Shown: in pieces, positions 1 to 35,980 of the stretch
How positions within the stretch are numbered: the stretch's first letter is position 1
How the letters are laid out: each line of letters starts with the position of its first letter
Virus record (IMG/VR): IMGVR_UViG_3300037247_002101
Coordinates: 1 to 35,980 of that record
DNA length: 35,980 bases
Origin: a virus
Reading direction: 5' to 3' (one strand)
The notes under the pieces: generated by a model
Database searches by the model: none
The model's input: the letters and a program-made list of their open reading frames with translations, nothing else
Told to the model about the DNA's origin: nothing
Made by a program: the position numbers and the translations under genes

Positions 1-1405
1 TTATTAAGTTAGAAAGATAATGATTTTTAGTGTTACTAATCGTCGTTGAAGCACTTGTCCCATTTCTATAACTTGGGGAATCACCGCCATCAATATTAAG
101 AGTAACGGAACCACCAGAATCATTATAGACTACTCTATCTGTATCTGTGCCACCTTGATCAGCATATCCAGTATAACTATTATTAGTAAAAGTATATACG
201 CCGCTCATTGTTATATAAATTGCATGTCCGGTTCCAAGTGAAGTAAAACTATTATTTGACCAGTTGTCTACATTTGAAGACGAATCAATTAATAGAGCAC
301 CATTAGCTGTTCCAAAAGTCTCATCATATGCTGATACCGAATTAAAAGTAAAATCCACTGTTCCAGGAGATATCTGACCAACATTAGAAAAACCACAATT
401 TGTTACACTGTGAGTATAGCTTGACGAATCTGTTGGAAATGCAACAGGGTTCTTTAAATTAACAAAATTTACCCCGTCTAAATCAAGGATGTCTATTCCA
501 GTACCAGACATAACAATTTCAACACCGGGACGAGCAGAAGCAATTGTGGAATCTGCTAAATAGAAATTAGTTTCTTCTCCGCCAGCGACATTTCCTAGAA
601 CTATAAGTTTAAATTTATCATCAGAAACCAGTCTATCTTCAAAAGTTATTGATACACCAGAATCATCGAACCAGCTATCCCCAGTACTAGTAGTTCCAAA
701 TTTCACAGTACCTTGAACACCATAAGAGCCAGGAGTATATTCTCTAATTATTCCATGCCCTGCCCCATCGACAATGTCTCTATCTGCTGTAGCTATTTCA
801 GCAAAGGTTCCCCGATCTCCAGTCGTTCCATCAATAATAGAAATTCCTTCAATTCCATAACGAATTATATCTAAATGGCAATTAGTACCACCACCAAGAG
901 CTTTCGTCAAAGTCACATAATAAGCCCCAACTTCCATTGTTGTAGTAGTCTCATCAAATGAAGCATAATCCCCAGCCAATGCAGCTAAATCACCATTTGT
1001 ATTTACCGTATCAAGATAGTCCATATCTATTACAAAACTTTGAAACGTTACCTGACCATCAGCATGTTTAAAAACATCCCGGTCATTTCCAGCCATATAA
1101 ATAATTAGATCATTGGTTGTATCTGACAGCCACATAGCATGTGAGCTATCTGCTGGAGTACCTTCTTTATAACCATTTTGAGTAGCAACACAAGTGGACC
1201 ACAAATAAATCAATTTATTTCCAGCTACTGTGAAGTCTGGAGTCGTAGCATTAAAAAATAATTGACCTGTTGTTTCATTATAGGCAATTCCAATAGAAAA
1301 GCCAGCCTCAGCATAAATAGAACTTATCGCGGCTCCAGCATTAAAATTTGTTGCTATATCACATTGATCTAATGTCGTTCTATTGTCAGATATTGTTACT
1401 GCCAC
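1..1405 (-). CDS. Virion structural protein, probably beta-rich (3' end outside window)
   Basis: The minus frame from GTG at 1405 to the left edge has no stop, giving at least 468 codons. It was read by hand because the gene runs off the window. The start is GTG with AGGA nine bases upstream, inside the end of the preceding gene (20-nt overlap). The protein is rich in Thr, Ser, Gly and Asn, with many short beta-like runs and few Lys. It begins VAVTISDNRTTLDQCD and has repeated TFTNNS / VTLNIDGG type segments near the edge. This composition is typical of tail, fibre or beta-helix virion proteins. No specific family is recognised, so the tail or capsid-fibre role is inferred from composition and from its place after the capsid genes. 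Confidence 0.7.
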   Translation of the reverse strand, partial: MAVTISDNRTTLDQCDIATNFNAGAAISSIYAEAGFSIGIAYNETTGQLFFNATTPDFTVAGNKLIYLWSTCVATQNGYKEGTPADSSHAMWLSDTTNDLIIYMAGNDRDVFKHADGQVTFQSFVIDMDYLDTVNTNGDLAALAGDYASFDETTTTMEVGAYYVTLTKALGGGTNCHLDIIRYGIEGISIIDGTTGDRGTFAEIATADRDIVDGAGHGIIREYTPGSYGVQGTVKFGTTSTGDSWFDDSGVSITFEDRLVSDDKFKLIVLGNVAGGEETNFYLADSTIASARPGVEIVMSGTGIDILDLDGVNFVNLKNPVAFPTDSSSYTHSVTNCGFSNVGQISPGTVDFTFNSVSAYDETFGTANGALLIDSSSNVDNWSNNSFTSLGTGHAIYITMSGVYTFTNNSYTGYADQGGTDTDRVVYNDSGGSVTLNIDGGDSPSYRNGTSASTTISNTKNHYLSNLI

Positions 1406-1859
1406 TTTTTAGCATCCTATCGTATAAAACTAATAACAAGCATTGATTTGACCACAACACGCCTTTATCTTGAATAGTTTTTATAGAAACTATATGATCC
1501 TGTTCTCTTCTATGAATTATAGTTGGATTATAATGTGCAGACCCAAATACATAAACACACTCTTCCGGATGTTCAAATTCATGCAACCATATAGTCTCCG
1601 GATTCTGATGTTTTGTCCTTGGTTCTATAAATACTTTTTGCATATCTCCACAACTGTCCAACATTTCATCATAAGAAGGAAATTCAGATAAATCCATTTT
1701 TTGTTCTTCGTTATGCTTTATTCCGGAAACAGGGCACATTAACCATTTTTTAACTTCAAAATCCCTTAAAACAAGGTTCCAATAGTTTGCTTCCATTATC
1801 GGAGTCATATAACCTATTTCCCAATGGCCGGCAACCACTACCTTCTCATTATTTGCCAT
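1386..1859 (-). CDS. Unknown protein, possibly SPOUT/TrmH-like
   Basis: 157 aa, beginning MANNEKVVVAGHW. The second half (about 92-152) has the series ECVYVFGSA, then DHIVSIKTI, then NQCLLLVLYDR. That order resembles the SAM-binding C-terminal part of TrmH/SpoU RNA methyltransferases (VFGSE, then I-P motif, then SLN..A..ivlY). The match is by eye and partial, and the usual N-terminal substrate domain is very short, so the call is weak. No Shine-Dalgarno sequence precedes the ATG. The -10 box of a near-perfect promoter ends 5 nt upstream, so the mRNA may be leaderless. It overlaps the structural gene that follows, suggesting coupled translation. Confidence 0.6.
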   Translation of the reverse strand: MANNEKVVVAGHWEIGYMTPIMEANYWNLVLRDFEVKKWLMCPVSGIKHNEEQKMDLSEFPSYDEMLDSCGDMQKVFIEPRTKHQNPETIWLHEFEHPEECVYVFGSAHYNPTIIHRREQDHIVSIKTIQDKGVLWSNQCLLLVLYDRMLKSGSNNI

Positions 1860-1864
1860 ATGAA

Positions 1865-1893
1865 AATATATTATATTTAGGAGAGAATGTCAA
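1865..1893 (-). promoter_or_regulatory. Sigma70-like promoter, leaderless geometry
   Basis: On the minus strand TTGACA (1888-1893), a 17-nt spacer, then TATATT (1865-1870). The ATG of the next gene begins 5 nt after the -10 box, so transcription should start within one base of the start codon. Confidence 0.75.
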
Positions 1894-1896
1894 TAA

Positions 1897-1922
1897 GAAA
1901 AAGCCCTCTTATTTAGAAGGGC
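1897..1922 (-). terminator. Intrinsic terminator
   Basis: Minus-strand stem GCCCTT/GAGGGC (one G-U pair) with an 8-nt loop, followed by TTTTTC. It overlaps the stop codon of the small coiled-coil gene and precedes the 1865-1893 promoter. Confidence 0.6.
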
Positions 1923-2133
1923 CTTTATCTTTATTCGGTGGGATTGGTGGATCTTGACCAGCAGTAAGAAGAATCTCATCTATTACAGAATCTTCTAAAA
2001 ATTTAGTTTGTTGTTCGATTTGTGCATCCATTAAGGATAATTCGCGTTGAAGACTATCGCGTTGTTTCTTAATTTTGACGATGTTTAAGATAACATCTTT
2101 TATTTGTACTGATTGTTGTGGTTGTTGTGGCAT
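1909..2133 (-). CDS. Small coiled-coil protein
   Basis: 74 aa, beginning MPQQPQQSVQIKD. Residues about 12-52 form a charged heptad-like helix (KIKKQRDSLQRELSLMDAQI), ending in a proline-rich tail, PPIPPNKDKGPSK. Its start lies inside the end of the HNH gene (34-nt overlap). The Shine-Dalgarno sequence is weak (GGA 7 nt upstream). Similar small helical proteins are common next to phage tail genes, but no function can be named. Confidence 0.6.
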   Translation of the reverse strand: MPQQPQQSVQIKDVILNIVKIKKQRDSLQRELSLMDAQIEQQTKFLEDSVIDEILLTAGQDPPIPPNKDKGPSK

Positions 2134-2702
2134 ATTAATTCCATGGTTTTTATATATTGTTTGTGAATTGTTGATCTATAATCTATATGTTTAATACCTT
2201 TTTTGCTATTGCACGATTGACATAGATATTGCACGTTTTCTTTAATTAAATCTCCGCTTTTAGATAAAGGTACAATGTGGTCAATTGTAGGTTCCATTTT
2301 ATCAAAATATCTGCCACAATCTCCTATGCAGCGATAATTTTGTAAGAAAAGAATTATATTTTTTTCATTGATTGTTAAATTATTAATTGTTTTAGATTTC
2401 CAATTTCTTTTGTTATGGTTCTTTCTAGCAATGTTTAATTTACCTTTATCAGTTTTGTTATATTTAGCTTGTGTTAATTTACCTTTGTCGGATTTTAGAT
2501 ATTTAGCAACTGCTTTAGCATTCGTTAATTTACCTTTATCAGACTTATTGTATTTAGCTATTGCTAATTTACCTTTTTCAGATTTAAAATATTCTTTGTA
2601 ACAACTTTTACATTCCGGTCGTTTGCCATCTTTAGTTCTGTTATCTTCATAATAATCCTTTAAAGATTTATTTACTTTGCATCTTGTACAAATCTTTCTC
2701 AT
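2100..2702 (-). CDS. HNH endonuclease with DNA-binding repeats (homing-type)
   Basis: 200 aa. The N-terminus is a zinc-ribbon-like module, CTRC (5-8) and CKSC (about 31-34). Next come four imperfect repeats of K(S/T)DKGKL..AKY (about 40-95), which look like small DNA-binding repeats. The C-terminal HNH nuclease has CIGDCGRYF, the catalytic core DHIVPLSKSG and CQSCNSKKG. The family cuts DNA and is often a mobile free-standing homing nuclease in phages. It sits as an insertion between the capsid gene and the next late gene, behind its own promoter. The ATG has no Shine-Dalgarno sequence, and the -10 box ends exactly 6 nt upstream, so the mRNA is predicted to be leaderless. Confidence 0.88.
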   Translation of the reverse strand: MRKICTRCKVNKSLKDYYEDNRTKDGKRPECKSCYKEYFKSEKGKLAIAKYNKSDKGKLTNAKAVAKYLKSDKGKLTQAKYNKTDKGKLNIARKNHNKRNWKSKTINNLTINEKNIILFLQNYRCIGDCGRYFDKMEPTIDHIVPLSKSGDLIKENVQYLCQSCNSKKGIKHIDYRSTIHKQYIKTMELICHNNHNNQYK

Positions 2703-2708
2703 GCGTAC

Positions 2709-2737
2709 AATTTACACAATAAAAAAGGGAAAATCAA
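2709..2737 (-). promoter_or_regulatory. Sigma70-like promoter of HNH gene
   Basis: TTGATT (2732-2737), 17-nt spacer, TAAATT (2709-2714), then GTACGC and the ATG. The block TGTAAATTGTAYRCATG is nearly identical upstream of the gene at 24705. It overlaps the capsid terminator. Confidence 0.55.
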
Positions 2738-2757
2738 ATAAATGATCTTCCCTTTGG
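2719..2757 (-). terminator. Intrinsic terminator after the capsid operon
   Basis: Minus-strand stem AAAGGGAAGATC paired with GATTTTCCCTTT around an AT-rich loop (2724-2755), followed by a T-run (2721-2726). It lies about 30 nt after the capsid stop codon. Confidence 0.8.
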
Positions 2758-2785
2758 TATCTTTACCGGTCCAAAAACTAGCTAA

Positions 2786-3706
2786 TTATGAACTGGTCCA
2801 CTGAACTTGAGCAACAGAACGAATATTACCAATACCCATTCCAATACTTTCATAAGCACTCCAAGTCACGAGATTTTTCTTTTTGTCTATCCAAAAACGA
2901 GTATCGTTTAGGATAAAGAAATTTCCTAAAAATTCTTGTGCTGTGAAGGCATACATAGTATGAGCTGCAACTAAATCAGCTTTATTTGTCACGATTAGTT
3001 TTTTTCCAAACAAAGTTGCATAAGTGTAACCGTTCACAGTGATTTCTAAACCAACTTGGTCACCAACACTAGTAGCTTCCCACAATAATAGATCATTGTA
3101 ATCTTGATTATTCATCAAAACTACATCAGTTTTCAAACGATCTGTGGTTCCACCACCAGCTTCTAGCAAATTAAACAAAGTCGTAAAAACGGCTTTTGAA
3201 ATATTTCCGCCAGAAGTTGTTATGGATGTGTTTGATTTCCCAGACACAGATATTGCAGAATCAATGCGGCTAATAAAAGCATTGTCTTCAATTTCTTGGA
3301 TGTCTTTTACAGAGTTTCTTTCGATAACGTCTGTGATTGGCATTTCATAAGCTAGTAATTCTTCTTCAGTCTTCTGGAAATCTTCAGAAGTAATCATGAA
3401 GAATGGTATTTCATATCTCTCGCCCTCGACATATCTCGTATCAGCTCCACCTCTGAAGTTGATAGACATTGCCGCTGAATCGGGCTCTATATCGACGATC
3501 TTAACTAGACCATCATGTTGTACGGATCTTTGTAGATCAGCTTTGGTCACATACACTGGGTTGATGATTTTACGCGCAAAGGATACTTCACGTAACTTCG
3601 TGCGTATGAAGGCAGAGCCTTCCGCAGCCAGCTTTTCGCGACCTTCTGGTTGATCCAGCTTCGAAACGAACAATTCGTTTATTACATTTGCTGGTACATC
3701 TGCCAT
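2786..3706 (-). CDS. Major capsid protein, HK97-fold type
   Basis: 306 aa, beginning MADVPANVINELF. The layout is that of phage major capsid proteins: a helical N-arm with REKLAAEGSAFIRTKLRE (about 23-40), an extended E-loop-like region with PFFMITSEDFQKTEEELLAY, a long spine-type helix SVKDIQEIEDNAFISRIDSAI, then a beta-rich P/A-domain ending in YESIGMGIGNIRSVAQVQW. It has a strong AAGGAG site 9 nt before the ATG, sits 14 nt after the decoration-like gene, and ends before a strong terminator, as expected for an abundant protein. The N-arm contains the EKLA motif shared by this cluster. Confidence 0.78.
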   Translation of the reverse strand: MADVPANVINELFVSKLDQPEGREKLAAEGSAFIRTKLREVSFARKIINPVYVTKADLQRSVQHDGLVKIVDIEPDSAAMSINFRGGADTRYVEGERYEIPFFMITSEDFQKTEEELLAYEMPITDVIERNSVKDIQEIEDNAFISRIDSAISVSGKSNTSITTSGGNISKAVFTTLFNLLEAGGGTTDRLKTDVVLMNNQDYNDLLLWEATSVGDQVGLEITVNGYTYATLFGKKLIVTNKADLVAAHTMYAFTAQEFLGNFFILNDTRFWIDKKKNLVTWSAYESIGMGIGNIRSVAQVQWTSS

Positions 3707-3720
3707 TAGTCTATTCTCCT

Positions 3721-4179
3721 TTATTTAACGTGAATTTCAACAACGTTAGTGTAAGTGGTGCCTAAGTATGTGACAGATCCTAATTTCTGTGCCACATAAG
3801 CTACGGTTGCTTGAGATCCAGCAGCATCTGATGTAGATGCAATTAGCAACCCATTTTCATCCGCCATCAATGGATCCCCAACAGAAGCTGAGCTATAAGC
3901 TGAGCTCTCAATCTGATCAGTCAATGCACGGTAGCCACCTTTCAATACAGTGACCTTACCAATCGCACCAACATCGGGGGTAAAACCGACTGTACCATCG
4001 CGATTACTTTCATTCCAAATCTGGTAACTAAGGCCAGTTTCAGATGTAGTAGTTAAATCGAACCTATTACTTGCATTCAAAGTAACCCACATACCTGCAA
4101 CGCCACTCGTGGCAACGCCAGCCTCGTACTCTCTAGTAATGCGATCGCACAATGTTAAATCGGATATTACTCTTAACAT
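3721..4179 (-). CDS. Capsid decoration/cement-like protein
   Basis: 152 aa, beginning MLRVISDLTLCDR. It is beta-rich, with the phrase VGDPLMADENGLLIASTSDAAGS (about 100-122) followed by TVAYVAQKLG. This resembles DUF2190-type and other head-decoration proteins, in which a GD..-tagged beta domain is followed by a 'G.A' strand. Position directly upstream of the major capsid gene supports the call. An AAGGAG site lies 8 nt from the ATG. Confidence 0.6.
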   Translation of the reverse strand: MLRVISDLTLCDRITREYEAGVATSGVAGMWVTLNASNRFDLTTTSETGLSYQIWNESNRDGTVGFTPDVGAIGKVTVLKGGYRALTDQIESSAYSSASVGDPLMADENGLLIASTSDAAGSQATVAYVAQKLGSVTYLGTTYTNVVEIHVK

Positions 4180-4203
4180 TCGGGCATCTCCTTACGTTAG
4201 TTT

Positions 4204-4551
4204 TTAATAATCTTCGAGTAGAAATTTTGTTATGTTATCCTGGCCATCCCCACTAGGTGTCTCTGTTAGAGTACCAAGTAAAGCTGACGCTGTTTTTGTG
4301 GGCCCCTTATCACTCCCGGGGTTTCTACCCAACTCGACCGCTTTTTCGAGGACTTTCAAATCCTCTGGTGTTTGTTGACGTAAATCAGCCAACTTCTCTA
4401 TAACCTCACCAGGCTCCGTGATGTCCTCGCGTTCTACCATTTTGGTAACTACGGCCATTGCGAGTTTTTCAACTTCTTCTGTGCCTTGTGATTTTTCGTA
4501 TTCTTCTAATAAAAAATTGTAATGCTCTTGAGCTGTTTTTTCAAAACTCAT
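4204..4551 (-). CDS. Small helical virion-cluster protein
   Basis: 115 aa, beginning MSFEKTAQEHYNF. Mostly charged helix with EKLAMAVVTKMVERED (about 28-43) and a flexible tail containing GSDKGPTKTASALLG. It carries the FEKTA motif at residues 3-7 and GAGGAG upstream. It lies within the capsid operon. No known family is recognised. The phrase DKGPTK resembles DKGPSK at the end of the protein encoded at 1909. Confidence 0.65.
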   Translation of the reverse strand: MSFEKTAQEHYNFLLEEYEKSQGTEEVEKLAMAVVTKMVEREDITEPGEVIEKLADLRQQTPEDLKVLEKAVELGRNPGSDKGPTKTASALLGTLTETPSGDGQDNITKFLLEDY

Positions 4552-4563
4552 TTTTTATGCTCC

Positions 4564-5031
4564 TCACGTAGATTGCCTTCCAAGAGAGAAATACTTACGA
4601 GCAACATTACGAAGTTCGTCTTTTTTACTGCCTTCAGACAGTTTAGATCCTAAATAGAAAGTTCCTAACATACCAGTACCAGCCAGTATACGACCTTTAT
4701 AATCTCCAAGAGTCTTACCTTTTTGAATTCTTTCAACTCTTTCGAGATTTTTCTTACCTTTAGAAACCATTTCAGCTGCTCTAATTTCGTCTTGCGACTT
4801 CCATAAGAATTTTCTAGCATCCTTCAGGCTAATACCAGTTTTTTCCAAACCCATATCCATCAATACAGCTAATTTAGCCATAGCATCAATTTCACGATCA
4901 GGCAAAGTCAATTTTTCAAGAGACTCTGATGTATTGTGTAAATCTTCGATGGTTATAGAAGGTTGAATTACGGCATTTTTTTCTTGTTCGATATTTTCTA
5001 TATCGTATAAAAGTCTTCTCAAACTAAACAT
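4564..5031 (-). CDS. Virion-cluster protein with hydrophobic glycine segment
   Basis: 155 aa, beginning MFSLRRLLYDIEN. Helical and charged, with LEKTGISLKDARKFLW in the middle and one short hydrophobic stretch, ILAGTGMLGTFYLGSKL (about 116-132), followed by a basic tail. Its first codons overlap the preceding gene by 8 nt. No family is recognised. The glycine-rich hydrophobic segment is shared in style by many neighbours. Confidence 0.62.
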   Translation of the reverse strand: MFSLRRLLYDIENIEQEKNAVIQPSITIEDLHNTSESLEKLTLPDREIDAMAKLAVLMDMGLEKTGISLKDARKFLWKSQDEIRAAEMVSKGKKNLERVERIQKGKTLGDYKGRILAGTGMLGTFYLGSKLSEGSKKDELRNVARKYFSLGRQST

Positions 5032-5350
5032 TTAGTAATTGCCCAGTTAATGCAGAAGCTTTTGGAACATGCATTAAAGCTGTATGAAGAGAATGAGCTA
5101 TTTTTTGAAAAGCTTTCTCTCCAAGATCATCTTTGATCCCATCGGCAAAACCTTTCGCAGTATATCGTGCTTGTTTCGTTATTTCTTCAACGCGCTCGAA
5201 TTCTGCTGCTCTTTCTACATCCATGTTGATCAATGCTTCTGCAAGTTTTTCAACGTCTTGCGGTGTATATTCATTGCCGTATTTTTGAGATAAGAGATCT
5301 TCAGCCCGAGCAGCATATTTTTCAAGGAACTGTATCCTTTGTATTCTCAC
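5024..5350 (-). CDS. Helical virion-cluster protein, paralogue of the next gene upstream
   Basis: 108 aa from GTG at 5350, beginning MRIQRIQFLEKYAARAEDLL. It aligns by eye with the protein at 5365-5658: L.KYA..AE.LL...YG..Y...DVE.LAE.LI..DVE.A.E...V.E. The two are therefore tandem duplicates. It bears FLEKYA near the N-terminus. The Shine-Dalgarno sequence is weak (AGG 6 nt before GTG), so translation may depend on the upstream gene 14 nt away. Confidence 0.65.
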   Translation of the reverse strand: MRIQRIQFLEKYAARAEDLLSQKYGNEYTPQDVEKLAEALINMDVERAAEFERVEEITKQARYTAKGFADGIKDDLGEKAFQKIAHSLHTALMHVPKASALTGQLLNV

Positions 5351-5364
5351 TTGAGACCTGTTCT

Positions 5365-5658
5365 CTATTCTGTGGCTTTTTTCTCTTTTAATTCTGCGAT
5401 GAAAGCATTAGCCATTACTTTGCCAGCTTCCACATACTCAGCCACTTTTTGTTGTTCTTCTGCAGCTTCTACATCAAGCTCAATAAGTTTTTCAGCAAGG
5501 TTTTCAACATCTTCGGCTTTGTAATCTTCGCCATACTCATCTTCAAGAAGTTCTTCGGCAGCAGAAGCATATTTCGTCAGCATTTCGCGACGTTCGGCAT
5601 CAACTTCTTGAACCGCAGCTTCTTTTTGCATGTCTTCATAAGTATCTAAAAGTCCCAT
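5365..5658 (-). CDS. Helical acidic virion-cluster protein, tandem paralogue
   Basis: 97 aa, beginning MGLLDTYEDMQKEAAV. Very acidic and helical. The middle (about 29-70) matches the product of 5024-5350, and the end, VAEYVEAGKVMANAFIAEL, matches VGQLVEEGQVMARSFHEEL inside the repeat protein at 5660-6304. All three genes therefore share modules. RBS GGAGAGG lies upstream. It could be a scaffold or internal head protein, inferred from composition and place only. Confidence 0.65.
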   Translation of the reverse strand: MGLLDTYEDMQKEAAVQEVDAERREMLTKYASAAEELLEDEYGEDYKAEDVENLAEKLIELDVEAAEEQQKVAEYVEAGKVMANAFIAELKEKKATE

Positions 5659-5659
5659 A

Positions 5660-6304
5660 TTATTCCTCTCCGAATACTTTCTTGTAAAGGCTGTCGATGA
5701 TTTCGTCTGCGGCTGCTTTATTCAAATTGGCTGCAGCTGCTTGTGATTTTTGTGCACTTGCAACATCATGAGGAAGAACTGATTCCTCTACTGTACCAGC
5801 AGGTTGAGGCGCTGTTGGGGTAAATGTGTATGCCAAATCTCCTCCACCACTTCGTACAGCGGCTTGAATTTGATTTAACAAAGCTTCCACTTTGGCAAGT
5901 TGGTCTAACTTAATATCGCCAACACTAAGATGACTTATTTCGTTAGGATCCTTAATTGATGCTGGATTAGGTGTTATGGCACTATCACCAACTGCTAATT
6001 TTTCTAGTTCTTCATGAAAAGAACGAGCCATAACTTGTCCTTCTTCCACCAATTGACCCACTTTTTCTTTATCTGCAGCAACTTTTTCTGCAGCAGTTTC
6101 TTCTGCAGCAATTTCTTCAGCTGTTTTTTCTACAGGCGTTCCTTCTGCAGCAGCTTTTTCTGCAGCAATTTCTTCAGCTGTTTTTTCTACAGGCGTTCCT
6201 TCTGCAGCAGCTTTTTCTGCAGCAATTTCTTCAGCTGTTTTTTCTACAGGTTCATCTTCTAAAGTTTTTAGAAAAGAATCCAGATTAAATCCTTCTTTAC
6301 CCAT
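5660..6304 (-). CDS. Repeat-rich acidic protein, scaffold candidate
   Basis: 214 aa, beginning MGKEGFNLDSFLKTL. Residues about 19-75 hold three near-perfect 19-aa repeats PVEKTAEEIAAEKAAAEGT, then a coiled-coil region, then VGQLVEEGQVMARSFHEEL (shared with the next gene), then a Pro/Ala-rich part and a helical C-terminus ending DEIIDSLYKKVFGEE. The acidic, Ala-rich, repetitive make-up and its location between protease and capsid fit a scaffolding or head-core protein. Each repeat carries the EKTA motif proposed here as a protease or targeting signal, which would give several cut sites. RBS GGAGG lies 8 nt upstream. Confidence 0.72.
   Translation of the reverse strand: MGKEGFNLDSFLKTLEDEPVEKTAEEIAAEKAAAEGTPVEKTAEEIAAEKAAAEGTPVEKTAEEIAAEETAAEKVAADKEKVGQLVEEGQVMARSFHEELEKLAVGDSAITPNPASIKDPNEISHLSVGDIKLDQLAKVEALLNQIQAAVRSGGGDLAYTFTPTAPQPAGTVEESVLPHDVASAQKSQAAAANLNKAAADEIIDSLYKKVFGEE
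6104..6249 (-). repeat. 57-bp in-frame tandem repeat (3 copies)
   Basis: The block starting CTGCAGCAATTTCTTC (plus strand) recurs at 6104, 6161 and 6218. The copies are almost identical, which points to recent duplication or slippage. They encode PVEKTAEEIAAEKAAAEGT units of the scaffold candidate. Confidence 0.9.
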
Positions 6305-6345
6305 TTATATTTTCCTCCGTTTAAATTTAAATGGAAATCAGTCTA

Positions 6346-6374
6346 AATATAAGCAATACTAGTATTGCTGTCAA
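6346..6374 (-). promoter_or_regulatory. Sigma70-like promoter with palindromic spacer
   Basis: TTGACA (6369-6374), 17 nt, TATATT (6346-6351). The spacer is part of an 18-bp perfect palindrome, AGCAATACTAGTATTGCT (6352-6369), a possible operator. It drives the scaffold-to-capsid operon with a leader of about 35 nt. Confidence 0.8.
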
Positions 6375-6377
6375 TAG

Positions 6378-8123
6378 TTAATTACTATCGATTACTATAT
6401 TATAAAGATTTCCGAATTTTTCTTCGTTTAATTCAAGTGAAGCTTGAAAAATTTTGTCTCTAGCTTCACCCACTTTTGTAAGTAATTTTGACGCTTTACT
6501 ACCAAGAAAACCGTGCCCAATGCTACTAAGCAAAGGATTTTTTCTAACAAAGTCAGCGTAAGAGCTTATAGGTTCTCTTTTTCTTACTTTACCTTCTTGA
6601 TAACCGGCATATAAGTATGTTGCTGGAACACTCAAAAGCATGCTAGTTAGAAAACCTAAACCTTCTGCTGTTTTTTCTAAAAACTGCTTTTGAATTCCCA
6701 TAGTTCCAACAGTTGCCCCACCAATGAGTATAGGCAACAACCATGGATTTCTAGCTATTAACGCCCTTACTCCCTCTGCTTGTCCTACAGAATTCATTAA
6801 TCTTGATAATCCGTAATACAATCCGCCTAGGGCAGCCAAAGGTAGTAAAGGATTCTTTATTGGTAAAATTATCGGCACCTGCTCTGCGGATTGTGTAACC
6901 ATTTTATCATCCGGCATATCTTTTAAAGGAGGCACAATGCCAGCCTGTTCCATTCTACTTCCTTTTTGATGGCCTATATCAAGCGATGCGTACTTTTCTA
7001 ATATGCGTGCCATTACAACTGGTTTTGTTAAAGGCGCCCTTTCCAAGTAATCTGGATACGATTTTAATACATTTGCAACTTTTTCACTAAAATAATTGCA
7101 TCCTATATCATTTGGAATAATAGGTTTTATATCATCGTGAATAATAAAAGTAACGTTTTCTTTTTCCAGTTCTTCTGCTAATTTTTCTTGCCCTTTAGAG
7201 GTCAATGCTAATTTCTGGAATTCAGCTTTTTTAGGCATTACACGCATTGCTACAAGGGTACTTAAAACCTCGTTTAATGGTGCTGACCCTGCCAGATCAC
7301 CTACCATTTTTGCAGGCATGTCCGGTTGTGAATCAACTATCAACCTACTTGGATCTGGTCCAGCGTTGTCTACTTCACTTTCTACTATCTTGACAATATC
7401 AGCTTCTTTAATACCAGCATCTTTTAACTCTTCTGCGGTTTTTATAGCGGAAGGAATAACAACACTGTTGTCGCTGGCTACTTTCTTTAGGGTGTAAGCC
7501 GTACGATCCGCAGGGACGTGAACAAAGCTGATATCAAAAAACTTAGGTTTTGTATTAATGACATAGACTTTTCTTCCATCAGGAAGAACTTTATTCATCA
7601 TAGTTCTTGCATGTTCACAATAATCTTGTATTCTCGGCGCTCTATTACCACAAATAGAACATTCATCATATGGGACCCTTGATCCCATAGAAATAGGTGG
7701 GAACTCACCATCGTCAATCTTCTTTTTTAAGTCAGGAGCTGCATTTATATCTAATCCAATAACTAACTCTACACGATGCATTTTATGATTATAATGTGAA
7801 TATAATATTTCTCCGTAAATTCTATGTCCTAATTTGGGTTTATTTCTGTGATGACGATAAACATTGCCTAATGATTCAAAAGTCTTATGATATTCAACCA
7901 AAGCAGGTTCAGGAAAATAATCCCCATTACGATTACTTCCATAAAATTCTCCGGCTCCTAAAGCATTAACTAGAAGAAAATACCTTTTCAAATCTGGCAT
8001 TAATTTCTGTAAAAATTCTTGAAGTTCCGGATCATAAGAAGCAGTTTTTTCCAATACTCCAGGATGTATAAGAGATATTTCTACGCCTTCATCGCCTGGA
8101 TAATAATCTAAGTATTTAATCAT
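6378..8123 (-). CDS. Prohead (capsid maturation) protease-like protein with membrane-like C-terminal region
   Basis: 581 aa, beginning MIKYLDYYPGDEG. Residues about 55-215 look like a head maturation protease: NRNGDYFPEPALVEYHKTF, YRHHRNKPKLGHRIYGEI, then GEFPPISMGSRV, where Ser in ISMG matches the nucleophile position of the HK97-type LSIGF motif, and nearby His residues could be catalytic. A cysteine pair (CSICGN) plus DYCEH may bind metal. The C-terminal half has several EK.A motifs and glycine-rich hydrophobic stretches (LPLAALGGLYYGL, LPILIGGATVGTMG). It would process scaffold and capsid N-arms. It overlaps the upstream gene by ATGA. The protease call rests on motif order, not alignment. 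Confidence 0.65.
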   Translation of the reverse strand: MIKYLDYYPGDEGVEISLIHPGVLEKTASYDPELQEFLQKLMPDLKRYFLLVNALGAGEFYGSNRNGDYFPEPALVEYHKTFESLGNVYRHHRNKPKLGHRIYGEILYSHYNHKMHRVELVIGLDINAAPDLKKKIDDGEFPPISMGSRVPYDECSICGNRAPRIQDYCEHARTMMNKVLPDGRKVYVINTKPKFFDISFVHVPADRTAYTLKKVASDNSVVIPSAIKTAEELKDAGIKEADIVKIVESEVDNAGPDPSRLIVDSQPDMPAKMVGDLAGSAPLNEVLSTLVAMRVMPKKAEFQKLALTSKGQEKLAEELEKENVTFIIHDDIKPIIPNDIGCNYFSEKVANVLKSYPDYLERAPLTKPVVMARILEKYASLDIGHQKGSRMEQAGIVPPLKDMPDDKMVTQSAEQVPIILPIKNPLLPLAALGGLYYGLSRLMNSVGQAEGVRALIARNPWLLPILIGGATVGTMGIQKQFLEKTAEGLGFLTSMLLSVPATYLYAGYQEGKVRKREPISSYADFVRKNPLLSSIGHGFLGSKASKLLTKVGEARDKIFQASLELNEEKFGNLYNIVIDSN

Positions 8124-8743
8124 TTATCTTCTTTATCTTCTTTGGGAAACTTAATTTTTGTATAAAGGTTTTCTGGCTTTTTGGAAACTGCTGATACAAG
8201 AGGTTCTGTAAATTTGCCAATATCGAATGCGGATTCAGACATAAATCTTTTGTTTAAAGCATCCATTGCTTTATTTTCTATTTCAGCCAAATCTCTTACA
8301 GTTGTAGGTGATACGGGAGCTGAACTTTCATCATACCATTCTAACATTTGAAGTAGAAATGTTTTAGCAGATAAAGGGTCTGTTGCTATGTGTGGGGAAA
8401 AATGCTCTAAAGTCTTAAAATATTGTTGTGCCTCTTCTCTTGGATATTTGCCTATTTCTGGTGAACTGTAAATTTCATCGAATACTCTTTGAGCATCTGA
8501 TCTTAAACCTTCTCGTGTTTTTTTAGATATAAAATAATCAGATATAGTTCCAGCAGCAGCTGCTCCAACTCCGGCTGCGGCTGTTATAGCTGCACCAAAC
8601 AACAGACCTTTTGTAGTAGACGACAGCTTGCTTTCTTTCATCAACTCTGCTACTTTTTCTTTGAAAACGGCCATTTTTATCATGGTTGTGTCATCAACTT
8701 TGCCTTCTTCATATAATTTCAATATTCTCTTTGTGTATGACAT
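8120..8743 (-). CDS. Virion-cluster protein with Ala/Gly-rich transmembrane-like segment
   Basis: 207 aa, beginning MSYTKRILKLYEEGK. The N-terminal helix contains FKEKVAELMKESK (about 28-40). A strong hydrophobic Ala/Gly segment follows, LLFGAAITAAAGVGAAAAGT (about 47-66), then a soluble helical part. RBS GAGGTAGAG lies immediately before the ATG, 3 nt after the preceding gene. No family is recognised. The hydrophobic segment plus virion context suggests an ejected or membrane-inserting protein, as inference. Confidence 0.65.
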   Translation of the reverse strand: MSYTKRILKLYEEGKVDDTTMIKMAVFKEKVAELMKESKLSSTTKGLLFGAAITAAAGVGAAAAGTISDYFISKKTREGLRSDAQRVFDEIYSSPEIGKYPREEAQQYFKTLEHFSPHIATDPLSAKTFLLQMLEWYDESSAPVSPTTVRDLAEIENKAMDALNKRFMSESAFDIGKFTEPLVSAVSKKPENLYTKIKFPKEDKEDK

Positions 8744-8745
8744 CT

Positions 8746-9705
8746 CTACCTCTTTTTATACCTTTCCGGAATGGTTCTTATGGCCGATGTTTCGTATTCA
8801 GCTTTTGTCTTACCAGCTTTGTATGCTAAACCAGTAGCTCCTGCTGCAACTGTTGCTCCTCCGAACATTGCAATATAAGGATGTGTGGCTCCAAATCTAA
8901 CAGCATCTCTTGTAGTACCTGCTATGCTAGATCCAAGACGCTTGAGCATTTGAGTGCCAAAACTAGCTAATTTTTCACTATAGTTCATAGCCTCTTCATA
9001 GATAACTGCCAATTTGTCTATTTGTTGAAGAATTTCATTGTTTTTATTTACTGTTCCAAGTTTTTCTTCTGTTTCAGAAAGATCCAATCTACGATCTTCT
9101 TCTTTGAGTCTTTCCTTTGTTAACTCCGAAAACTTCTCAGTAAATATTCCAGGAGAGTGCTGTTCCATCGCGGTCTTTATATGCCCAAAGCGGGTACCTG
9201 TAAGCACCGCTTGTTTCACCAACTGATATAAATTCTCCGTTTCCTCCGAAAAAGCATTTTCAGCAAGAGAAATTTTGTCTATCAATTGTTGTTCTGCATA
9301 CTTAGCGCGTTGACGAAAGCGAAGATTGTCGGCTGAGAACTGGTTCTCATCCTGAACGGAGGAAATCTTCTCAGCACCCTCGACTGGAAAAATTGCAATT
9401 TCATCAAATTCTTTTTCAGGTGGTTCATTGTAGTCCGAAAATTCATCGACATCTGTCGATGGTTGTAAGTAGTCTGCTACTTTTTCAGAATTAGCAACTG
9501 GAAACTCTATGTACTTATCGTCTAGGTTACTAAACATTGATAAGTATGTACTAGTGTTTGCTGCCTCTACAATTCTTTCTATTTCATATCGGTTTAAAGC
9601 ATGCTCTTCTGCTAATTTTGTAATCGTTTTATTTAAATCCGTACCTTCTTCAATGTACGTTTTAGCAGCTTCTTTACCGAAATATTCTATTTGCTCGTTT
9701 GTCAT
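8746..9705 (-). CDS. Virion-cluster protein, helical with C-terminal hydrophobic segment
   Basis: 319 aa, beginning MTNEQIEYFGKEAAKTYIEE. The N-terminal helices include ITKLAEEHALNRYEIERIVE and ANTSTYLSMF. EK motifs recur (NSEKVADYL, GAEKISSV, YSEKLASFG). A coiled-coil region (about 190-235) is followed by PYIAMFGGATVAAGATGLAY (about 275-294), a probable membrane segment. It is the first gene of a new operon with its own promoter and RBS GGATGGAAG. The family is not recognised. It belongs to the same style of protein as its two downstream neighbours. Confidence 0.68.
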   Translation of the reverse strand: MTNEQIEYFGKEAAKTYIEEGTDLNKTITKLAEEHALNRYEIERIVEAANTSTYLSMFSNLDDKYIEFPVANSEKVADYLQPSTDVDEFSDYNEPPEKEFDEIAIFPVEGAEKISSVQDENQFSADNLRFRQRAKYAEQQLIDKISLAENAFSEETENLYQLVKQAVLTGTRFGHIKTAMEQHSPGIFTEKFSELTKERLKEEDRRLDLSETEEKLGTVNKNNEILQQIDKLAVIYEEAMNYSEKLASFGTQMLKRLGSSIAGTTRDAVRFGATHPYIAMFGGATVAAGATGLAYKAGKTKAEYETSAIRTIPERYKKR

Positions 9706-9733
9706 TTTCTTCCATCCATTTGAATGTTTCTAA

Positions 9734-9762
9734 AATATAAGACGTTTGTCTTATTTTGTCAA
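9734..9762 (-). promoter_or_regulatory. Sigma70-like promoter with inverted repeat in spacer
   Basis: TTGACA (9757-9762), 17 nt, TATATT (9734-9739). The inverted repeat ATAAGAC GTTT GTCTTAT (9737-9754) fills the spacer. It drives the 8746-9705 gene and the protease gene. The -35 box overlaps the stop codon of the upstream gene. Confidence 0.8.
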
Positions 9763-10343
9763 TAGGTAATTCCTCTTTTTCTTAGCCATGTTTTTATGCC
9801 AGGTGTCGATGGATCATGTGATTTCGAAACTGACCACCAATCAGCGAAGTTTTCTAAATTTGGAACTCCTGTATTTTTGTATTTATAATCATGATGACTC
9901 TCTAATCCAGCATGCTCTGCCACAGCTTTCCTGAAGGTTCTATAAGTTTCTGGATCCCTTCCATGTCCGCCATGGAACTGTTCACGATATGCTACCCAGA
10001 TAGAAGGTTTTAACTTAGTTATATCATGCTTAATAAGCGCGATAGGATCTGCTCCTAATTCTCGACCACCTTTATAGACATAATACTTATGCTTCGCAAG
10101 ATATTTTAGGCTTTCCCAGTCTTCTTTGCGATTCTTCCACCATTCAGCAAAGTCCGCTGTTTTTTCAAGTGATTTTACAAATGAACTCTCAACTCCCATC
10201 CGTCTAAAAAGTTCTATACCACTAACTCTTTCATAATTTGAGTCTTTTATTTTTTTTGATATTTCAAGATTCACCTTATTTACTTTATTTGCCAATTGTT
10301 TTGCTTTTAAAACAACTAATGCATTTTTCTCAAAGTATTTCAT
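9759..10343 (-). CDS. DUF5662-like protein with MKYFEK N-terminus
   Basis: 194 aa, beginning MKYFEKNALVVLKAKQ. The C-terminal half (about 80-180) matches the DUF5662 pattern: LAKHKYYVYKGGRELG, IALIKHDITKLKPSIWVAY, then ESHHDYKYKN and FADWW. This family has HD-like His/Asp residues (H-D, HH) suggesting a metal-binding hydrolase fold; its reaction is not known to me. An internal SLEKTADFAEWW repeats the cluster motif. A second DUF5662-like gene lies at 24247-24705. The Shine-Dalgarno sequence is weak (AAGAT 4 nt away). Confidence 0.75.
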   Translation of the reverse strand: MKYFEKNALVVLKAKQLANKVNKVNLEISKKIKDSNYERVSGIELFRRMGVESSFVKSLEKTADFAEWWKNRKEDWESLKYLAKHKYYVYKGGRELGADPIALIKHDITKLKPSIWVAYREQFHGGHGRDPETYRTFRKAVAEHAGLESHHDYKYKNTGVPNLENFADWWSVSKSHDPSTPGIKTWLRKRGITY

Positions 10344-10344
10344 T

Positions 10345-10836
10345 TTATCTTAACTTATGCATTATTGCTTTTAAAATTCCTTGGGGATATAATAATCGTG
10401 TGGATTCTAATGTTCCACCTAGTATTCCTTTTACTTTATTTTTTAAAGGAATTTTTAAGCCTTTTATACTTCTTTTATAGGCAATTAATTCTTCCCTCAT
10501 GGTTGAAACAACTCCTAGAATTCCCCTGTCCCCCAATCTATTCATTTTACCTTTTCTATCTCGTAAATAGTGCGTTAACTCGTGATCCTTAATGATTTTA
10601 GTTTGTTGTTTTGGTGTTAAAAATCTAGTATTTTCAAAATATTCTTCTGGTTTTTGGACAAATATTCCTTTCTTTAAAGATTTCAAAGAGGGATCTAATT
10701 TTTTTGCAACATCCGGATTTTGTGCTATTCGTTTTTTAGGTATATAATAGCCTGCCATTTCCGGGTTTCTTGTTACATCTGGCCATGTCATTTTATAAAT
10801 TACAGGACCTGCTGCTGTTTTCTCAAAGTATTTCAT
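10345..10836 (-). CDS. HExxH metallopeptidase-like protein with MKYFEK N-terminus
   Basis: 163 aa, beginning MKYFEKTAAGPVIYK. It has an HELTH zinc-binding motif at about 85-89 and a downstream REEL (about 113-116) that could supply the third, Glu, ligand of a gluzincin-like site. The sequence HELTHYLRD(K/R)KGK is shared with the N-terminal part of the neighbouring helicase fusion (11082-12929), as is the opening (K/R)YFEK.AAGPVI, so the two are paralogous. Peptidase activity is inferred. It is short for a full protease and may be a structural zincin relic. Confidence 0.68.
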   Translation of the reverse strand: MKYFEKTAAGPVIYKMTWPDVTRNPEMAGYYIPKKRIAQNPDVAKKLDPSLKSLKKGIFVQKPEEYFENTRFLTPKQQTKIIKDHELTHYLRDRKGKMNRLGDRGILGVVSTMREELIAYKRSIKGLKIPLKNKVKGILGGTLESTRLLYPQGILKAIMHKLR

Positions 10837-11082
10837 TTATTTCTTAATTTCTATTGTGGTTTTAGTAAAGCCTTTTATTGCACCCAATCTCTTTGCTTTT
10901 GCATACATATCTTCAAATGAATGTTTGGCTGAATGTTGTTTTAATTTATCGGATTGTTTCGATGCATTATTATAAATTCGCTGCAATGTATCTAATGTTT
11001 TTTTATCAAACTTGATATTTTTCTTAGGTAAAGCTTTTGCTATTAAATCCATTGTTACAGCTATTTTTTCAAAGTATTTCAT
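10837..11082 (-). CDS. Small basic helical protein with MKYFEK N-terminus
   Basis: 81 aa, beginning MKYFEKIAVTMDLIAK. Lys-rich and helical, without cysteines or hydrophobic segments. The start codon overlaps the helicase stop (TAATG), with AAGGA upstream. It could bind DNA, but nothing specific is recognised. Confidence 0.65.
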   Translation of the reverse strand: MKYFEKIAVTMDLIAKALPKKNIKFDKKTLDTLQRIYNNASKQSDKLKQHSAKHSFEDMYAKAKRLGAIKGFTKTTIEIKK

Positions 11083-12929
11083 TACACATCCTTGATAGCT
11101 TCTAATAGTTGTTTTATTTCTCTATTTTTTCTTTTAGACATACTCATTAAATATTCATCTACACTTGTTCTTTTCTTAGTAACACCAAAAATATCAGTTT
11201 CCTGAGGAAATACTGACACATATTTTTTAACTTTCACAGTCCTACTAGGATCAGCTCCTCTCCTAATTCCGCGTGCTGCAGCTTGTTGAGTTCTGGATTT
11301 ATTCCAATATGGTTCAGCTATTTGTACCAAAGTAGTTTTTGGAAGATTTAACCCCTCAGATCCTGCACCACTGTATAATAACAGTTTATTTACTCCCTTT
11401 TGATATTTGGTTACTTCATCTGCTTTTTGTTTTTTAGACATGCCACCAACTATCATACCATGAGGAACTTTAAATTTTTTGAATCTTTCTGATAAAGCAT
11501 CTACTCCGGATCTTCTGAAATTAGAATACGTTAATACTTTTCCACCTTTAGCTAGTTCAGCTCTTGCATCTGCAACCATTTTCTCAAATTTTGGACTGCT
11601 GTTAGCTTCCTTAACAAAACCACGAGTTGTATTTGATATTTGTCTAACTCCCATTAAGTATGCATTTAGTTCCTTCGCCTCTGCTTTAGTAGGCGGTAAA
11701 TTTTTTCTAATTTTGTATTTTAAATAAAATGGTAGTTTTTTGCTTACATATTTATAAAGTTCTTGTTGTTCTTTTGACATAGGAATTTTTATAACTTCTT
11801 CAGCTTTTCCTGGCATCAAATCTTTGACACTGGACTTACTTACAACATAGGTATGCTTATCCAATAAAGCACGCATCTTAGCGGGATCTTTCAATACTCT
11901 TTCTTTCGCACCTTTAATTCCGAGCATTCTGCCAATGATTCCAGGATCAGTTTTTACCTCTGTATAATATTTCTTGTAAAACTTTGATTTGTTCATTGGC
12001 AGGATTTTTTTATTAGCAACCAAATTAACCTGAGAAACAATATCGTAAGGTTCATTGTACATCGGAGTAGCTGTTGCTAATAGGGCCTTATCATATTTCC
12101 ATCTTTGCATTGCAATATTTTGGAAAGTTTTTGTTTTTGGGTTTCTAATAGCATGTGATTCGTCTAATACAAGATGTTTAGCTTCCGGCAAATTATGTCC
12201 CCGGGATAACTTAGCATAAGTGAAACTCTTGCGAGGAGTAACTTTTTTGAAAAACTTCATCTCCTCTTTAGCCAAATTTTTTGTAATAGATGCAGGCGTG
12301 ATTGCAACAGTCTTATCACCTCGAGTAGCCTCTAATATTTTTTTAGTTTTACCCGATCCAGTTGGTGCAATATATACCAAACCTTTGGGACTTGCCTTGT
12401 ATTCTTCTACTAGTCCTGCTCTTTTTATAAATTTTTTTAATGCCTGCATAGGAGGATAACCTTTCAAAGCTAACACAAATCCTTTCAATTTACCGCCTTC
12501 TGCTCTACCATACGCTGCTGTCTCTTCAACTAATTTGGCAGGATAAAACTTATTAGAATTTTTATAAGACCTTTTTCCTTTTTTATCTCTTAAATAATGC
12601 GTTAATTCATGTTGTCTTGAATTTTTTACATATCTTTCAGTTTGCCACTTAAATATTTCTTTAAATTGTTCTGGCGTGTATTCTTTGTAATCAGCCCGCA
12701 TCGCGCGTTTCCTACCTTTGAATGGATTAGGATCTACTAAAATTAAACCTTTTTTAGTTGCCTTATATTTTTCTAAAAGTTTTTCAGCTTTTGGATCTCC
12801 TTTTGCTTTGTTTGCGCCTACATAAATAGCATCTAGGTCCATTCCTGGTGGTCCTGGTGGAGCAATTCCTGCTGGAGGTTTTTTATATACAATTACAGGG
12901 CCGGCCGCTATCTTTTCAAAGTATCTCAT
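11082..12929 (-). CDS. Fusion: HExxH metallopeptidase-like domain plus SNF2/SF2 helicase
   Basis: 615 aa, beginning MRYFEKIAAGPVIVYKK. Residues 1-160 resemble the protein at 10345-10836, with HELTH at 107-111 and EE at 135-136. The rest is a superfamily-2, SNF2-like ATPase: Walker A APTGSGKT (188-195), DESH box (256-259), ATATP (about 285-289), then a second RecA-like lobe with YSNFRRSGVDAL, GAGSEGLNLP and the arginine-finger motif QQAAARGIRRG. Such proteins move along double-stranded DNA. With the MRYFEK tag and late-operon position it may be packaged and act on incoming or host DNA (inference). The Shine-Dalgarno sequence is poor, and the ATG lies 1 nt after the terminase stop. Confidence 0.85.
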   Translation of the reverse strand: MRYFEKIAAGPVIVYKKPPAGIAPPGPPGMDLDAIYVGANKAKGDPKAEKLLEKYKATKKGLILVDPNPFKGRKRAMRADYKEYTPEQFKEIFKWQTERYVKNSRQHELTHYLRDKKGKRSYKNSNKFYPAKLVEETAAYGRAEGGKLKGFVLALKGYPPMQALKKFIKRAGLVEEYKASPKGLVYIAPTGSGKTKKILEATRGDKTVAITPASITKNLAKEEMKFFKKVTPRKSFTYAKLSRGHNLPEAKHLVLDESHAIRNPKTKTFQNIAMQRWKYDKALLATATPMYNEPYDIVSQVNLVANKKILPMNKSKFYKKYYTEVKTDPGIIGRMLGIKGAKERVLKDPAKMRALLDKHTYVVSKSSVKDLMPGKAEEVIKIPMSKEQQELYKYVSKKLPFYLKYKIRKNLPPTKAEAKELNAYLMGVRQISNTTRGFVKEANSSPKFEKMVADARAELAKGGKVLTYSNFRRSGVDALSERFKKFKVPHGMIVGGMSKKQKADEVTKYQKGVNKLLLYSGAGSEGLNLPKTTLVQIAEPYWNKSRTQQAAARGIRRGADPSRTVKVKKYVSVFPQETDIFGVTKKRTSVDEYLMSMSKRKNREIKQLLEAIKDV

Positions 12930-12930
12930 T

Positions 12931-14478
12931 TTACATCAACAATGTATCTCTAGCTGTAAGAAGTTGTAATGCCAATTCACCAAATAAGATAGAATGCAAT
13001 GCATCGTCCGGTCCGGTACTCACATATTTGTATGTACCTAAATTCTCATCATATTCGATAATTATATTTAAAAAGTCATCTGCAAATGATTCAAAATCTT
13101 CCCATCTCGGAAATTCTATTTGACGATTCTTTATTTTCCTAAATAGGTCTGTCATCACCATATTACGATTCAATGTATATTCATTGCTTTTACGATTCCA
13201 TTTAGCTTTTGCACGCTGTGATCCAGAATGCCTGAAAGCTATCAATCGTTCTGGATATCCTATGCGAGAACGTATTTCTGAATTTGGGCCATCACCTAAT
13301 CCCGCATCTGCCCCTATTACTGCTGTATGCCATTTAGCATGTATTCTAGGAACATCGCTATGTATAAATGTGTAATCAGCCTCATGTCCTTTATATCTTT
13401 TCAGATGTAAAACTTTGACTTTGCTGCCACGGCTCTGAAGTACCGATACTACTGTTTTAGATTTATTGCTATTTACTGGGCCATAATCAAGTCCAATAGT
13501 TGTTTGTCTATTAGATAAATCTATTGATGTTGGATCTTCCGTCATAATACCACCAGTACAGCATCTTTTCAAATCTGCAATGGTAATTGGCTGAACACCT
13601 TCATCATACTCAAGCCCTAAAACTTCATTATAAAAAGTTGCATCACTTGAACAAGTTTTCCTATAATCAATTACATCTAATTGCCAATCAACCCATGGAG
13701 CTTTTGCAAACATTAGGAGATTAACCCTAAAACCCTTAGTTCTAGAATTAGGGTCCCCAGTGCTTACCCATTGTCCTTTGGTAGTATCAAGGTGCTCTCC
13801 ACAATAACGGCAGATAACTCCATGTAATCCTATATTTTTCTGATCTAAAAAATTCCACTTATTACAATGTTTACATTTGGAAAACCATTCATACATTGTA
13901 GACCGATACCAAATATCAGCCAAGGTACCTTTTGTACGCTTCGGTGTACCGGAAAAAACCACTTTTTTGTATAAAGATCTGGACATAGATTGGTTAATAA
14001 TAGGAATAATATCTATGCTTAAATCTTGCGCCTCATCAAAATAATTTATATCAGTAGATAATCCACGAAGACGATCAGCTGATTGTAAAGCATATCTCAG
14101 GTATAACGTACTACCATTAAGAAATCTTTTAGTAAAAACGTTTTGCGATACATTAGAATTTACATAATGTCTTTTTATAAGGGGACTTGATTCAATAACT
14201 GGAGCTACGCGATCGCCAGAAAATATTTTAGTCTGATCCACAGAAGGTGATATGTATAATTGTCTAAAGTGTGATTCCATTGCAGCTTTTGACATCATGA
14301 TATTAGCCATCGTTGTAGATTTTGATGTTTGACGACTAAATTTCATCACTATCTCTTGTGCATCCAAATCATAAATCGGCCGCATAAACTCGTAGTTTTG
14401 GAAAGAAAATGGCTTACCATTTAAGTGGAGAAATCGTTCGGTAAATTGACTTACTGATATCTTAATTACTTTGGCCAT
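12931..14478 (-). CDS. terL: Terminase large subunit
   Basis: 515 aa, beginning MAKVIKISVSQF. ATPase lobe: Walker-A-like SRQTSKST (about 48-55), Walker B INYFDEAQDL, and coupling motif VFSGTP. A zinc-binding insert, CKHCNKW and CRYCGEH, lies between lobes. RNase-H-like nuclease lobe: GLDYGPVNS (first Asp), IGADAGLGDG, and the final GPDDALHSILF (third acidic pair). All features of a DNA-packaging motor are present at normal length. It lacks the EK.A tag seen in its virion neighbours. It overlaps the 70-aa gene upstream by 13 nt. Confidence 0.95.
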   Translation of the reverse strand: MAKVIKISVSQFTERFLHLNGKPFSFQNYEFMRPIYDLDAQEIVMKFSRQTSKSTTMANIMMSKAAMESHFRQLYISPSVDQTKIFSGDRVAPVIESSPLIKRHYVNSNVSQNVFTKRFLNGSTLYLRYALQSADRLRGLSTDINYFDEAQDLSIDIIPIINQSMSRSLYKKVVFSGTPKRTKGTLADIWYRSTMYEWFSKCKHCNKWNFLDQKNIGLHGVICRYCGEHLDTTKGQWVSTGDPNSRTKGFRVNLLMFAKAPWVDWQLDVIDYRKTCSSDATFYNEVLGLEYDEGVQPITIADLKRCCTGGIMTEDPTSIDLSNRQTTIGLDYGPVNSNKSKTVVSVLQSRGSKVKVLHLKRYKGHEADYTFIHSDVPRIHAKWHTAVIGADAGLGDGPNSEIRSRIGYPERLIAFRHSGSQRAKAKWNRKSNEYTLNRNMVMTDLFRKIKNRQIEFPRWEDFESFADDFLNIIIEYDENLGTYKYVSTGPDDALHSILFGELALQLLTARDTLLM

Positions 14479-14678
14479 AATTCAGTATTTAAAATTCCTT
14501 CTATAGTAATGTCCGGAAATTTTCCTGCTGTCATACTAATAGAAAGATTTGTTGTATAAATATTTACTTCTGATAATTTTTTTGATACAGTATTTTGTAT
14601 ATTAGCAAGATCAGGAAGTGGTTCTGCTTTTTTTACTGCGGAAGTGTTTATTATTTTAATTTTAGGCTTCATAATCAT
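14466..14678 (-). CDS. Small protein between two packaging-region genes
   Basis: 70 aa, beginning MIMKPKIKIINTSAVKK. Ends with TAGKFPDITIEGILNTELWPK. It overlaps the gene before it by 17 nt and terminase by 13 nt, so it is translationally coupled to both. No family is recognised. Confidence 0.6.
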   Translation of the reverse strand: MIMKPKIKIINTSAVKKAEPLPDLANIQNTVSKKLSEVNIYTTNLSISMTAGKFPDITIEGILNTELWPK

Positions 14679-15597
14679 CTATATCCCTTGGTTTTTGTGG
14701 AGCTGCGGTACTTATATCCGCCATATGTTTAAAATCTGGAAGATTGCTTTTTGTCTCATATTCATCAAACTTGCCACCAACTTCTGCACCTATCTCTTCT
14801 GCTGTTGGAGCTTTAATTATTTCGTCATCTTTACCCAATTCGAACTTAACTTCGGAAAACAAATCATTAGCTTTTTGGTCATTTTGGATTACACGTTCTA
14901 ATCTATCAGCAAGTTTTACTGCCAGGCTACCAAATTTAGTTGCTGTTTCTGGATCTGTCAATACTTTCTCTTTAAACAGATAATATGAATCAGCTAACAT
15001 ATCACGAAGCATTTGATCAAAACTTTTATCCGGAGCTGCCCCAAGTTTCCAAAGCATATAATTTTTATCACCTTTAAGTGCCAACTTAAAAGCACGTTTT
15101 GTACTGACGTCTTTCGCGAAAGAATCTTCTAATGTAACCTTTTCAGAATAATTGAAATCTGTTAAATTGAAAAAATAATATAAAAAGGCATCAACATCAT
15201 CTGAAGATGCATTAATATCAAATTTACCATTTACAATCAATTCCATGTCTTCTGCAGATGTGCCTGCCAATGCCATTGCGTACAATAGTATACGCAGTTG
15301 TACATTTTCTAATAGTGCAAAAGCGCCTCTTATAGGATTCGTATCTAAATCAGTAGATTTTTTGAACTGATAAGCCCACATTTGATGTAGTCCTTCTCTG
15401 TCCAAAAAATCCCGATCAATCTCTTTTCTGCGATGATTAAAATATGCAGTCTGTTGAGGTTTTATTTCCATGTATATGTCTTGAAGATCCTGTGCCGGAA
15501 AAGGTAAATTCCATTTGCTTAATTCTTCAAAAACCTGATCAGGTCCATATCGTTCACAGAGTAATGCTTGTATAAATTTTTTGTGTGGCCATTTCAT
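14662..15597 (-). CDS. Unknown protein upstream of terminase, possible small-terminase analogue
   Basis: 311 aa, beginning MKWPHKKFIQALLCERYG. The N-terminus (about 6-45) is a helix-turn-helix-like run, FIQALLCERYGPDQVFEELS. The middle is helical, with FALLENVQLRILLYAMALAG and YYLFKEKVLTDPETATKFG. The C-terminus is low-complexity and acidic. Its location just before terminase is where the small subunit is usual, but the sequence is not recognised and the length is large for that role. The start overlaps the upstream stop as TAATG. Confidence 0.65.
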   Translation of the reverse strand: MKWPHKKFIQALLCERYGPDQVFEELSKWNLPFPAQDLQDIYMEIKPQQTAYFNHRRKEIDRDFLDREGLHQMWAYQFKKSTDLDTNPIRGAFALLENVQLRILLYAMALAGTSAEDMELIVNGKFDINASSDDVDAFLYYFFNLTDFNYSEKVTLEDSFAKDVSTKRAFKLALKGDKNYMLWKLGAAPDKSFDQMLRDMLADSYYLFKEKVLTDPETATKFGSLAVKLADRLERVIQNDQKANDLFSEVKFELGKDDEIIKAPTAEEIGAEVGGKFDEYETKSNLPDFKHMADISTAAPQKPRDIDDYEA

Positions 15598-18062
15598 TAT
15601 TTATTCATTTCTTTTTGAAACTTGTCTAAACCTTTATGTATAGCATAAATAGCGGGAATTCCTAAAGCTACAGTTCCAACTCCCTTGGTTAAACCTTTGT
15701 GTCGTCTTAAAAATTTTCTAGTTGCCTGAACTGCAGAAACAGAACTATCTTTAGTTTTCCCTTTAATAACGTCTTTTATTACAGCTGGAGTTTCCAAAAT
15801 CAGTCCACCAGTTGCTTGTGCTGCAAATCCTCCTCCTACATTAATTGCGGAGCTAACTCTTTTACTAACATTAGATGCAACACCAACAGCAGTTGTAGCT
15901 GCGCCTGTCAAAGTATCAGTAGCATCATCTTTTTTCAAGCCTTTATAAGTTCTCATAAGTCCTTCTGCAACTAAAACTGGTGCAAAAAAATTGCTTTTCC
16001 CCAGAGAAGGTGTGCGAGCTTTTTTTAGAACTGGCATTACTTTTGCGAGTTCAGCAGGCATAATAACTTTTGTACTCACGGATGCCTTTCTTGCTTTCTC
16101 TGTCAATCCATGTGCAAAAGTCACACATGTTCCTTTTATTACACAATCTTTTTCAAATTTAGTTTTAAAAACCAAAGGGTTATATTTTACTTTTCCTTGC
16201 TTCATTTTTGTTTGCACTGTTTTTTCTAATTTAGTTAATTTTTTTGGATCAAGATCAGCATATCTATGAATTGCCCCTAATTCCCTAGCATGCTTCCTGC
16301 TAAAAACTTGTCTTTCTGACGTTTTTTTAGTACTAGGATCTATATATTTTTCAGAAACATGGGCAGTTTGAAAAAGTTTTCCCTCCAAAGACCCTTCTCT
16401 GGCAACAGTACTTCCGGGATATGCTTCCATAATTTTTCCTTTTCCTCTATAAGGCCTCTTAGGATCAATTGGAGCATCTGGTAAAACTTTTTTTGAACGT
16501 ATACCTTTTTTCCAGCCTTTATCATCCGGCCAATCATGATAGGCGGTACTAGTGACTACTACCGGATGCCCTTTACCTCTAGCGAAGCTATCTTTAAAAA
16601 ATACAATGTCTCCTTTTTTTACATCTTTATAATATTTTTTTACTTCATCAAATGACGCAAAATCTACCTTTCTTGAACTAATATCATGTAATTTATTTTC
16701 AGCGGCTCTAATACTAAATGCTGCAGCAGAAGAAATGGCTACTCCCTTTGTTGTTTCACTGTCTAAAATATTTTTCTTTTTAGCTGATTGTTTTAATAAG
16801 TAAGATCCAGCTAATCCAACTGCGCCTACTCCTGCTAAAATTTTTCCACCTTTCCTCAAATTTTTAGTAAATTTTTTAGAGGATTGCAAATCTTTTTTAG
16901 CGGTACTCACTATTTTTTCTATATCTGCCTTTCCTACCATAATTGATTTTTTGGTAGGTTCCTTTAATTTATCTACTTCTTGCAATTTTTTGACTAATGC
17001 ATCAGTATCATGACCCTTTGATAAATCATAAAAAGTCGCCCCACCAACTTTCTTTTCAAACCATTCAATATTAGTTTTAAAATGTTTTTCCCCTTTTAAA
17101 CCAAGTCCAACTATCTTAGGTTTATATCCTTTTATAGAAGCCAATTCTGCCAATGTAGATCCTGGTGCCGCTATAGATACACGAGATTCAGTAAAAAACT
17201 TTTTAACTCCTGGAGCGTCTGTTTTTTGTATATAGTTTATAGATTTATGTTTTTTTGCAGCTTCTCTAAAAGTTTTATCAAATCTACCTACGAAAGGGCC
17301 ACCTAATATTTTTAGGTTGTATTTTTCTTTACCATAATGGATATCTAATGCCTTAACTATCTTATCAATGTCTTTTCCACCTTTTGGCAATGCCTTAGGC
17401 CATACATATCCAGTACCACCATATAAAGAAATTGTTTTTTTGGCTGTTTTTAAAGGCTTTACCCTTTCCTTACTAAAGGCCTCACTTACAGGAATACTAG
17501 AAACATTTATGTTTGGTTTTTGAGCTTTTGGTGTTTTTATAATTTCTCCACCAGGTACTATGTTTCTAGTGTAAATTGGACCTTTAGGGGCCTTCATCCA
17601 ATTCTTAGTACCTAAATATCTATTTCCCGTAACTAAATTGCCGGGGCCAAAATCAGTAAATTGCCTATAAGTGGTTTTTCCTTTTAATATCCTATCAAAT
17701 GCAACTCCTAAATAAGTTTTCTTAGGATGCCTGCCAACATGAATCTCCGCCAGTGGTTTTTTAGCAATATCACCACTTATAGGATACTTTCCTGGTTTAT
17801 ATCCGGGCATTTTGTAATCAGCAGCTTCCTCAACTTTAACACCACTAGCAGTAAACTTTTTAACCCAACTTTGTCTTTGTGTATTAAAAACGGTTTTTTC
17901 TTCAGGAACACCTTTAGGAGAATAGGTTCCTCCCCTTATTAGAACTTTATTAGGATCAATTTTTTTCTGATATTGTTCTCTAACTTTAGATACACCATAA
18001 GTCCCAGCTCCGGCTGCAACTAATCCTGCGGATATGTTTTCTACTTTTTTATTTTTTGCCAT
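15597..18062 (-). CDS. Multidomain protein: MurG-like glycosyltransferase region plus permuted NlpC/P60-like domain
   Basis: 821 aa from ATG at 18062 (GGAGG 8 nt upstream; the GTG at 18071 sits too close to that site). A hydrophobic N-terminus (about 10-25) is followed by a GT-B-like donor domain at about 210-360, with YGGTGYVWPKALPKGG and AAPGSTLAELASIKGYKP, as in MurG/PseG proteins. A glycine-rich hydrophobic segment lies at about 408-423. Residues about 480-660 resemble a circularly permuted NlpC/P60 (YiiX-type) cysteine hydrolase: KKGDIVFF, GHPVVV (His499) and KGTCVTFAHG (Cys646). More hydrophobic helices end the protein. It could modify or cut cell-wall glycopeptide during entry (inference). 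Confidence 0.72.
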   Translation of the reverse strand: MAKNKKVENISAGLVAAGAGTYGVSKVREQYQKKIDPNKVLIRGGTYSPKGVPEEKTVFNTQRQSWVKKFTASGVKVEEAADYKMPGYKPGKYPISGDIAKKPLAEIHVGRHPKKTYLGVAFDRILKGKTTYRQFTDFGPGNLVTGNRYLGTKNWMKAPKGPIYTRNIVPGGEIIKTPKAQKPNINVSSIPVSEAFSKERVKPLKTAKKTISLYGGTGYVWPKALPKGGKDIDKIVKALDIHYGKEKYNLKILGGPFVGRFDKTFREAAKKHKSINYIQKTDAPGVKKFFTESRVSIAAPGSTLAELASIKGYKPKIVGLGLKGEKHFKTNIEWFEKKVGGATFYDLSKGHDTDALVKKLQEVDKLKEPTKKSIMVGKADIEKIVSTAKKDLQSSKKFTKNLRKGGKILAGVGAVGLAGSYLLKQSAKKKNILDSETTKGVAISSAAAFSIRAAENKLHDISSRKVDFASFDEVKKYYKDVKKGDIVFFKDSFARGKGHPVVVTSTAYHDWPDDKGWKKGIRSKKVLPDAPIDPKRPYRGKGKIMEAYPGSTVAREGSLEGKLFQTAHVSEKYIDPSTKKTSERQVFSRKHARELGAIHRYADLDPKKLTKLEKTVQTKMKQGKVKYNPLVFKTKFEKDCVIKGTCVTFAHGLTEKARKASVSTKVIMPAELAKVMPVLKKARTPSLGKSNFFAPVLVAEGLMRTYKGLKKDDATDTLTGAATTAVGVASNVSKRVSSAINVGGGFAAQATGGLILETPAVIKDVIKGKTKDSSVSAVQATRKFLRRHKGLTKGVGTVALGIPAIYAIHKGLDKFQKEMNK

Positions 18063-19179
18063 ATGCCACACCTCCGGCTACTAACCCGGCTCCTGCTATA
18101 ATTTTTGCTATGTTTCTTATTAAATGACCTTTTTTCGGTTTTATGTTTTTTATTTCATCTATAAATGCTTTTCTGGCCGTTCCAAGATTTTTTTGAAACT
18201 TTCCTACATCTTTAGTTCTCTGAAATTTTACAGGATCATCTAAAACTTTGTTTACGTGAGCTCGTAATTTTGGTATTTCATCTGCTGCAAAATTTTCAAT
18301 TTTATAATATTTTTTTGCAAATTCCATGTTTTGTTTACTAGCTCCCATATGACCCAACCTGCTAGCATCTGTAAATAATATATTAGGATTTTTAAAACCT
18401 AATTGTTCAGTTACAGACATAGATCCACCATAACCAATATTTAATGCTGAATTAGATAAAACTTTTTTAAAATCCTTGTTTGGTAATTTACCAATGATTT
18501 TTACTTTTTTGTTTTTTTTCTCTATATTTTTTAATTCTTTTAATCCTGATTCATTTATTCCACCTGATAAAACTAATAATTGGGCATCTTTTCTATCTTT
18601 TAAACTTTCTAATATTTTTTGTGTTTTGCCAGGCAATCCTATTCCTGTACCACCCGCTGATAGAGTTACATATTTTTTATTTTTTTGTAATTCTATTCCT
18701 TTTGCTTTTAAAACATTTTTTATAGCAGACGAATCTACAGTTTTTTGCTTCTCTACATTGATAGGAAATATATCTGTGGCTTTAGAAGATGGTTTATAAT
18801 CAATAGGAGGCGTCTTAATTTTTGTTTCTTTTCTAAAAAGATAATCAGGTCCATAACCCGCGTCAACATAACCTTTATATTTTCCCCTATTCCACCAACC
18901 CCTGGCAATGTCTTTCATGCTCATACCACTTAATAAATCAGCTTTTTGCCCACGAGACTCTAATAATTTTTTATAGGTCCTTGCCTGCATAACATGGCCA
19001 GCACCTCCACTTGCTCCTAAATTTCGCAAAATTTTTGGTGGTTTCCATTGCCCGTACGAAATGGCTATTCTATCTGCTTTAGTTAAGTCATCCTTTATTC
19101 CTTTCAACCCACTAAGAGTTGCGCCAGTTCCAACAACAGAAGTACCAATAATAACAGCCTTTTTATCTTTTTTCTTCAT
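18049..19179 (-). CDS. MurG-like GT-B glycosyltransferase with terminal membrane segments
   Basis: 376 aa, beginning MKKKDKKAVIIGTSVVG. After a short hydrophobic N-terminus come the acceptor-domain hallmark GASGGAGHVMQARTYKKLL (about 55-73), similar to the GGTGGH loop of MurG, and the donor-domain signatures VTLSAGGTGIGLPGK, VKIIGKLPNKDF and NIGYGGSMSVTEQLGF. A hydrophobic C-terminal helix (IIAGAGLVAGGVAYGKK) overlaps the next gene by 14 nt. MurG-family enzymes transfer a sugar to a lipid-linked acceptor. The acceptor here is unknown. There is no Shine-Dalgarno sequence, and the -10 box ends 5 nt from the ATG. Confidence 0.75.
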   Translation of the reverse strand: MKKKDKKAVIIGTSVVGTGATLSGLKGIKDDLTKADRIAISYGQWKPPKILRNLGASGGAGHVMQARTYKKLLESRGQKADLLSGMSMKDIARGWWNRGKYKGYVDAGYGPDYLFRKETKIKTPPIDYKPSSKATDIFPINVEKQKTVDSSAIKNVLKAKGIELQKNKKYVTLSAGGTGIGLPGKTQKILESLKDRKDAQLLVLSGGINESGLKELKNIEKKNKKVKIIGKLPNKDFKKVLSNSALNIGYGGSMSVTEQLGFKNPNILFTDASRLGHMGASKQNMEFAKKYYKIENFAADEIPKLRAHVNKVLDDPVKFQRTKDVGKFQKNLGTARKAFIDEIKNIKPKKGHLIRNIAKIIAGAGLVAGGVAYGKK

Positions 19180-19184
19180 AAAGA

Positions 19185-19213
19185 AATATAAATATCTGAT
19201 CGATGAAAGTCAA
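19185..19213 (-). promoter_or_regulatory. Sigma70-like promoter, leaderless geometry
   Basis: TTGACT (19208-19213), 17 nt, TATATT (19185-19190), then TCTTT and the ATG. It is divergent from the plus-strand GGCATAAGA element 10 bp away. Confidence 0.75.
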
Positions 19214-19222
19214 GCAGTTATT

Positions 19223-19246
19223 GGCATAAGAAGCATGTATAAAACT
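19223..19246 (+). promoter_or_regulatory. GGCATAAGA promoter-like element
   Basis: TTGGCATAAGA, 6 nt, TATAAA, then the AGGAGG of the 19258 gene about 6 nt further on. One of 11 copies in the window, all on the plus strand. Confidence 0.6.
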
Positions 19247-19257
19247 AGGAGGTAGAC

Positions 19258-19788
19258 ATGAGTATTTTAAGTTTTGGCAATCGTATTTTCCTGGATATTC
19301 CAGGACAAACCCTTTACAAAGTTTTCACATGGCCTTTCAGAGGTAAGAAAAAGAAAGTTGCCATAGGAAAAAAGAAAAGGGAAAAAGTGAGTCTTGAAAA
19401 AGATCACATAAATCTCGCCGTAAAACATCAGAAACTTGGTGAAAAGTACGCTAAGTTAGCTGGTGACTTTTCTGAAACTGCCAAAAGAATGGGTCTTGTG
19501 GAAGTTGAACGGGATGGTCATAAAGAGGGTGAAAGGCAGGCAAAGGAAATGAATACGGCATTTCAGAACACCGTCGACGAAAAAGATACGGAATTGACGA
19601 AGGCAGCTGTGGATCTGAAGCAAGCAAATGTGAATCTGGGGAAGGCAAATGTGAATCTGGGGAAGGCAAATGTGGATAATCTGAAACTTTCATCCGACCT
19701 GAAGCAGGCAAGTCTGGATAATCAGAAACTTTCAACCGACCTGGAAGCAGCAGAAACTGCCCTAGAAGGAATGAAAAAATCCGCCTAG
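19258..19788 (+). CDS. Coiled-coil protein with basic N-terminus
   Basis: 176 aa, beginning MSILSFGNRIFLDIPG, with AGGAGG 7 nt upstream. A Lys-rich stretch (RGKKKKVAIGKKKREK, about 29-44) is followed by a continuous heptad helix to the end. The last 70 residues are repeats of the type LKQANVNLGKANVNLGKA and DLKQASLDNQKLSTDL. The role is unknown; the repeats and helix suggest a rod or tether. It forms a single-gene cassette with its own promoter and terminator, lying inside the minus-strand late region and pointing the opposite way. Confidence 0.75.
   Translation: MSILSFGNRIFLDIPGQTLYKVFTWPFRGKKKKVAIGKKKREKVSLEKDHINLAVKHQKLGEKYAKLAGDFSETAKRMGLVEVERDGHKEGERQAKEMNTAFQNTVDEKDTELTKAAVDLKQANVNLGKANVNLGKANVDNLKLSSDLKQASLDNQKLSTDLEAAETALEGMKKSA
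19624..19674 (+). repeat. 21-bp tandem repeat in coiled-coil gene
   Basis: GCAAATGTGAATCTGGGGAAG is present twice without change, followed by a partial third copy. It encodes ANVNLGK units. A weaker ~54-bp repeat (CTGAAACTTTCATCCGACCTG and relatives) follows. Confidence 0.8.
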
Positions 19789-19796
19789 GAAAACAG

Positions 19797-19822
19797 AAAA
19801 GGTCACATATGTGGCCTTTTTA
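19797..19822. terminator. Bidirectional terminator between convergent genes
   Basis: Stem AAAAGGTCAC / GTGGCCTTTT with loop ATAT and U-tracts on both sides. It separates the coiled-coil gene (plus) from the LigD-like gene (minus). Confidence 0.8.
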
Positions 19823-20254
19823 CTCTGGTGTGGTGAGCATATATTTTTTACCTTTAACATTGGACAGTAAAAGGAATTCGCCTGTATCTAATTTAAATTT
19901 TATTCCTTTATCATCTATTGAATGAAGTTTGGTTTTTCCTCTTCTAAGCAATTTTACAGTGCCAGTGCCTTTAGCTGTAGTAAGAGGTCCTTCAAAATCT
20001 AAGTGTCTCAAAGAGTGATCTTGAGTTCTACGTGTCATCACCGGGGAAGTAATGTTCATAGGAACTTTGCGAGAAGCCCACGAATACGCAAAATCTTGAC
20101 CAGGTTTGGCTAAACGGAAATCGAAATGGGTACCATTCTGATTTTTATGCATTTGTATAGCATAATCCCACAATTCTTCTTTTTCCTGGGGTTGAATAAA
20201 ACGATAGCCATAATGATAATATTTGGGGTTATTTTTTGTAATGTTCTTGCTCAT
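19820..20254 (-). CDS. Stand-alone LigD-type 3'-phosphoesterase domain
   Basis: 144 aa, beginning MSKNITKNNPKYYHYGY. It matches the phosphoesterase (PE) module of bacterial DNA ligase D: AIQMHKNQNGTHFDFRL (33-48), YSWASRKVP, TQDHSLRHLDFEGPL (77-91), then GTGTVKLLRRGKTKL. The metal/catalytic residues of the family are present (His36, His43, Asp45, His80). In LigD this domain trims 3' ribonucleotides and phosphates from broken DNA ends, normally fused to ligase and polymerase domains. Here it stands alone, about the size of the domain. It starts inside the upstream gene (26-nt overlap), with no ligase or Ku gene visible nearby. Confidence 0.85.
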   Translation of the reverse strand: MSKNITKNNPKYYHYGYRFIQPQEKEELWDYAIQMHKNQNGTHFDFRLAKPGQDFAYSWASRKVPMNITSPVMTRRTQDHSLRHLDFEGPLTTAKGTGTVKLLRRGKTKLHSIDDKGIKFKLDTGEFLLLSNVKGKKYMLTTPE

Positions 20255-20501
20255 AAAAATGTTTACCTAAACCAAGAAAGGCCCCTCCCAATCCACCTAA
20301 AATACCGAAAAGTGCCGTATTAGGTTTTATTTTTTTAATTCCTTCTACGAGTCTTAATTTCCTTTTTATTAATGCTGCTTGTGCCTCTGCACTAAGTCCT
20401 CCTACGAGTGCCCCGATGGCTGTACCACCTGCAATATTTTCTGTAAAAGAAAAATCCTCATCCCAGGTTTTATACTTGGAGGTTTTTTCAAAATACTTCA
20501 T
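20229..20501 (-). CDS. MKYFEK protein with two glycine-rich hydrophobic segments
   Basis: 90 aa, beginning MKYFEKTSKYKTWDED. Hydrophobic segments IAGGTAIGALVGGLSAEAQA (about 24-43) and ALFGILGGLGGAFLGLG (about 63-79) flank a basic linker, giving a membrane-hairpin look. The start overlaps the previous stop (TAATG). It is similar in plan to the next gene upstream. The function is unknown; an ejected membrane-active virion protein is an inference. Confidence 0.68.
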   Translation of the reverse strand: MKYFEKTSKYKTWDEDFSFTENIAGGTAIGALVGGLSAEAQAALIKRKLRLVEGIKKIKPNTALFGILGGLGGAFLGLGKHFYEQEHYKK

Positions 20502-20797
20502 TACCTGTAGCCTGGATTATCTTTCCTACGCTGCAATTCTTTTTGTATCTGTTTTGTTTTTGATAACTCTGATAACGCACCAGCACCTGTTCCCAGGCCT
20601 CCCCAAACAGCAATATTTTTTAAGTTTGCTGCTACTCCTTTTTTTGGAAGCAGAATTGATCCAGCTAATGCCCCAAGGGCACCTGCACCTGCTACAGGCC
20701 AAGCAGTATTTCTATCTAATTCTTTCCTTAACCTTTCAGATGAGACCTGCTTTTCATCAAGAACAAATTGCACTGCTATCTTTTCAAAATATTTCAT
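20501..20797 (-). CDS. MKYFEK protein with glycine-rich hydrophobic segments
   Basis: 98 aa, beginning MKYFEKIAVQFVLDEKQ. It has WPVAGAGALGALAGSILLP (about 33-51) and IAVWGGLGTGAGALSEL (about 62-78), separated by a short basic stretch, and a charged C-terminus. RBS AAGGA lies 10 nt upstream. It is the same two-hairpin plan as its downstream neighbour, so the pair is probably paralogous. Confidence 0.68.
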   Translation of the reverse strand: MKYFEKIAVQFVLDEKQVSSERLRKELDRNTAWPVAGAGALGALAGSILLPKKGVAANLKNIAVWGGLGTGAGALSELSKTKQIQKELQRRKDNPGYR

Positions 20798-20809
20798 TAT
20801 GTTTTTTCC

Positions 20810-21349
20810 TTAATCTAATAACGTTGTACCAACAATGCCCGTTCCCAGACCTAATGCTCCTGCTCCTACTAGTCCTGTAATATCTTTTTTATCAGTTGGT
20901 TGTACTACAGGTTGTACTGCAGATCTTCTTTTAGTTGTAGTTTTTCTTTTTTTATAACCACTACCTTTTGCTTTAGTAGTCCCATGTGCCTTTGTAGATC
21001 CTATAGCCGGCCCTTTGCCTGCTATTCTAGCTCCACTCGGCCCTCCTGTAGGCATTACAACTGATCCTGTTACAGGTTTTTTGGTCCTTTTAAGAATTTT
21101 TTCGAAAAGTCCTGCATCTTTCTCAAAATATTTAATTGGATTTTTTTCAAAATACTTCATTTGTAATGATCCTTTTTTTTCCGGCAAGTTTTTATGTTTG
21201 GTTGATGCGAAATCCTTCGCATCGCTATACTCTGTGTTTCTTGCGGCTTTGCGTATGGCCGGCCCTACCTCGCTTGGAGATAGATCACCTTTTTGTACAG
21301 CGTGCACCATGCCAAAAAATCTTTGTTGTTTTTTACTTTCTGCTGGCAT
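20810..21349 (-). CDS. DUF3008-like protein fused to an MKYFEK-type protein
   Basis: 179 aa, beginning MPAESKKQQRFFGMVHAV. Residues 1-60 match the DUF3008 pattern (MPA.SK.QQR..GMVHA.QKG, ending DAKDFASTKHKNLPEKK). That family is normally a stand-alone protein of about 60 aa. At about 64 the frame continues MKYFEKNPIKYFEKDAGLFEKIL, with two copies of the tag motif, then a Lys/Thr/Gly-rich linker and a C-terminal hydrophobic segment, LVGAGALGLGTGIVGTTLL. An AAGGA lies 10 nt before the internal ATG (about 21160), so a second shorter product could be made. First gene of its operon, behind a strong promoter. Confidence 0.75.
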   Translation of the reverse strand: MPAESKKQQRFFGMVHAVQKGDLSPSEVGPAIRKAARNTEYSDAKDFASTKHKNLPEKKGSLQMKYFEKNPIKYFEKDAGLFEKILKRTKKPVTGSVVMPTGGPSGARIAGKGPAIGSTKAHGTTKAKGSGYKKRKTTTKRRSAVQPVVQPTDKKDITGLVGAGALGLGTGIVGTTLLD

Positions 21350-21372
21350 TTTATTATCCTTATGTATAAGAA

Positions 21373-21401
21373 AATATATACATATTGATCTATAATGTCA
21401 A
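21373..21401 (-). promoter_or_regulatory. Sigma70-like promoter
   Basis: TTGACA (21396-21401), 17 nt, TATATT (21373-21378). The expected start is near 21366, leaving a 17-nt leader with AAGGA before the DUF3008-like gene. Confidence 0.8.
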
Positions 21402-21423
21402 GAGCTAATTTACGGAAGGATGC

Positions 21424-22122
21424 TTATCGATTAAACGGAGTTGTGTACATTTCGTGTGTCGGAAGACCGCCCCATTTATTGTGATAAAAGGCTCGGTTCT
21501 TTTTGAAATTTAAGTGATGTATTTCGGTTTGGTCTGCATCGAAGGCCTCTAACGTGGAAGAATTTTGGTGCCCACACGGAATCTCGGATACTAGGGTAAT
21601 ATTGTATCCTTTCAATTTCATACGATAATGAAAATCGTTGTCTTCAAAATATGCCGGATAAAAGTTCTCATCGAAGCCACCTATTTCTTTATGAAGTTTT
21701 TCAGTTTCTGCAAATATTGCCCAAACTCCAAGAGGCAATACAAAATCATTATCAGGTTTTTGTATTTCTTCGTATAACATACGAAGAGTTTCTTTATGAA
21801 ACGTGATATCATCATTGCAGATAACCATGGCCCCATGTTCCATTGGAACATTATTCAAAAACCAATTCCAACTGGCTCCTACACCTAAATTGAGTTTGGC
21901 TGTAACAAGTATCACTTGTTCTGGAGCTGATAGAATTGCTAGCAATTCTGGATCTTTATCTTCGAAATCAGAGACGTCAATCGCATTCGGAAACTGGTTT
22001 CCGTTATCTAAGACGACTATCTTAGAAGGTTGCATTTCATTGTCATCTCTTAAAGCTGTTTCTAACAAGGCTTGCAGTCGATCGTGGCCGCGATTAAGAG
22101 TGGGAATACAAATTGGAAGCAT
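21424..22122 (-). CDS. Family 2 glycosyltransferase
   Basis: 232 aa, beginning MLPICIPTLNRGHDRLQ. GT-A fold signatures: N-terminal strand PICIPTLNR, VVLDNGN, LNLGVGASWNWFL, the metal-binding ICNDD (DxD-like; about 127-131), IGGFDENFYPAYFEDNDFHY acceptor region and GYNITLV. These enzymes move a sugar from a nucleotide donor. Phage versions usually decorate DNA, virion or host surface glycans, and the acceptor cannot be told here. The gene stands alone with its own promoter and no clear Shine-Dalgarno sequence. Confidence 0.85.
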   Translation of the reverse strand: MLPICIPTLNRGHDRLQALLETALRDDNEMQPSKIVVLDNGNQFPNAIDVSDFEDKDPELLAILSAPEQVILVTAKLNLGVGASWNWFLNNVPMEHGAMVICNDDITFHKETLRMLYEEIQKPDNDFVLPLGVWAIFAETEKLHKEIGGFDENFYPAYFEDNDFHYRMKLKGYNITLVSEIPCGHQNSSTLEAFDADQTEIHHLNFKKNRAFYHNKWGGLPTHEMYTTPFNR

Positions 22123-22148
22123 ATTTTTTTATGGTTATTTACAACACA

Positions 22149-22177
22149 AATATACGAAAAATATAGATTCAGTGCAA
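22149..22177 (-). promoter_or_regulatory. Sigma70-like promoter of GT2 gene
   Basis: TTGCAC (22172-22177), 17 nt, TATATT (22149-22154). Divergent from the plus-strand element at 22187. Confidence 0.65.
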
Positions 22178-22186
22178 GTTTTTTCA

Positions 22187-22206
22187 GGCATAAGAATTTT
22201 GTATGG
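22187..22206 (+). promoter_or_regulatory. GGCATAAGA promoter-like element
   Basis: GGCATAAGA followed by ATTTTGTATGG. The downstream TATAAT-like box is poor here. It lies 36 nt upstream of the 22232 gene. Confidence 0.45.
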
Positions 22207-22231
22207 AGAGATTTTATTTTGGAGAAAAAAA

Positions 22232-22507
22232 ATGAGCTATAGCATTTATTACGGCCATATTAATTTTGGTATTACCTATAATTATGCTAACATTTATTAT
22301 CGAGTGTTCGGTAAAAAGGGTATTCGTATTATTTATGGATTATCAGGCCGAGAAAGCATACCTATATTACAGAGGGCCATATCAAAACTAATTGGTGACA
22401 TAGATAAAGATTCCTGGAAACCAACTGAAGGCAATGCCAGGAGAGCATTAAAAGAATTATTAGTAATAGCACTAACATCGCCTGACGATGTGTGGTCTGG
22501 CGATTAA
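22232..22507 (+). CDS. Small unknown protein
   Basis: 91 aa from the ATG at 22232 (MSYSIYYGHINFGITYN), chosen for GGAG 7 nt upstream. An in-frame extension further 5' would run through the divergent promoter region. A Tyr-rich beta-like N-terminal half is followed by a helical end with ALKELLVIALTSP. No family is recognised. First gene of the 22232-23769 unit. Confidence 0.65.
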   Translation: MSYSIYYGHINFGITYNYANIYYRVFGKKGIRIIYGLSGRESIPILQRAISKLIGDIDKDSWKPTEGNARRALKELLVIALTSPDDVWSGD

Positions 22508-22524
22508 ACCGAAAGGAGTTTTGT

Positions 22525-22929
22525 ATGACATTTAAAGAAATTAAAGAAAAAGTAAAAAATAATATAAACGGTATAGTCAAAATATTATACCACCCGAACA
22601 AGAAAAAAGAATATAAAACTCCGCACTATAAGCTGCGCGTGAAAGAGCGGGGTGTGATGGATTGCTCCGTAGAATATATTCTTGGACATTTTATTTGTGA
22701 ATATGGTTTTAAGGATCTGCCAAATTCAATCCCGAAACCACTTCTGAAACCAAATAGACGAGCTTTTCTGGTACAGGGACGCGGGCTACAAGCAGTAGTT
22801 TATATTATTGATGCCTCCGGTGACACAGCGGCTCTTGTAACAGCAATAGCAATCCCTCATGACGAATGGGGCGTACTGCCAAAAAGATTCTGTCAGAATT
22901 GGGTAAGTGCTAGTAGAAAGAAGAAATAA
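22525..22929 (+). CDS. Small unknown protein
   Basis: 134 aa from ATG at 22525 (MTFKEIKEKVKNNI), with AAAGGAG 6 nt upstream. It contains HYKLRVKERGV (about 33-43) and then strands AFLVQG, AVVYIIDA and ALVTAIAIP. The His/Arg-x-x-x-Arg pattern followed by beta strands is vaguely like DUF4258 or RelE-type folds, but not convincing. Its stop overlaps the next start as TAATG. Confidence 0.65.
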   Translation: MTFKEIKEKVKNNINGIVKILYHPNKKKEYKTPHYKLRVKERGVMDCSVEYILGHFICEYGFKDLPNSIPKPLLKPNRRAFLVQGRGLQAVVYIIDASGDTAALVTAIAIPHDEWGVLPKRFCQNWVSASRKKK

Positions 22930-23099
22930 TGGAAGTTTGTATTCTTATTGGGCATTTCCTGGATTATAGAAGCGATACGTGTTACGAAATCGACCAAGCG
23001 GTAAAAGAAGATCACACTTATATACTTGGTAATCCAGATGTGTTACGCCTGGATCACGTAAGGCTAATGTTATCACAAATAGTAAGAAAAGGAGATTAA
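22929..23099 (+). CDS. Small unknown protein
   Basis: 56 aa, beginning MEVCILIGHFLDYRSDTC, overlapping the previous stop by 1 nt and ending at the RBS of the next gene. The opening (GHF.DY) is faintly like the FHxIIxY microproteins at 27550-28557, so a distant relationship is possible. No function is recognised. Confidence 0.6.
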   Translation: MEVCILIGHFLDYRSDTCYEIDQAVKEDHTYILGNPDVLRLDHVRLMLSQIVRKGD

Positions 23100-23100
23100 A

Positions 23101-23298
23101 ATGCATTTTTTAAACAGAATTGGAGCAATAATTTTATTCGTATGCATAGCTGGAGCAACACTTTATGTTGCTTGCGAATCAACCCCTGGACTGATTTTTT
23201 GGTTGGTCTATCCGCTATTAACAGTCATAGGTCTTTACATGTGGCTTAGGGACTGGCACACTTATTTTCTCTTCAAATTCAAGTGGTATGACAAATGA
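23101..23298 (+). CDS. Small two-helix membrane protein
   Basis: 65 aa, beginning MHFLNRIGAIILFVCIAG. Two hydrophobic helices (about 7-25 and 31-49) and a C-terminal YMWLRDWHTYFLF. It is a paralogue of the protein at 23554-23769 (LNRIG start, YMW.RDW end). RBS GGAG lies 7 nt upstream. The stop overlaps the Lar-like gene by 4 nt. Confidence 0.72.
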   Translation: MHFLNRIGAIILFVCIAGATLYVACESTPGLIFWLVYPLLTVIGLYMWLRDWHTYFLFKFKWYDK

Positions 23299-23540
23299 AA
23301 AAGGTGGAATTGCTGGATTGCCCATTTTGCGGCGGTCAAGCTGAATTAGCACTATACTCTCATGATGAAAAATCTAACGGCGTAGCCGTTCGGTGTACGC
23401 GTTGTGGTGGAGCAACAGAACGTATTATCTATCAGTATGATGACATAAAATTTTCGGACCGTTTTCAAATTGTAGTAAAACGAGTGAAAGACTCCCAAGC
23501 AGAAGCTGCAAAACTATGGAATAAGAGGTATGATAATTAA
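23295..23540 (+). CDS. Lar-like restriction alleviation protein (zinc ribbon)
   Basis: 81 aa, beginning MKKVELLDCPFCGGQAEL. The Lar family pattern is present: CPFCGG, then about 21 residues later a second pair CTRCGG, and a C-terminal EAAKLWNKRY. Lar proteins of phages and prophages modulate host type I restriction-modification. This one lies between two paralogous membrane-protein genes and is coupled to the first by a 4-nt overlap. Confidence 0.8.
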   Translation: MKKVELLDCPFCGGQAELALYSHDEKSNGVAVRCTRCGGATERIIYQYDDIKFSDRFQIVVKRVKDSQAEAAKLWNKRYDN

Positions 23541-23553
23541 CTAGGAGTTTATT

Positions 23554-23769
23554 ATGCGTACATTAAACAGAATAGGTTTTTGGGGTTGGTTAGTCCTAAT
23601 AACCATTGCAAACGTTCTTCATGTCAAATCTTGTGGAATGACTTTGGAAAATAAATATGCAGCCTATCTGGAATTCTGGTTGTTATTTATAATCGTTATT
23701 CCTGTTTTCGTGTACATGTGGTTCCGGGATTGGAGCAAACCCAGAATGTTCGATCTTCGAAAGTTTTAG
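23554..23769 (+). CDS. Small two-helix membrane protein, paralogue of 23101 gene
   Basis: 71 aa, beginning MRTLNRIGFWGWLVLITI. Hydrophobic helices at about 8-22 and 38-56, ending YMWFRDWSKP. It shares the first and last motifs with the 65-aa protein two genes upstream. RBS AGGAG lies 8 nt upstream. A long hairpin follows the stop codon. Confidence 0.72.
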   Translation: MRTLNRIGFWGWLVLITIANVLHVKSCGMTLENKYAAYLEFWLLFIIVIPVFVYMWFRDWSKPRMFDLRKF

Positions 23770-23780
23770 AAATTATTAAA

Positions 23781-23812
23781 ACGTAGAAGGGCCTATGCTG
23801 GTCCTTCTACGT
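23781..23812 (+). terminator. Long hairpin after membrane-protein gene
   Basis: Stem of 13 bp (ACGTAGAAGGGCC with GGTCCTTCTACGT), loop TATGCT. There is no U-run (ATTTCATTG follows), so it may act as an attenuator or processing site before the 23845 gene. Confidence 0.5.
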
Positions 23813-23844
23813 ATTTCATTGTGTTCTTAAAAAGGAGGTTTAAC

Positions 23845-24225
23845 ATGATAGAATTAGATACTCTATATTATGATCAATGTGGTATTTCTGCACTAGTATT
23901 TCCTCGACATTATGTCGGCGCGCACGAAGTTAAAGACAAACAGATTCACAATCTGGAACTTTGGAATTCTAATTTCGATACAGAGAGCAAAGACATGAGA
24001 CGAGAATTAATTGAGTGTGTAGTACTTTATGATGAAACTAATTCCATTGTTCTTGAATTGCGCGAACTCCATTCCTGGCACAATAAAGAAAATTGTCTCC
24101 GTAATGACCTGGTCGATGTTAAAAAAAATACCGGTGGACGTGATTTTTATCCTTTATGGCATCAATTTCTGACCATGGTCCATGTTATGAAACCTATGAA
24201 AAAAACCATTAAAGGATTCTTCTAA
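23845..24225 (+). CDS. Unknown protein
   Basis: 126 aa from ATG at 23845 (MIELDTLYYDQCGIS), with AAAGGAGG 8 nt upstream; the in-frame ATG at 23821 would lie in the duplicated hairpin leader. Mixed alpha/beta, with ELIECVVLYDE and IVLELRELHSWHNKEN. No family is recognised. Confidence 0.65.
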   Translation: MIELDTLYYDQCGISALVFPRHYVGAHEVKDKQIHNLELWNSNFDTESKDMRRELIECVVLYDETNSIVLELRELHSWHNKENCLRNDLVDVKKNTGGRDFYPLWHQFLTMVHVMKPMKKTIKGFF

Positions 24226-24232
24226 TGTTATA

Positions 24233-24269
24233 AATACGTAGAGAGGCTACTTTGGCTTCTCTACGTATT
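24233..24269. terminator. Convergent bidirectional terminator
   Basis: Stem AATACGTAGAGA with TCTCTACGTATT (12 bp), 13-nt loop. It lies between the plus gene ending at 24225 and the minus DUF5662 gene ending at 24247, and serves both. Confidence 0.6.
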
Positions 24270-24705
24270 TCATTGTGTTCTTAAAAATTTTAGTTAACTG
24301 ATCGCCGATGCTAAATCTCTTTTGGTTATGTTCTATTGATTTTTTTAGATTGCCATCGGCATGCCGAAGGGTGGCTGATTTCCAGTCACAAAACATCTCT
24401 ATTAGGTCTAATAAATCCATTCCGTTAATTCCACCATGGCCGGAATAATGTTCCGGATGATGGCTATTTTTTTTATAGTGATGATCAAGAGCAGGTTTCA
24501 TCTCTACGAGGAATTCATTGTATTCCTCGCTGCCATATGTGGTGCCTTTTAATTTAGGTGTGTATTCTTCGAATACACTTTTCTCCGGATCCTCGAGTTT
24601 GCTCTTGTCGTGCTCACTTGCTCTCTTTGCGAGCTCTTGTATCATATCTAACAGATAAGACCTTACCTGTTGTATGTGCTTCATTGTTTCTAATTCTACG
24701 TTCAT
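24247..24705 (-). CDS. DUF5662-like protein
   Basis: 152 aa, beginning MNVELETMKHIQQVRSY. DUF5662 features: ASEHDKSKLEDPE (about 29-41), then EMKPALDHHYKKNSHHPEHY (about 69-88) and LIEMFCDWKSATLRH. The repeated His/Asp pairs suggest a metal-dependent HD-like fold. It is a relative of the 9759-10343 product but lacks the N-terminal tag, though MKYVEK occurs at its extreme C-terminus. It is the only minus-strand gene right of 22.2 kb. The start site is predicted exactly at the ATG (leaderless). Confidence 0.75.
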   Translation of the reverse strand: MNVELETMKHIQQVRSYLLDMIQELAKRASEHDKSKLEDPEKSVFEEYTPKLKGTTYGSEEYNEFLVEMKPALDHHYKKNSHHPEHYSGHGGINGMDLLDLIEMFCDWKSATLRHADGNLKKSIEHNQKRFSIGDQLTKIFKNTMKYVEKPK

Positions 24706-24711
24706 GTATAC

Positions 24712-24740
24712 AATTTACAAATAATTAACTGAAATTGCAA
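24712..24740 (-). promoter_or_regulatory. Sigma70-like promoter, leaderless geometry
   Basis: TTGCAA (24735-24740), 17 nt, TAAATT (24712-24717), GTATAC, ATG. The seventh base after the -10 box is the A of the ATG. Nearly the same block precedes the HNH gene at 2702. Confidence 0.6.
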
Positions 24741-24761
24741 ATCCTATTTTAAGGAACTACT

Positions 24762-25718
24762 ATGCCTACATTAACGGGACGGTTAGGTAACATTCGACAC
24801 AAAATACTTCCTTCATTAACTCACGAAGTTTCAATGAAAGTTACAGCAGATAAATGGATAAATACACATGTCCAGTCTGGTATTGAAGGAGAACCTGAAA
24901 ATTTAACATCTGACGAAACGGCACATGCTGTCAGTCATATGGATGAAGAAGATCATTATTTAATGAAATCAAAAAAATTGATGCATTTTGGTCCGTATTA
25001 TATCGTAACAAGATCTACTTCGTTAGGATATAATTTTTTAGCTTTAGCAGTATTTAAAGGAAGACATCCAGCTGTATTAACAGAGACACAACAATTCGTC
25101 CTTAATAGATTTTCCCCTGTTGGTGCAAATGGTTTAAAAACCTTAATTGAGCCAACAGATATTGCGTTCTATATGAATATGCTCAAACCGTTATTAAACT
25201 ATCTAATACCAAGAGCACAAGCTTTTGTATTTTGTGATTGTCATACTGGACTCTTTAATATAAAATGTTCAGAAAATCTTCATGATGAATTTGGTGTCAG
25301 TTATGACAAAATATTTTACACCAGCAAAAGACATCCGGATGAATATTACAAAAAGCTATGGCATGATGCAGAAAAGCTTCGCCCATATTTTAATAATGAG
25401 GATCTTTTAGATCGCTGGGCAAAACCTTATATAGCCAGAGACACATTTGAAGATCCGGCAACTGGTTTAAAAGGAAGACATATTCATAAGGCAGGAAAAA
25501 CCAGAAAAATTCCACAAATGGATCAAGTACCAGTCCATGTACCTGAATCAACATTATTGCCCGTATGTAAAGATTATTATTATCGTACAGGTCAAAAAGC
25601 GTTAGTCATATTATTTGACGACACAATGTCCCAATACGGATGTACTGCAAAATCCATTATAAACCAGATTGGTGAATACGCTGACGTGATAGTAATTGTC
25701 ACGATGTATGAGTACTAA
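24762..25718 (+). CDS. Unknown protein, 318 aa
   Basis: Begins MPTLTGRLGNIRHKILP, with AAGGA 8 nt upstream. It is soluble and mixed. Notable parts are FVFCDCHTGLFNIKCSEN (Cys/His cluster, about 156-173), RHIHKAGKTRKI and a C-terminal alpha/beta segment, ALVILFDDTMSQYGCTAKS. No known family is recognised. It is a single gene closed by a strong terminator. Confidence 0.75.
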   Translation: MPTLTGRLGNIRHKILPSLTHEVSMKVTADKWINTHVQSGIEGEPENLTSDETAHAVSHMDEEDHYLMKSKKLMHFGPYYIVTRSTSLGYNFLALAVFKGRHPAVLTETQQFVLNRFSPVGANGLKTLIEPTDIAFYMNMLKPLLNYLIPRAQAFVFCDCHTGLFNIKCSENLHDEFGVSYDKIFYTSKRHPDEYYKKLWHDAEKLRPYFNNEDLLDRWAKPYIARDTFEDPATGLKGRHIHKAGKTRKIPQMDQVPVHVPESTLLPVCKDYYYRTGQKALVILFDDTMSQYGCTAKSIINQIGEYADVIVIVTMYEY

Positions 25719-25725
25719 TTGGCGG

Positions 25726-25758
25726 AAAGGGTTACGTACGTAGCCCTTTTCTTTTTTA
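25726..25758 (+). terminator. Intrinsic terminator
   Basis: Stem AAAGGGTTAC / GTAGCCCTTT with loop GTAC (a T-G wobble inside), then TTCTTTTTT. Confidence 0.8.
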
Positions 25759-25768
25759 TGTATAAACA

Positions 25769-25788
25769 GGCATAAGAAAAATAATAAG
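25769..25788 (+). promoter_or_regulatory. GGCATAAGA promoter-like element
   Basis: CAGGCATAAGA followed by AAAATAATAAGGAAG. A terminator hairpin starts only about 30 nt downstream, so its transcript would meet a stop signal before the 25860 gene. Confidence 0.45.
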
Positions 25789-25809
25789 GAAGTTGTTTCA
25801 ATTAATGGG

Positions 25810-25836
25810 AAGGTCACATACGTGGCCTTTTCTTTT
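25810..25836 (+). terminator. Terminator/attenuator in leader of 25860 gene
   Basis: Stem AAGGTCAC / GTGGCCTT with loop ATAC, then TTCTTTTC. It lies between the element at 25769 and the RBS of the next gene. Confidence 0.65.
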
Positions 25837-25859
25837 CATTATTTATGGAGGTATTTTTT

Positions 25860-26381
25860 ATGAGTTATACTCTAATTGAAGTCAAAGACCTTAAATCAGA
25901 AAGTATTTATGGAAAAACCAATCCACATGGGAGCAACGTCAAGCCAACCCTCGTTTATCTTTCCAAAGTTTTCAAAGGTGACAAATACGAGGAAGTAACA
26001 GAAGGTTTAAATTATCATGATGCTAGCGGCCGGCCAGGATTCAATTCCACCAGAAGATGTGAAACGAATTTTGCATTATATACACGGTTGGATGAAAACA
26101 GTTTCACGTCCTGGATTGTTAGCTACGCATGCGATAGCAAAAATGGTATTGGTTTCGTTGAGGTATCCCGTAAACTTGTTCCTGAAATGGAAGAGTTTAT
26201 GGCACATGTTGAAATGCTTACTAGTGTGTCTTTGCGGTTGCAGAATATACTGGACAACGGATTTCCTACCATACTGGACGCGCTGATGAGAGTTACCGGC
26301 CAGAAGGATCTCAAAAAGAAAATTGAGAAAGAACCACAACTGGTGAAGTTGTTTGAAAGGATTGATGACTCACTCAGTTAA
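25860..26381 (+). CDS. Unknown protein
   Basis: 173 aa from ATG at 25860 (MSYTLIEVKDLKSES), with GGAGG 8 nt upstream. N-terminal half beta-rich (FNSTRRCETNFALYTRLDEN, then SFTSWIVSYACDS); C-terminal half helical, with VEMLTSVSLRLQNILDNG and DLKKKIEKEPQLVKLFERI. No family is recognised. Confidence 0.7.
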   Translation: MSYTLIEVKDLKSESIYGKTNPHGSNVKPTLVYLSKVFKGDKYEEVTEGLNYHDASGRPGFNSTRRCETNFALYTRLDENSFTSWIVSYACDSKNGIGFVEVSRKLVPEMEEFMAHVEMLTSVSLRLQNILDNGFPTILDALMRVTGQKDLKKKIEKEPQLVKLFERIDDSLS

Positions 26382-26385
26382 CATG

Positions 26386-26580
26386 GTGAGCATGGATACG
26401 CAAGGTGTCGCCGACGAAGTGCTAGCTGGCGAAAGGTTGTTCATTTCAGTAACGATAGAACATACCTAGTAGTTAGTAAATCGCACTGTGGTCTGCAGGC
26501 GGGCGTAACACCCCGTAGAGGTATTATCAGAGACAGGAGTAATTACCTGTCTCGGGGGTTCGATTCCCTCCTTGCTCGCA
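26386..26580 (+). ncRNA. tRNA-like structured RNA (tmRNA-like or split tRNA)
   Basis: The 3' end holds a canonical T-arm, GGGGG TTCGATT CCCTC (26554-26570), followed by TGCTCGC and A (26573-26580). This last run pairs over 7 bp with GTGAGCA at 26386-26392, or alternatively with GCGGGCG at 26499-26505. An 8-bp hairpin, GAGACAGG / CCTGTCTC (26530-26553), abuts the T-arm, and AGGT-GTTC / GAAC-ACCT pairs in the 5' half. The long form (195 nt) recalls the tRNA-like end of tmRNA, but no convincing tag reading frame or G3-U70 pair is seen. The short form (82 nt) lacks a normal D-arm. No protein gene is needed to explain the region. CCA is not encoded. Confidence 0.4.
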
Positions 26581-26600
26581 TGTGTATTAAGACTTAATAT

Positions 26601-26625
26601 GGCATAAGAAAAGTGGATGTATATC
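26601..26625 (+). promoter_or_regulatory. GGCATAAGA promoter-like element
   Basis: ATGGCATAAGA followed by AAAGTGGATG and TATATC (10-nt gap instead of 6). It sits between the tRNA-like RNA and the next structured segment. Confidence 0.45.
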
Positions 26626-27058
26626 TTTTGATGCTCATTGGGTATCCATCCAATCGTAACATCGTCCGCGTTATTTCTTGGTCACTCCCACCAAGAAGCG
26701 GATCGGCAGTTAGACCCGCGCTGTTGTATGTATTTAGTATGCAGGTAACATACGTTGAATTTGTCGGGCTGCCTAAAAACTGCTTAAAGGGCAAGACTAA
26801 TAGTTCGTATATTCGGAGGAGATCATATGAACGGGCGAGCGGAAAAACAGAAATTCGCTGGAGGACTTTGGCAAGTCCGAGTCCCATCATCCCAGAGTCT
26901 TCGAGCAATATACTAAGAATGCTCTTAGTATATCTAAGTATATCGCTTGTATGGGCACATGGTGGTAGGGCGTGTCCAAACGGGAGATTCGTGATTGTAT
27001 CCTTACAATGAGTAGCCGGTATAGGGTCCTACATACGTAGGATCCTCATCCGGTTTTT
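26615..27058 (+). ncRNA. Long structured noncoding RNA candidate
   Basis: About 440 nt with no credible gene; the longest open frame (from 26613) overlaps the hairpins, has no RBS and no protein-like pattern. Stems seen: TTCTTGGT / ACCAAGAA inside CCGC / GCGG (about 26670-26703), GGACTT / AAGTCC (near 26870), and an 11-bp perfect hairpin ATATACTAAGA / TCTTAGTATAT (26908-26933). It ends in a terminator. It has its own promoter-like element. Large phage RNAs such as GOLLD and ROOL occupy similar positions beside tRNA-like sequences, but I cannot assign this to either class. Confidence 0.45.
27016..27058 (+). terminator. Terminator of the structured RNA
   Basis: Outer CCGG / CCGG and inner 10-bp stem AGGGTCCTAC / GTAGGATCCT with loop ATAC (27023-27046), then TTTTT. 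Confidence 0.65.
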
Positions 27059-27064
27059 CAAGTA

Positions 27065-27173
27065 GACAGAGGTTGTGGAGAGGAACTCTCCACTGATCGG
27101 GGTGTTGAAACCTAAATTTTTGCTGGCTGAAGATGGACACTGAGATCAAACCAGCACCTCTGTCCATTTTTTT
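27065..27173 (+). ncRNA. Multi-branch leader RNA ending in a U-tract (riboswitch/attenuator-like)
   Basis: The closing stem GACAGAGGT / ACCTCTGTC (27065-27073 with 27156-27164) encloses hairpin GTGGAGAG-GAA-CTCTCCAC (27075-27093), a small GGT / ACC hairpin near 27100, and TGCTGG / CCAGCA (27121-27126 with 27151-27156). Seven Ts follow directly (27167-27173), so the folded form is an intrinsic terminator. The AAGGAGG of the 27197 gene follows 10 nt later. The shape is that of a ligand- or protein-sensing attenuator; no known riboswitch class was recognised. Confidence 0.5.
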
Positions 27174-27196
27174 ACACACATATAAGGAGGTCCAAG

Positions 27197-27553
27197 ATGT
27201 TAATAAATGAAATTCCTTATGATAAGGACAAAGCAGATTCAATAACAAATCATATTTCTCTTGCCAATAAAGGTCAATTTTTTGAAGCCTGGTACATGCG
27301 AGAATACCATATGGTTAAACATTATGGCCTATCTGCGAAGCAGATATTCAAGAAAGTTTTTGGTAAGCAATTGACATGTGTCAATACAGATTGGTACCGT
27401 TGTTGGGTGTGGACATTCAGTAATACTGATCGCTCTGCTTGTATCTACTGCATGACTGATAAACGCGGTGTGCATTGGAAAATGGATATTGGTAGTGATT
27501 TGCGCGGTGTAATTGATTTGCGCGACGAGATAGAGAAGAAGTTAATTGCATGA
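27197..27553 (+). CDS. Unknown protein
   Basis: 118 aa, beginning MLINEIPYDKDKADS, with AAGGAGG 7 nt upstream. It has WYMREYHMVKHYGLSAKQIFKK, a Trp/Cys-rich middle (TDWYRCWVWTFSNTDRSA) and an acidic helical end, VIDLRDEIEKKL. No family is recognised. It follows the attenuator-like RNA and is coupled by ATGA to the first microprotein gene. Confidence 0.68.
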   Translation: MLINEIPYDKDKADSITNHISLANKGQFFEAWYMREYHMVKHYGLSAKQIFKKVFGKQLTCVNTDWYRCWVWTFSNTDRSACIYCMTDKRGVHWKMDIGSDLRGVIDLRDEIEKKLIA

Positions 27554-27699
27554 TAGTTGAACTTAGGAATTTTCATGTTATAATAATGGATCTTGAACTT
27601 TTTGATAAATATGTTTTCAACCTTCATACAATCTTTTTCGAGGAGAAGAGAACTAAACAGTGGGAAGTACTTTTAGCGGAGGTGAAAGGTGACAGTTAA
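27550..27699 (+). CDS. FHxIIxY-family microprotein 1
   Basis: 49 aa, beginning MIVELRNFHVIIMD. First of seven consecutive coupled paralogues. It is most like the next copy: both share LRNFHVII, F..HTIFF and W(E)...LAE. Starts ATGA on the previous stop codon. Confidence 0.7.
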   Translation: MIVELRNFHVIIMDLELFDKYVFNLHTIFFEEKRTKQWEVLLAEVKGDS

Positions 27700-27847
27700 A
27701 GTTGAACTTAGGAATTTTCATGTTATAATAAAGGATCATGATCTTTTCGAAGAGAATCTCTTCAATTTTCATACAATCTTTTTCGATGTCAGGAATAAAA
27801 AGCGATGGGAAATATTTTTAGCAGAGTGGAGAAGCAATGACGATTAA
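27689..27847 (+). CDS. FHxIIxY-family microprotein 2
   Basis: 52 aa from GTG at 27689 (VTVKVELRNFHVIIKD), chosen for GGAGG 6 nt upstream. At both DNA and protein level it is close to copy 1 (a shared run of CTTAGGAATTTTCATG), so this pair is the most recent duplication in the array. Confidence 0.7.
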   Translation: MTVKVELRNFHVIIKDHDLFEENLFNFHTIFFDVRNKKRWEIFLAEWRSNDD

Positions 27848-27977
27848 ACTATATAACTTTCGTTATATCATCGATTATAAAGATGTCCCCTGTTGTGGAG
27901 GATTTTACGCGATTAACGCGCACAGAATACAAGAACGTAGCCCAGCCATATATCTGGCCTGGTTGGAGGTAGAATGA
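27837..27977 (+). CDS. FHxIIxY-family microprotein 3
   Basis: 46 aa, beginning MTIKLYNFRYIIDYKDV, with GFYAINAHRI and a C-terminal PAIYLAWLEVE. Overlaps copy 2 by 11 nt. Most like copy 6 (GFY..HAHRI, PIYLA). Confidence 0.7.
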   Translation: MTIKLYNFRYIIDYKDVPCCGGFYAINAHRIQERSPAIYLAWLEVE

Positions 27978-28120
27978 AAGAAGTAAGACTTATTAACTTT
28001 CATTGTATTGTCCAATATCGTGAAACCAAAGATCATAGAGATAAATATTGGTTCGTACGAGCAGTACAGGTGAACTTAGAAGAATTCGCTGACGTGATTG
28101 ACCTGGTGACATTACGATGA
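27974..28120 (+). CDS. FHxIIxY-family microprotein 4
   Basis: 48 aa, beginning MKEVRLINFHCIVQYRE. It keeps the N-terminal motif (INFHCIVQY) but has a divergent, acidic C-terminal half. ATGA overlap with copy 3. Confidence 0.68.
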   Translation: MKEVRLINFHCIVQYRETKDHRDKYWFVRAVQVNLEEFADVIDLVTLR

Positions 28121-28296
28121 AAGTACGTTTACTTGATTTTCACTGTGTTATTAATTATAACGATATGTTATTGGGTTGCGGCATGTACGCAGTTAATTAC
28201 GAACGCGCGATACTATTTGAAGGCAAATCGTCTGCTGATACAGTGTATCTAGCTTTAATAATCCCGGAGGTTCAAGAGGATGAGAATACGACTTAG
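28117..28296 (+). CDS. FHxIIxY-family microprotein 5
   Basis: 59 aa, beginning MKVRLLDFHCVINYND, with GMYAVNYERAI and VYLALII. Longest member. ATGA overlap with copy 4, and its 3' end carries the GGAGG/GAGGA that serves copy 6. Confidence 0.7.
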   Translation: MKVRLLDFHCVINYNDMLLGCGMYAVNYERAILFEGKSSADTVYLALIIPEVQEDENTT

Positions 28297-28423
28297 AAAT
28301 TTTCATTATATTATTGATTACATGGATGTAGTATTTAGCCATGGTTTTTACTCAGCCCATGCTCATAGGATACGTAAACATGATACGCCAATATACCTTG
28401 CCCATATACAGGAGCCCTCATGA
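28280..28423 (+). CDS. FHxIIxY-family microprotein 6
   Basis: 47 aa, beginning MRIRLRNFHYIIDYMDV, with GFYSAHAHRIRK and PIYLAHIQEP. Overlaps copy 5 by 17 nt. Confidence 0.7.
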   Translation: MRIRLRNFHYIIDYMDVVFSHGFYSAHAHRIRKHDTPIYLAHIQEPS

Positions 28424-28557
28424 AAGTAAAATTTATTAAATGTAATTATATTCTTGATTATGCACCGACATTTGGGCAATCTGGTATAATGATTTTAGGA
28501 AAAATGGAAGATGGTCGAATAACAGGTACACTCCTTATGCCGTATGGAGGGAGATAA
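28420..28557 (+). CDS. FHxIIxY-family microprotein 7 (divergent)
   Basis: 45 aa, beginning MKVKFIKCNYILDYAPT. The FH pair is replaced by CN and the C-terminal half is different. It is the last and most divergent of the tandem run. ATGA overlap with copy 6. Its 3' end includes the GGAGGGAG RBS of the next gene. Confidence 0.62.
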   Translation: MKVKFIKCNYILDYAPTFGQSGIMILGKMEDGRITGTLLMPYGGR

Positions 28558-28558
28558 A

Positions 28559-28957
28559 ATGGACAAAACTTATTTGAAGAATTATGCAGGCGTTGAAGGT
28601 TGCGATGATGCTATTATTGCTGAGTTGTATTATGCTGATATTGAACACTATGTAATGCCAGTTAAATTTAACGGCGAAGTTCCAACGCGAATACTTGGTG
28701 AAATCAAGGGTTCGGGTTGGAGATTTAAAAGAGCCTGGACGTATTGGGTTTGTGAGGGGCCTGGTATTCCACCAAAGGAAGCCGTAGAATTACATAAGGA
28801 ATATGGCCGGGTTGTCAGAGTTTCTGGGCATTGTGGCTGTCCATCGCCATTAGAATGGTTTAAGGGTTTTGGATGTGGTTTATATCATGTAGACACATTA
28901 AAAGGGTTAAAGGCATTAGCCGATATGATCAAAAAAATCATGGCAAAAAATACCTAG
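28559..28957 (+). CDS. Unknown protein
   Basis: 132 aa from ATG at 28559 (MDKTYLKNYAGVEGCDD), with GGAGGGAG upstream. It has WRFKRAWTYWVCEGPG, a Cys/Gly cluster (SGHCGCPSPLEWFKGFGCG, about 94-112) that might bind metal, and a C-terminal helix. No family is recognised. Confidence 0.68.
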   Translation: MDKTYLKNYAGVEGCDDAIIAELYYADIEHYVMPVKFNGEVPTRILGEIKGSGWRFKRAWTYWVCEGPGIPPKEAVELHKEYGRVVRVSGHCGCPSPLEWFKGFGCGLYHVDTLKGLKALADMIKKIMAKNT

Positions 28958-28982
28958 GGTGTAAAACTTGTTTTATACCCTA
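28955..28982 (+). terminator. Hairpin overlapping the 28957 stop codon
   Basis: 12-bp stem TAGGGTGTAAAA / TTTTATACCCTA with loop CTTG. No U-run follows, so termination is uncertain. Confidence 0.45.
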
Positions 28983-29012
28983 ATACAACAAAAACAGGTT
29001 AGGAAGAATATT

Positions 29013-29258
29013 ATGGAAGACTATGAAAAACCATTGAGAAAATTCAAATTGATAGCTTATGACAAAAGATACAAGATACCCACTGATATTATTGAAGCCC
29101 ATTATTTTTGTACAGAACACCAAATGGTTGAATTTTATGTATACAAAAAAGAAAAAAAGCTAGAACATTTTTTGTGGGTTAGGTGTAGTAAAAACGATGA
29201 AATATTAGTAGCTGGTCCATTTGATTTAAGGAAATTATGGGTTGAAAAAATAGAGTGA
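29013..29258 (+). CDS. Small unknown protein
   Basis: 81 aa from ATG at 29013 (MEDYEKPLRKFKLIAYD), with AGGAAG upstream. The in-frame ATG at 28968 is inside the preceding hairpin and has no RBS. Charged, aromatic-rich, beta-like (MVEFYVYKKEKKLEHFLWVR). No family is recognised. Confidence 0.62.
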   Translation: MEDYEKPLRKFKLIAYDKRYKIPTDIIEAHYFCTEHQMVEFYVYKKEKKLEHFLWVRCSKNDEILVAGPFDLRKLWVEKIE

Positions 29259-29276
29259 CGCACGTCACTCTATTTT
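29250..29276 (+). terminator. Intrinsic terminator-like hairpin
   Basis: 10-bp perfect stem ATAGAGTGAC / GTCACTCTAT with loop GCAC, followed by TTTTACTT. It includes the stop codon of the 29013 gene. Confidence 0.65.
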
Positions 29277-29294
29277 ACTTAAAGGAAGGTACAC

Positions 29295-29489
29295 ATGAAA
29301 GATTTAGTAGCGAAATTAATTGTTATTTTAACTATTGGTGGCATAGTTGGCTCACTTGCATCTGCATTTCATATGGGCGGATGGAAAGCTTTCCTTACAT
29401 TTATGACGGCTTGTGGTATAGTATTTTTCGGAATAGGATTAATAATTTTAATAATCTGGGCTTTTCGCCGTGTCTTCGTTAAGGGTTAA
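29295..29489 (+). CDS. Small two-helix membrane protein
   Basis: 64 aa, beginning MKDLVAKLIVILTIGG. Hydrophobic helices at about 5-25 and 32-57 with a short loop (HMGGWKA) and a basic end, RRVFVKG, which would face the cytoplasm. RBS AAGGAAGG lies upstream. The function is unknown. Confidence 0.7.
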   Translation: MKDLVAKLIVILTIGGIVGSLASAFHMGGWKAFLTFMTACGIVFFGIGLIILIIWAFRRVFVKG

Positions 29490-29661
29490 TATTCTAGAAA
29501 TCACATGTGTAGTCCATGTTAATGATTTACTCTCTGATTGGATACCGCATAAGTATACATGTCACTGCCTAGGCTCTTATATTCGCAATAATAATGAGTA
29601 TCCTATATTTCTAGTAATGGAAGCAGAAAAGGATGCGAGGATCAAACATGCTAAAAGTTAA
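29470..29661 (+). CDS. FHxIIxY-family microprotein, dispersed copy 8
   Basis: 63 aa from GTG at 29470, reading VSSLRVNILEITCVVHVND. The block VNILEITCVVHVNDLL lines up with the N-terminal motif of the tandem array, with FH replaced by IT. The end has PIFLVMEAE, as in PIYLAWLE. The exact start is uncertain because no RBS is seen; it overlaps the membrane-protein gene by 20 nt. Confidence 0.5.
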   Translation: MSSLRVNILEITCVVHVNDLLSDWIPHKYTCHCLGSYIRNNNEYPIFLVMEAEKDARIKHAKS

Positions 29662-29806
29662 TCTAGTTGAGTTTCATTGCTTGATAATTTATAGAGACAT
29701 GCTTAAAAATGAATATATTATTAATAGCAGTCTACACTGGATAAATAATTCCCTTAACGATGGAGTGTATTTAGCGTCGTGGAAAAGTGGAATAAGAAAT
29801 TTATAA
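29648..29806 (+). CDS. FHxIIxY-family microprotein, dispersed copy 9
   Basis: 52 aa, beginning MLKVNLVEFHCLIIYRDM, ending VYLASWKSGIRNL. The family motif is clear (EFHCLIIYRDM). Overlaps copy 8 by 14 nt, repeating the coupled arrangement of the main array about 1.1 kb away. Confidence 0.66.
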   Translation: MLKVNLVEFHCLIIYRDMLKNEYIINSSLHWINNSLNDGVYLASWKSGIRNL

Positions 29807-29823
29807 TACAATAGGAGGTTATT

Positions 29824-30051
29824 ATGCCACTTACTTATTGTTTTCAGTGTGGAAAATATTTGCGTCTAGGACAAAAAAGAGAATGGGGAACTTTTTGTAA
29901 TGAGGAATGTTTTGAAAAATATACTGATAAAAGGAAAAGATTATTCGACCTTAAATTGGAATACTGGAAAGAAACGCATCCACGACTCCTTAATTATTAT
30001 TACGATAGTCGCAAAGTTGGCGGGTGGTATCCAGGTGTAGGAGAGGAATGA
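29824..30051 (+). CDS. Small zinc-finger protein
   Basis: 75 aa, beginning MPLTYCFQCGKYLRLGQ. CFQC (6-9) and FCNEECF (about 24-30) form a probable four-cysteine treble-clef/MYM-like finger. The remainder is a charged helix and YYYDSRKVGGWYPG. RBS AGGAGG lies upstream. DNA- or protein-binding is inferred. Confidence 0.7.
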   Translation: MPLTYCFQCGKYLRLGQKREWGTFCNEECFEKYTDKRKRLFDLKLEYWKETHPRLLNYYYDSRKVGGWYPGVGEE

Positions 30052-30073
30052 ATAGTTGTTCCTCTCTTTTTTA
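30041..30073 (+). terminator. Intrinsic terminator
   Basis: Stem GAGAGGAA / TTCCTCTC around the stop codon of the zinc-finger gene, then TTTTTT. Confidence 0.75.
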
Positions 30074-30085
30074 TCTTTAAACTAT

Positions 30086-30106
30086 GGCATAAGACAAATG
30101 TATAGA
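30086..30106 (+). promoter_or_regulatory. GGCATAAGA promoter-like element
   Basis: ATGGCATAAGA, 6 nt, TATAGA. Immediately follows the terminator at 30041-30073. Confidence 0.6.
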
Positions 30107-30152
30107 AATTTCTATGCATTTGAATAAACTTTTAACTAACTTAGGAGATAAA

Positions 30153-30248
30153 GTGGATGGAGTAACAAAAGCGTATTTAATACTTTTTGTAGTTTTGCTT
30201 ATTTCTTGTATGTCTTATATTGCGTATTACTTTTTGTATTTATCATAA
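30153..30248 (+). CDS. Single-helix membrane microprotein
   Basis: 31 aa from GTG at 30153 (VDGVTKAYLILF), preferred because AACTTAGGAG, the leader found before other genes here, lies 6 nt upstream. An in-frame ATG at 30114 would add 13 residues but has no RBS. The rest is one hydrophobic helix, LILFVVLLISCMSYIAYYF. Confidence 0.55.
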   Translation: MDGVTKAYLILFVVLLISCMSYIAYYFLYLS

Positions 30249-30267
30249 CTTAACTTAGGAGAAAAAA

Positions 30268-30519
30268 ATGAATCCCACACTAAAATCCTTTTTGGGTATT
30301 TTTATGATTGCTTTGGTTTTCGGGTTTGGCTACATTTCTTATAATCACATTGACAATTCGTACATGATGAATGAGCCGGATCATGTTGTTGAACTGGAAG
30401 CGGCAAATGACAGTTTGGAAAATGTTATATCGGACCTGGAAGAGCAGAATGCCGAATTAACGGAAGAACTGGACGAACTCACATCCGAATCAGAGGAGGA
30501 AACCACTGATGAAAAATAG
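30268..30519 (+). CDS. Membrane-anchored coiled-coil protein
   Basis: 83 aa, beginning MNPTLKSFLGIFMIALVF. An N-terminal transmembrane helix (about 7-25), then an acidic coiled coil (ELEAANDSLENVISDLEEQ onward) to the end. The plan is like an inner-membrane spanin subunit or a membrane assembly factor; there is no partner lipoprotein nearby, so spanin is not proposed. It overlaps the large membrane-protein gene by 11 nt. Confidence 0.7.
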   Translation: MNPTLKSFLGIFMIALVFGFGYISYNHIDNSYMMNEPDHVVELEAANDSLENVISDLEEQNAELTEELDELTSESEEETTDEK

Positions 30520-31882
30520 ACCCTCACAAATCGGCGCTGGATTTGCCGATGAATATTTGGGCCATGAAAAAAATATTGTGATAAATGTGGAAGATCCCCG
30601 CTATCGATATTATCAGTGGTTAAGAGGATGGTATGGTATGGGAACCAAGGAGGTTACTAACAAATGCCCCTTTTACCAATTCATGGTTTTTGGAAGTATA
30701 TTGATGCTAGCATCTATCATTGGTATCATACTAATGAAAATCATCGATATTTTTATTCTGTGGCCATTGTCATGGGTTGCTCCCAAATTTGTTGACGACT
30801 TTAATGCTACCGCATCAAAAAGCAAAATGATATTTTCCTGGATCATTACTGGGATAGTGATGATATTTGCCATACTTATAGGTGGACTTTTGTCCACAAA
30901 TATCTTAGCCTGGTTCGGCCTGGTAGTACACTGGATATTTGCAGTTCCGTGGATAATTGTTGTGTGCATATGGTTGCTAATTGTATTTCTCGTTACAACC
31001 GGGATTCCCTGGCTTTTCTTCGGTATTGGTTTTGTTCTTGAATGGCTTCTTGCCGTAATAATTGCTTTCATAAATATCCCATGGTTAAGTGTTATTATGT
31101 GGATTATGGTTGCCTTGGGCGCGATTGTTGGAACCACTATAACAATGGTATTACTTTATAAGATTGGTGTCTGGTTCTTCAAAAGTTCCTTTGTAGCATG
31201 GATAATTAAAAAATCTTGTGATGTACGAGAATTCAGAATCAGGAGACGTAGAGATCATAAGGTTAAAGTCCATAAACTGAAAAAAGAGAAAATACGGATG
31301 CGAGAACTTAAAGAGGAGGAAACCTGGGGAGGAGGATGGAGAGAGCCGAACGAAAGATGGGATAAAATTCTTGTGGCTGGATTTTCTATTGTATGGGCAG
31401 GATTAATGATTTTCCCGGGATATCCATTCAAATTGATTGGCTATGGTTTCAAATGGATTTGGGCAGGAATTGGTTTAGTAGAATCAGGCCTTGAATGGAT
31501 TGCTAAGAAAATCTGGGATGTTATTGTGGTCGTCTGGTCACTTATTACCGAAACTATTTCTAATCATTGCCCACCAATTGATTTTGTTGTCGAAATCAGT
31601 GAAAAAGGTAAATTGGTTCCACGACATAATGGAAATTTTCGATTTACGAGTATGGATCTGGATAATGATATTATGATTAATGCGACGGATCTGCCTGATG
31701 GTTTCAAACCTTTTAAAGCAAAAGATGGGCGCCAGGCAACAATTCGCTGTACGATAAAAACTTCTGAACTTGAACAAGCCAAAAGGCTTTATAATAAATT
31801 TGGGACCCGTTCGGATCTGGATGTTTTTAAAATCCAGGATTTAACGTATGTTCCTACCCGCGTGGTCAGGAAGAAGAAATAG
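30509..31882 (+). CDS. Large multi-pass membrane protein
   Basis: 457 aa, beginning MKNRPSQIGAGFADEYLG. About six transmembrane helices lie in residues 58-230, many Trp/Ile-rich with short loops. A very basic cytoplasmic segment follows (REFRIRRRRDHKVKVHKLKK, about 243-262), then one or two further hydrophobic stretches (about 292-350) and a soluble C-terminal domain (FVVEISEKGKLVPRHNG to the end). No family is recognised. It is unusually long for this region and co-translated with the coiled-coil anchor, so the two may form one membrane complex. Confidence 0.75.
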   Translation: MKNRPSQIGAGFADEYLGHEKNIVINVEDPRYRYYQWLRGWYGMGTKEVTNKCPFYQFMVFGSILMLASIIGIILMKIIDIFILWPLSWVAPKFVDDFNATASKSKMIFSWIITGIVMIFAILIGGLLSTNILAWFGLVVHWIFAVPWIIVVCIWLLIVFLVTTGIPWLFFGIGFVLEWLLAVIIAFINIPWLSVIMWIMVALGAIVGTTITMVLLYKIGVWFFKSSFVAWIIKKSCDVREFRIRRRRDHKVKVHKLKKEKIRMRELKEEETWGGGWREPNERWDKILVAGFSIVWAGLMIFPGYPFKLIGYGFKWIWAGIGLVESGLEWIAKKIWDVIVVVWSLITETISNHCPPIDFVVEISEKGKLVPRHNGNFRFTSMDLDNDIMINATDLPDGFKPFKAKDGRQATIRCTIKTSELEQAKRLYNKFGTRSDLDVFKIQDLTYVPTRVVRKKK

Positions 31883-31886
31883 CAAG

Positions 31887-31916
31887 ATAGGGTGACATAC
31901 GTCGCCCTATTTTTTT
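31887..31916 (+). terminator. Intrinsic terminator
   Basis: Stem ATAGGGTGAC / GTCGCCCTAT with loop ATAC, then TTTTTT. Confidence 0.85.
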
Positions 31917-31968
31917 AGCTATAGATTATGAAGGTATTTTTCCATATCTTTATATGAAGGAGAATGCT

Positions 31969-32688
31969 ATGCTAAAAAAATTTCTTTTCTTGTTTTTTGT
32001 TTTATTACCCATGTTGATATTTGGGCAATATGACTCTGAAGTTTCATATTACCAAATGAACATTTTCAAAATTGAAGGGAACTATGAAGTTCCTATAGAA
32101 GTCACCAAAAATGAGGGTGATTCTTTAGACTTCATAGTTGTTTACGACACTATCAACCCACCTTATATCTCACCTTATGGTAGTTTTCTATACGACACTA
32201 AACAAATAGACAACGACCAGTCGTCATGGAATGGGAACGAAATGACTATCACAAGCGTGATAGACTATCCGGAAGGTATATACGAAATTACTTTGGATGC
32301 TGTAAAGCACTGGCTGGAAGAAGATTCTTTGCTCTATGGATACTGTACCAATGCTTTGTACCTGGAAGTGGATTCCAGCAATGCTACCGCACTAATTGAA
32401 GATCCCAGGATATACGGAATTAATTTGAAACAGAATTATCCTAACCCGTTTAACCCTACCACCACTATACAATATTCTATAAAAAACCAATCAATAGTAT
32501 CTCTGCATATAGTAGATATTACCGGAAGAGTCGAAGAGATATTTTCCGAAAGATTTCGGAGTCCCGGGACATATTATGTATCGATCGACGCAAGTAATCT
32601 GGCAAGTGGCAACTATATCTATTTCCTACGTGTTCAAGCAAATGGTAAAATACACATCTTAAAGAAAGTTTTTACAGTCTTAAAATAA
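31969..32688 (+). CDS. Secreted protein with type IX secretion C-terminal sorting domain
   Basis: 239 aa from ATG at 31969 (MLKKFLFLFFVLLPMLIFG), with GAAGGAG 6 nt upstream. The upstream in-frame ATG has no RBS. Residues 1-19 are a Sec signal peptide with likely cleavage before QYDS. The middle is beta-rich (about 20-145). The last 85 residues are a T9SS type A sorting domain: QNYPNPFNPTTTIQYSI, then VSLHIVDITGRVEEI, GTYYVSIDASNLASGNYIYFLRV and a basic Lys-rich end. Such cargo crosses the outer membrane by the host Por/T9SS system and is attached to or released from the surface. A surface role such as blocking rival phages is inference. Confidence 0.88.
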   Translation: MLKKFLFLFFVLLPMLIFGQYDSEVSYYQMNIFKIEGNYEVPIEVTKNEGDSLDFIVVYDTINPPYISPYGSFLYDTKQIDNDQSSWNGNEMTITSVIDYPEGIYEITLDAVKHWLEEDSLLYGYCTNALYLEVDSSNATALIEDPRIYGINLKQNYPNPFNPTTTIQYSIKNQSIVSLHIVDITGRVEEIFSERFRSPGTYYVSIDASNLASGNYIYFLRVQANGKIHILKKVFTVLK

Positions 32689-32708
32689 CGTTATATCTAC
32701 TAATTTTT

Positions 32709-32730
32709 GGCATAAGACATGTGTATAACC
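32709..32730 (+). promoter_or_regulatory. GGCATAAGA promoter-like element
   Basis: TTTGGCATAAGA, 6 nt, TATAAC, CATTTAAGGAG. A close fit to the consensus of this element. Confidence 0.65.
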
Positions 32731-32746
32731 ATTTAAGGAGAAAATC

Positions 32747-32833
32747 ATGGATAAGCTTATGTCAAGAGCAATGATAGCATCTGGAATCATTTCTATCGTT
32801 CTCGGTTACATCTTGTTTAACATGTTGTTCTAA
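32747..32833 (+). CDS. Single-helix membrane microprotein
   Basis: 28 aa, MDKLMSRAMIASGI then IISIVLGYILFNMLF. The only gene in its promoter-terminator cassette, with AAGGAG 7 nt upstream. A tiny membrane peptide; function unknown. Confidence 0.6.
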   Translation: MDKLMSRAMIASGIISIVLGYILFNMLF

Positions 32834-32840
32834 ATTTTTA

Positions 32841-32865
32841 AAGGGAGACTCGTCTCCCTTTTTTA
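32841..32865 (+). terminator. Intrinsic terminator
   Basis: Stem AAGGGAGA / TCTCCCTT with loop CTCG, then TTTT. It is followed by an AT-only tract (about 32872-32910). Confidence 0.8.
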
Positions 32866-32918
32866 CGTATATATTTAATATATAATATTATATATATAAA
32901 TTATATTTTCTTTTATAC

Positions 32919-32938
32919 GGCATAAGAATAGTGATAAC
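32919..32938 (+). promoter_or_regulatory. GGCATAAGA promoter-like element
   Basis: ACGGCATAAGA, 5 nt, GATAAC, CATTTAAGTTAGGAG. Upstream is a very AT-rich stretch that may ease melting. Confidence 0.6.
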
Positions 32939-32959
32939 CATTTAAGTTAGGAGATTATT

Positions 32960-33391
32960 ATGCGTAAAAGTTATGATTTATCAATTGAAAATTTCCATAA
33001 AGCCAACAACTCTATCCATTCCAAGTTAATTTATGGTGGTACTCCTCAAGTGCGTTTACATGTTGCTAAAGAAATGCGCCAGCTAAATATTGATTGCAGT
33101 ACTATGCAAGAATTGTATTTTGACTGTGCAGGTGGCGGTGAGGTCCCATTATTTGCTGGATGGTTAATAATTGATAACGTTGAATTAGCAACTAAACGCT
33201 GTCAGTTCTATCTAAAAGATTATATGGATGCCAAATCAAAGGAAGAAACCTGTGTAAGATTGACATTTTTAAGTCAGAGCAGTCTGAAAAAGGAACTGGA
33301 AAACGATATTATGGTTCCAGGTTTTTATTACAATATCGTTTATTTTATAAACGCCTATGATCTATATGATGCGGGATTAATTAAAATATAG
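32960..33391 (+). CDS. Degenerate NtrC-like AAA+ protein A
   Basis: 143 aa, beginning MRKSYDLSIENFHKANN. It is a paralogue of the 33841 gene. The order YGGTPQVRLHVAKEM, YFDCAGGGEVPLFAGWLIIDNVELATKRCQ, RLTFLSQSSLKKELE, MVPGFYYNIVYFINAYDL follows the central AAA+ domain of sigma54 activators (GETGTGKE, GGTLFLDE, Q..LL, IAAT...L, F..DLYYRLNV). The Walker A lysine is missing and the Walker B DE is DN, so it should not hydrolyse ATP. The GAFTGA loop and C-terminal DNA-binding domain are absent. Confidence 0.68.
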   Translation: MRKSYDLSIENFHKANNSIHSKLIYGGTPQVRLHVAKEMRQLNIDCSTMQELYFDCAGGGEVPLFAGWLIIDNVELATKRCQFYLKDYMDAKSKEETCVRLTFLSQSSLKKELENDIMVPGFYYNIVYFINAYDLYDAGLIKI

Positions 33392-33398
33392 GAATCTC

Positions 33399-33557
33399 AT
33401 GCAGTTGTGTAAAGAATGCAAAGAATGGAATATTGACGGCACTAATGACTTGTGCCCCAAATGTCAATTTCTAGCTGATGCTATCAAAAATAACACTGAG
33501 CAAGTTATATCAGCATTGGAAATTTTGGGCTACAAGGTCACAAGAGAGGCAAAATAA
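33399..33557 (+). CDS. Small zinc-ribbon protein
   Basis: 52 aa, MQLCKECKEWNIDG onward. Two cysteine pairs, CKEC (4-7) and CPKC (19-22), form a rubredoxin-like knuckle, followed by an amphipathic helix (AIKNNTEQVISALEILGY). It lies 7 nt after the AAA+-like gene with a poor RBS (GGAATC), so it is probably coupled. The stop codon is in a terminator loop. Confidence 0.68.
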   Translation: MQLCKECKEWNIDGTNDLCPKCQFLADAIKNNTEQVISALEILGYKVTREAK

Positions 33558-33572
33558 TTTGCCTCTTTTTTA
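33545..33572 (+). terminator. Intrinsic terminator
   Basis: Perfect stem AGAGGCAAA / TTTGCCTCT with loop ATAA, then TTTTT. Confidence 0.85.
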
Positions 33573-33582
33573 GTTATAAAGT

Positions 33583-33603
33583 GGCATAAGAGTCATGAAG
33601 GCT
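33583..33603 (+). promoter_or_regulatory. GGCATAAGA promoter-like element of ncRNA
   Basis: GTGGCATAAGAGTCATG follows a terminator, as elsewhere, but no protein gene follows. The TATAAT-like box is not at the usual place. Confidence 0.5.
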
Positions 33604-33788
33604 GACTTATAACTTAGACACCGAAAATGCAGTTTCAAGGACTAATAGGTACGCGGGTGCCGTTCGTTGGCTAGAACCTAATGAAGCCGTCCGCTAGCAC
33701 TTTGACTTGGCGGTTCCGAGTCATTGACGCGAAAAATAGGACCAACATTGTAAGAAAAAGAGGAGCTGCATCTTACCCTCTTTTTTTA
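33604..33788 (+). ncRNA. Structured noncoding RNA cassette
   Basis: About 185 nt between a GGCATAAGA element and a terminator, with no open frame longer than 15 codons in the forward direction. Stems include GACTTGG / CCGAGTC with loop CGGTT (near 33703-33721) and GCTAG / CTAGC (about 33670-33697). It has the same promoter and terminator context as the neighbouring small genes, so the product is most simply an RNA. GCTAGCACTT is complementary to AAGTGCTAGC in the tRNA-like RNA at 26418. The function is unknown. Confidence 0.55.
33757..33788 (+). terminator. Terminator with competing hairpin
   Basis: Stem AAAGAGG / CCTCTTT followed by T-tract (TTTTTTT). An alternative stem GTAAGA / TCTTAC (33750-33755 with 33771-33776) would exclude it, so a switch is possible. 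Confidence 0.7.
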
Positions 33789-33797
33789 CCTTTAAGT

Positions 33798-33817
33798 GGC
33801 ATAAGAACGATGATAAT
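33798..33817 (+). promoter_or_regulatory. GGCATAAGA promoter-like element
   Basis: GTGGCATAAGA, 5 nt, GATAAT, CATTTAA, then TTTAGGAGG before the 33841 gene. Confidence 0.65.
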
Positions 33818-33840
33818 CATTTAAACTTTAGGAGGCAATT

Positions 33841-34287
33841 ATGATACAATTTGATTCTAACATACTCCCAGATAATCTTACTCCAGACCAAATAAAGACC
33901 ATGTTAATAATATGCAATGTAGTTAAAACATCTGATCCGATATTGATTTTTGGTCGTACTGGTGATATTAGAACAAATATTGCGCGCCAAATTGCTAATC
34001 GTAGCCTGTACAAAAAGTTCGGAAAAACTTATTTCGATTGTGGAGTAGAATATGGTTCAGTTCCATTAACGGCTGGAACTATAATAATCGACAATGTTGA
34101 TTATGCTTCTAAATCCGTTCAAACCAGATTAAAGGATTGTATGGACGCAAAAGTGAATAATGAGTATATGAGATTCATATTCTGTAGTGAAACTAACTTG
34201 GTAGAAAAAGTTGAAACCGGTAATCTTTTGCCTGGCGTATTCCATAATATGGTTATGAGTATTAACGCCGAGCATGTAATGTTGTGA
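33841..34287 (+). CDS. Degenerate NtrC-like AAA+ protein B
   Basis: 148 aa, beginning MIQFDSNILPDNLTPDQ. FGRTGDIRTNIARQIANRS (about 38-56) takes the place of the GETGTGKE Walker A of sigma54 activators. AGTIIIDNVDYASKSVQTRL is the Walker B/helix segment with DN instead of DE. MRFIFCSETNLVEKVETGNL matches sensor-I, and PGVFHNMVMSINAEHV matches the conserved FR.DLYYRLNV end. It lacks the ATP-binding Lys, the GAFTGA loop, receiver and HTH domains. It is a paralogue of 32960-33391 with a different N-terminus. It might act as a decoy or inhibitor of a host AAA+ activator (inference). Confidence 0.7.
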   Translation: MIQFDSNILPDNLTPDQIKTMLIICNVVKTSDPILIFGRTGDIRTNIARQIANRSLYKKFGKTYFDCGVEYGSVPLTAGTIIIDNVDYASKSVQTRLKDCMDAKVNNEYMRFIFCSETNLVEKVETGNLLPGVFHNMVMSINAEHVML

Positions 34288-34291
34288 TACC

Positions 34292-34309
34292 AGGGAGACT
34301 TGTCTTCCT
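34292..34309 (+). terminator. Weak terminator hairpin
   Basis: AGGGAGA / TCTTCCT with loop CTTG and one G-T pair, without a U-run. It sits at the place where the other cassettes have strong terminators. Confidence 0.35.
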
Positions 34310-34320
34310 AGCTATAAATT

Positions 34321-34342
34321 GGCATAAGAGTCATGGATAATC
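34321..34342 (+). promoter_or_regulatory. GGCATAAGA promoter-like element
   Basis: TTGGCATAAGA, 6 nt, GATAAT, CATTTAAGGAG. Near-identical in layout to the copy at 32709. Confidence 0.65.
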
Positions 34343-34358
34343 ATTTAAGGAGAAAATC

Positions 34359-34505
34359 ATGATTTGGGATACTTTGAAAAAATATCCGGATTGGGTTTTT
34401 GTAGCTGTTTGGTATATTATAAAATATTATAATTTTTGTTTTCATCCTGAAAGACCAACAAGGAAAAAAACTTGGAAAGGGCAATATCGCGACACAACTG
34501 AGTGA
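34359..34505 (+). CDS. Small basic protein
   Basis: 48 aa, beginning MIWDTLKKYPDWVFVAV. The first half is aromatic and possibly membrane-associated (WVFVAVWYIIKYYNF), the second half basic (RPTRKKTWKGQYR). RBS AAGGAG lies 7 nt upstream. Followed by hairpin CTCCAGAT / ATCTGGAG (34509-34527) and a terminator. Function unknown. Confidence 0.58.
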   Translation: MIWDTLKKYPDWVFVAVWYIIKYYNFCFHPERPTRKKTWKGQYRDTTE

Positions 34506-34538
34506 CCCCTCCAGATGCAATCTGGAGCAGTGTCTAAG

Positions 34539-34569
34539 GAAAAAGGTCGACATTCGTCGGCTTTTTTTA
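34539..34569 (+). terminator. Intrinsic terminator
   Basis: Stem AAAAGGTCGAC / GTCGGCTTTT with loop ATTC and a U-tract. Confidence 0.8.
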
Positions 34570-34578
34570 CCTTTAAAA

Positions 34579-34599
34579 GGCATAAGATAGATGTATAAT
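34579..34599 (+). promoter_or_regulatory. GGCATAAGA promoter-like element (best -10 match)
   Basis: TTTAAAAGGCATAAGA, 6 nt, perfect TATAAT (34594-34599), CATTTAATTTAGGAGG. Best example of the element. Confidence 0.7.
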
Positions 34600-34620
34600 C
34601 ATTTAATTTAGGAGGTTATT

Positions 34621-34977
34621 ATGAAAGTATTTTTTGGGATTCTAAGAGTTTTAATATCGCAATTATCGTACGATGCTGTTATGTATTTATCTGATCTTTC
34701 TGTTGTATTATGGGAGAATCTATATGATGTTTTCATGCGGATGGTATTTTTTGTTACCGTTATTGTTATACTTTTGTTTGATATTTGGATTTTTATAGTA
34801 TTGTATAAGTGGGTTGATCATCCACTAGTGGCAACGTTCGTTATTATCGGTGGCATTCTTGTGATATTTTTTCAAGTAGGTGGGTGGATTAATAGAAAAG
34901 ATATTTATGCGTGGTTTCTTAATGAATGGCGTAGAGCTTCTAATACATATCGACGCAAAAACAGATTGGAGAATTAG
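34621..34977 (+). CDS. Membrane protein
   Basis: 118 aa, beginning MKVFFGILRVLISQLSY, with AGGAGG 7 nt upstream. An amphipathic N-terminus is followed by two strong transmembrane helices (about 41-61 and 69-88) and a basic C-terminal tail, RRASNTYRRKNRLEN. First gene of the 34621-35727 group. No family is recognised. Confidence 0.7.
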   Translation: MKVFFGILRVLISQLSYDAVMYLSDLSVVLWENLYDVFMRMVFFVTVIVILLFDIWIFIVLYKWVDHPLVATFVIIGGILVIFFQVGGWINRKDIYAWFLNEWRRASNTYRRKNRLEN

Positions 34978-34978
34978 C

Positions 34979-35233
34979 ATGGAAATATTAGATAAAGAAG
35001 AATTTGAAGAAGCCATATTTAGTATGAATATGGAAGTAGATCCTTTAATAAAAGCAGTTACGCGTCAGAAGATTATTAAAGAAATAGAAAAACGCGGAAT
35101 AGAAGCTCTTGAAATTGAGAAAATAGTTTCGAATGATATGCTTTTGGAACTAATCATCCGTAAATATCCTGATGATGTATGCTTAATTGAGCTTATTGAC
35201 AGATATGCGATTGTTGTTGAAGGGAGGAAATAG
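34979..35233 (+). CDS. Small helical protein
   Basis: 84 aa from ATG at 34979 (MEILDKEEFEEAIFSMN), 1 nt after the previous stop, with GGAG 8 nt upstream. Charged and entirely helical-looking, with ALEIEKIVSNDMLLELIIRKY. No family is recognised. Confidence 0.65.
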   Translation: MEILDKEEFEEAIFSMNMEVDPLIKAVTRQKIIKEIEKRGIEALEIEKIVSNDMLLELIIRKYPDDVCLIELIDRYAIVVEGRK

Positions 35234-35234
35234 T

Positions 35235-35441
35235 ATGTGGTTTAATATTTTTATGACTGTTTTTGGTATTTTTGTTCTGCTTGTGATTGGTGCAGTTACA
35301 TATGATTGTCATCATAAGCTTGCTACATGCAGTGAAAATGCTGAAAAAGGTTGGAAACGAGCATTCGAAGGCTGGGCAATATTGCTTTTTCTTATTGCGT
35401 TGGATTTCGTAATGCGTACTATAAACTGGATAACTAATTAA
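35235..35441 (+). CDS. Small two-helix membrane protein
   Basis: 68 aa from ATG at 35235 (MWFNIFMTVFGIFVLLV), with GGGAGGAAA upstream. Helices at about 3-22 and 48-63 flank a Cys/His-containing loop (DCHHKLATCSENAEKGW). Longer in-frame starts lie inside the previous gene and lack an RBS. Confidence 0.65.
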   Translation: MWFNIFMTVFGIFVLLVIGAVTYDCHHKLATCSENAEKGWKRAFEGWAILLFLIALDFVMRTINWITN

Positions 35442-35481
35442 TTTTATTGAAGTTATATTAAATTCTAATAGGAGATATATT

Positions 35482-35727
35482 ATGAAAAAATTTATTGGAA
35501 TAATGTTCGAGGGAGGTGACGGCTCTTTTGATCTAAATGAAGTTGCAGCTTATCATGAAGCGTCATCTTTAAGTGATGGTAAAACTGAACCGCCTTATGG
35601 CATATTTACGACAGTAATACTAAAAAGCGGCGTTAAAATGACGATCAGGGGAAGTCTGTGGGATTTTCGCAAAGACATGGAAAAATATTTAAAGGAGGAA
35701 AACGAGAATATTGAAAACTTGATTTAA
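35482..35727 (+). CDS. Small unknown protein
   Basis: 81 aa, beginning MKKFIGIMFEGGDGSFD, RBS AGGAG. Mixed beta/alpha with FTTVILKSGVKMTIRGS and an acidic helical end, MEKYLKEENENIENLI. No family is recognised. Confidence 0.65.
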   Translation: MKKFIGIMFEGGDGSFDLNEVAAYHEASSLSDGKTEPPYGIFTTVILKSGVKMTIRGSLWDFRKDMEKYLKEENENIENLI

Positions 35728-35763
35728 AGTATTACTTGAGATTTTTAAAAGGAGGAAAGAAAA

Positions 35764-35980
35764 ATGAAACTTAACGACAGTAAAATTCAAAAACATTATG
35801 GACAAAGAGCTATGGCAAGGGTTAAAGTGTTAAATGAACAATTATTTTATGAGCGACGTTTGCGAAAAGCTGACCTTGTGGTAGCTATGGAAGCTATTTC
35901 CAATTTCAAAAGCATGTTGGATAGAGATGAGGACGATATGGATACAGTTTTTGCTCTTGTAACAGCAGTTTTAGATCCGT
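35764..35980 (+). CDS. Helical protein, 3' end outside window
   Basis: At least 72 aa, beginning MKLNDSKIQKHYGQRAM, with AAAGGAGG 8 nt upstream. It is open to the window edge and helical (LFYERRLRKADLVVAMEAI). No family is recognised from this part. Confidence 0.65.
   Translation, partial: MKLNDSKIQKHYGQRAMARVKVLNEQLFYERRLRKADLVVAMEAISNFKSMLDRDEDDMDTVFALVTAVLDP

Follow-up and report, generated by a model that had tools for sequence, protein, structure and literature searches.

What does a short peptide do that stands at the start of a set of otherwise different phage proteins? In a virus record of 35,980 bases (the window, i.e. the whole stretch of DNA analysed) six genes begin with M(K/R)YFEK; they start at 10343, 10836, 11082, 12929, 20501 and 20797, all on the minus strand (Table 1). 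The starts had been listed in an earlier reading made from the sequence alone (the sequence-only reading), and its positions proved exact. That reading also reported two further copies inside the gene starting at 21349; they are present there in tandem, as MKYFEKNP (from 21160) and IKYFEKDA (from 21136). Translation may also begin internally at the ATG at 21160, which is preceded by an AAGGA-like sequence. A control search with the reversed pattern of M(K/R)YFEK gave no match in the window.

A common N terminus on different proteins

The tag, M(K/R)YFEKx(A/S), has eight residues, of which the fifth differs among phages (E, T, N or K). Synonymous codon changes among the copies affect Tyr, Lys, Glu and Ala, and selection therefore acts at the protein level. 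No conservation was seen in the 20 nt upstream of the tagged starts. Given the synonymous codons and the unlike upstream DNA, the tag is not a copied block of DNA, and duplication of a gene start or ribosome-binding block was ruled out.

The proteins behind the tag had been described as unrelated. This is true of most of them: mutual BLAST comparison of the window bodies showed no relation, with one exception. The 10836 protein is a paralogue of the N-terminal ∼155 residues of the 12929 protein (29% identity, E 4e-9), and this body is of a zincin-like type with the sequence HELTH. A search for close relatives of this zincin body found none, and its AlphaFold model (pLDDT 52.5) was too poor for use. 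The window carries a DUF5662 protein both with the tag (9759-10343) and without it (24247-24705); a DUF5662 protein is present twice in a related phage, G001, as well.

The sequence-only reading had proposed a search of related phages with a tabulation of the proteins attached to the tag. G001 (G001/L008, 156 kb, 84% identity) was found via the terminase, and more carriers by a motif scan of IMG/VR, where the majority of single MKYFxKxA matches lie inside unrelated proteins and were taken as chance. Close to its head genes G001 carries ten tagged ORFs, of which two use GTG/TTG as start codons, and a further one lies at 95 kb; the 169-kb record G008 has five. The 53-kb contig G009 has 19 tagged gene starts, in tandem and on one strand only, mostly with MKYFTKxA, and no match to the reversed pattern.

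In total we collected 45 distinct tagged ORFs, whose parts after residue 8 form 29 body clusters (threshold E 1e-3). With 29 clusters and a single exception in the window, the statement that the bodies are unrelated therefore holds broadly, and plain common ancestry of whole proteins, which the earlier reading had named as the case that would overturn it, is excluded. Among the 45 ORFs positions 1-4, 6 and 8 stay fixed and position 7 is free; position 8 is A in 35, S in nine and Pro in one. Conservation ends sharply at residue 8, with none from residue 9 onward.

In other lineages the core follows leaders of a different kind, as in MKYFTKxA, MNKY(L/I)EKIA, MxNxYLEKIA and MxKAxxxFxKxA. In Salmonella phage Arash two N-terminally tagged genes of the early region (gp95 and gp100) are annotated as ‘structural protein’, the record giving no basis for the label, and large RNA-polymerase-like proteins of Arash and Vibrio D69 begin with MPKSA/MPKKA. 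Literature searches gave no relevant paper for the tag strings and no paper for phage Arash.

Table 1. Tags, head-operon genes and motif sites in the window
Feature	Position	Strand	Remarks
Major capsid protein (MCP)	2786..3706	-	PHROG 2522 major head protein, E 6e-16
REKLA (MCP residues 23-27), putative propeptide end	3626..3640	-	K-x-A in 9/9 homologues
Four small head-operon proteins, scaffold/core candidates	4204..5658	-	10 copies of Φ-x-K-x-A
Acidic scaffold-like protein with VEKTA repeats	5660..6304	-	LEKLA (5993-6007) in 9/9 homologues
Prohead (head maturation) protease, putative processing enzyme	6378..8123	-	PHROG 18299 head maturation protease, E about 4e-10
LKKVA (residues 212-216), putative site just after protease domain	7476..7490	-	One aligned place, 8/9 homologues
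LEKTA (residues 24-28), putative site just before protease domain	8040..8054	-	One aligned place, 9/9 homologues
Head-operon protein with MIKMA	8120..8743	-	
Core/scaffold-like protein, four motif copies	8746..9705	-	ITKLA (9610-9624) in 9/9 homologues
LEKTA (residues 59-63) inside DUF5662-type protein	10155..10169	-	Aligned with N-terminal tag FEKQA of G001 homologue
Tag MKYFEKNA	10320..10343	-	DUF5662-type protein, gene 9759-10343; body PF18907, E 4e-8
Tag MKYFEKTA	10813..10836	-	HELTH (zincin-like) protein, gene 10345-10836
Tag MKYFEKIA	11059..11082	-	Small basic protein, gene 10837-11082
FIKRA (residues 167-171), zincin/helicase junction	12417..12431	-	Aligned with tag FEKNA of separate G001 helicase
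Tag MRYFEKIA	12906..12929	-	Zincin-like + SF2/SNF2 helicase fusion, gene 11082-12929; PF00176/PF00271
Tag MKYFEKTS	20478..20501	-	Gly-rich membrane-hairpin-like protein, gene 20229-20501; G001 homologue VKYFEKIS
Tag MKYFEKIA	20774..20797	-	Gly-rich membrane-hairpin-like protein, gene 20501-20797
Tandem internal tags MKYFEKNP-IKYFEKDA	21113..21160	-	Gene 20810-21349, between DUF3008-like domain and basic tail

The tag core in the head operon

The last five residues of the tag, F-E-K-x-A, fit a wider motif Φ-x-K-x-A (Φ, hydrophobic). In the head operon of the window, between the MCP and the terminase, we counted 26 copies, where shuffled sequences would give 5.3 (P about 1e-10); from 21 to 36 kb the motif is nearly absent (one copy, 4.5 expected). 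An unbiased scan of 2,000 residue pairs put K.A at the top for over-representation in this head block (45 vs 17); the head block of cultured phage Arash independently gave the same pair (39 vs 17). The 10-kb bin of Arash with the head genes has 35 copies of Φ-x-K-x-A (6.6 expected), and the matching bin of G001 has 26 (8.0 expected). Cleavage sites of the glutamate type, [LI]-x-E as in T4 and [ASG]-x-E as in φKZ and SPN3US, were considered as well and rejected: [LI].E, A.E and [SAG].E occur near chance in the head block, whereas K-x-A is strongly enriched.

Enrichment was seen in each of eight head blocks of different lineages (P < 1e-8). From 230 sites in 68 head proteins the consensus is [LIMFV]-E-K-x-A followed by S, with Ser after Ala in 61 of the 230 (3.8-fold over background), Glu common before Lys and acidic residues preceding the motif; the proteins that yielded this consensus are also those in which enrichment was tested, while the pair scan is independent of that choice, as are loci selected by the protease. 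The latter number 81, chosen solely for encoding the protease, of which 80 come from IMG/VR and one from a Bacteroidales MAG (some are near-duplicates); they have 2,629 copies of the motif with 685 expected, and 76 are enriched individually (P < 1e-4). On the head strand the density of the motif at residues 5-10 and 21-30 is about twice that further inside. Distant homologues of the protease are present in phage G and in actinobacteriophages, but an extension of the motif to these phages was dropped: by simple copy counts, phage G has some copies (seven in gp19) and none in the MCP, and Gordonia phage Pupper and Mycobacterium phage Myrna have scattered copies only, none at the MCP N terminus.

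Where the motif falls within the head proteins was judged across nine divergent homologues. In the MCP, K-x-A (residues 25-27) directly precedes a conserved (S/A)xF(I/V)RxK segment in all nine, with a hydrophobic residue at the Φ position in six; the window MCP has Arg at that position. The motif of the tag core also brackets the protease domain (Table 1), although the site consensus itself is read from sequence.

The protein encoded at 6378-8123 is related by sequence to head maturation proteases, by its PHROG 18299 match and by a tblastn hit to the annotated capsid maturation protease of phage Pupper (E 2e-7). Its alignment has invariant S145, H79, H91, H92 and H171, which are candidate Ser/His catalytic residues. 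A search of PDB sequences with the protease profile gave nothing meaningful. The AlphaFold model is of low confidence (pLDDT 57.6); at this confidence its top three PDB fold matches are T4 gp21 (E 0.05), with the HCMV protease also listed, and many prohead proteases were matched in BFVD. A protease match was sought in the tag carrier G008 and in two smaller ones, G010 and G013, and none was found, perhaps due to incomplete records.

Proposed processing and packaging of tagged proteins

Two protein fusions bear on the role of the motif. The window DUF5662 protein has ...VKSLEKTADFAEWW at the place where the G001 protein begins MKYFEKQADFSEWW, and the zincin-helicase fusion has ...KKFIKRAGLVEEYK where the separate G001 helicase begins MRYFEKNADIVREYK. 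At both junctions the MKY start is lost and Φ-x-K-x-A is retained, which is the pattern expected if selection acts on a cleavage site.

We consider it likely that M(K/R)YFEKx(A/S) is a capsid-targeting propeptide, similar to the capsid-targeting sequence (CTS) of T4 and ending at a site of the phage's own prohead protease, with the cargo being packaged, trimmed and carried onward. The tag would bring its protein to the core, so that both assemble together in the prohead. A division of labour can be modelled on T4, where residues 4 and 7 of the CTS serve for targeting and precede residues 8 and 10, which act in processing (PMC9026906): MKY would serve for targeting and FEKxA for cutting. The second half of the tag, Φ-x-K-x-A, would be the recognition site of the putative gp21/assemblin-type protease at 6378-8123, with the cut falling after alanine, (F)EKxA↓. 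The same enzyme would also process the MCP N terminus, itself and the scaffold/core proteins. As it matures the head, the cargo would lose the eight-residue propeptide, stay in the mature virion and probably pass into the next cell together with the DNA. The sequence itself shows the tag and its modular spread, the motif common to tag and head proteins with its sites at domain boundaries, and a prohead protease; cleavage, its position, packaging and injection are what we infer from these.

Alternatively, Φ-x-K-x-A could be a docking motif, a short helix that binds a partner in the core or shell and is not cleaved, so that the tag would recruit a protein and stay on it. Repetition of the motif at many places in the scaffold-like proteins is what docking repeats would give, and the Glu before Lys and the acidic residues ahead of it fit as well. 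Against docking, the motif brackets the protease domain, sits in the N-terminal segment of the MCP and persists alone at fusion junctions, and P1 Ala with Ser enriched at P1′ is a cut pattern of the assemblin kind; we regard this explanation as unlikely. It is very unlikely that the tag directs proteins elsewhere, for example to the membrane or a protease of the host or to a polar body: two tagged window proteins do resemble membrane hairpins, but soluble enzymes such as a helicase are tagged too and the same core motif marks the MCP, the scaffold-like proteins and the head protease. Least credible is a neutral remnant, left by descent of the tagged genes from one ancestor or by recombinational copying of their 5′ ends, which would suit the two paralogous bodies and the tandem runs (19 genes in G009) but not 29 body clusters, positions held fixed despite synonymous codon change and differing upstream DNA, or different leaders on the same core in other lineages.

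The capsid-targeting propeptide can be compared with known systems, first with T4, where the CTS of IPI-III and Alt is removed by gp21. The likeness is that a short N-terminal propeptide is common to otherwise different proteins (here 45 ORFs with bodies in 29 clusters) and that a gp21-type protease is predicted. The differences are in length (eight residues here, 10-19 in T4), in the much larger number of families that carry the tag, with lineage-specific leaders, and in the putative cut, after Ala with Lys at P3 here and after Glu in T4. The tag would work like a CTS but does not have Glu at the putative P1, and therefore we do not count it as a member of the T4 type. Sequence comparison gives good support to the T4-like capsid-targeting signal proposed in the sequence-only reading, by the separable module, the core motif of the head operon and the cognate protease. 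As a whole the interpretation in that reading holds in part: the putative specificity (P1 Ala, P3 Lys) is not that of T4, and it had missed that the second half of the tag is the putative cleavage site common to the head operon. The likeness of MKYFEKIA to the T4 CTS sequence that it quoted may be due to chance.

The SPN3US gp245 and φKZ gp175 systems similarly have several cleavage motifs in propeptides, self-processing of the protease and many internal head proteins. They differ in the motif (AXE or SXE, with P1 Glu), in having several internal-protein propeptides of >100 residues and in lacking a short tag shared by a broad range of cargo. In phage P1 DarB an N-terminal segment is enough for a foreign protein to be packaged in the head, as might be the case for the tag; the DarB signal takes 10-30 residues, and no shared consensus was found among Dar proteins.

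Head proteases of the T4, φKZ and SPN3US types cut after Glu (PMC5694885, PMC10052503), and PrV assemblin cuts after Ala with Ser/Thr following, YLQA-T and VQA-S (PMC4498786); thus the specificity suggested here would be closer to that of the herpesvirus enzymes. The T4 gp21 class has the herpesvirus protease fold (PMC5694885). The putative P1 Ala with Ser after it resembles the R- and M-sites of herpesvirus assemblin, and the PrV sites differ in having no Lys at P3. We know of no N-terminal cargo tag in herpesvirus assemblin systems. The 6378-8123 protease, judged by its sequence relations, appears nonetheless to be a phage-type enzyme. The papers on phage prohead proteases that we consulted contain no report of an assemblin-like, non-glutamate specificity. 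The tag, a real and well-supported feature, appears to be built around a new-looking cleavage site.

Beyond the window we lean towards a broader reading, in which a large and mostly uncultured phage lineage places a lineage-specific leader and an (E)K-x-A↓S site on up to ∼20 accessory genes per genome, which would form a set of injected effectors readable from sequence. This set would include helicases, HExxH proteins, DUF5662 proteins and membrane hairpins.

If our interpretation is true, a phage protease cuts at an Ala-directed site much like the one used by herpesvirus assemblins, and a short tag could possibly be used for loading foreign proteins into phage heads. The cargo of a virion would be predictable from DNA alone, via the first eight residues of its proteins, and a single 53-kb contig (G009) would yield 19 candidate head-loaded proteins. 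Internal proteins injected by T4 block host restriction (PMC12373910). Many of the candidate cargo proteins are without known function, and the T4 precedents suggest that some of them may be counter-defence proteins.

A candidate internal head protein and possible tags

A 635-aa protein carries eight copies of the motif Φ-x-K-x-A (Φ, hydrophobic), or seven in G008, a 169-kb record; its gene is distant from the head operon and, in G008, adjoins a tagged gene. This protein is a candidate for another internal head protein. In the window gene with tandem internal tags, the sequence AAGGATCATTACAA (counterpart in the 156-kb relative G001, AAGGGTCAGTACAA) lies upstream of the internal-tag ATG at 21160, which is possibly a nested start yielding a second, tagged product. 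The large RNA-polymerase-like proteins of the cultured phages Arash (Salmonella) and D69 (Vibrio) begin with the same motif, with Met at the Φ position, and these starts may serve as a minimal tag by which a virion RNA polymerase would be loaded.

Coordinates of the features discussed
Feature	Record or locus	Position	N-terminus
635-aa protein	G001, L041	22116-24023	
635-aa protein	L161	6027-7943	
RNA-polymerase-like protein	Arash, L016	94-4671	MPKSA/MPKKA
RNA-polymerase-like protein	Vibrio D69, L017	6289-10872	MPKSA/MPKKA
Prohead protease	G009, L160	37068-41183	
Terminase	G009, L159	32382-35609	
HNH endonuclease	window	2100-2702	
Two large proteins	window	15597-19179	
Large protein with weak MurG-like match	window	18049-19179	
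Phosphoesterase domain	window	19820-20254	
Second DUF5662 protein	window	24247-24705	
Sorting-domain protein	window	31954-32688	

Intein-like inserts

The prohead protease of G009 (a 53-kb record) is a single 1,371-aa frame with two intein-like inserts bordered by C...HN, one of them at the conserved YYG|SNxNGD segment. Two further intein-like inserts are found in the G009 terminase; the terminases at loci L032 and L164 are also enlarged, with a Hint-like start seen in the latter.

Other window genes and the probable host

The 3'-phosphoesterase domain of DNA ligase D (PF13298) is encoded on its own, without the tag, beside the tagged genes, and a second DUF5662 protein (E 8e-36), also untagged, is encoded outside the head block. 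An HNH endonuclease with tandem KSDKGKL-type repeats adjoins the MCP gene. The late block encodes two large proteins: one weakly matches the GT28 C-terminal (MurG-like) domain, and the other, of 824 aa, matched no known family.

A relative of the protease is present in a Bacteroidales MAG (L215). The C-terminal sorting domain of one window protein is of the Por/T9SS type (PF18962, E 2e-9), which points to a host in the Bacteroidota/FCB group.

Follow-up and report, generated by a model that had tools for sequence, protein, structure and literature searches.

Two adjacent glycosyltransferase-like genes lie beside the terminase operon of a virus record (IMG/VR IMGVR_UViG_3300037247_002101), and we tentatively propose that they form an accessory, exchangeable module between a divergent gene and a conserved neighbor of the terminase, with a predicted activity on membrane lipids. 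We named the two proteins by their length in amino acids, GT376 and GT824. The window, that is, the whole stretch of DNA that was analyzed, comprises 35,980 bases. Related loci were collected by their terminase large subunit (TerL) and are labeled L001 and so on. The features in window coordinates are as follows.

19258..19788, plus strand: divergent gene on the other flank of the module (blastp 3.7e-9 to L001 6250-6777).
18049..19179, minus strand: GT376, 376 aa, GT-B protein of UgtP/MGDG-synthase-like type (GT28), its N-domain reduced, with hydrophobic segments on both flanks.
18754..19023, minus strand: short N-domain of GT376, residues ~53-142, with GGAGH at 58-62 and VDAGYGP at 105-111 (placed by motif positions).
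18190..18702, minus strand: predicted C-terminal nucleotide-sugar-binding domain of GT376, residues ~160-330, with GGTG at 176-179, Glu258, and Asn284 (alignment and motifs).
18061..18123, minus strand: C-terminal Gly/Ala-rich hydrophobic helix of GT376, residues 353-373 (hydropathy scan).
15597..18071 (GTG start) or 15597..18062 (ATG start, preferred), minus strand: GT824, 824 aa, predicted divergent GT-B half plus permuted NlpC/P60-like half.
17460..17966, minus strand: putative GT-B N-domain of GT824, residues ~36-204, with TDFGPG at 139 and SSIPV at 191 (alignment with L022 and UgtP; modeled with low confidence).
16962..17459, minus strand: predicted GT-B C-domain of GT824, residues ~205-370, with PGSTLAE at 303-309 and Asn334 (bridged hhalign, fold superposition).
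16782..16850, minus strand: central Gly/Ala-rich hydrophobic helix of GT824, residues 408-430, separating the two halves (hydropathy scan).
16002..16664, minus strand: permuted NlpC/P60-like domain of GT824, residues ~470-690, with GD at 487-488, His502, Glu549, Tyr630, and Cys649 (motifs, L027 homologue, pooled profile).
15627..15695, minus strand: C-terminal hydrophobic helix of GT824, residues 793-815 (hydropathy scan).
14662..15597, minus strand: P311, conserved neighbor between the GT module and TerL, function unassigned; used as site marker in relatives.
12931..14478, minus strand: TerL (phrog_675 3.9e-67), used to find relatives.
6378-8123, same operon: head-maturation-protease-like ORF.
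2786-3706, same operon: major-head-like ORF.
9759-10343, 10345-10836, 10837-11082, 11082-12929, 20229-20501, 20501-20797, and 20810-21349 (internal ATG): ORFs with an M[KR]YFEK leader.

Both ORFs were present as an earlier sequence-only reading of this DNA had stated, and its placement of the pair in a packaging/structural operon was borne out: they lie in the TerL operon, on the minus strand and directly upstream of P311 and TerL. With its ATG start, GT824 shares 14 nt with the 3' end of GT376, and it stops where P311 starts, at 15597. This arrangement fits a single operon, which is presumably late because of its packaging and structural genes. The true start of GT824 appears more likely to be the ATG at 18062 (residue 4) than the GTG at 18071, because the GT824 homologue in L022 begins MSNKKKK. 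At 19820-20254, the window also encodes a protein that resembles the 3'-phosphoesterase of DNA ligase D and stands alone (PF13298 2.8e-9); in two relatives (L016 4251-5618, L019 764-2200), a longer ORF of ~460-480 aa joins the 3'-phosphoesterase domain to an apparent DNA ligase.

By its profile matches, GT376 is a GT-B protein and falls in the UgtP/MGDG-synthase branch of GT28. It matched the NCBIfam model PRK13609 (UgtP, NF010135) at 3.4e-7, below the equivalog cut-off, and Pfam Glyco_tran_28_C at 0.0048, under that family's cut-off. Against a profile of 25 bacterial UgtP proteins, hhalign gave 88.8% (E 2.4e-6; reversed control 2.2%), and NCBIfam returned no murG match. UgtP and MGDG synthase (GT28; NF010134/NF010135, PF06925 + PF04101) have in common with the phage proteins a C-terminal GT-B domain, a GG loop, the motif (P)GG-x-T/S-xx-E, and a downstream Asn. 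GT376 keeps the donor-site motifs: GGSMSVTE (251-258) aligns with GG-x-T-xx-E, and a KQN whose last residue is Asn284 aligns with QExxN, so that Glu258 and Asn284 are both in place. The distance from GGAGH (58-62) to the interdomain linker (FPINV at 138) is about half the UgtP span.

The proteins had been described as MurG-like, a label that stands at the level of the GT28 superfamily, to which MurG also belongs, with UgtP/MGDG synthase being the nearer family. In L017, a standalone GT28 protein just before P311 matched PF04101 at 2.4e-10 (above cut-off) and UgtP at 3.3e-11, and its murG match (TIGR01133) was weaker at 3.2e-8. This protein and the GT half of an ORF in L004 match UgtP strongly (99%, about 3e-18) and have both the Glu and the Asn that are conserved; for the L004 half (99%, 3e-18), the match spans most of the UgtP length, and NCBIfam gave no murG match. 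MurG as nearest family was dropped in favor of UgtP, the better match, and lipid II specificity cannot be inferred from a sequence likeness to MurG.

The N-terminal half of GT824 is a predicted divergent GT-B domain, whose tie to GT28 depends on a bridging profile. Residues 1-440 gave no family match with their own sequence and reached 0.9% against the UgtP profile alone (hhalign). Against a bridging profile of UgtP and phage GT28 proteins, this half with its L022 homologue reached 74-82% (E ~1e-5; reversed control <1%), and an HMM built from these two sequences alone matched the bona fide GT28 protein of L017 at 5.8e-4. The GGxGH acceptor-loop histidine is absent throughout GT824, which has GGTYSP at 47 instead.

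Structure prediction pointed in the same direction for this half. A five-sequence AlphaFold2 model of GT824 had an overall pLDDT of 39.8 and was usable only at residues ~205-370 (pLDDT mostly 50-74), which form six alternating beta/alpha units. Residues 189-374 of the model superposed on GT-B nucleotide-sugar enzymes, e.g., WaaC and UDP-GlcNAc 2-epimerase (VIA-align Z 9.6-11.9), a fold match that is not fully independent because the alignment behind the model held two GT28 rows. A model made without an alignment had a pLDDT of 36 and gave no significant fold match. GPCR entries among the fold matches probably do not reflect likeness to a membrane receptor; the aligned range was ~1001-1183 of fusion constructs, a part that we take to be the glycogen-synthase fusion partner.

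For the C-terminal half of GT824, residue order and a pooled profile indicate a permuted NlpC/P60-type Cys-His domain. Its residues, defined as in PMC3142127, follow the permuted order GD...His...Glu...Tyr...Cys, and the homologue in L027 has the same order with His66, Glu78, Tyr148, and Cys170. Permuted NlpC/P60 proteins (YaeF/YiiX, LRAT; MEROPS C92, PF05708) likewise have GD, His, Glu, and Tyr followed by a C-terminal Cys on a helix. The Tyr-Cys spacing is 19 in GT824 and 22 in L027; by the numbering of PMC3142127, it is 13 for YiiX and 27 for BcPPNE. Because His502 precedes Cys649, the order differs from that of canonical NlpC/P60 endopeptidases, in which Cys is N-terminal to His. Unlike PF05708 enzymes, GT824 lacks a single-sequence match to the family (Pfam gave none for this half), has His502 and Glu549 set apart by a long insertion, and is fused to a GT-B domain. 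Four pooled phage sequences matched 18 PF05708 (C92) proteins at 71% (hhalign, E 3.6e-5; reversed 0.1%), and the C-half of GT824 with L027, without the other phage sequences, gave a nonsignificant 1.7%. The domain calls of the sequence-only reading thus survived profile-profile comparison, those for the GT824 halves only via bridged (GT) or pooled (NlpC) profiles; in the AlphaFold2 model, the NlpC region had a pLDDT <50, so its permuted papain-like fold is putative.

We then compared the locus with its relatives. In the nearest, L001 (TerL 84% identity), the divergent gene sits directly between a LigD-like gene and P311, with no GT genes separating it from P311, and a tblastn search with GT376 and GT824 against the whole 155.9-kb L001 contig gave no match. 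GT or NlpC domains recur beside TerL in five further lineages (L004, L022, L017, L027, and L018). L004 has a single 981-aa ORF with the NlpC-like domain first and GT28 second, the reverse of the order in GT824. In L022, a protein of 430 aa encoded between P311 and TerL corresponds to the GT half of GT824 by itself (2.4e-55); in L027, a protein of 307 aa whose gene abuts P311 corresponds to the NlpC half by itself (4.4e-12); and L018 has an NlpC-like domain without a GT one gene upstream of P311. P311 itself is present in nearly all related loci. Neither domain was found in the stretches read of L006/L016, L007, L019, L023/L026, and L024, suggesting that the function of the module is not essential.

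Because the same domains adjoin the same genes in other lineages, the observation of two GT-like ORFs, one with an NlpC-like domain, goes beyond chance. The pairing of glycosyltransferase and Cys-His domain recurs within one gene in L004 and as separate genes in other lineages, which confirms that it is real. Since the domains recur fused or separate by TerL, we regard GT824 as a natural fusion within an exchangeable module, and the coexistence of both versions suggests that the two domains are true units with a linked role. Identities among the phage NlpC-like domains are only about 18-30%. Direct searches for GT376 and GT824 relatives found none in viral contigs, phage records, or PHROGs, and a PDB search by sequence gave only weak matches, among which those of GT824 to an antibody light chain and a spidroin were set aside as chance. 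The GT and permuted NlpC superfamilies are each known; the libraries and literature searched gave no instance of their pairing or of its modular recurrence among phages, and no earlier report of a GT-B and permuted NlpC/P60 fusion came up in the literature searched.

Several other features of the related loci were observed. In L022, an ATP-grasp-like ORF (4737-6530; R2K_2 0.001) directly precedes the standalone GT824-like protein. TerL, at a total length of 888-1075 aa, carries large insertions in L024, L027, L038, and L049, one of which reads as intein-like (KCGLSSKKITTYDGTVKTLGTLVPGDKI...VTHNS), and it is split into several ORFs in L021, L033, L035, L040, and L048.

The right part of the window is assigned to the phage because its homologues lie in the L001 contig, and the phage is large and probably myo-like. 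The host is probably a member of Bacteroidota, judging from one T9SS type A sorting domain in the record (protein at 31954-32688; TIGR04183, above the curated cut-off); a TerL scan of bacterial genomes for the host gave no match. Distant isolated relatives are Salmonella phage Arash and Vibrio phages D69/D148/D181, with ~29-31% identity in TerL and ~31-33% in the major capsid protein. Of these, Arash is a myovirus of 180 kb whose virion proteome is very complex (PMC10585845). In the phage collection containing these isolates, GT376 and GT824 had no match.

A Gly/Ala-rich hydrophobic helix comes after each GT domain. Hydrophobic termini had been ascribed to both proteins, and we found them at both ends of GT376 (residues 7-25 and 353-371 in the hydropathy scan) and at the C-terminus of GT824 (793-811, besides a central segment at 408-426), whose N-terminus fell under the threshold. 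Both proteins are also strongly basic, with a net charge per residue of +0.108 (GT824) and +0.114 (GT376) and values of +0.05 to +0.12 in the relatives, compared with a mean of 0.013 and a maximum of 0.053 among 29 bacterial UgtP proteins. The helices, the basic charge, and the fusion of one protein to a Cys-His domain are additions of the phage proteins relative to UgtP. By sequence, the helices and charge suit membrane and/or DNA association; packaging is a separate, candidate reading.

Many unrelated ORFs in the window and in L001 (nine in L001) share the short N-terminal leader M[KR]YFEK, which resembles the phage-specific capsid-targeting leader of, e.g., T4 internal proteins. Neighboring proteins with the MKYFEK leader are also basic (+0.06 to +0.15), and most structural operon proteins are neutral or acidic. 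The leader is absent from both GT376 and GT824, and we therefore dropped it as a packaging signal for these proteins. The relatives have common leaders of their own: MLxxLGFxKKA in L027, MGKYFxKTS in L016/L019, and MDKA in L018/L023. An HELTH (HExxH) motif lies in the N-terminal part of an SNF2 helicase led by MRYFEK (11082-12929), and it was also read in small separate proteins of relatives (L004 3916-4575, L023 8113-8613, and L027 801-1370; see also window 10345-10836), which suggests that the HELTH part is a zincin-like domain that may also be shuffled.

UgtP glucosylates diacylglycerol. Characterized permuted NlpC/P60 members act on lipids or acyl groups, not peptidoglycan (PMC3142127, PMC12994826). 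YiiX holds a fatty acid, permuted enzymes have a hydrophobic pocket, and membrane segments fused or close by are typical of them (PMC3142127); Tox-Act1, a T6SS effector, is a phospholipase cleaving phosphatidylglycerol (PG) and phosphatidylethanolamine (PE) (PMC12994826). Because permuted NlpC/P60 proteins act on lipids and UgtP glycosylates diacylglycerol, we favor a lipid or glycolipid module over a peptidoglycan cutter. The hydrophobic helices would hold GT376 and GT824 at the host inner membrane, where the permuted NlpC/P60 half may act on a membrane lipid or a lipid-linked substrate by cleaving off or transferring one of its acyl chains, and a GT-B half may use a nucleotide-sugar donor to glycosylate a lipid acceptor. 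The outcome would be remodeled membrane lipids or surface glycolipids. The proteins may be made late and act on the envelope before lysis; less certainly, they may be packaged in the head with the DNA and act at entry.

One alternative is that the domains are degenerate: membrane-associated phage proteins would have retained the GT-B and papain-like folds for binding or for structure, without catalysis. The reduced N-domain of GT376 and the missing GGxGH histidine of GT824 speak for such a role, as does the very weak per-sequence similarity to any family. However, the NlpC His/Glu/Tyr/Cys set is kept in GT824, and His/Tyr/Cys in L004, L018, and L027, in spite of the low identities among these domains, and the strong UgtP matches of L004 and L017 retain the conserved Glu and Asn. 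We consider degeneration rather unlikely, though a serious candidate.

Slightly less probable, in our view, is late surface modification, in which the GT28 domain would glycosylate a lipid or glycolipid of the host, whose acylation the NlpC domain would alter, so that a receptor is masked or superinfection is excluded. A GT2 glycosyltransferase in the window (21424-22122; 8.7e-9) and the UDP-GlcNAc 2-epimerase-, GT2-, RfbA-, and RfbC-like genes read from sequence beside TerL in L024 (241-4033) suggest that glycan chemistry is common at this locus. A presumed late operon would nevertheless be late for superinfection exclusion.

A further reading is that some large phages carry a head-packaged, membrane-anchored two-enzyme device for lipid remodeling, combining a glycolipid-type GT and an LRAT/YiiX-type acylase, which would enter together with the genome and change the inner membrane of the host at that stage. 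We consider it doubtful; GT376 and GT824 both lack the MKYFEK leader of neighboring basic proteins, which makes their packaging doubtful. The sequence-only reading's own version, a virion-borne MurG-like GT and NlpC/P60 peptidase acting on peptidoglycan or lipid II, is improbable: GT28 does include MurG (L017, murG 3.2e-8), NlpC/P60 does include peptidoglycan endopeptidases, and a lytic-transglycosylase-like ORF, by sequence reading, lies nearby in L022, but UgtP, the closest GT family and the better match, makes glycolipids, and the permuted Cys/His order marks a hydrolase of the lipid- or acyl-acting type (PMC3142127, PMC12994826).

In large phages, these two domains are paired repeatedly and interchangeably at one fixed position next to the packaging genes, in some cases fused within a single gene, in either order, and the pairing lends itself easily to a direct biochemical test. 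If active, the module would represent a phage system that edits host membrane lipids, which as phage targets are little studied relative to surface sugars and cell walls, and would link permuted NlpC/P60 proteins, recently shown as lipid-attacking T6SS effectors, to phage biology.

Follow-up and report, generated by a model that had tools for sequence, protein, structure and literature searches.

A family of very small phage proteins encoded by seven sure and two probable genes in one virus and by a single gene in a related phage

The 35,980-base viral record that we analysed over its whole length (referred to here as the window; GC 36%) contains nine genes of a phage-specific family of small proteins, seven as sure and two as probable members; a single run of overlapping genes holds seven of the nine. 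A related phage, G003 (IMGVR_UViG_3300027917_000021; 155,895 bases), contains a single copy of this family at the same locus. The window encodes a terminase large subunit (PHROG 675, E 3.9e-67) that is 84% identical to that of G003 and about 31% identical to its best matches among phage records, and the gene order of G003 and the window is largely common. Tiny overlapping genes are often overlooked in phage annotation. The contrast between one copy in G003 and nine in the window provides a natural experiment on whether duplication of a minimal scaffold is a way for phages to broaden their set of host-directed proteins. With two phages compared, the difference in copy number may reflect either expansion in the window or shrinkage in G003.

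Gene layout of the array

The preliminary description of this DNA reported seven consecutive tiny genes, each overlapping the next, and two further copies starting at 29470 and 29648. We confirmed all nine open reading frames and their overlaps. All are on the forward strand. The run of seven occupies 27550-28557 and encodes proteins of 45-59 aa that we call c1 (27550-27699, 49 aa), c2 (27689-27847, 52 aa, GTG start), c3 (27837-27977, 46 aa), c4 (27974-28120, 48 aa), c5 (28117-28296, 59 aa), c6 (28280-28423, 47 aa), and c7 (28420-28557, 45 aa). The other two are c8 (29470-29661, 63 aa, GTG start) and c9 (29648-29806, 52 aa). Successive overlaps from c1 to c7 are 11, 11, 4, 4, 17, and 4 nt, and c8 and c9 overlap by 14 nt. 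The bodies of c1 and c2 contain a 127-nt direct repeat (27555-27826) with its two copies 145 nt apart and 80% identical.

The run extends beyond the family on both sides. Upstream, the coupled run opens with a gene for an unknown protein of 118 aa (27197-27553) that has no match in Pfam or PHROGs and is preceded by a strong ribosome-binding site; the TGA that ends this gene forms a 4-nt overlap (ATGA) with the start codon of c1. Downstream is a gene of unknown function (28559-28957; PHROG 35792, E 1.8e-36) that is predicted to encode 132-137 aa and that starts either immediately past c7 (ATG at 28559) or inside it (28544). There are at least nine genes in this one tightly packed run: the 27197 gene, c1-c7, and the 28559 gene. 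Ribosome-binding sites are clear for c2, c3, c4, c6, and c7, moderate for c9, and weak or absent ahead of c1, c5, and c8. Several GGAGGT sites sit in the 3' end of the preceding open reading frame, where they encode Glu-Val, so that part of such C-terminal tails doubles as the ribosome-binding site of the next gene. The ATGA-type overlaps would lead to coupled translation and similar amounts of all copies from a single message.

The run contains no recognisable virion gene. A Lar-like restriction-alleviation gene is located at 23295-23540, 4 kb upstream of the array (Pfam E 1.2e-9; PHROG E 2.1e-11). Lar-like proteins (PF14354) are, like the proposed products of the array, small host-directed phage proteins; the array family shows no sequence relationship to them. 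Beyond c9, the 29824 gene has a weak treble-clef/HNH match only (E 0.0058).

Homology of the nine copies and their predicted structure

A profile built on all nine proteins recovers all nine by construction, making leave-one-out searches the fair test. As long as c7 and c8 were part of the models, the search recovered seven of the nine copies, each at E 1e-6 or better, and missed c7 and c8 themselves. We repeated the test with core-only models, 1000 shuffles per copy, and a search of 734 open reading frames. The scores of c1-c6 and c9 ranged from 21.9 to 65.7 bits, with E from 6e-6 to 1e-19 (c1, 40.1; c2, 65.7; c3, 34.5; c4, 21.9; c5, 30.6; c6, 42.6; c9, 33.7 bits), and none of the 1000 shuffles matched the score of any of these copies or of the G003 copy. 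Judged by sequence, we are sure that these seven of the nine copies form one homologous family. The full-length profile had no link to c7 or c8 (2.8 bits, E 4.6), and this score was equalled by 3 of 1000 shuffles of c7 and 69 of 1000 of c8. Outside the nine open reading frames the full profile gives nothing better than E 0.11, and hence no further copies in the window.

We also used a start-anchored matrix of 16 N-terminal positions, built without c7 and c8, to rank the 5663 N-termini obtained by reading each start codon on both strands of the window in up to four registers. In this ranking c8 was 8th and c7 was 9th, right behind the seven core copies, with 13.4 and 11.6 bits against 9.7 bits for the next entry, a small margin. 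Because their N-terminal rank directly follows the core, we regard c7, a coupled neighbour in the run, and c8, which overlaps c9, as probable family members despite their failure with the full-length profile. Thus, the earlier proposal of a single paralogous family holds for c1-c6 and c9 over their full length, but for c7 and c8 at the N-terminus only.

Conserved positions were counted in eight core sequences (c1-c6, c9, and the G003 copy). The first block, xVxLxNFHxII(Y/D)xD, has L and F in all eight and H in seven. A middle block contains aromatic residues plus an H in six of the eight. The third block, x(I/V/Y)(Y/F)LA, is near the C-terminus, takes the form (I/V)YLA or WExFLAE, and has L in 8/8 and A in 7/8. 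The preliminary description gave all copies the same N-terminal motif, and this is accurate for the core copies; L.NFH is absent from c7 and c8, however, and c1 and c2 have D where the motif has Y. It also described strongly divergent C-terminal halves. The middle and tail are indeed looser, but the third block is kept.

The conserved blocks are strand-like, with hydrophobic alternation, and the family has few conserved basic residues. In structure prediction, the model of c2 has three strands (E10-13, E22-30, E39-45) located roughly at the three blocks (pLDDT 68, pTM 0.41), whereas another prediction, led by c5, did not succeed (pLDDT 50). Each copy may be a compact β-strand module of about 45-50 residues in which blocks one and three would form a shared core and the middle and tail would determine the partner. 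These features also bear on a different and somewhat unlikely explanation, that the copies are subunits of a mixed oligomer made in similar amounts through coupled translation, with their divergence reflecting specialised interfaces and not different targets. The strand-like blocks with hydrophobic alternation, the tight coupling of the copies, and the purifying selection described below are all consistent with this; the loss of much of the core in c7 and c8 is not, and the single copy in G003 makes a mixed assembly unnecessary in that phage.

Searches of Pfam, NCBIfam, PHROGs, PDB profiles, and Foldseek gave no family, fold, or anti-defence match. None of ten family members matched Pfam at E 1, including Lar-like PF14354. 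In NCBIfam one of the ten had a match at E 0.08, which is chance level, and no curated cut-off was reached. The best PDB profile match had E 1.6, and Foldseek with the pLDDT 68 model returned nothing under E 4.7. PHROGs gave weak single-member matches only (best E 0.012). The candidate phrog_8084 was matched by c4 only (one of ten members, E 0.012), and the family model also matches 4 of 14 control genomes at a loose cut-off; we attribute this match to chance.

Distribution of the family and variability of the locus

A profile search of related phages, which the preliminary description had suggested, found one copy, in G003 at 57975-57784. This copy is 63 aa long from its ATG, is closest to c2 (58% identical), and was detected at E 7e-8 by a profile built without it. 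It is flanked by homologues of the 24762 gene and of the 29824, 30268, and 30509 genes, placing it at the same locus as the array. The interval between these flanking homologues is about 1.5 kb in G003 versus 4.1 kb in the window, and the small genes within it differ. The copies c3-c9 are more distant from the G003 copy than are c1 and c2, so some of the duplications may predate the split of the two phages.

Whole-record profile searches covered 12 different records (ten viral records with one profile and eight with another), and G003 was the only one of the 12 with a family copy. Direct scans of viral contigs and genome contigs likewise found G003 only; these scans rely on short exact peptide patterns that distant relatives may escape. 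A tblastn search with c2 against 50,697 phage records gave a single match (E 2) within a tail sheath gene, which we consider to be chance. The records L028 and L029, which may be fragments, contain homologues of the 30268 and 30509 genes and no family copy over their whole length. Unrelated genes precede this homologue pair in both, and in L028 these include genes for a nicotinate phosphoribosyltransferase (E 5.7e-56) and a radical SAM protein (E 2.5e-9). No family copy was found in L011 and L012, two viral contigs with a relative of the 28559 gene that may also be fragments. Judged by gene content, the locus is an accessory interval that varies, since other genes stand before the same flanking pair in relatives; in the records compared the family has a narrow distribution.

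The surroundings of the array and of the G003 copy suggest another role for the family, which we regard as quite unlikely: RNA binding, in concert with a large structured RNA candidate upstream (26382-27190). This candidate adjoins the first gene of the run and is far better folded than shuffled versions of itself (z -7.4), and the G003 copy is also between two GC-rich stretches without a good gene. However, the folding advantage over shuffles is slight in the G003 stretches (z -1.6 and -2.1), the 27197 gene separates the candidate RNA from the array, and an RNA-binding family would sit poorly with so few conserved basic residues.

Selection on the copies and possible function of the array

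Protein identity is 55% for c1 and c2 and 5-50% for the remaining pairs among the nine window copies, with c3 and c6 at 50%. In pairs similar enough for a good alignment, most differences fell on third positions: mismatches by codon position were 0.36, 0.24, and 0.76 for c2 versus the G003 copy and 0.35, 0.33, and 0.65 for c3 versus c6. The exception was c5 with c6, where positions one and three were equal (0.60). We analysed seven pairs, involving c1, c2, c3, c5, c6, c9, and the G003 copy, by the Nei-Gojobori method. For c2/G003, c1/G003, and c3/c6, pN was 0.29-0.31 versus a pS of 0.95-1.18; for c5 with c3, c6, and c9, pN was 0.39-0.43 versus a pS of 0.79-0.85. Synonymous counts were saturated in six of the seven pairs, so that exact ratios are not meaningful. 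Amino-acid change was held back in both halves, more so in the N-terminal 17 codons, and there was no sign of positive selection in the pairs compared. The rapid diversification put forward in the preliminary description, for which it had proposed comparing dN/dS by half, is not supported by the pairs analysed, six of which are near synonymous saturation with restrained amino-acid change in both halves.

The third-position excess together with the restrained amino-acid change indicates that the frames are translated and under purifying selection. By these substitution patterns, purifying selection is acting on c1, c2, c3, c5, c6, and c9, with the N-terminal block held more tightly than the middle and tail. 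This makes it very improbable that the copies are superfluous duplicates without function or untranslated frames. Such a view could draw on their tiny size, on relatives known only in G003, and on the poor ribosome-binding sites of c1, c5, and c8; against it, in addition to the codon pattern, are start, stop, and overlap intact in all nine frames and the ribosome-binding sites ahead of c2, c3, c4, c6, and c7.

The pair c1/c2 is patchy, with a dS of 0.05 in the first 17 codons and 1.71 in the remainder. With few sites (9.8 synonymous), this pattern fits a gene conversion or recombination patch. The recurring DNA word AATTTTCAT was rejected as a conserved unit, synonymous sites there being near saturation in most pairs, c1/c2 excepted. 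The family may have grown by tandem duplication, in which head-to-tail repeats, for example the 127-nt repeat of c1 and c2, recombined unequally, alongside partial gene conversion between neighbouring copies.

Large lytic phages, SPO1 among them, have early host-takeover islands in which tiny genes are densely packed, starts overlap stops, and database relatives are missing; the genes of such an island are mainly unrelated to one another. The array genes are similarly tiny, tightly packed, overlapping, and without database relatives, but a single family makes up most of their run.

We tentatively favour the idea that the array is a host-directed accessory cassette of small inhibitors, with several copies for different or variable partners. 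The host-directed part of this reading is based on context: small genes coupled to one another within an interval of variable content, the Lar-like gene upstream, and the lack of a recognisable virion gene in the run. The putative anti-defence proteins or inhibitors of the preliminary description are compatible with the accessory interval, the Lar-like gene, and the differing genes at the flanking pair in relatives. Each copy would act as a small inhibitor that binds a host or defence protein, and multiple copies would be retained since their partners differ or vary; the host-directed cassette and these two steps are the least certain parts of the account. The rather high conservation between c2 and the G003 copy (58%) is atypical of an arms-race gene and counts against this explanation. 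We are doubtful of a further proposal, that the array is a panel of interchangeable mini-inhibitors on a three-stranded scaffold of about 45 residues, from which unequal recombination and gene conversion among the coupled genes would keep yielding new binders to variable host or defence proteins.

The portions of the literature that we searched contained no description of such a tandem array, which is not proof that none exists. In T-even phages, anti-defence loci are multiplied by segmental amplification (dmd-tifA, PMC9391042; SegB-driven, PMC13096335), which is reported to give tandem repeats of one segment under laboratory selection. The array resembles these amplifications in having small phage genes head to tail at an accessory locus, with growth by recombination between repeats. 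It differs in that its copies are mostly 5-50% identical and not one repeated segment, and in that no homing endonuclease was identified beside it. Near-identical tandem copies, the mark of recent segmental amplification, were not found, the best pair being c1/c2 at 80% DNA identity over 127 nt. It is unlikely that the extra copies serve dose only, with a single inhibitor multiplied to raise its quantity, as in the laboratory amplifications, and the copies drifting later. The head-to-tail order, the 127-nt repeat, the near-identical 5' ends of c1 and c2, and the T4 dmd-tifA precedent (PMC9391042) speak for dose; the restrained amino-acid change does not, and the window copies other than c1/c2 are too different for simple dose.

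A candidate structured RNA and three hairpins

Base composition and folding compared with shuffled sequences mark a stretch of about 800 nt (26382-27190) as a candidate large structured RNA. This stretch has a GC content of 46% as against 36% for the window, and folds far better than its shuffles on both strands (z = -7.4). It contains a tRNA-like T-arm word at about 26560 and is closed at its end by a T-run hairpin, located just upstream of the 27197 gene, the first gene of the coupled run. An Rfam search of this stretch returned no families at their cut-off, and comparison with phage records gave no match. It also holds open frames of 132 aa (+ strand, GTG start) and 104 aa (- strand, TTG start).

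Three hairpins have loops built around ATAC/ACGTA, two of them terminator-like (25724-25751 and 25807-25832) and the third at about 27026-27048. The related phage G003 has a similar TTACGTACGTAG hairpin downstream of its family copy.

Accessory genes and a host hint

The gene at 23295-23540 codes for a protein of the Lar-like restriction alleviation type, with matches in both Pfam (E = 1.2e-9) and PHROG (E = 2.1e-11). The distant relative L028 has a nicotinate phosphoribosyltransferase gene (6628-7788; Pfam, E = 5.7e-56), and the genes that follow it directly are homologous to 30268 and 30509 of the window; the phosphoribosyltransferase may serve NAD-related counter-defence.

In the 244-aa protein encoded at 31954-32688, Pfam recognises Por_Secre_tail (E = 1.7e-9), a C-terminal sorting domain of a secretion system; we take this as a hint of a host from the Bacteroidota or allied phyla. 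Set against this hint, several window genes have strong GGAGG ribosome-binding sites.

What the first reader, a model, noticed from the sequence alone, without database searches (positions are those of the whole stretch)
31969..32688. Phage-encoded cargo of the host type IX secretion system
A Sec signal peptide plus a canonical T9SS type A sorting domain (YPNPFNPTTTIQYSI, DITGR, LASGNYIYFL) on a phage gene means the product should be exported to the host surface through a system confined to FCB bacteria. It stands in its own transcription unit. A surface-displayed phage protein could exclude competitors, mask receptors or change adhesion. It also identifies the host group.
Basis: partly seen in the sequence, partly recalled or inferred. 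Interest (0 to 1): 0.85.

Follow-up and report, generated by a model that had tools for sequence, protein, structure and literature searches.

The report
Phage protein tagged for host surface
A bacteriophage gene makes a small protein carrying the address labels that its bacterial host uses to send proteins to the cell surface, so the virus probably dresses the outside of the cell it infects; one earlier phage was reported to do this, and here it recurs in several large phages.

Summary
Confirmed: window 31969-32688 (+) encodes a 239-aa protein with a Sec signal peptide ending in FG|Q, an orphan passenger of about 130 residues, and a genuine T9SS type A sorting domain (PF18962 38.4 bits, cut-off 27; TIGR04183 30.5, cut-off 23). 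The gene sits in real phage DNA: terminase, capsid and helicase genes are present, a colinear 155.9-kb relative shares genes around it, and a phage-specific DNA motif flanks it. A chimera is very unlikely. The tail resembles those of Ignavibacteriota and neighbouring FCB bacteria. That fits an FCB host, but no spacer or prophage proves it.

The passenger has no detectable relative. The slot is variable: the closest relative has a lipoprotein and another secreted protein there. Other records of the same broad phage group carry different proteins with the same tail (206.9, 161.6 and 28.3 kb), and one phage with an unrelated terminase (171.8 kb) does too.

The concept is published: Cryophage (Bellas et al. 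2020, PMC7468147) carries variable T9SS cargos. I therefore file this as a new member of a known kind. Export by Sec and T9SS is well supported by sequence. The surface role (superinfection exclusion, receptor masking, adhesion) is untested inference.

The parts
31969..32688 (+). CDS, 239 aa: signal peptide + orphan passenger + T9SS type A sorting domain
31969..32025 (+). Sec/SPI-type signal peptide, residues 1-19, predicted cleavage FG|Q (Bacteroidota 'Q-rule')
   Evidence: sequence; Q-rule PMC5837995; cleavage site inferred by eye, no SignalP run
32026..32421 (+). passenger, residues 20-151, no detectable homologue; fold not resolved
   Evidence: AlphaFold pLDDT mostly below 50 here
32422..32685 (+). 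T9SS type A C-terminal sorting domain, residues 152-239
   Evidence: PF18962 38.4 bits, TIGR04183 30.5 bits; modelled as beta-sandwich at pLDDT about 85; Foldseek match to a 75-residue chain of a T9SS translocon complex, 8gl8_D, TMt 0.59
31956..31962 (+). Shine-Dalgarno GAAGGAG
   Evidence: by eye
31887..31916 (+). rho-independent terminator of the upstream operon
   Evidence: z -5.85
30509..31882 (+). conserved polytopic membrane protein (457 aa), upstream anchor of the slot
   Evidence: 43-44% identical homologue in the 155.9-kb relative G001, also in L140 and L141
30268..30519 (+). 83-aa single-TM coiled-coil-like protein, overlaps the anchor gene, conserved with it in four phages
30086..30094 (+). 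phage-specific motif GGCATAAGA upstream of the slot
   Evidence: 11 copies in window vs 0.34 expected
32709..32717 (+). phage-specific motif GGCATAAGA just downstream of the gene

Best explanation
This is an accessory ('moron'-type) gene of a large tailed phage of an FCB-group bacterium, probably Ignavibacteriota. During infection the product is made in the host, crosses the inner membrane by Sec, loses its signal peptide at FG|Q, and is taken across the outer membrane by the host's own T9SS, which reads the C-terminal domain. As a type A cargo it should then be cleaved by the PorU sortase and either anchored to surface lipopolysaccharide or released. There the small orphan passenger changes the cell surface; the role I rate most likely is blocking further phages (superinfection exclusion or receptor masking). 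Shown: gene, phage context, signal peptide by inspection, sorting domain, variable slot, recurrence of tagged proteins in related phages. Inferred: export, anchoring, host group. Guessed: the surface role (about 35% for superinfection exclusion or receptor masking). The confidence given is for the export and surface-delivery part.
For: Two curated sorting-domain models pass their cut-offs. Signal peptide obeys the Q-rule; Ignavibacterium album has Q-value 77% (PMC5837995). Exact 15-aa motif YPNPFNPTTTIQYSI in a collection of 84,980 species genomes: 16 stretches, all titled Ignavibacteria/Melioribacteraceae, Chlorobi-type, KSB1 or Bacteroidetes. Sorting domain best matches 38-56% identical to cargos in the phylum, 205 of 345 genomes hit; DNA identity up to 91% over 53 bp in the class. 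Phage hallmark genes. Closest relative is colinear and has a lipoprotein (IQC lipobox) and a signal-peptide protein in the same slot; a crude screen of that whole 155.9-kb record flagged only four N-terminal-hydrophobic proteins, these two among them. T9SS-tailed proteins occur in G587 (two genes; shares the anchor cassette; beside a gene 73% identical to window 28544-28957), G606 (TerL 53%) and G020 (TerL 47%).
Against: No host assignment: no CRISPR spacer or prophage match in 294 class genomes, though only two candidate places per genome were scored. Most related records (48 of 50 MCP/anchor relatives and all 8 TerL relatives tested first) lack a detectable sorting domain, so it is not essential; many are fragments. 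The passenger has no relatives, so no functional hint. No promoter was identified.
Confidence: 0.72

Rival explanations
1. Adhesion or aggregation factor: the displayed or released protein does not block phages but changes aggregation, adhesion or debris binding, helping progeny find cells or keeping infected cells in a favourable place.
For: Cargos in related phages are varied: a 425-aa protein with a beta-helix-like NosD/choice-of-anchor similarity, a small 204-aa protein, others, suggesting binding modules rather than one conserved exclusion factor.
Against: No recognised carbohydrate-binding or adhesin domain in this passenger.
Confidence: 0.3
2. Passenger gene without function in the phage: a recently captured host T9SS-cargo gene end that is carried neutrally.
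For: The sorting domain is near-identical at DNA level over short stretches to bacterial copies; no relative in other phages.
Against: ORF intact with good SD and signal peptide; base composition like the flanks (35.7% vs 37.4% and 34.3% GC); related phages keep other exported proteins in the same slot or region.
Confidence: 0.12
3. Virion component: the Ig-like C-terminal domain is a structural decoration domain, and the N-terminal hydrophobic stretch is incidental.
For: Ig-like domains are common on phage virions (general knowledge); the modelled domain is a generic beta-sandwich.
Against: The gene is outside the structural cluster and on the opposite strand; type A-specific motifs and two T9SS models are met; a signal peptide is not expected on a virion protein.
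Confidence: 0.05
4. Assembly artefact: a bacterial fragment joined to a phage contig.
For: Short DNA matches to bacterial cargos.
Against: Phage-homologous sequence and the phage motif on both sides; similar genes in independent phage records.
Confidence: 0.02

Closest known systems
Cryophage T9SS cargos (Bellas et al. 2020, Nat Commun, PMC7468147)
   Same: Phage genes bearing T9SS type A sorting domains, at variable loci, proposed to hijack host secretion, with superinfection exclusion suggested.
   Different: Cryophage is a 76-kb circular Bacteroidetes phage with endoglucanase, GH39 and PA14 cargos. Here the phage belongs to a TerL/MCP group with records up to about 200 kb, the cargo is a small orphan, and the tail points to Ignavibacteriota-like hosts. 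Direct sequence comparison with Cryophage was not done.
Q-rule exported proteins of Porphyromonas gingivalis phages (PMC10367356)
   Same: Phage proteins with signal peptides fitted to the host's Sec/SPI habit (+1 Gln), suggested to modify the outer membrane.
   Different: The terms T9SS and type IX do not occur in that paper's main text.
Host T9SS type A cargos of Ignavibacteriota and relatives
   Same: Signal peptide plus C-terminal YPNPFNPTTTI...DxxGR...LASGxYxY domain; best sorting-domain matches about 45-56% identical.
   Different: Most host matches lie in much longer frames, several hundred to over a thousand residues; the phage passenger is about 130 residues with no detected relation to theirs.
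Phage superinfection-exclusion surface lipoproteins such as T5 Llp (from memory)
   Same: Small phage protein placed in the outer membrane during infection.
   Different: Llp is a lipoprotein and acts on a known receptor; this one would use T9SS and its target is unknown. The relative G001 does have a lipoprotein-like gene in the slot.

Membership tests
T9SS type A cargo protein | N-terminal Sec signal peptide | tested here: met
   MLKKFLFLFFVLLPMLIFG|Q; by inspection and hydropathy screen, SignalP not available
T9SS type A cargo protein | C-terminal domain matching PF18962/TIGR04183 above curated cut-offs and at the C-terminus | tested here: met
   38.4 bits vs 27; 30.5 vs 23; residues 157-234 of 239
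T9SS type A cargo protein | Domain folds as the T9SS Ig-like beta-sandwich | tested here: inconclusive
   AlphaFold with 42-sequence alignment: strands over 164-237 at pLDDT about 85; Foldseek to 8gl8_D TMt 0.59, E 7e-3; a sandwich, but generic sandwiches score similarly
T9SS type A cargo protein | Host possesses T9SS (SprA, PorV, PorU) | not testable with these tools
   Host not identified; Ignavibacteriota reported as possibly having T9SS (PMC11285876)
T9SS type A cargo protein | Export depends on the T9SS and on the C-terminal domain | not testable with these tools
   Needs experiment
Phage-encoded T9SS cargo (Cryophage type) | Gene lies in a phage genome, not in host or chimeric DNA | tested here: met
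   Hallmark genes, synteny with G001 on both sides, flanking phage motif
Phage-encoded T9SS cargo (Cryophage type) | Locus is variable between related phages | tested here: met
   Slot holds T9SS cargo here, lipoprotein-like + secreted protein in G001, no evident exported gene in L140/L141
Phage-encoded T9SS cargo (Cryophage type) | Belongs to the same phage lineage as Cryophage | not tested
   Cryophage sequence was not fetched
Superinfection-exclusion protein | Blocks adsorption or DNA entry of further phages | not testable with these tools
   Needs experiment

The most novel reading that the evidence does not exclude
A lineage of large phages of FCB bacteria keeps a swappable surface-cargo slot or region, filled with different proteins each addressed to the host surface by the host's own routes (T9SS tail, lipobox, Q-rule signal peptide), as a standing programme for remodelling the infected cell's exterior.
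Probability: 0.4. Interest if true: 0.68.

Novelty: new member of a known kind. Interest (0 to 1): 0.5.

Why it matters
T9SS is confined to FCB bacteria, and phage use of it has, as far as I could find in the held papers, been reported once. Recurrence in several phages shows that viruses repeatedly adopt the sorting tag, gives a sequence handle on host range for uncultured phages, and points to untested surface proteins that may decide which phages can infect a cell.

Tried and rejected
Middle domain: no relative in phages, viral contigs or 294 class genomes; weak matches to pre-sorting-domain regions of host cargos did not beat shuffles (best 53, shuffle maximum 59); a hit at E 0.0016 in G031 was not confirmed by its neighbourhood and is treated as chance. 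PDB sequence search: nothing. AlphaFold without alignment useless (pLDDT 41); with sorting-domain relatives only that domain resolves. CRISPR spacer search by DNA: only sorting-domain and chance hits; the best spacer-length one (G150, 28 bp) lies in a region without CRISPR repeats. Chimera: rejected. Annotated phages: three T9SS phage proteins used as queries gave no match, but tblastn may miss divergent sorting domains. VIA-align rows are generic beta-sandwiches and were not used to name a family. Not every viral motif hit is a cargo: of 73 YPNPFNP places in viral contigs only 45 have a proper tail length. Paper searches on Ignavibacteriota T9SS and on other phage-borne T9SS cargos added nothing beyond the items cited.

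Full report
WHAT IS THERE. The window is a 35,980-base IMG/VR virus record. ORF 31969-32688 (+) is intact, with GAAGGAG six bases before the ATG. Residues 1-19 look like a signal peptide with predicted cleavage FG|Q (by inspection; SignalP not available). Residues 157-234 match PF18962 at 38.4 bits (cut-off 27) and TIGR04183 at 30.5 bits (cut-off 23). This is the only such domain in the record. With 41 relatives aligned, AlphaFold models the tail as a beta-sandwich (pLDDT about 85), while residues 18-90 and 111-148 stay below 50. Foldseek lists a 75-residue chain of a T9SS translocon complex (8gl8_D; from its title and my knowledge probably the substrate domain of RemZ) with the highest target-normalised TM of the rows shown, 0.59, but E-values are only about 7e-3 and generic sandwiches score alike.

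IT IS PHAGE DNA. Minus-strand genes match terminase large subunit, major head protein, head maturation protease and helicase families. The closest relative, G001 (155.9 kb, TerL 84% identical), is colinear. The membrane-protein pair at 30268-31882 has homologues there in the same order, and a short match lies on the other side at 34563-34636. A 9-base motif, GGCATAAGA, occurs 11 times, all on the + strand, against 0.34 expected. It recurs in G001 on the cognate strand and flanks the gene at 30086 and 32709. The gene is therefore inside phage sequence.

TRANSCRIPTION. A strong terminator (31887-31916, z -5.85) separates the gene from the upstream operon. The gene itself lacks the phage motif, which reappears 21 bases after its stop codon. 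In G001 the lipoprotein-like gene in the same slot does have the motif about 35 bases upstream.

HOST GROUP. The exact 15-residue motif occurs in 16 stretches of the genome collection, all from FCB-type bacteria, mainly Melioribacteraceae and other Ignavibacteria (taxonomy). The tail matches 205 of 345 genomes of that phylum. At DNA level it is up to 91% identical over 53 bases in the class, while no other part of window 12431-32430 gave a convincing match. The +1 glutamine fits the Bacteroidota Q-rule; Ignavibacterium album is at 77% and most Chlorobi are below 9% (PMC5837995). T9SS is reported as possibly present in Ignavibacteriota (PMC11285876). None of this proves the host: no spacer or prophage was found, and the DNA searches scored only the two best candidates per genome.

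THE SLOT AND RECURRENCE. In G001 the slot holds a 539-aa lipoprotein-like gene and a 120-aa signal-peptide gene. A crude hydropathy screen of G001's ORFs flagged only four candidates, these two among them. In L140 and L141 the genes beside the membrane pair show no export signal by eye. L141's record (G587, 161.6 kb) instead has, about 50 kb away, two T9SS-tailed genes and a third signal-peptide gene. These lie beside a gene 73% identical to window 28544-28957, which is itself 3 kb from the gene studied here. G606 (TerL 53%, MCP 61%) and G020 (206.9 kb, TerL 47%) each carry another T9SS-tailed protein. G015 (171.8 kb) has one 4.4 kb from its own terminase, which is not detectably related to the window's. 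Altogether 2 of 50 capsid/anchor relatives tested were positive and 0 of 8 terminase relatives; many are fragments. In viral contigs at large, 73 places hold YPNPFNP and 45 have a proper tail.

WHAT IT PROBABLY DOES. Export by Sec and then T9SS follows from the two signals and the known pathway; it is inferred, not shown. The passenger has no relatives, so its role is open. G001's gene content (sigma factors, DNA polymerase A, baseplate protein, sugar-nucleotide and glycosyltransferase genes) looks like a large virulent phage that may also alter surface glycans; no integrase was among the families listed, but only the first 25 of each list are shown. I favour superinfection exclusion or receptor masking at about 35%, adhesion or aggregation at about 30%.

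NOVELTY. Bellas et al. (PMC7468147) described Cryophage, a 76-kb Bacteroidetes phage with three variable T9SS cargos, calling it a unique occurrence and suggesting host-system hijacking. The present case is a new member of that kind in a different setting; its added value is recurrence in a phage group and a variable exported-protein slot.

Noticed in passing
window 19223-34587: GGCATAAGA, 11 copies, + strand only, often about 40 bases before start codons, 0.34 expected; also in G001, which encodes sigma-70-like factors. Probable phage-specific promoter element.
   Followed up: partly
window 27550-29806: Run of about eight tiny (45-60 aa) paralogous ORFs with a shared L-x-N/D-F-H-x-I-I motif; one homologue in G001 (L049:17784-17999).
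   Followed up: no
window 30268-31882: Overlapping pair, 83-aa single-TM coiled-coil-like protein and 457-aa polytopic membrane protein, conserved in four phages with no known family.
   Followed up: partly
G001 (pieces L047-L054): Related phage has a hit to the 2-aminoadenylosuccinate-synthetase (PurZ-like) family phrog_1211 and a DNA polymerase A: possible 2-aminoadenine genome.
   Followed up: no
L005, L007, L245, L259, L274: Recurrent signal-peptide protein family beginning ...AQTSGNGxSxPWLVL with YPNPFNP tails in several viral records.
   Followed up: no
window 32960-33391 and 33841-34287: Two similar ORFs, the second with weak similarity to sigma-54 activator ATPase domains.
   Followed up: no

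Follow-up and report, generated by a model that had tools for sequence, protein, structure and literature searches.

Paired phage proteins related to the AAA+ core of sigma54 activators and predicted to be catalytically inactive

A virus record of 35,980 nucleotides (IMG/VR IMGVR_UViG_3300037247_002101), referred to below in its entirety as the window, contains two short genes, P_a and P_b, whose predicted products resemble the AAA+ motor domain of sigma54 activators (bEBPs) in outline and appear to have lost the residues on which such a motor depends. The locus raises the question of where these proteins come from and what a phage may do with a motor domain that is not expected to turn over ATP. 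A preliminary description of the sequence had presented them as paralogues, and both are indeed present in the list of open reading frames (Table 1) and share 49 of 127 aligned residues (39%, E 1e-23 in a single pairwise comparison); a search of the 35,980-base record with P_b returned P_a and P_b as the sole matches. The term minimal, also used for them, is apt, as both ORFs stop right past the fifth strand and Pfam gives no other domain matches.

Table 1. Positions in the window of the pair, of its sequence remnants and of the surrounding elements.
Feature	Position	Strand	Basis or remark
28-aa peptide unit	32747-32833		
Promoter-like motif GGCATAAGANNNRTG before P_a	32919-32933	+	one of 12 matches
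P_a, 143 aa, putative dead EBP-type AAA+ core	32960-33391	+	paralogue of P_b; NCBIfam PgtA below cut-off
Walker A remnant of P_a, GGTPQVRL, Lys to Arg32	33035-33058	+	alignments
Walker B remnant of P_a, GWLIIDN	33158-33178	+	alignments
52-aa ORF with two CxxC pairs, zinc-ribbon-like	33399-33557	+	7 nt after P_a
Intrinsic-terminator-like hairpin closing the P_a unit	33542-33569	+	fold z -5.33
Promoter-like motif of the RNA unit	33583-33597	+	motif scan
Unassigned unit with hairpin and T-run at its end	33598-33790	+	3' hairpin z -2.17
Promoter-like motif before P_b	33798-33812	+	motif scan
P_b, 148 aa, putative dead EBP-type AAA+ core	33841-34287	+	PF14532 and PF00158 below cut-off; hhalign; model
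Walker A remnant of P_b, GRTGDIRT, Lys to Arg44	33952-33975	+	alignments
Walker B remnant of P_b, GTIIIDN, Glu to Asn85	34075-34095	+	alignments
Weak hairpin after P_b, possible terminator, not convincing	34288-34314	+	fold z -0.99, no T-run

Kinship with sigma54-activator AAA+ domains had been proposed from the order of motifs, and it is upheld by profile comparisons in which P_b carries the signal. Against Pfam, P_b gave two collinear matches, both below the gathering score, to PF00158 (residues 23-68, E 0.0054, 16.9 bits, cut-off 20.2) and PF14532 (residues 76-131, E 0.0012, 19.6 bits, cut-off 25), and P_a gave no match to either family. The sole NCBIfam match for each protein was the NtrC-type regulator PgtA, far below its cut-off (P_a E 0.0068, P_b E 0.013). 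When a joint P_a/P_b profile was compared with six E. coli bEBPs, hhalign returned a score of 42.9 over 113 columns (P 2.1e-6), to be set against a mean of 12.5 (sd 2.3, maximum 22.6) for 200 column shuffles compared with the same six proteins and 14.0 for the reversed profile; in the comparison with 80 bEBPs spread over many phyla, 40.8 was reached against a shuffle maximum of 21.1. P_b alone reached 38.6 in the latter comparison and P_a alone 13.8, inside the shuffle range, so that the membership of P_a in this group rests on its relationship to P_b. The best single-protein comparisons, each covering 101-129 columns, were with TyrR (36.1), NorR (35.2) and ZraR (30.4), and weaker scores among the ten E. 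coli bEBPs compared were those of PspF (21.8), RtcR (20.0), GlrR (19.0) and AtoC (18.8). As controls, 15 other E. coli proteins, mostly P-loop NTPases, yielded at best 25.1 over 17 columns (McrB), and 131 other ORFs at best 23.8. Searches of whole genomes with the pair profile gave one weak match among 82 genomes of one phylum (E 0.049) and one among 395 genomes of another (E 0.009), each in an EBP-type protein, and zero matches in the six genomes searched earliest. The core collinear with bEBPs comprises P_b residues 14-135, and P_b is 16-26% identical to the aligned bEBPs. These sequence comparisons place P_a and P_b, beyond chance, among the homologues of the alpha/beta core found in the AAA+ domain of sigma54 activators; they belong to the bEBP clade by descent and, by its defining features, do not qualify as functional bEBPs.

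The fold is compatible with this assignment and also brings in other small AAA+ or P-loop lineages, such as clamp loaders, MuB-like proteins, Mg chelatase or RuvB, as conceivable sources of the pair. Structure prediction from the two phage sequences alone had a pLDDT of 36.5, and with 40 bEBP rows added the values rose to pLDDT 84.5 and pTM 0.78; since the latter model was conditioned on a bEBP alignment, it may reflect threading onto the fold and does not amount to independent proof of it. With that reservation, the agreement with PspF that was to be expected from the proposed kinship was obtained, the bEBP-conditioned model of P_b aligning by VIA with PspF at Z 17.3 (rmsd 2.2, 135 residues). 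MuB scored Z 16.8 with the same conditioned model, tied with bEBPs, and RuvB at most 13.8; the best 50 VIA matches listed comprise only bEBP-type regulators, MuB and RuvB, which does not in itself exclude other families. In a Foldseek search of the PDB, MuB, which is not a bEBP, ranked first, and ranks 2-50 of the best 50 matches listed were all sigma54 activators or relatives of the kind of FleQ, VpsR, NtrX and LuxO. The top matches in a viral structure library were clamp loaders, which have the AAA+ fold in common with bEBPs, and no protein named EBP-like occurred among the 50 matches listed. Apart from these ranks of MuB and the clamp loaders, origin from another lineage is favoured by a match to a clamp loader family (phrog_168, E 0.063 over 36 residues). 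The sequence profiles point the other way, as the 36.1 of TyrR compares with 20.0 for YifB, 19.2 for DnaX, 18.0 for ClpX, 17.7 for RuvB and 12.4 for RavA. The fold searches themselves were made with a bEBP-conditioned model. An origin outside the bEBPs is disfavoured and considered very unlikely.

The extent of the catalytic loss was assessed in an alignment (A4) of P_a, P_b and 40 bEBPs drawn from 80 that were fetched. The absence of the Walker A lysine, reported in the preliminary description, was confirmed: this residue is present in 40/40 aligned bEBPs and is Arg in both phage proteins (P_b R44, P_a R32). All 80 fetched bEBPs have a GxxGxGK Walker A to which neither P_a nor P_b conforms, and the two agree with each other at 3 of 9 P-loop positions, where active proteins average 94% pairwise identity. 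The Walker B Asp and Glu occur in every one of the 40 aligned bEBPs, and both phage proteins have DN for DE (Glu replaced by Asn in each). GAFTGA, receiver and HTH domains are likewise missing, as previously noted; the L1/GAFTGA segment is deleted in both proteins (strict GAFTGA is present in 62/80 bEBPs) and the ORFs hold no further domains. For the Arg fingers, PspF R162 was taken to be one of the two positions compared, the other being PspF R168 as assigned in PMC7175178. Arg occupies each position in 40/40 bEBPs, and P_b and P_a have Leu and Val at one and Asn and Asn at the other. Also missing from both are 8-9 residues of the pre-sensor-I (L2) insertion and the helical lid. The L1 and L2 loops are described as acting on sigma54 (PMC7175178) and the pre-sensor-I insertion as a mark of the clade (PMC2745333). 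Both Arg fingers, the L2 insertion and the lid come in addition to the losses already on record, and the catalytic loss read from the alignment is therefore more thorough than was previously stated. The designation ATPase-dead is consistent with the loss of the P-loop Lys and Walker B Glu; from established AAA+ biochemistry, a protein in which the P-loop Lys, the catalytic Glu, the Arg fingers and the lid are gone is not expected to turn over ATP, and we infer that P_a and P_b are inactive as ATPases. Taken alone, descent from a bEBP core followed by catalytic loss is considered highly probable.

Proteins so reduced might be left over from a host gene that was captured and is now decaying without a function, as could be supposed from the loss of every catalytic part and from the failure to find relatives in the collections searched. 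The coding sequences, however, do not behave like relics. Both ORFs are intact, each with a promoter-like motif and a ribosome-binding site. Over 131 aligned codons the identity between P_a and P_b is 0.557, 0.664 and 0.450 at codon positions 1, 2 and 3, the second position being the most conserved, and the Nei-Gojobori method (NG86) gives dN 0.55 and dS 1.51, the latter near saturation, with dN/dS ~0.37. This ratio indicates that the two genes are not decaying relics, the pseudogene reading was rejected on the codon pattern, and functionless decay is regarded as extremely improbable; by the same codon comparison, P_a and P_b are kept by purifying selection. The presence of the same derived residues in both proteins (Arg, DN and the Asn at the second finger) would place the catalytic loss before the duplication, which suggests that one dead ancestor was duplicated and that both copies held their reading frame through 61% divergence. 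Residues 60-104, which take in Walker B together with the strand preceding L1 and the helix that leads to L2, form the best-kept block between the two (25/44 identical versus 26/87 elsewhere, Fisher p 0.004). The block is also the best kept in active bEBPs (0.68 versus 0.505 and 0.561), and for this reason it marks no new binding face.

Loss of parts of the EBP domain has precedents among bacterial proteins. The pair is alike to the AAA+ domains of bEBPs such as PspF, NtrC1, FleQ and FlrC in the collinear core and differs from them in lacking the Walker A Lys, DE, Arg fingers, L1, L2, lid and regulatory and DNA-binding domains. TyrR, DhaR, HupR and VpsR are GAFTGA-less bacterial EBPs which no longer use sigma54 and which, according to PMC3162934 and PMC10274813, have lost the L1 sigma54-contact motif as the pair has, but are full-length transcription regulators, unlike the pair. 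E. coli TyrR keeps GDTGTGKD and LDE, and the pair does not. A protein from a bacterial genome (L119) is also without GAFTGA and Arg fingers, has QN for DE and shares NLDYLDKRAQTRL with the NVDYASKSVQTRL of P_b; in contrast to the pair, it has a lid, a Fis-type HTH and a Lys in its Walker A stretch (GEPGTEK). The protein encoded by MT836006 lacks GAFTGA, has a Walker B without DE and carries Arg where the Lys of Walker A would stand (GESGTQRR), yet differs from the pair in having a lid, one finger Arg and PAS-like matches. The entry itself (MT836006.1, L034 400-2370, 'Bacteriophage sp.'), in which this degenerate EBP is 656 aa long, resembles bacterial sequence that was entered as a phage. Compared with such pseudo-EBPs, what appears to be new in the pair is that its members are stand-alone, lid-less, phage-borne and without DNA binding. 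No natural EBP derivatives smaller than such AAA+ cores without lid, pore loop and DNA-binding part are known to us. The earlier statement that no phage system of this kind has been described agrees with the open-access literature in the passages available, where none was found, and NtrC and sigma54 are absent from the passages searched of a survey of jumbo phages (PMC7824862).

The pair appears to be a local accessory of this phage, as no homologue turned up in the related contigs searched. Queries of viral contigs (P_b, P_a, the alignment of the two, a core of 38 residues) yielded no relative that passed, and neither did searches of genome contigs or, with P_b as the query, of plasmids; PADLOC gave no match at E up to 1. 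Among phage records, the one weak match of P_b was MT836006 (E 0.6), and that of P_a, Escherichia phage CBA6 (E 10), was taken as chance. The nearest related phage contig (G001), with a terminase 84% identical, is syntenic with the window from the structural genes to a 457-aa membrane protein at 30509-31882; its ORFs between 20 and 60 kb include no homologue of the pair (best profile E 0.56). The pair profile matched nothing in 10 related phage contigs, most of which may be fragments. Some further features of this group of phages were recorded. A 127-nt direct repeat of the window (27555-27681 and 27700-27826, 80% identical, spacing 145) is overlain in both copies by short ORFs matching a stretch of G001. 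The fetched stretches of two related phages, L037 and L038, contain 18 and 34 tRNA genes, including in each a tRNA with a CUA anticodon (L037 12574-12649, L038 12384-12455; tRNA-Pyl according to ARAGORN), which may read TAG as sense. On the minus strand of L011, at ~1-143, a promoter-like motif is followed at the stretch edge by the apparent start of a tmRNA gene; we presume this identity from its motif, the gene would extend past the fetched stretch, and ARAGORN reports no tmRNA within it.

The surroundings of P_a and P_b suggest how they may be expressed. On its minus strand the record carries a terminase (PHROG 675, E 3.9e-67) together with matches to a major head protein and a head maturation protease, and from ~22 kb onward there is an arm of small genes mostly on the plus strand. 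Within this arm, a short protein at 23295-23540 matches Lar, which alleviates restriction (PF14354, E 1.2e-9), and is possibly an anti-restriction gene product, and a secreted-type protein at 31954-32688 has a C-terminal sorting domain of type IX secretion (PF18962, E 1.7e-9), which points to a host of the Bacteroidota/FCB kind. The layout repeated around the pair consists of a promoter-like motif, a short 5' leader, a ribosome-binding site and a short gene, mostly followed by a hairpin with a T-run. The motif, GGCATAAGANNNNTG, has 12 matches with at most one mismatch where 0.62 are expected, all of them on the plus strand between 19223 and 34593. A form of it, GGYATAAGA (GGTATAAGA), recurs before small genes in the three related phage contigs examined, and a pattern search of eight related contigs found matches in five. 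Strings of small genes with strong promoters of their own resemble the host-takeover regions of phages such as SPO1. The likeness of the repeated TGGCATAAGA motif to a sigma54 -24 box was considered and set aside as superficial: related phages use GGTATAAGA, and a scan of the window for sigma54-type promoter consensus sequences gave no excess (16 found, 13.9 expected). Relative to what we take to be the sigma54 consensus, the second element of the TGGCATAAGA motif is 2 bp off and without GC. The T4-type TATAAATA was uninformative (8 found, 5.7 expected).

The unit following P_b is a 48-aa ORF. P_a presumably shares its transcript with the 52-aa zinc-ribbon-like ORF, which has weak matches to PF13248 (Zn_ribbon_3, E 0.084) and phrog_26165 (E 0.0037). 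The two genes had been said to flank a noncoding RNA cassette. This is correct insofar as a promoter-like motif, about 190 nt free of any assigned gene and a terminator-like hairpin lie between P_a and P_b, but the 52-aa ORF is situated there as well and the RNA itself has little to distinguish it: no Rfam family matched at the gathering score and none convincingly at E up to 10, the whole unit folds no better than shuffles (z 0.02), no similar DNA occurs in the fetched phage loci, and a comparison with the phage collection gave nothing beyond 22-nt matches at E 10. The unit is probably non-coding.

As the compact core is all that remains of the domain, action by binding is the economical reading, and it is judged likely from the residues lost that P_a and P_b act in this way and not by burning ATP. 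The explanation preferred as a whole, with a probability of roughly 45%, starts from an ancestor that would have been the alpha/beta core of a bacterial bEBP AAA+ domain, that lost the parts contacting ATP and sigma54 and was then duplicated; the two products, made from separate short phage units, would bind stoichiometrically and would compete in the host by fold mimicry, occupying through the retained surface either a partner or an edge of the host's bEBPs or of AAA+ proteins related to them. Among the mechanisms considered, host-directed fold mimicry is tentatively ranked first. A host bEBP as the target, with the pair as decoy or poison subunit, is plausible but doubtful, and it is rather unlikely that the pair represents pseudo-EBPs in the strict sense, stand-alone dead copies of the activator motor domain of the host itself that would act during infection as paired decoys and shut down the sigma54-dependent regulators of the host.

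A narrower case of the preferred explanation would have P_a and P_b insert into or cap the hexamers of host sigma54 activators and so stop sigma54-dependent transcription. Its appeal lies in bEBPs being the closest relatives by sequence and fold, and in the number of targets that some bacteria offer, PF14532 having 7-43 matches in each of 82 genomes of one phylum, which may not be that of the host. According to PMC3711915, AAA hexamers can be less active when they contain inactive subunits. The strongest point against ring poisoning is that the parts lost are the ring-forming ones (lid, both Arg fingers, P-loop); with the lid and both fingers gone and an identity of P_b to bEBPs as low as that given above, ring compatibility is in doubt, and the window lacks an excess of sigma54 promoters. 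This narrower case accordingly stays questionable. If the pair does act on the host, the idea would be that of P4 Psu, a phage inhibitor of the host hexameric ATPase Rho (PMC11718236), namely a phage protein disabling a host ring; Psu, however, is a capsid building block, whereas the inhibitor formed by the pair would be a relative of its own target.

The loss of ring elements speaks for exaptation within the phage, where the dead core would serve some phage partner as a structural or adaptor module and have no relation to host bEBPs. Candidate partners are the zinc-ribbon protein, whose gene begins 7 nt after P_a, an RNA, or P_a and P_b in a complex with each other, and the existence of two diverged copies suggests different partners or a heteromer. 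No conserved neighbour of the pair emerges, however, its profile finding nothing in the ten related contigs searched, possibly fragments for the most part. Exaptation is a possibility to be taken seriously, held as short of likely.

The significance of the preferred explanation depends on the partner. If the pair binds host bEBPs, it would show that copying the motor domain of a class of host regulators is a way for a virus to disable them, and the two proteins would provide a small genetic tool directed at sigma54 activators. If it binds something else, P_a and P_b would illustrate how far reuse of the AAA+ core can reach once catalysis is gone.
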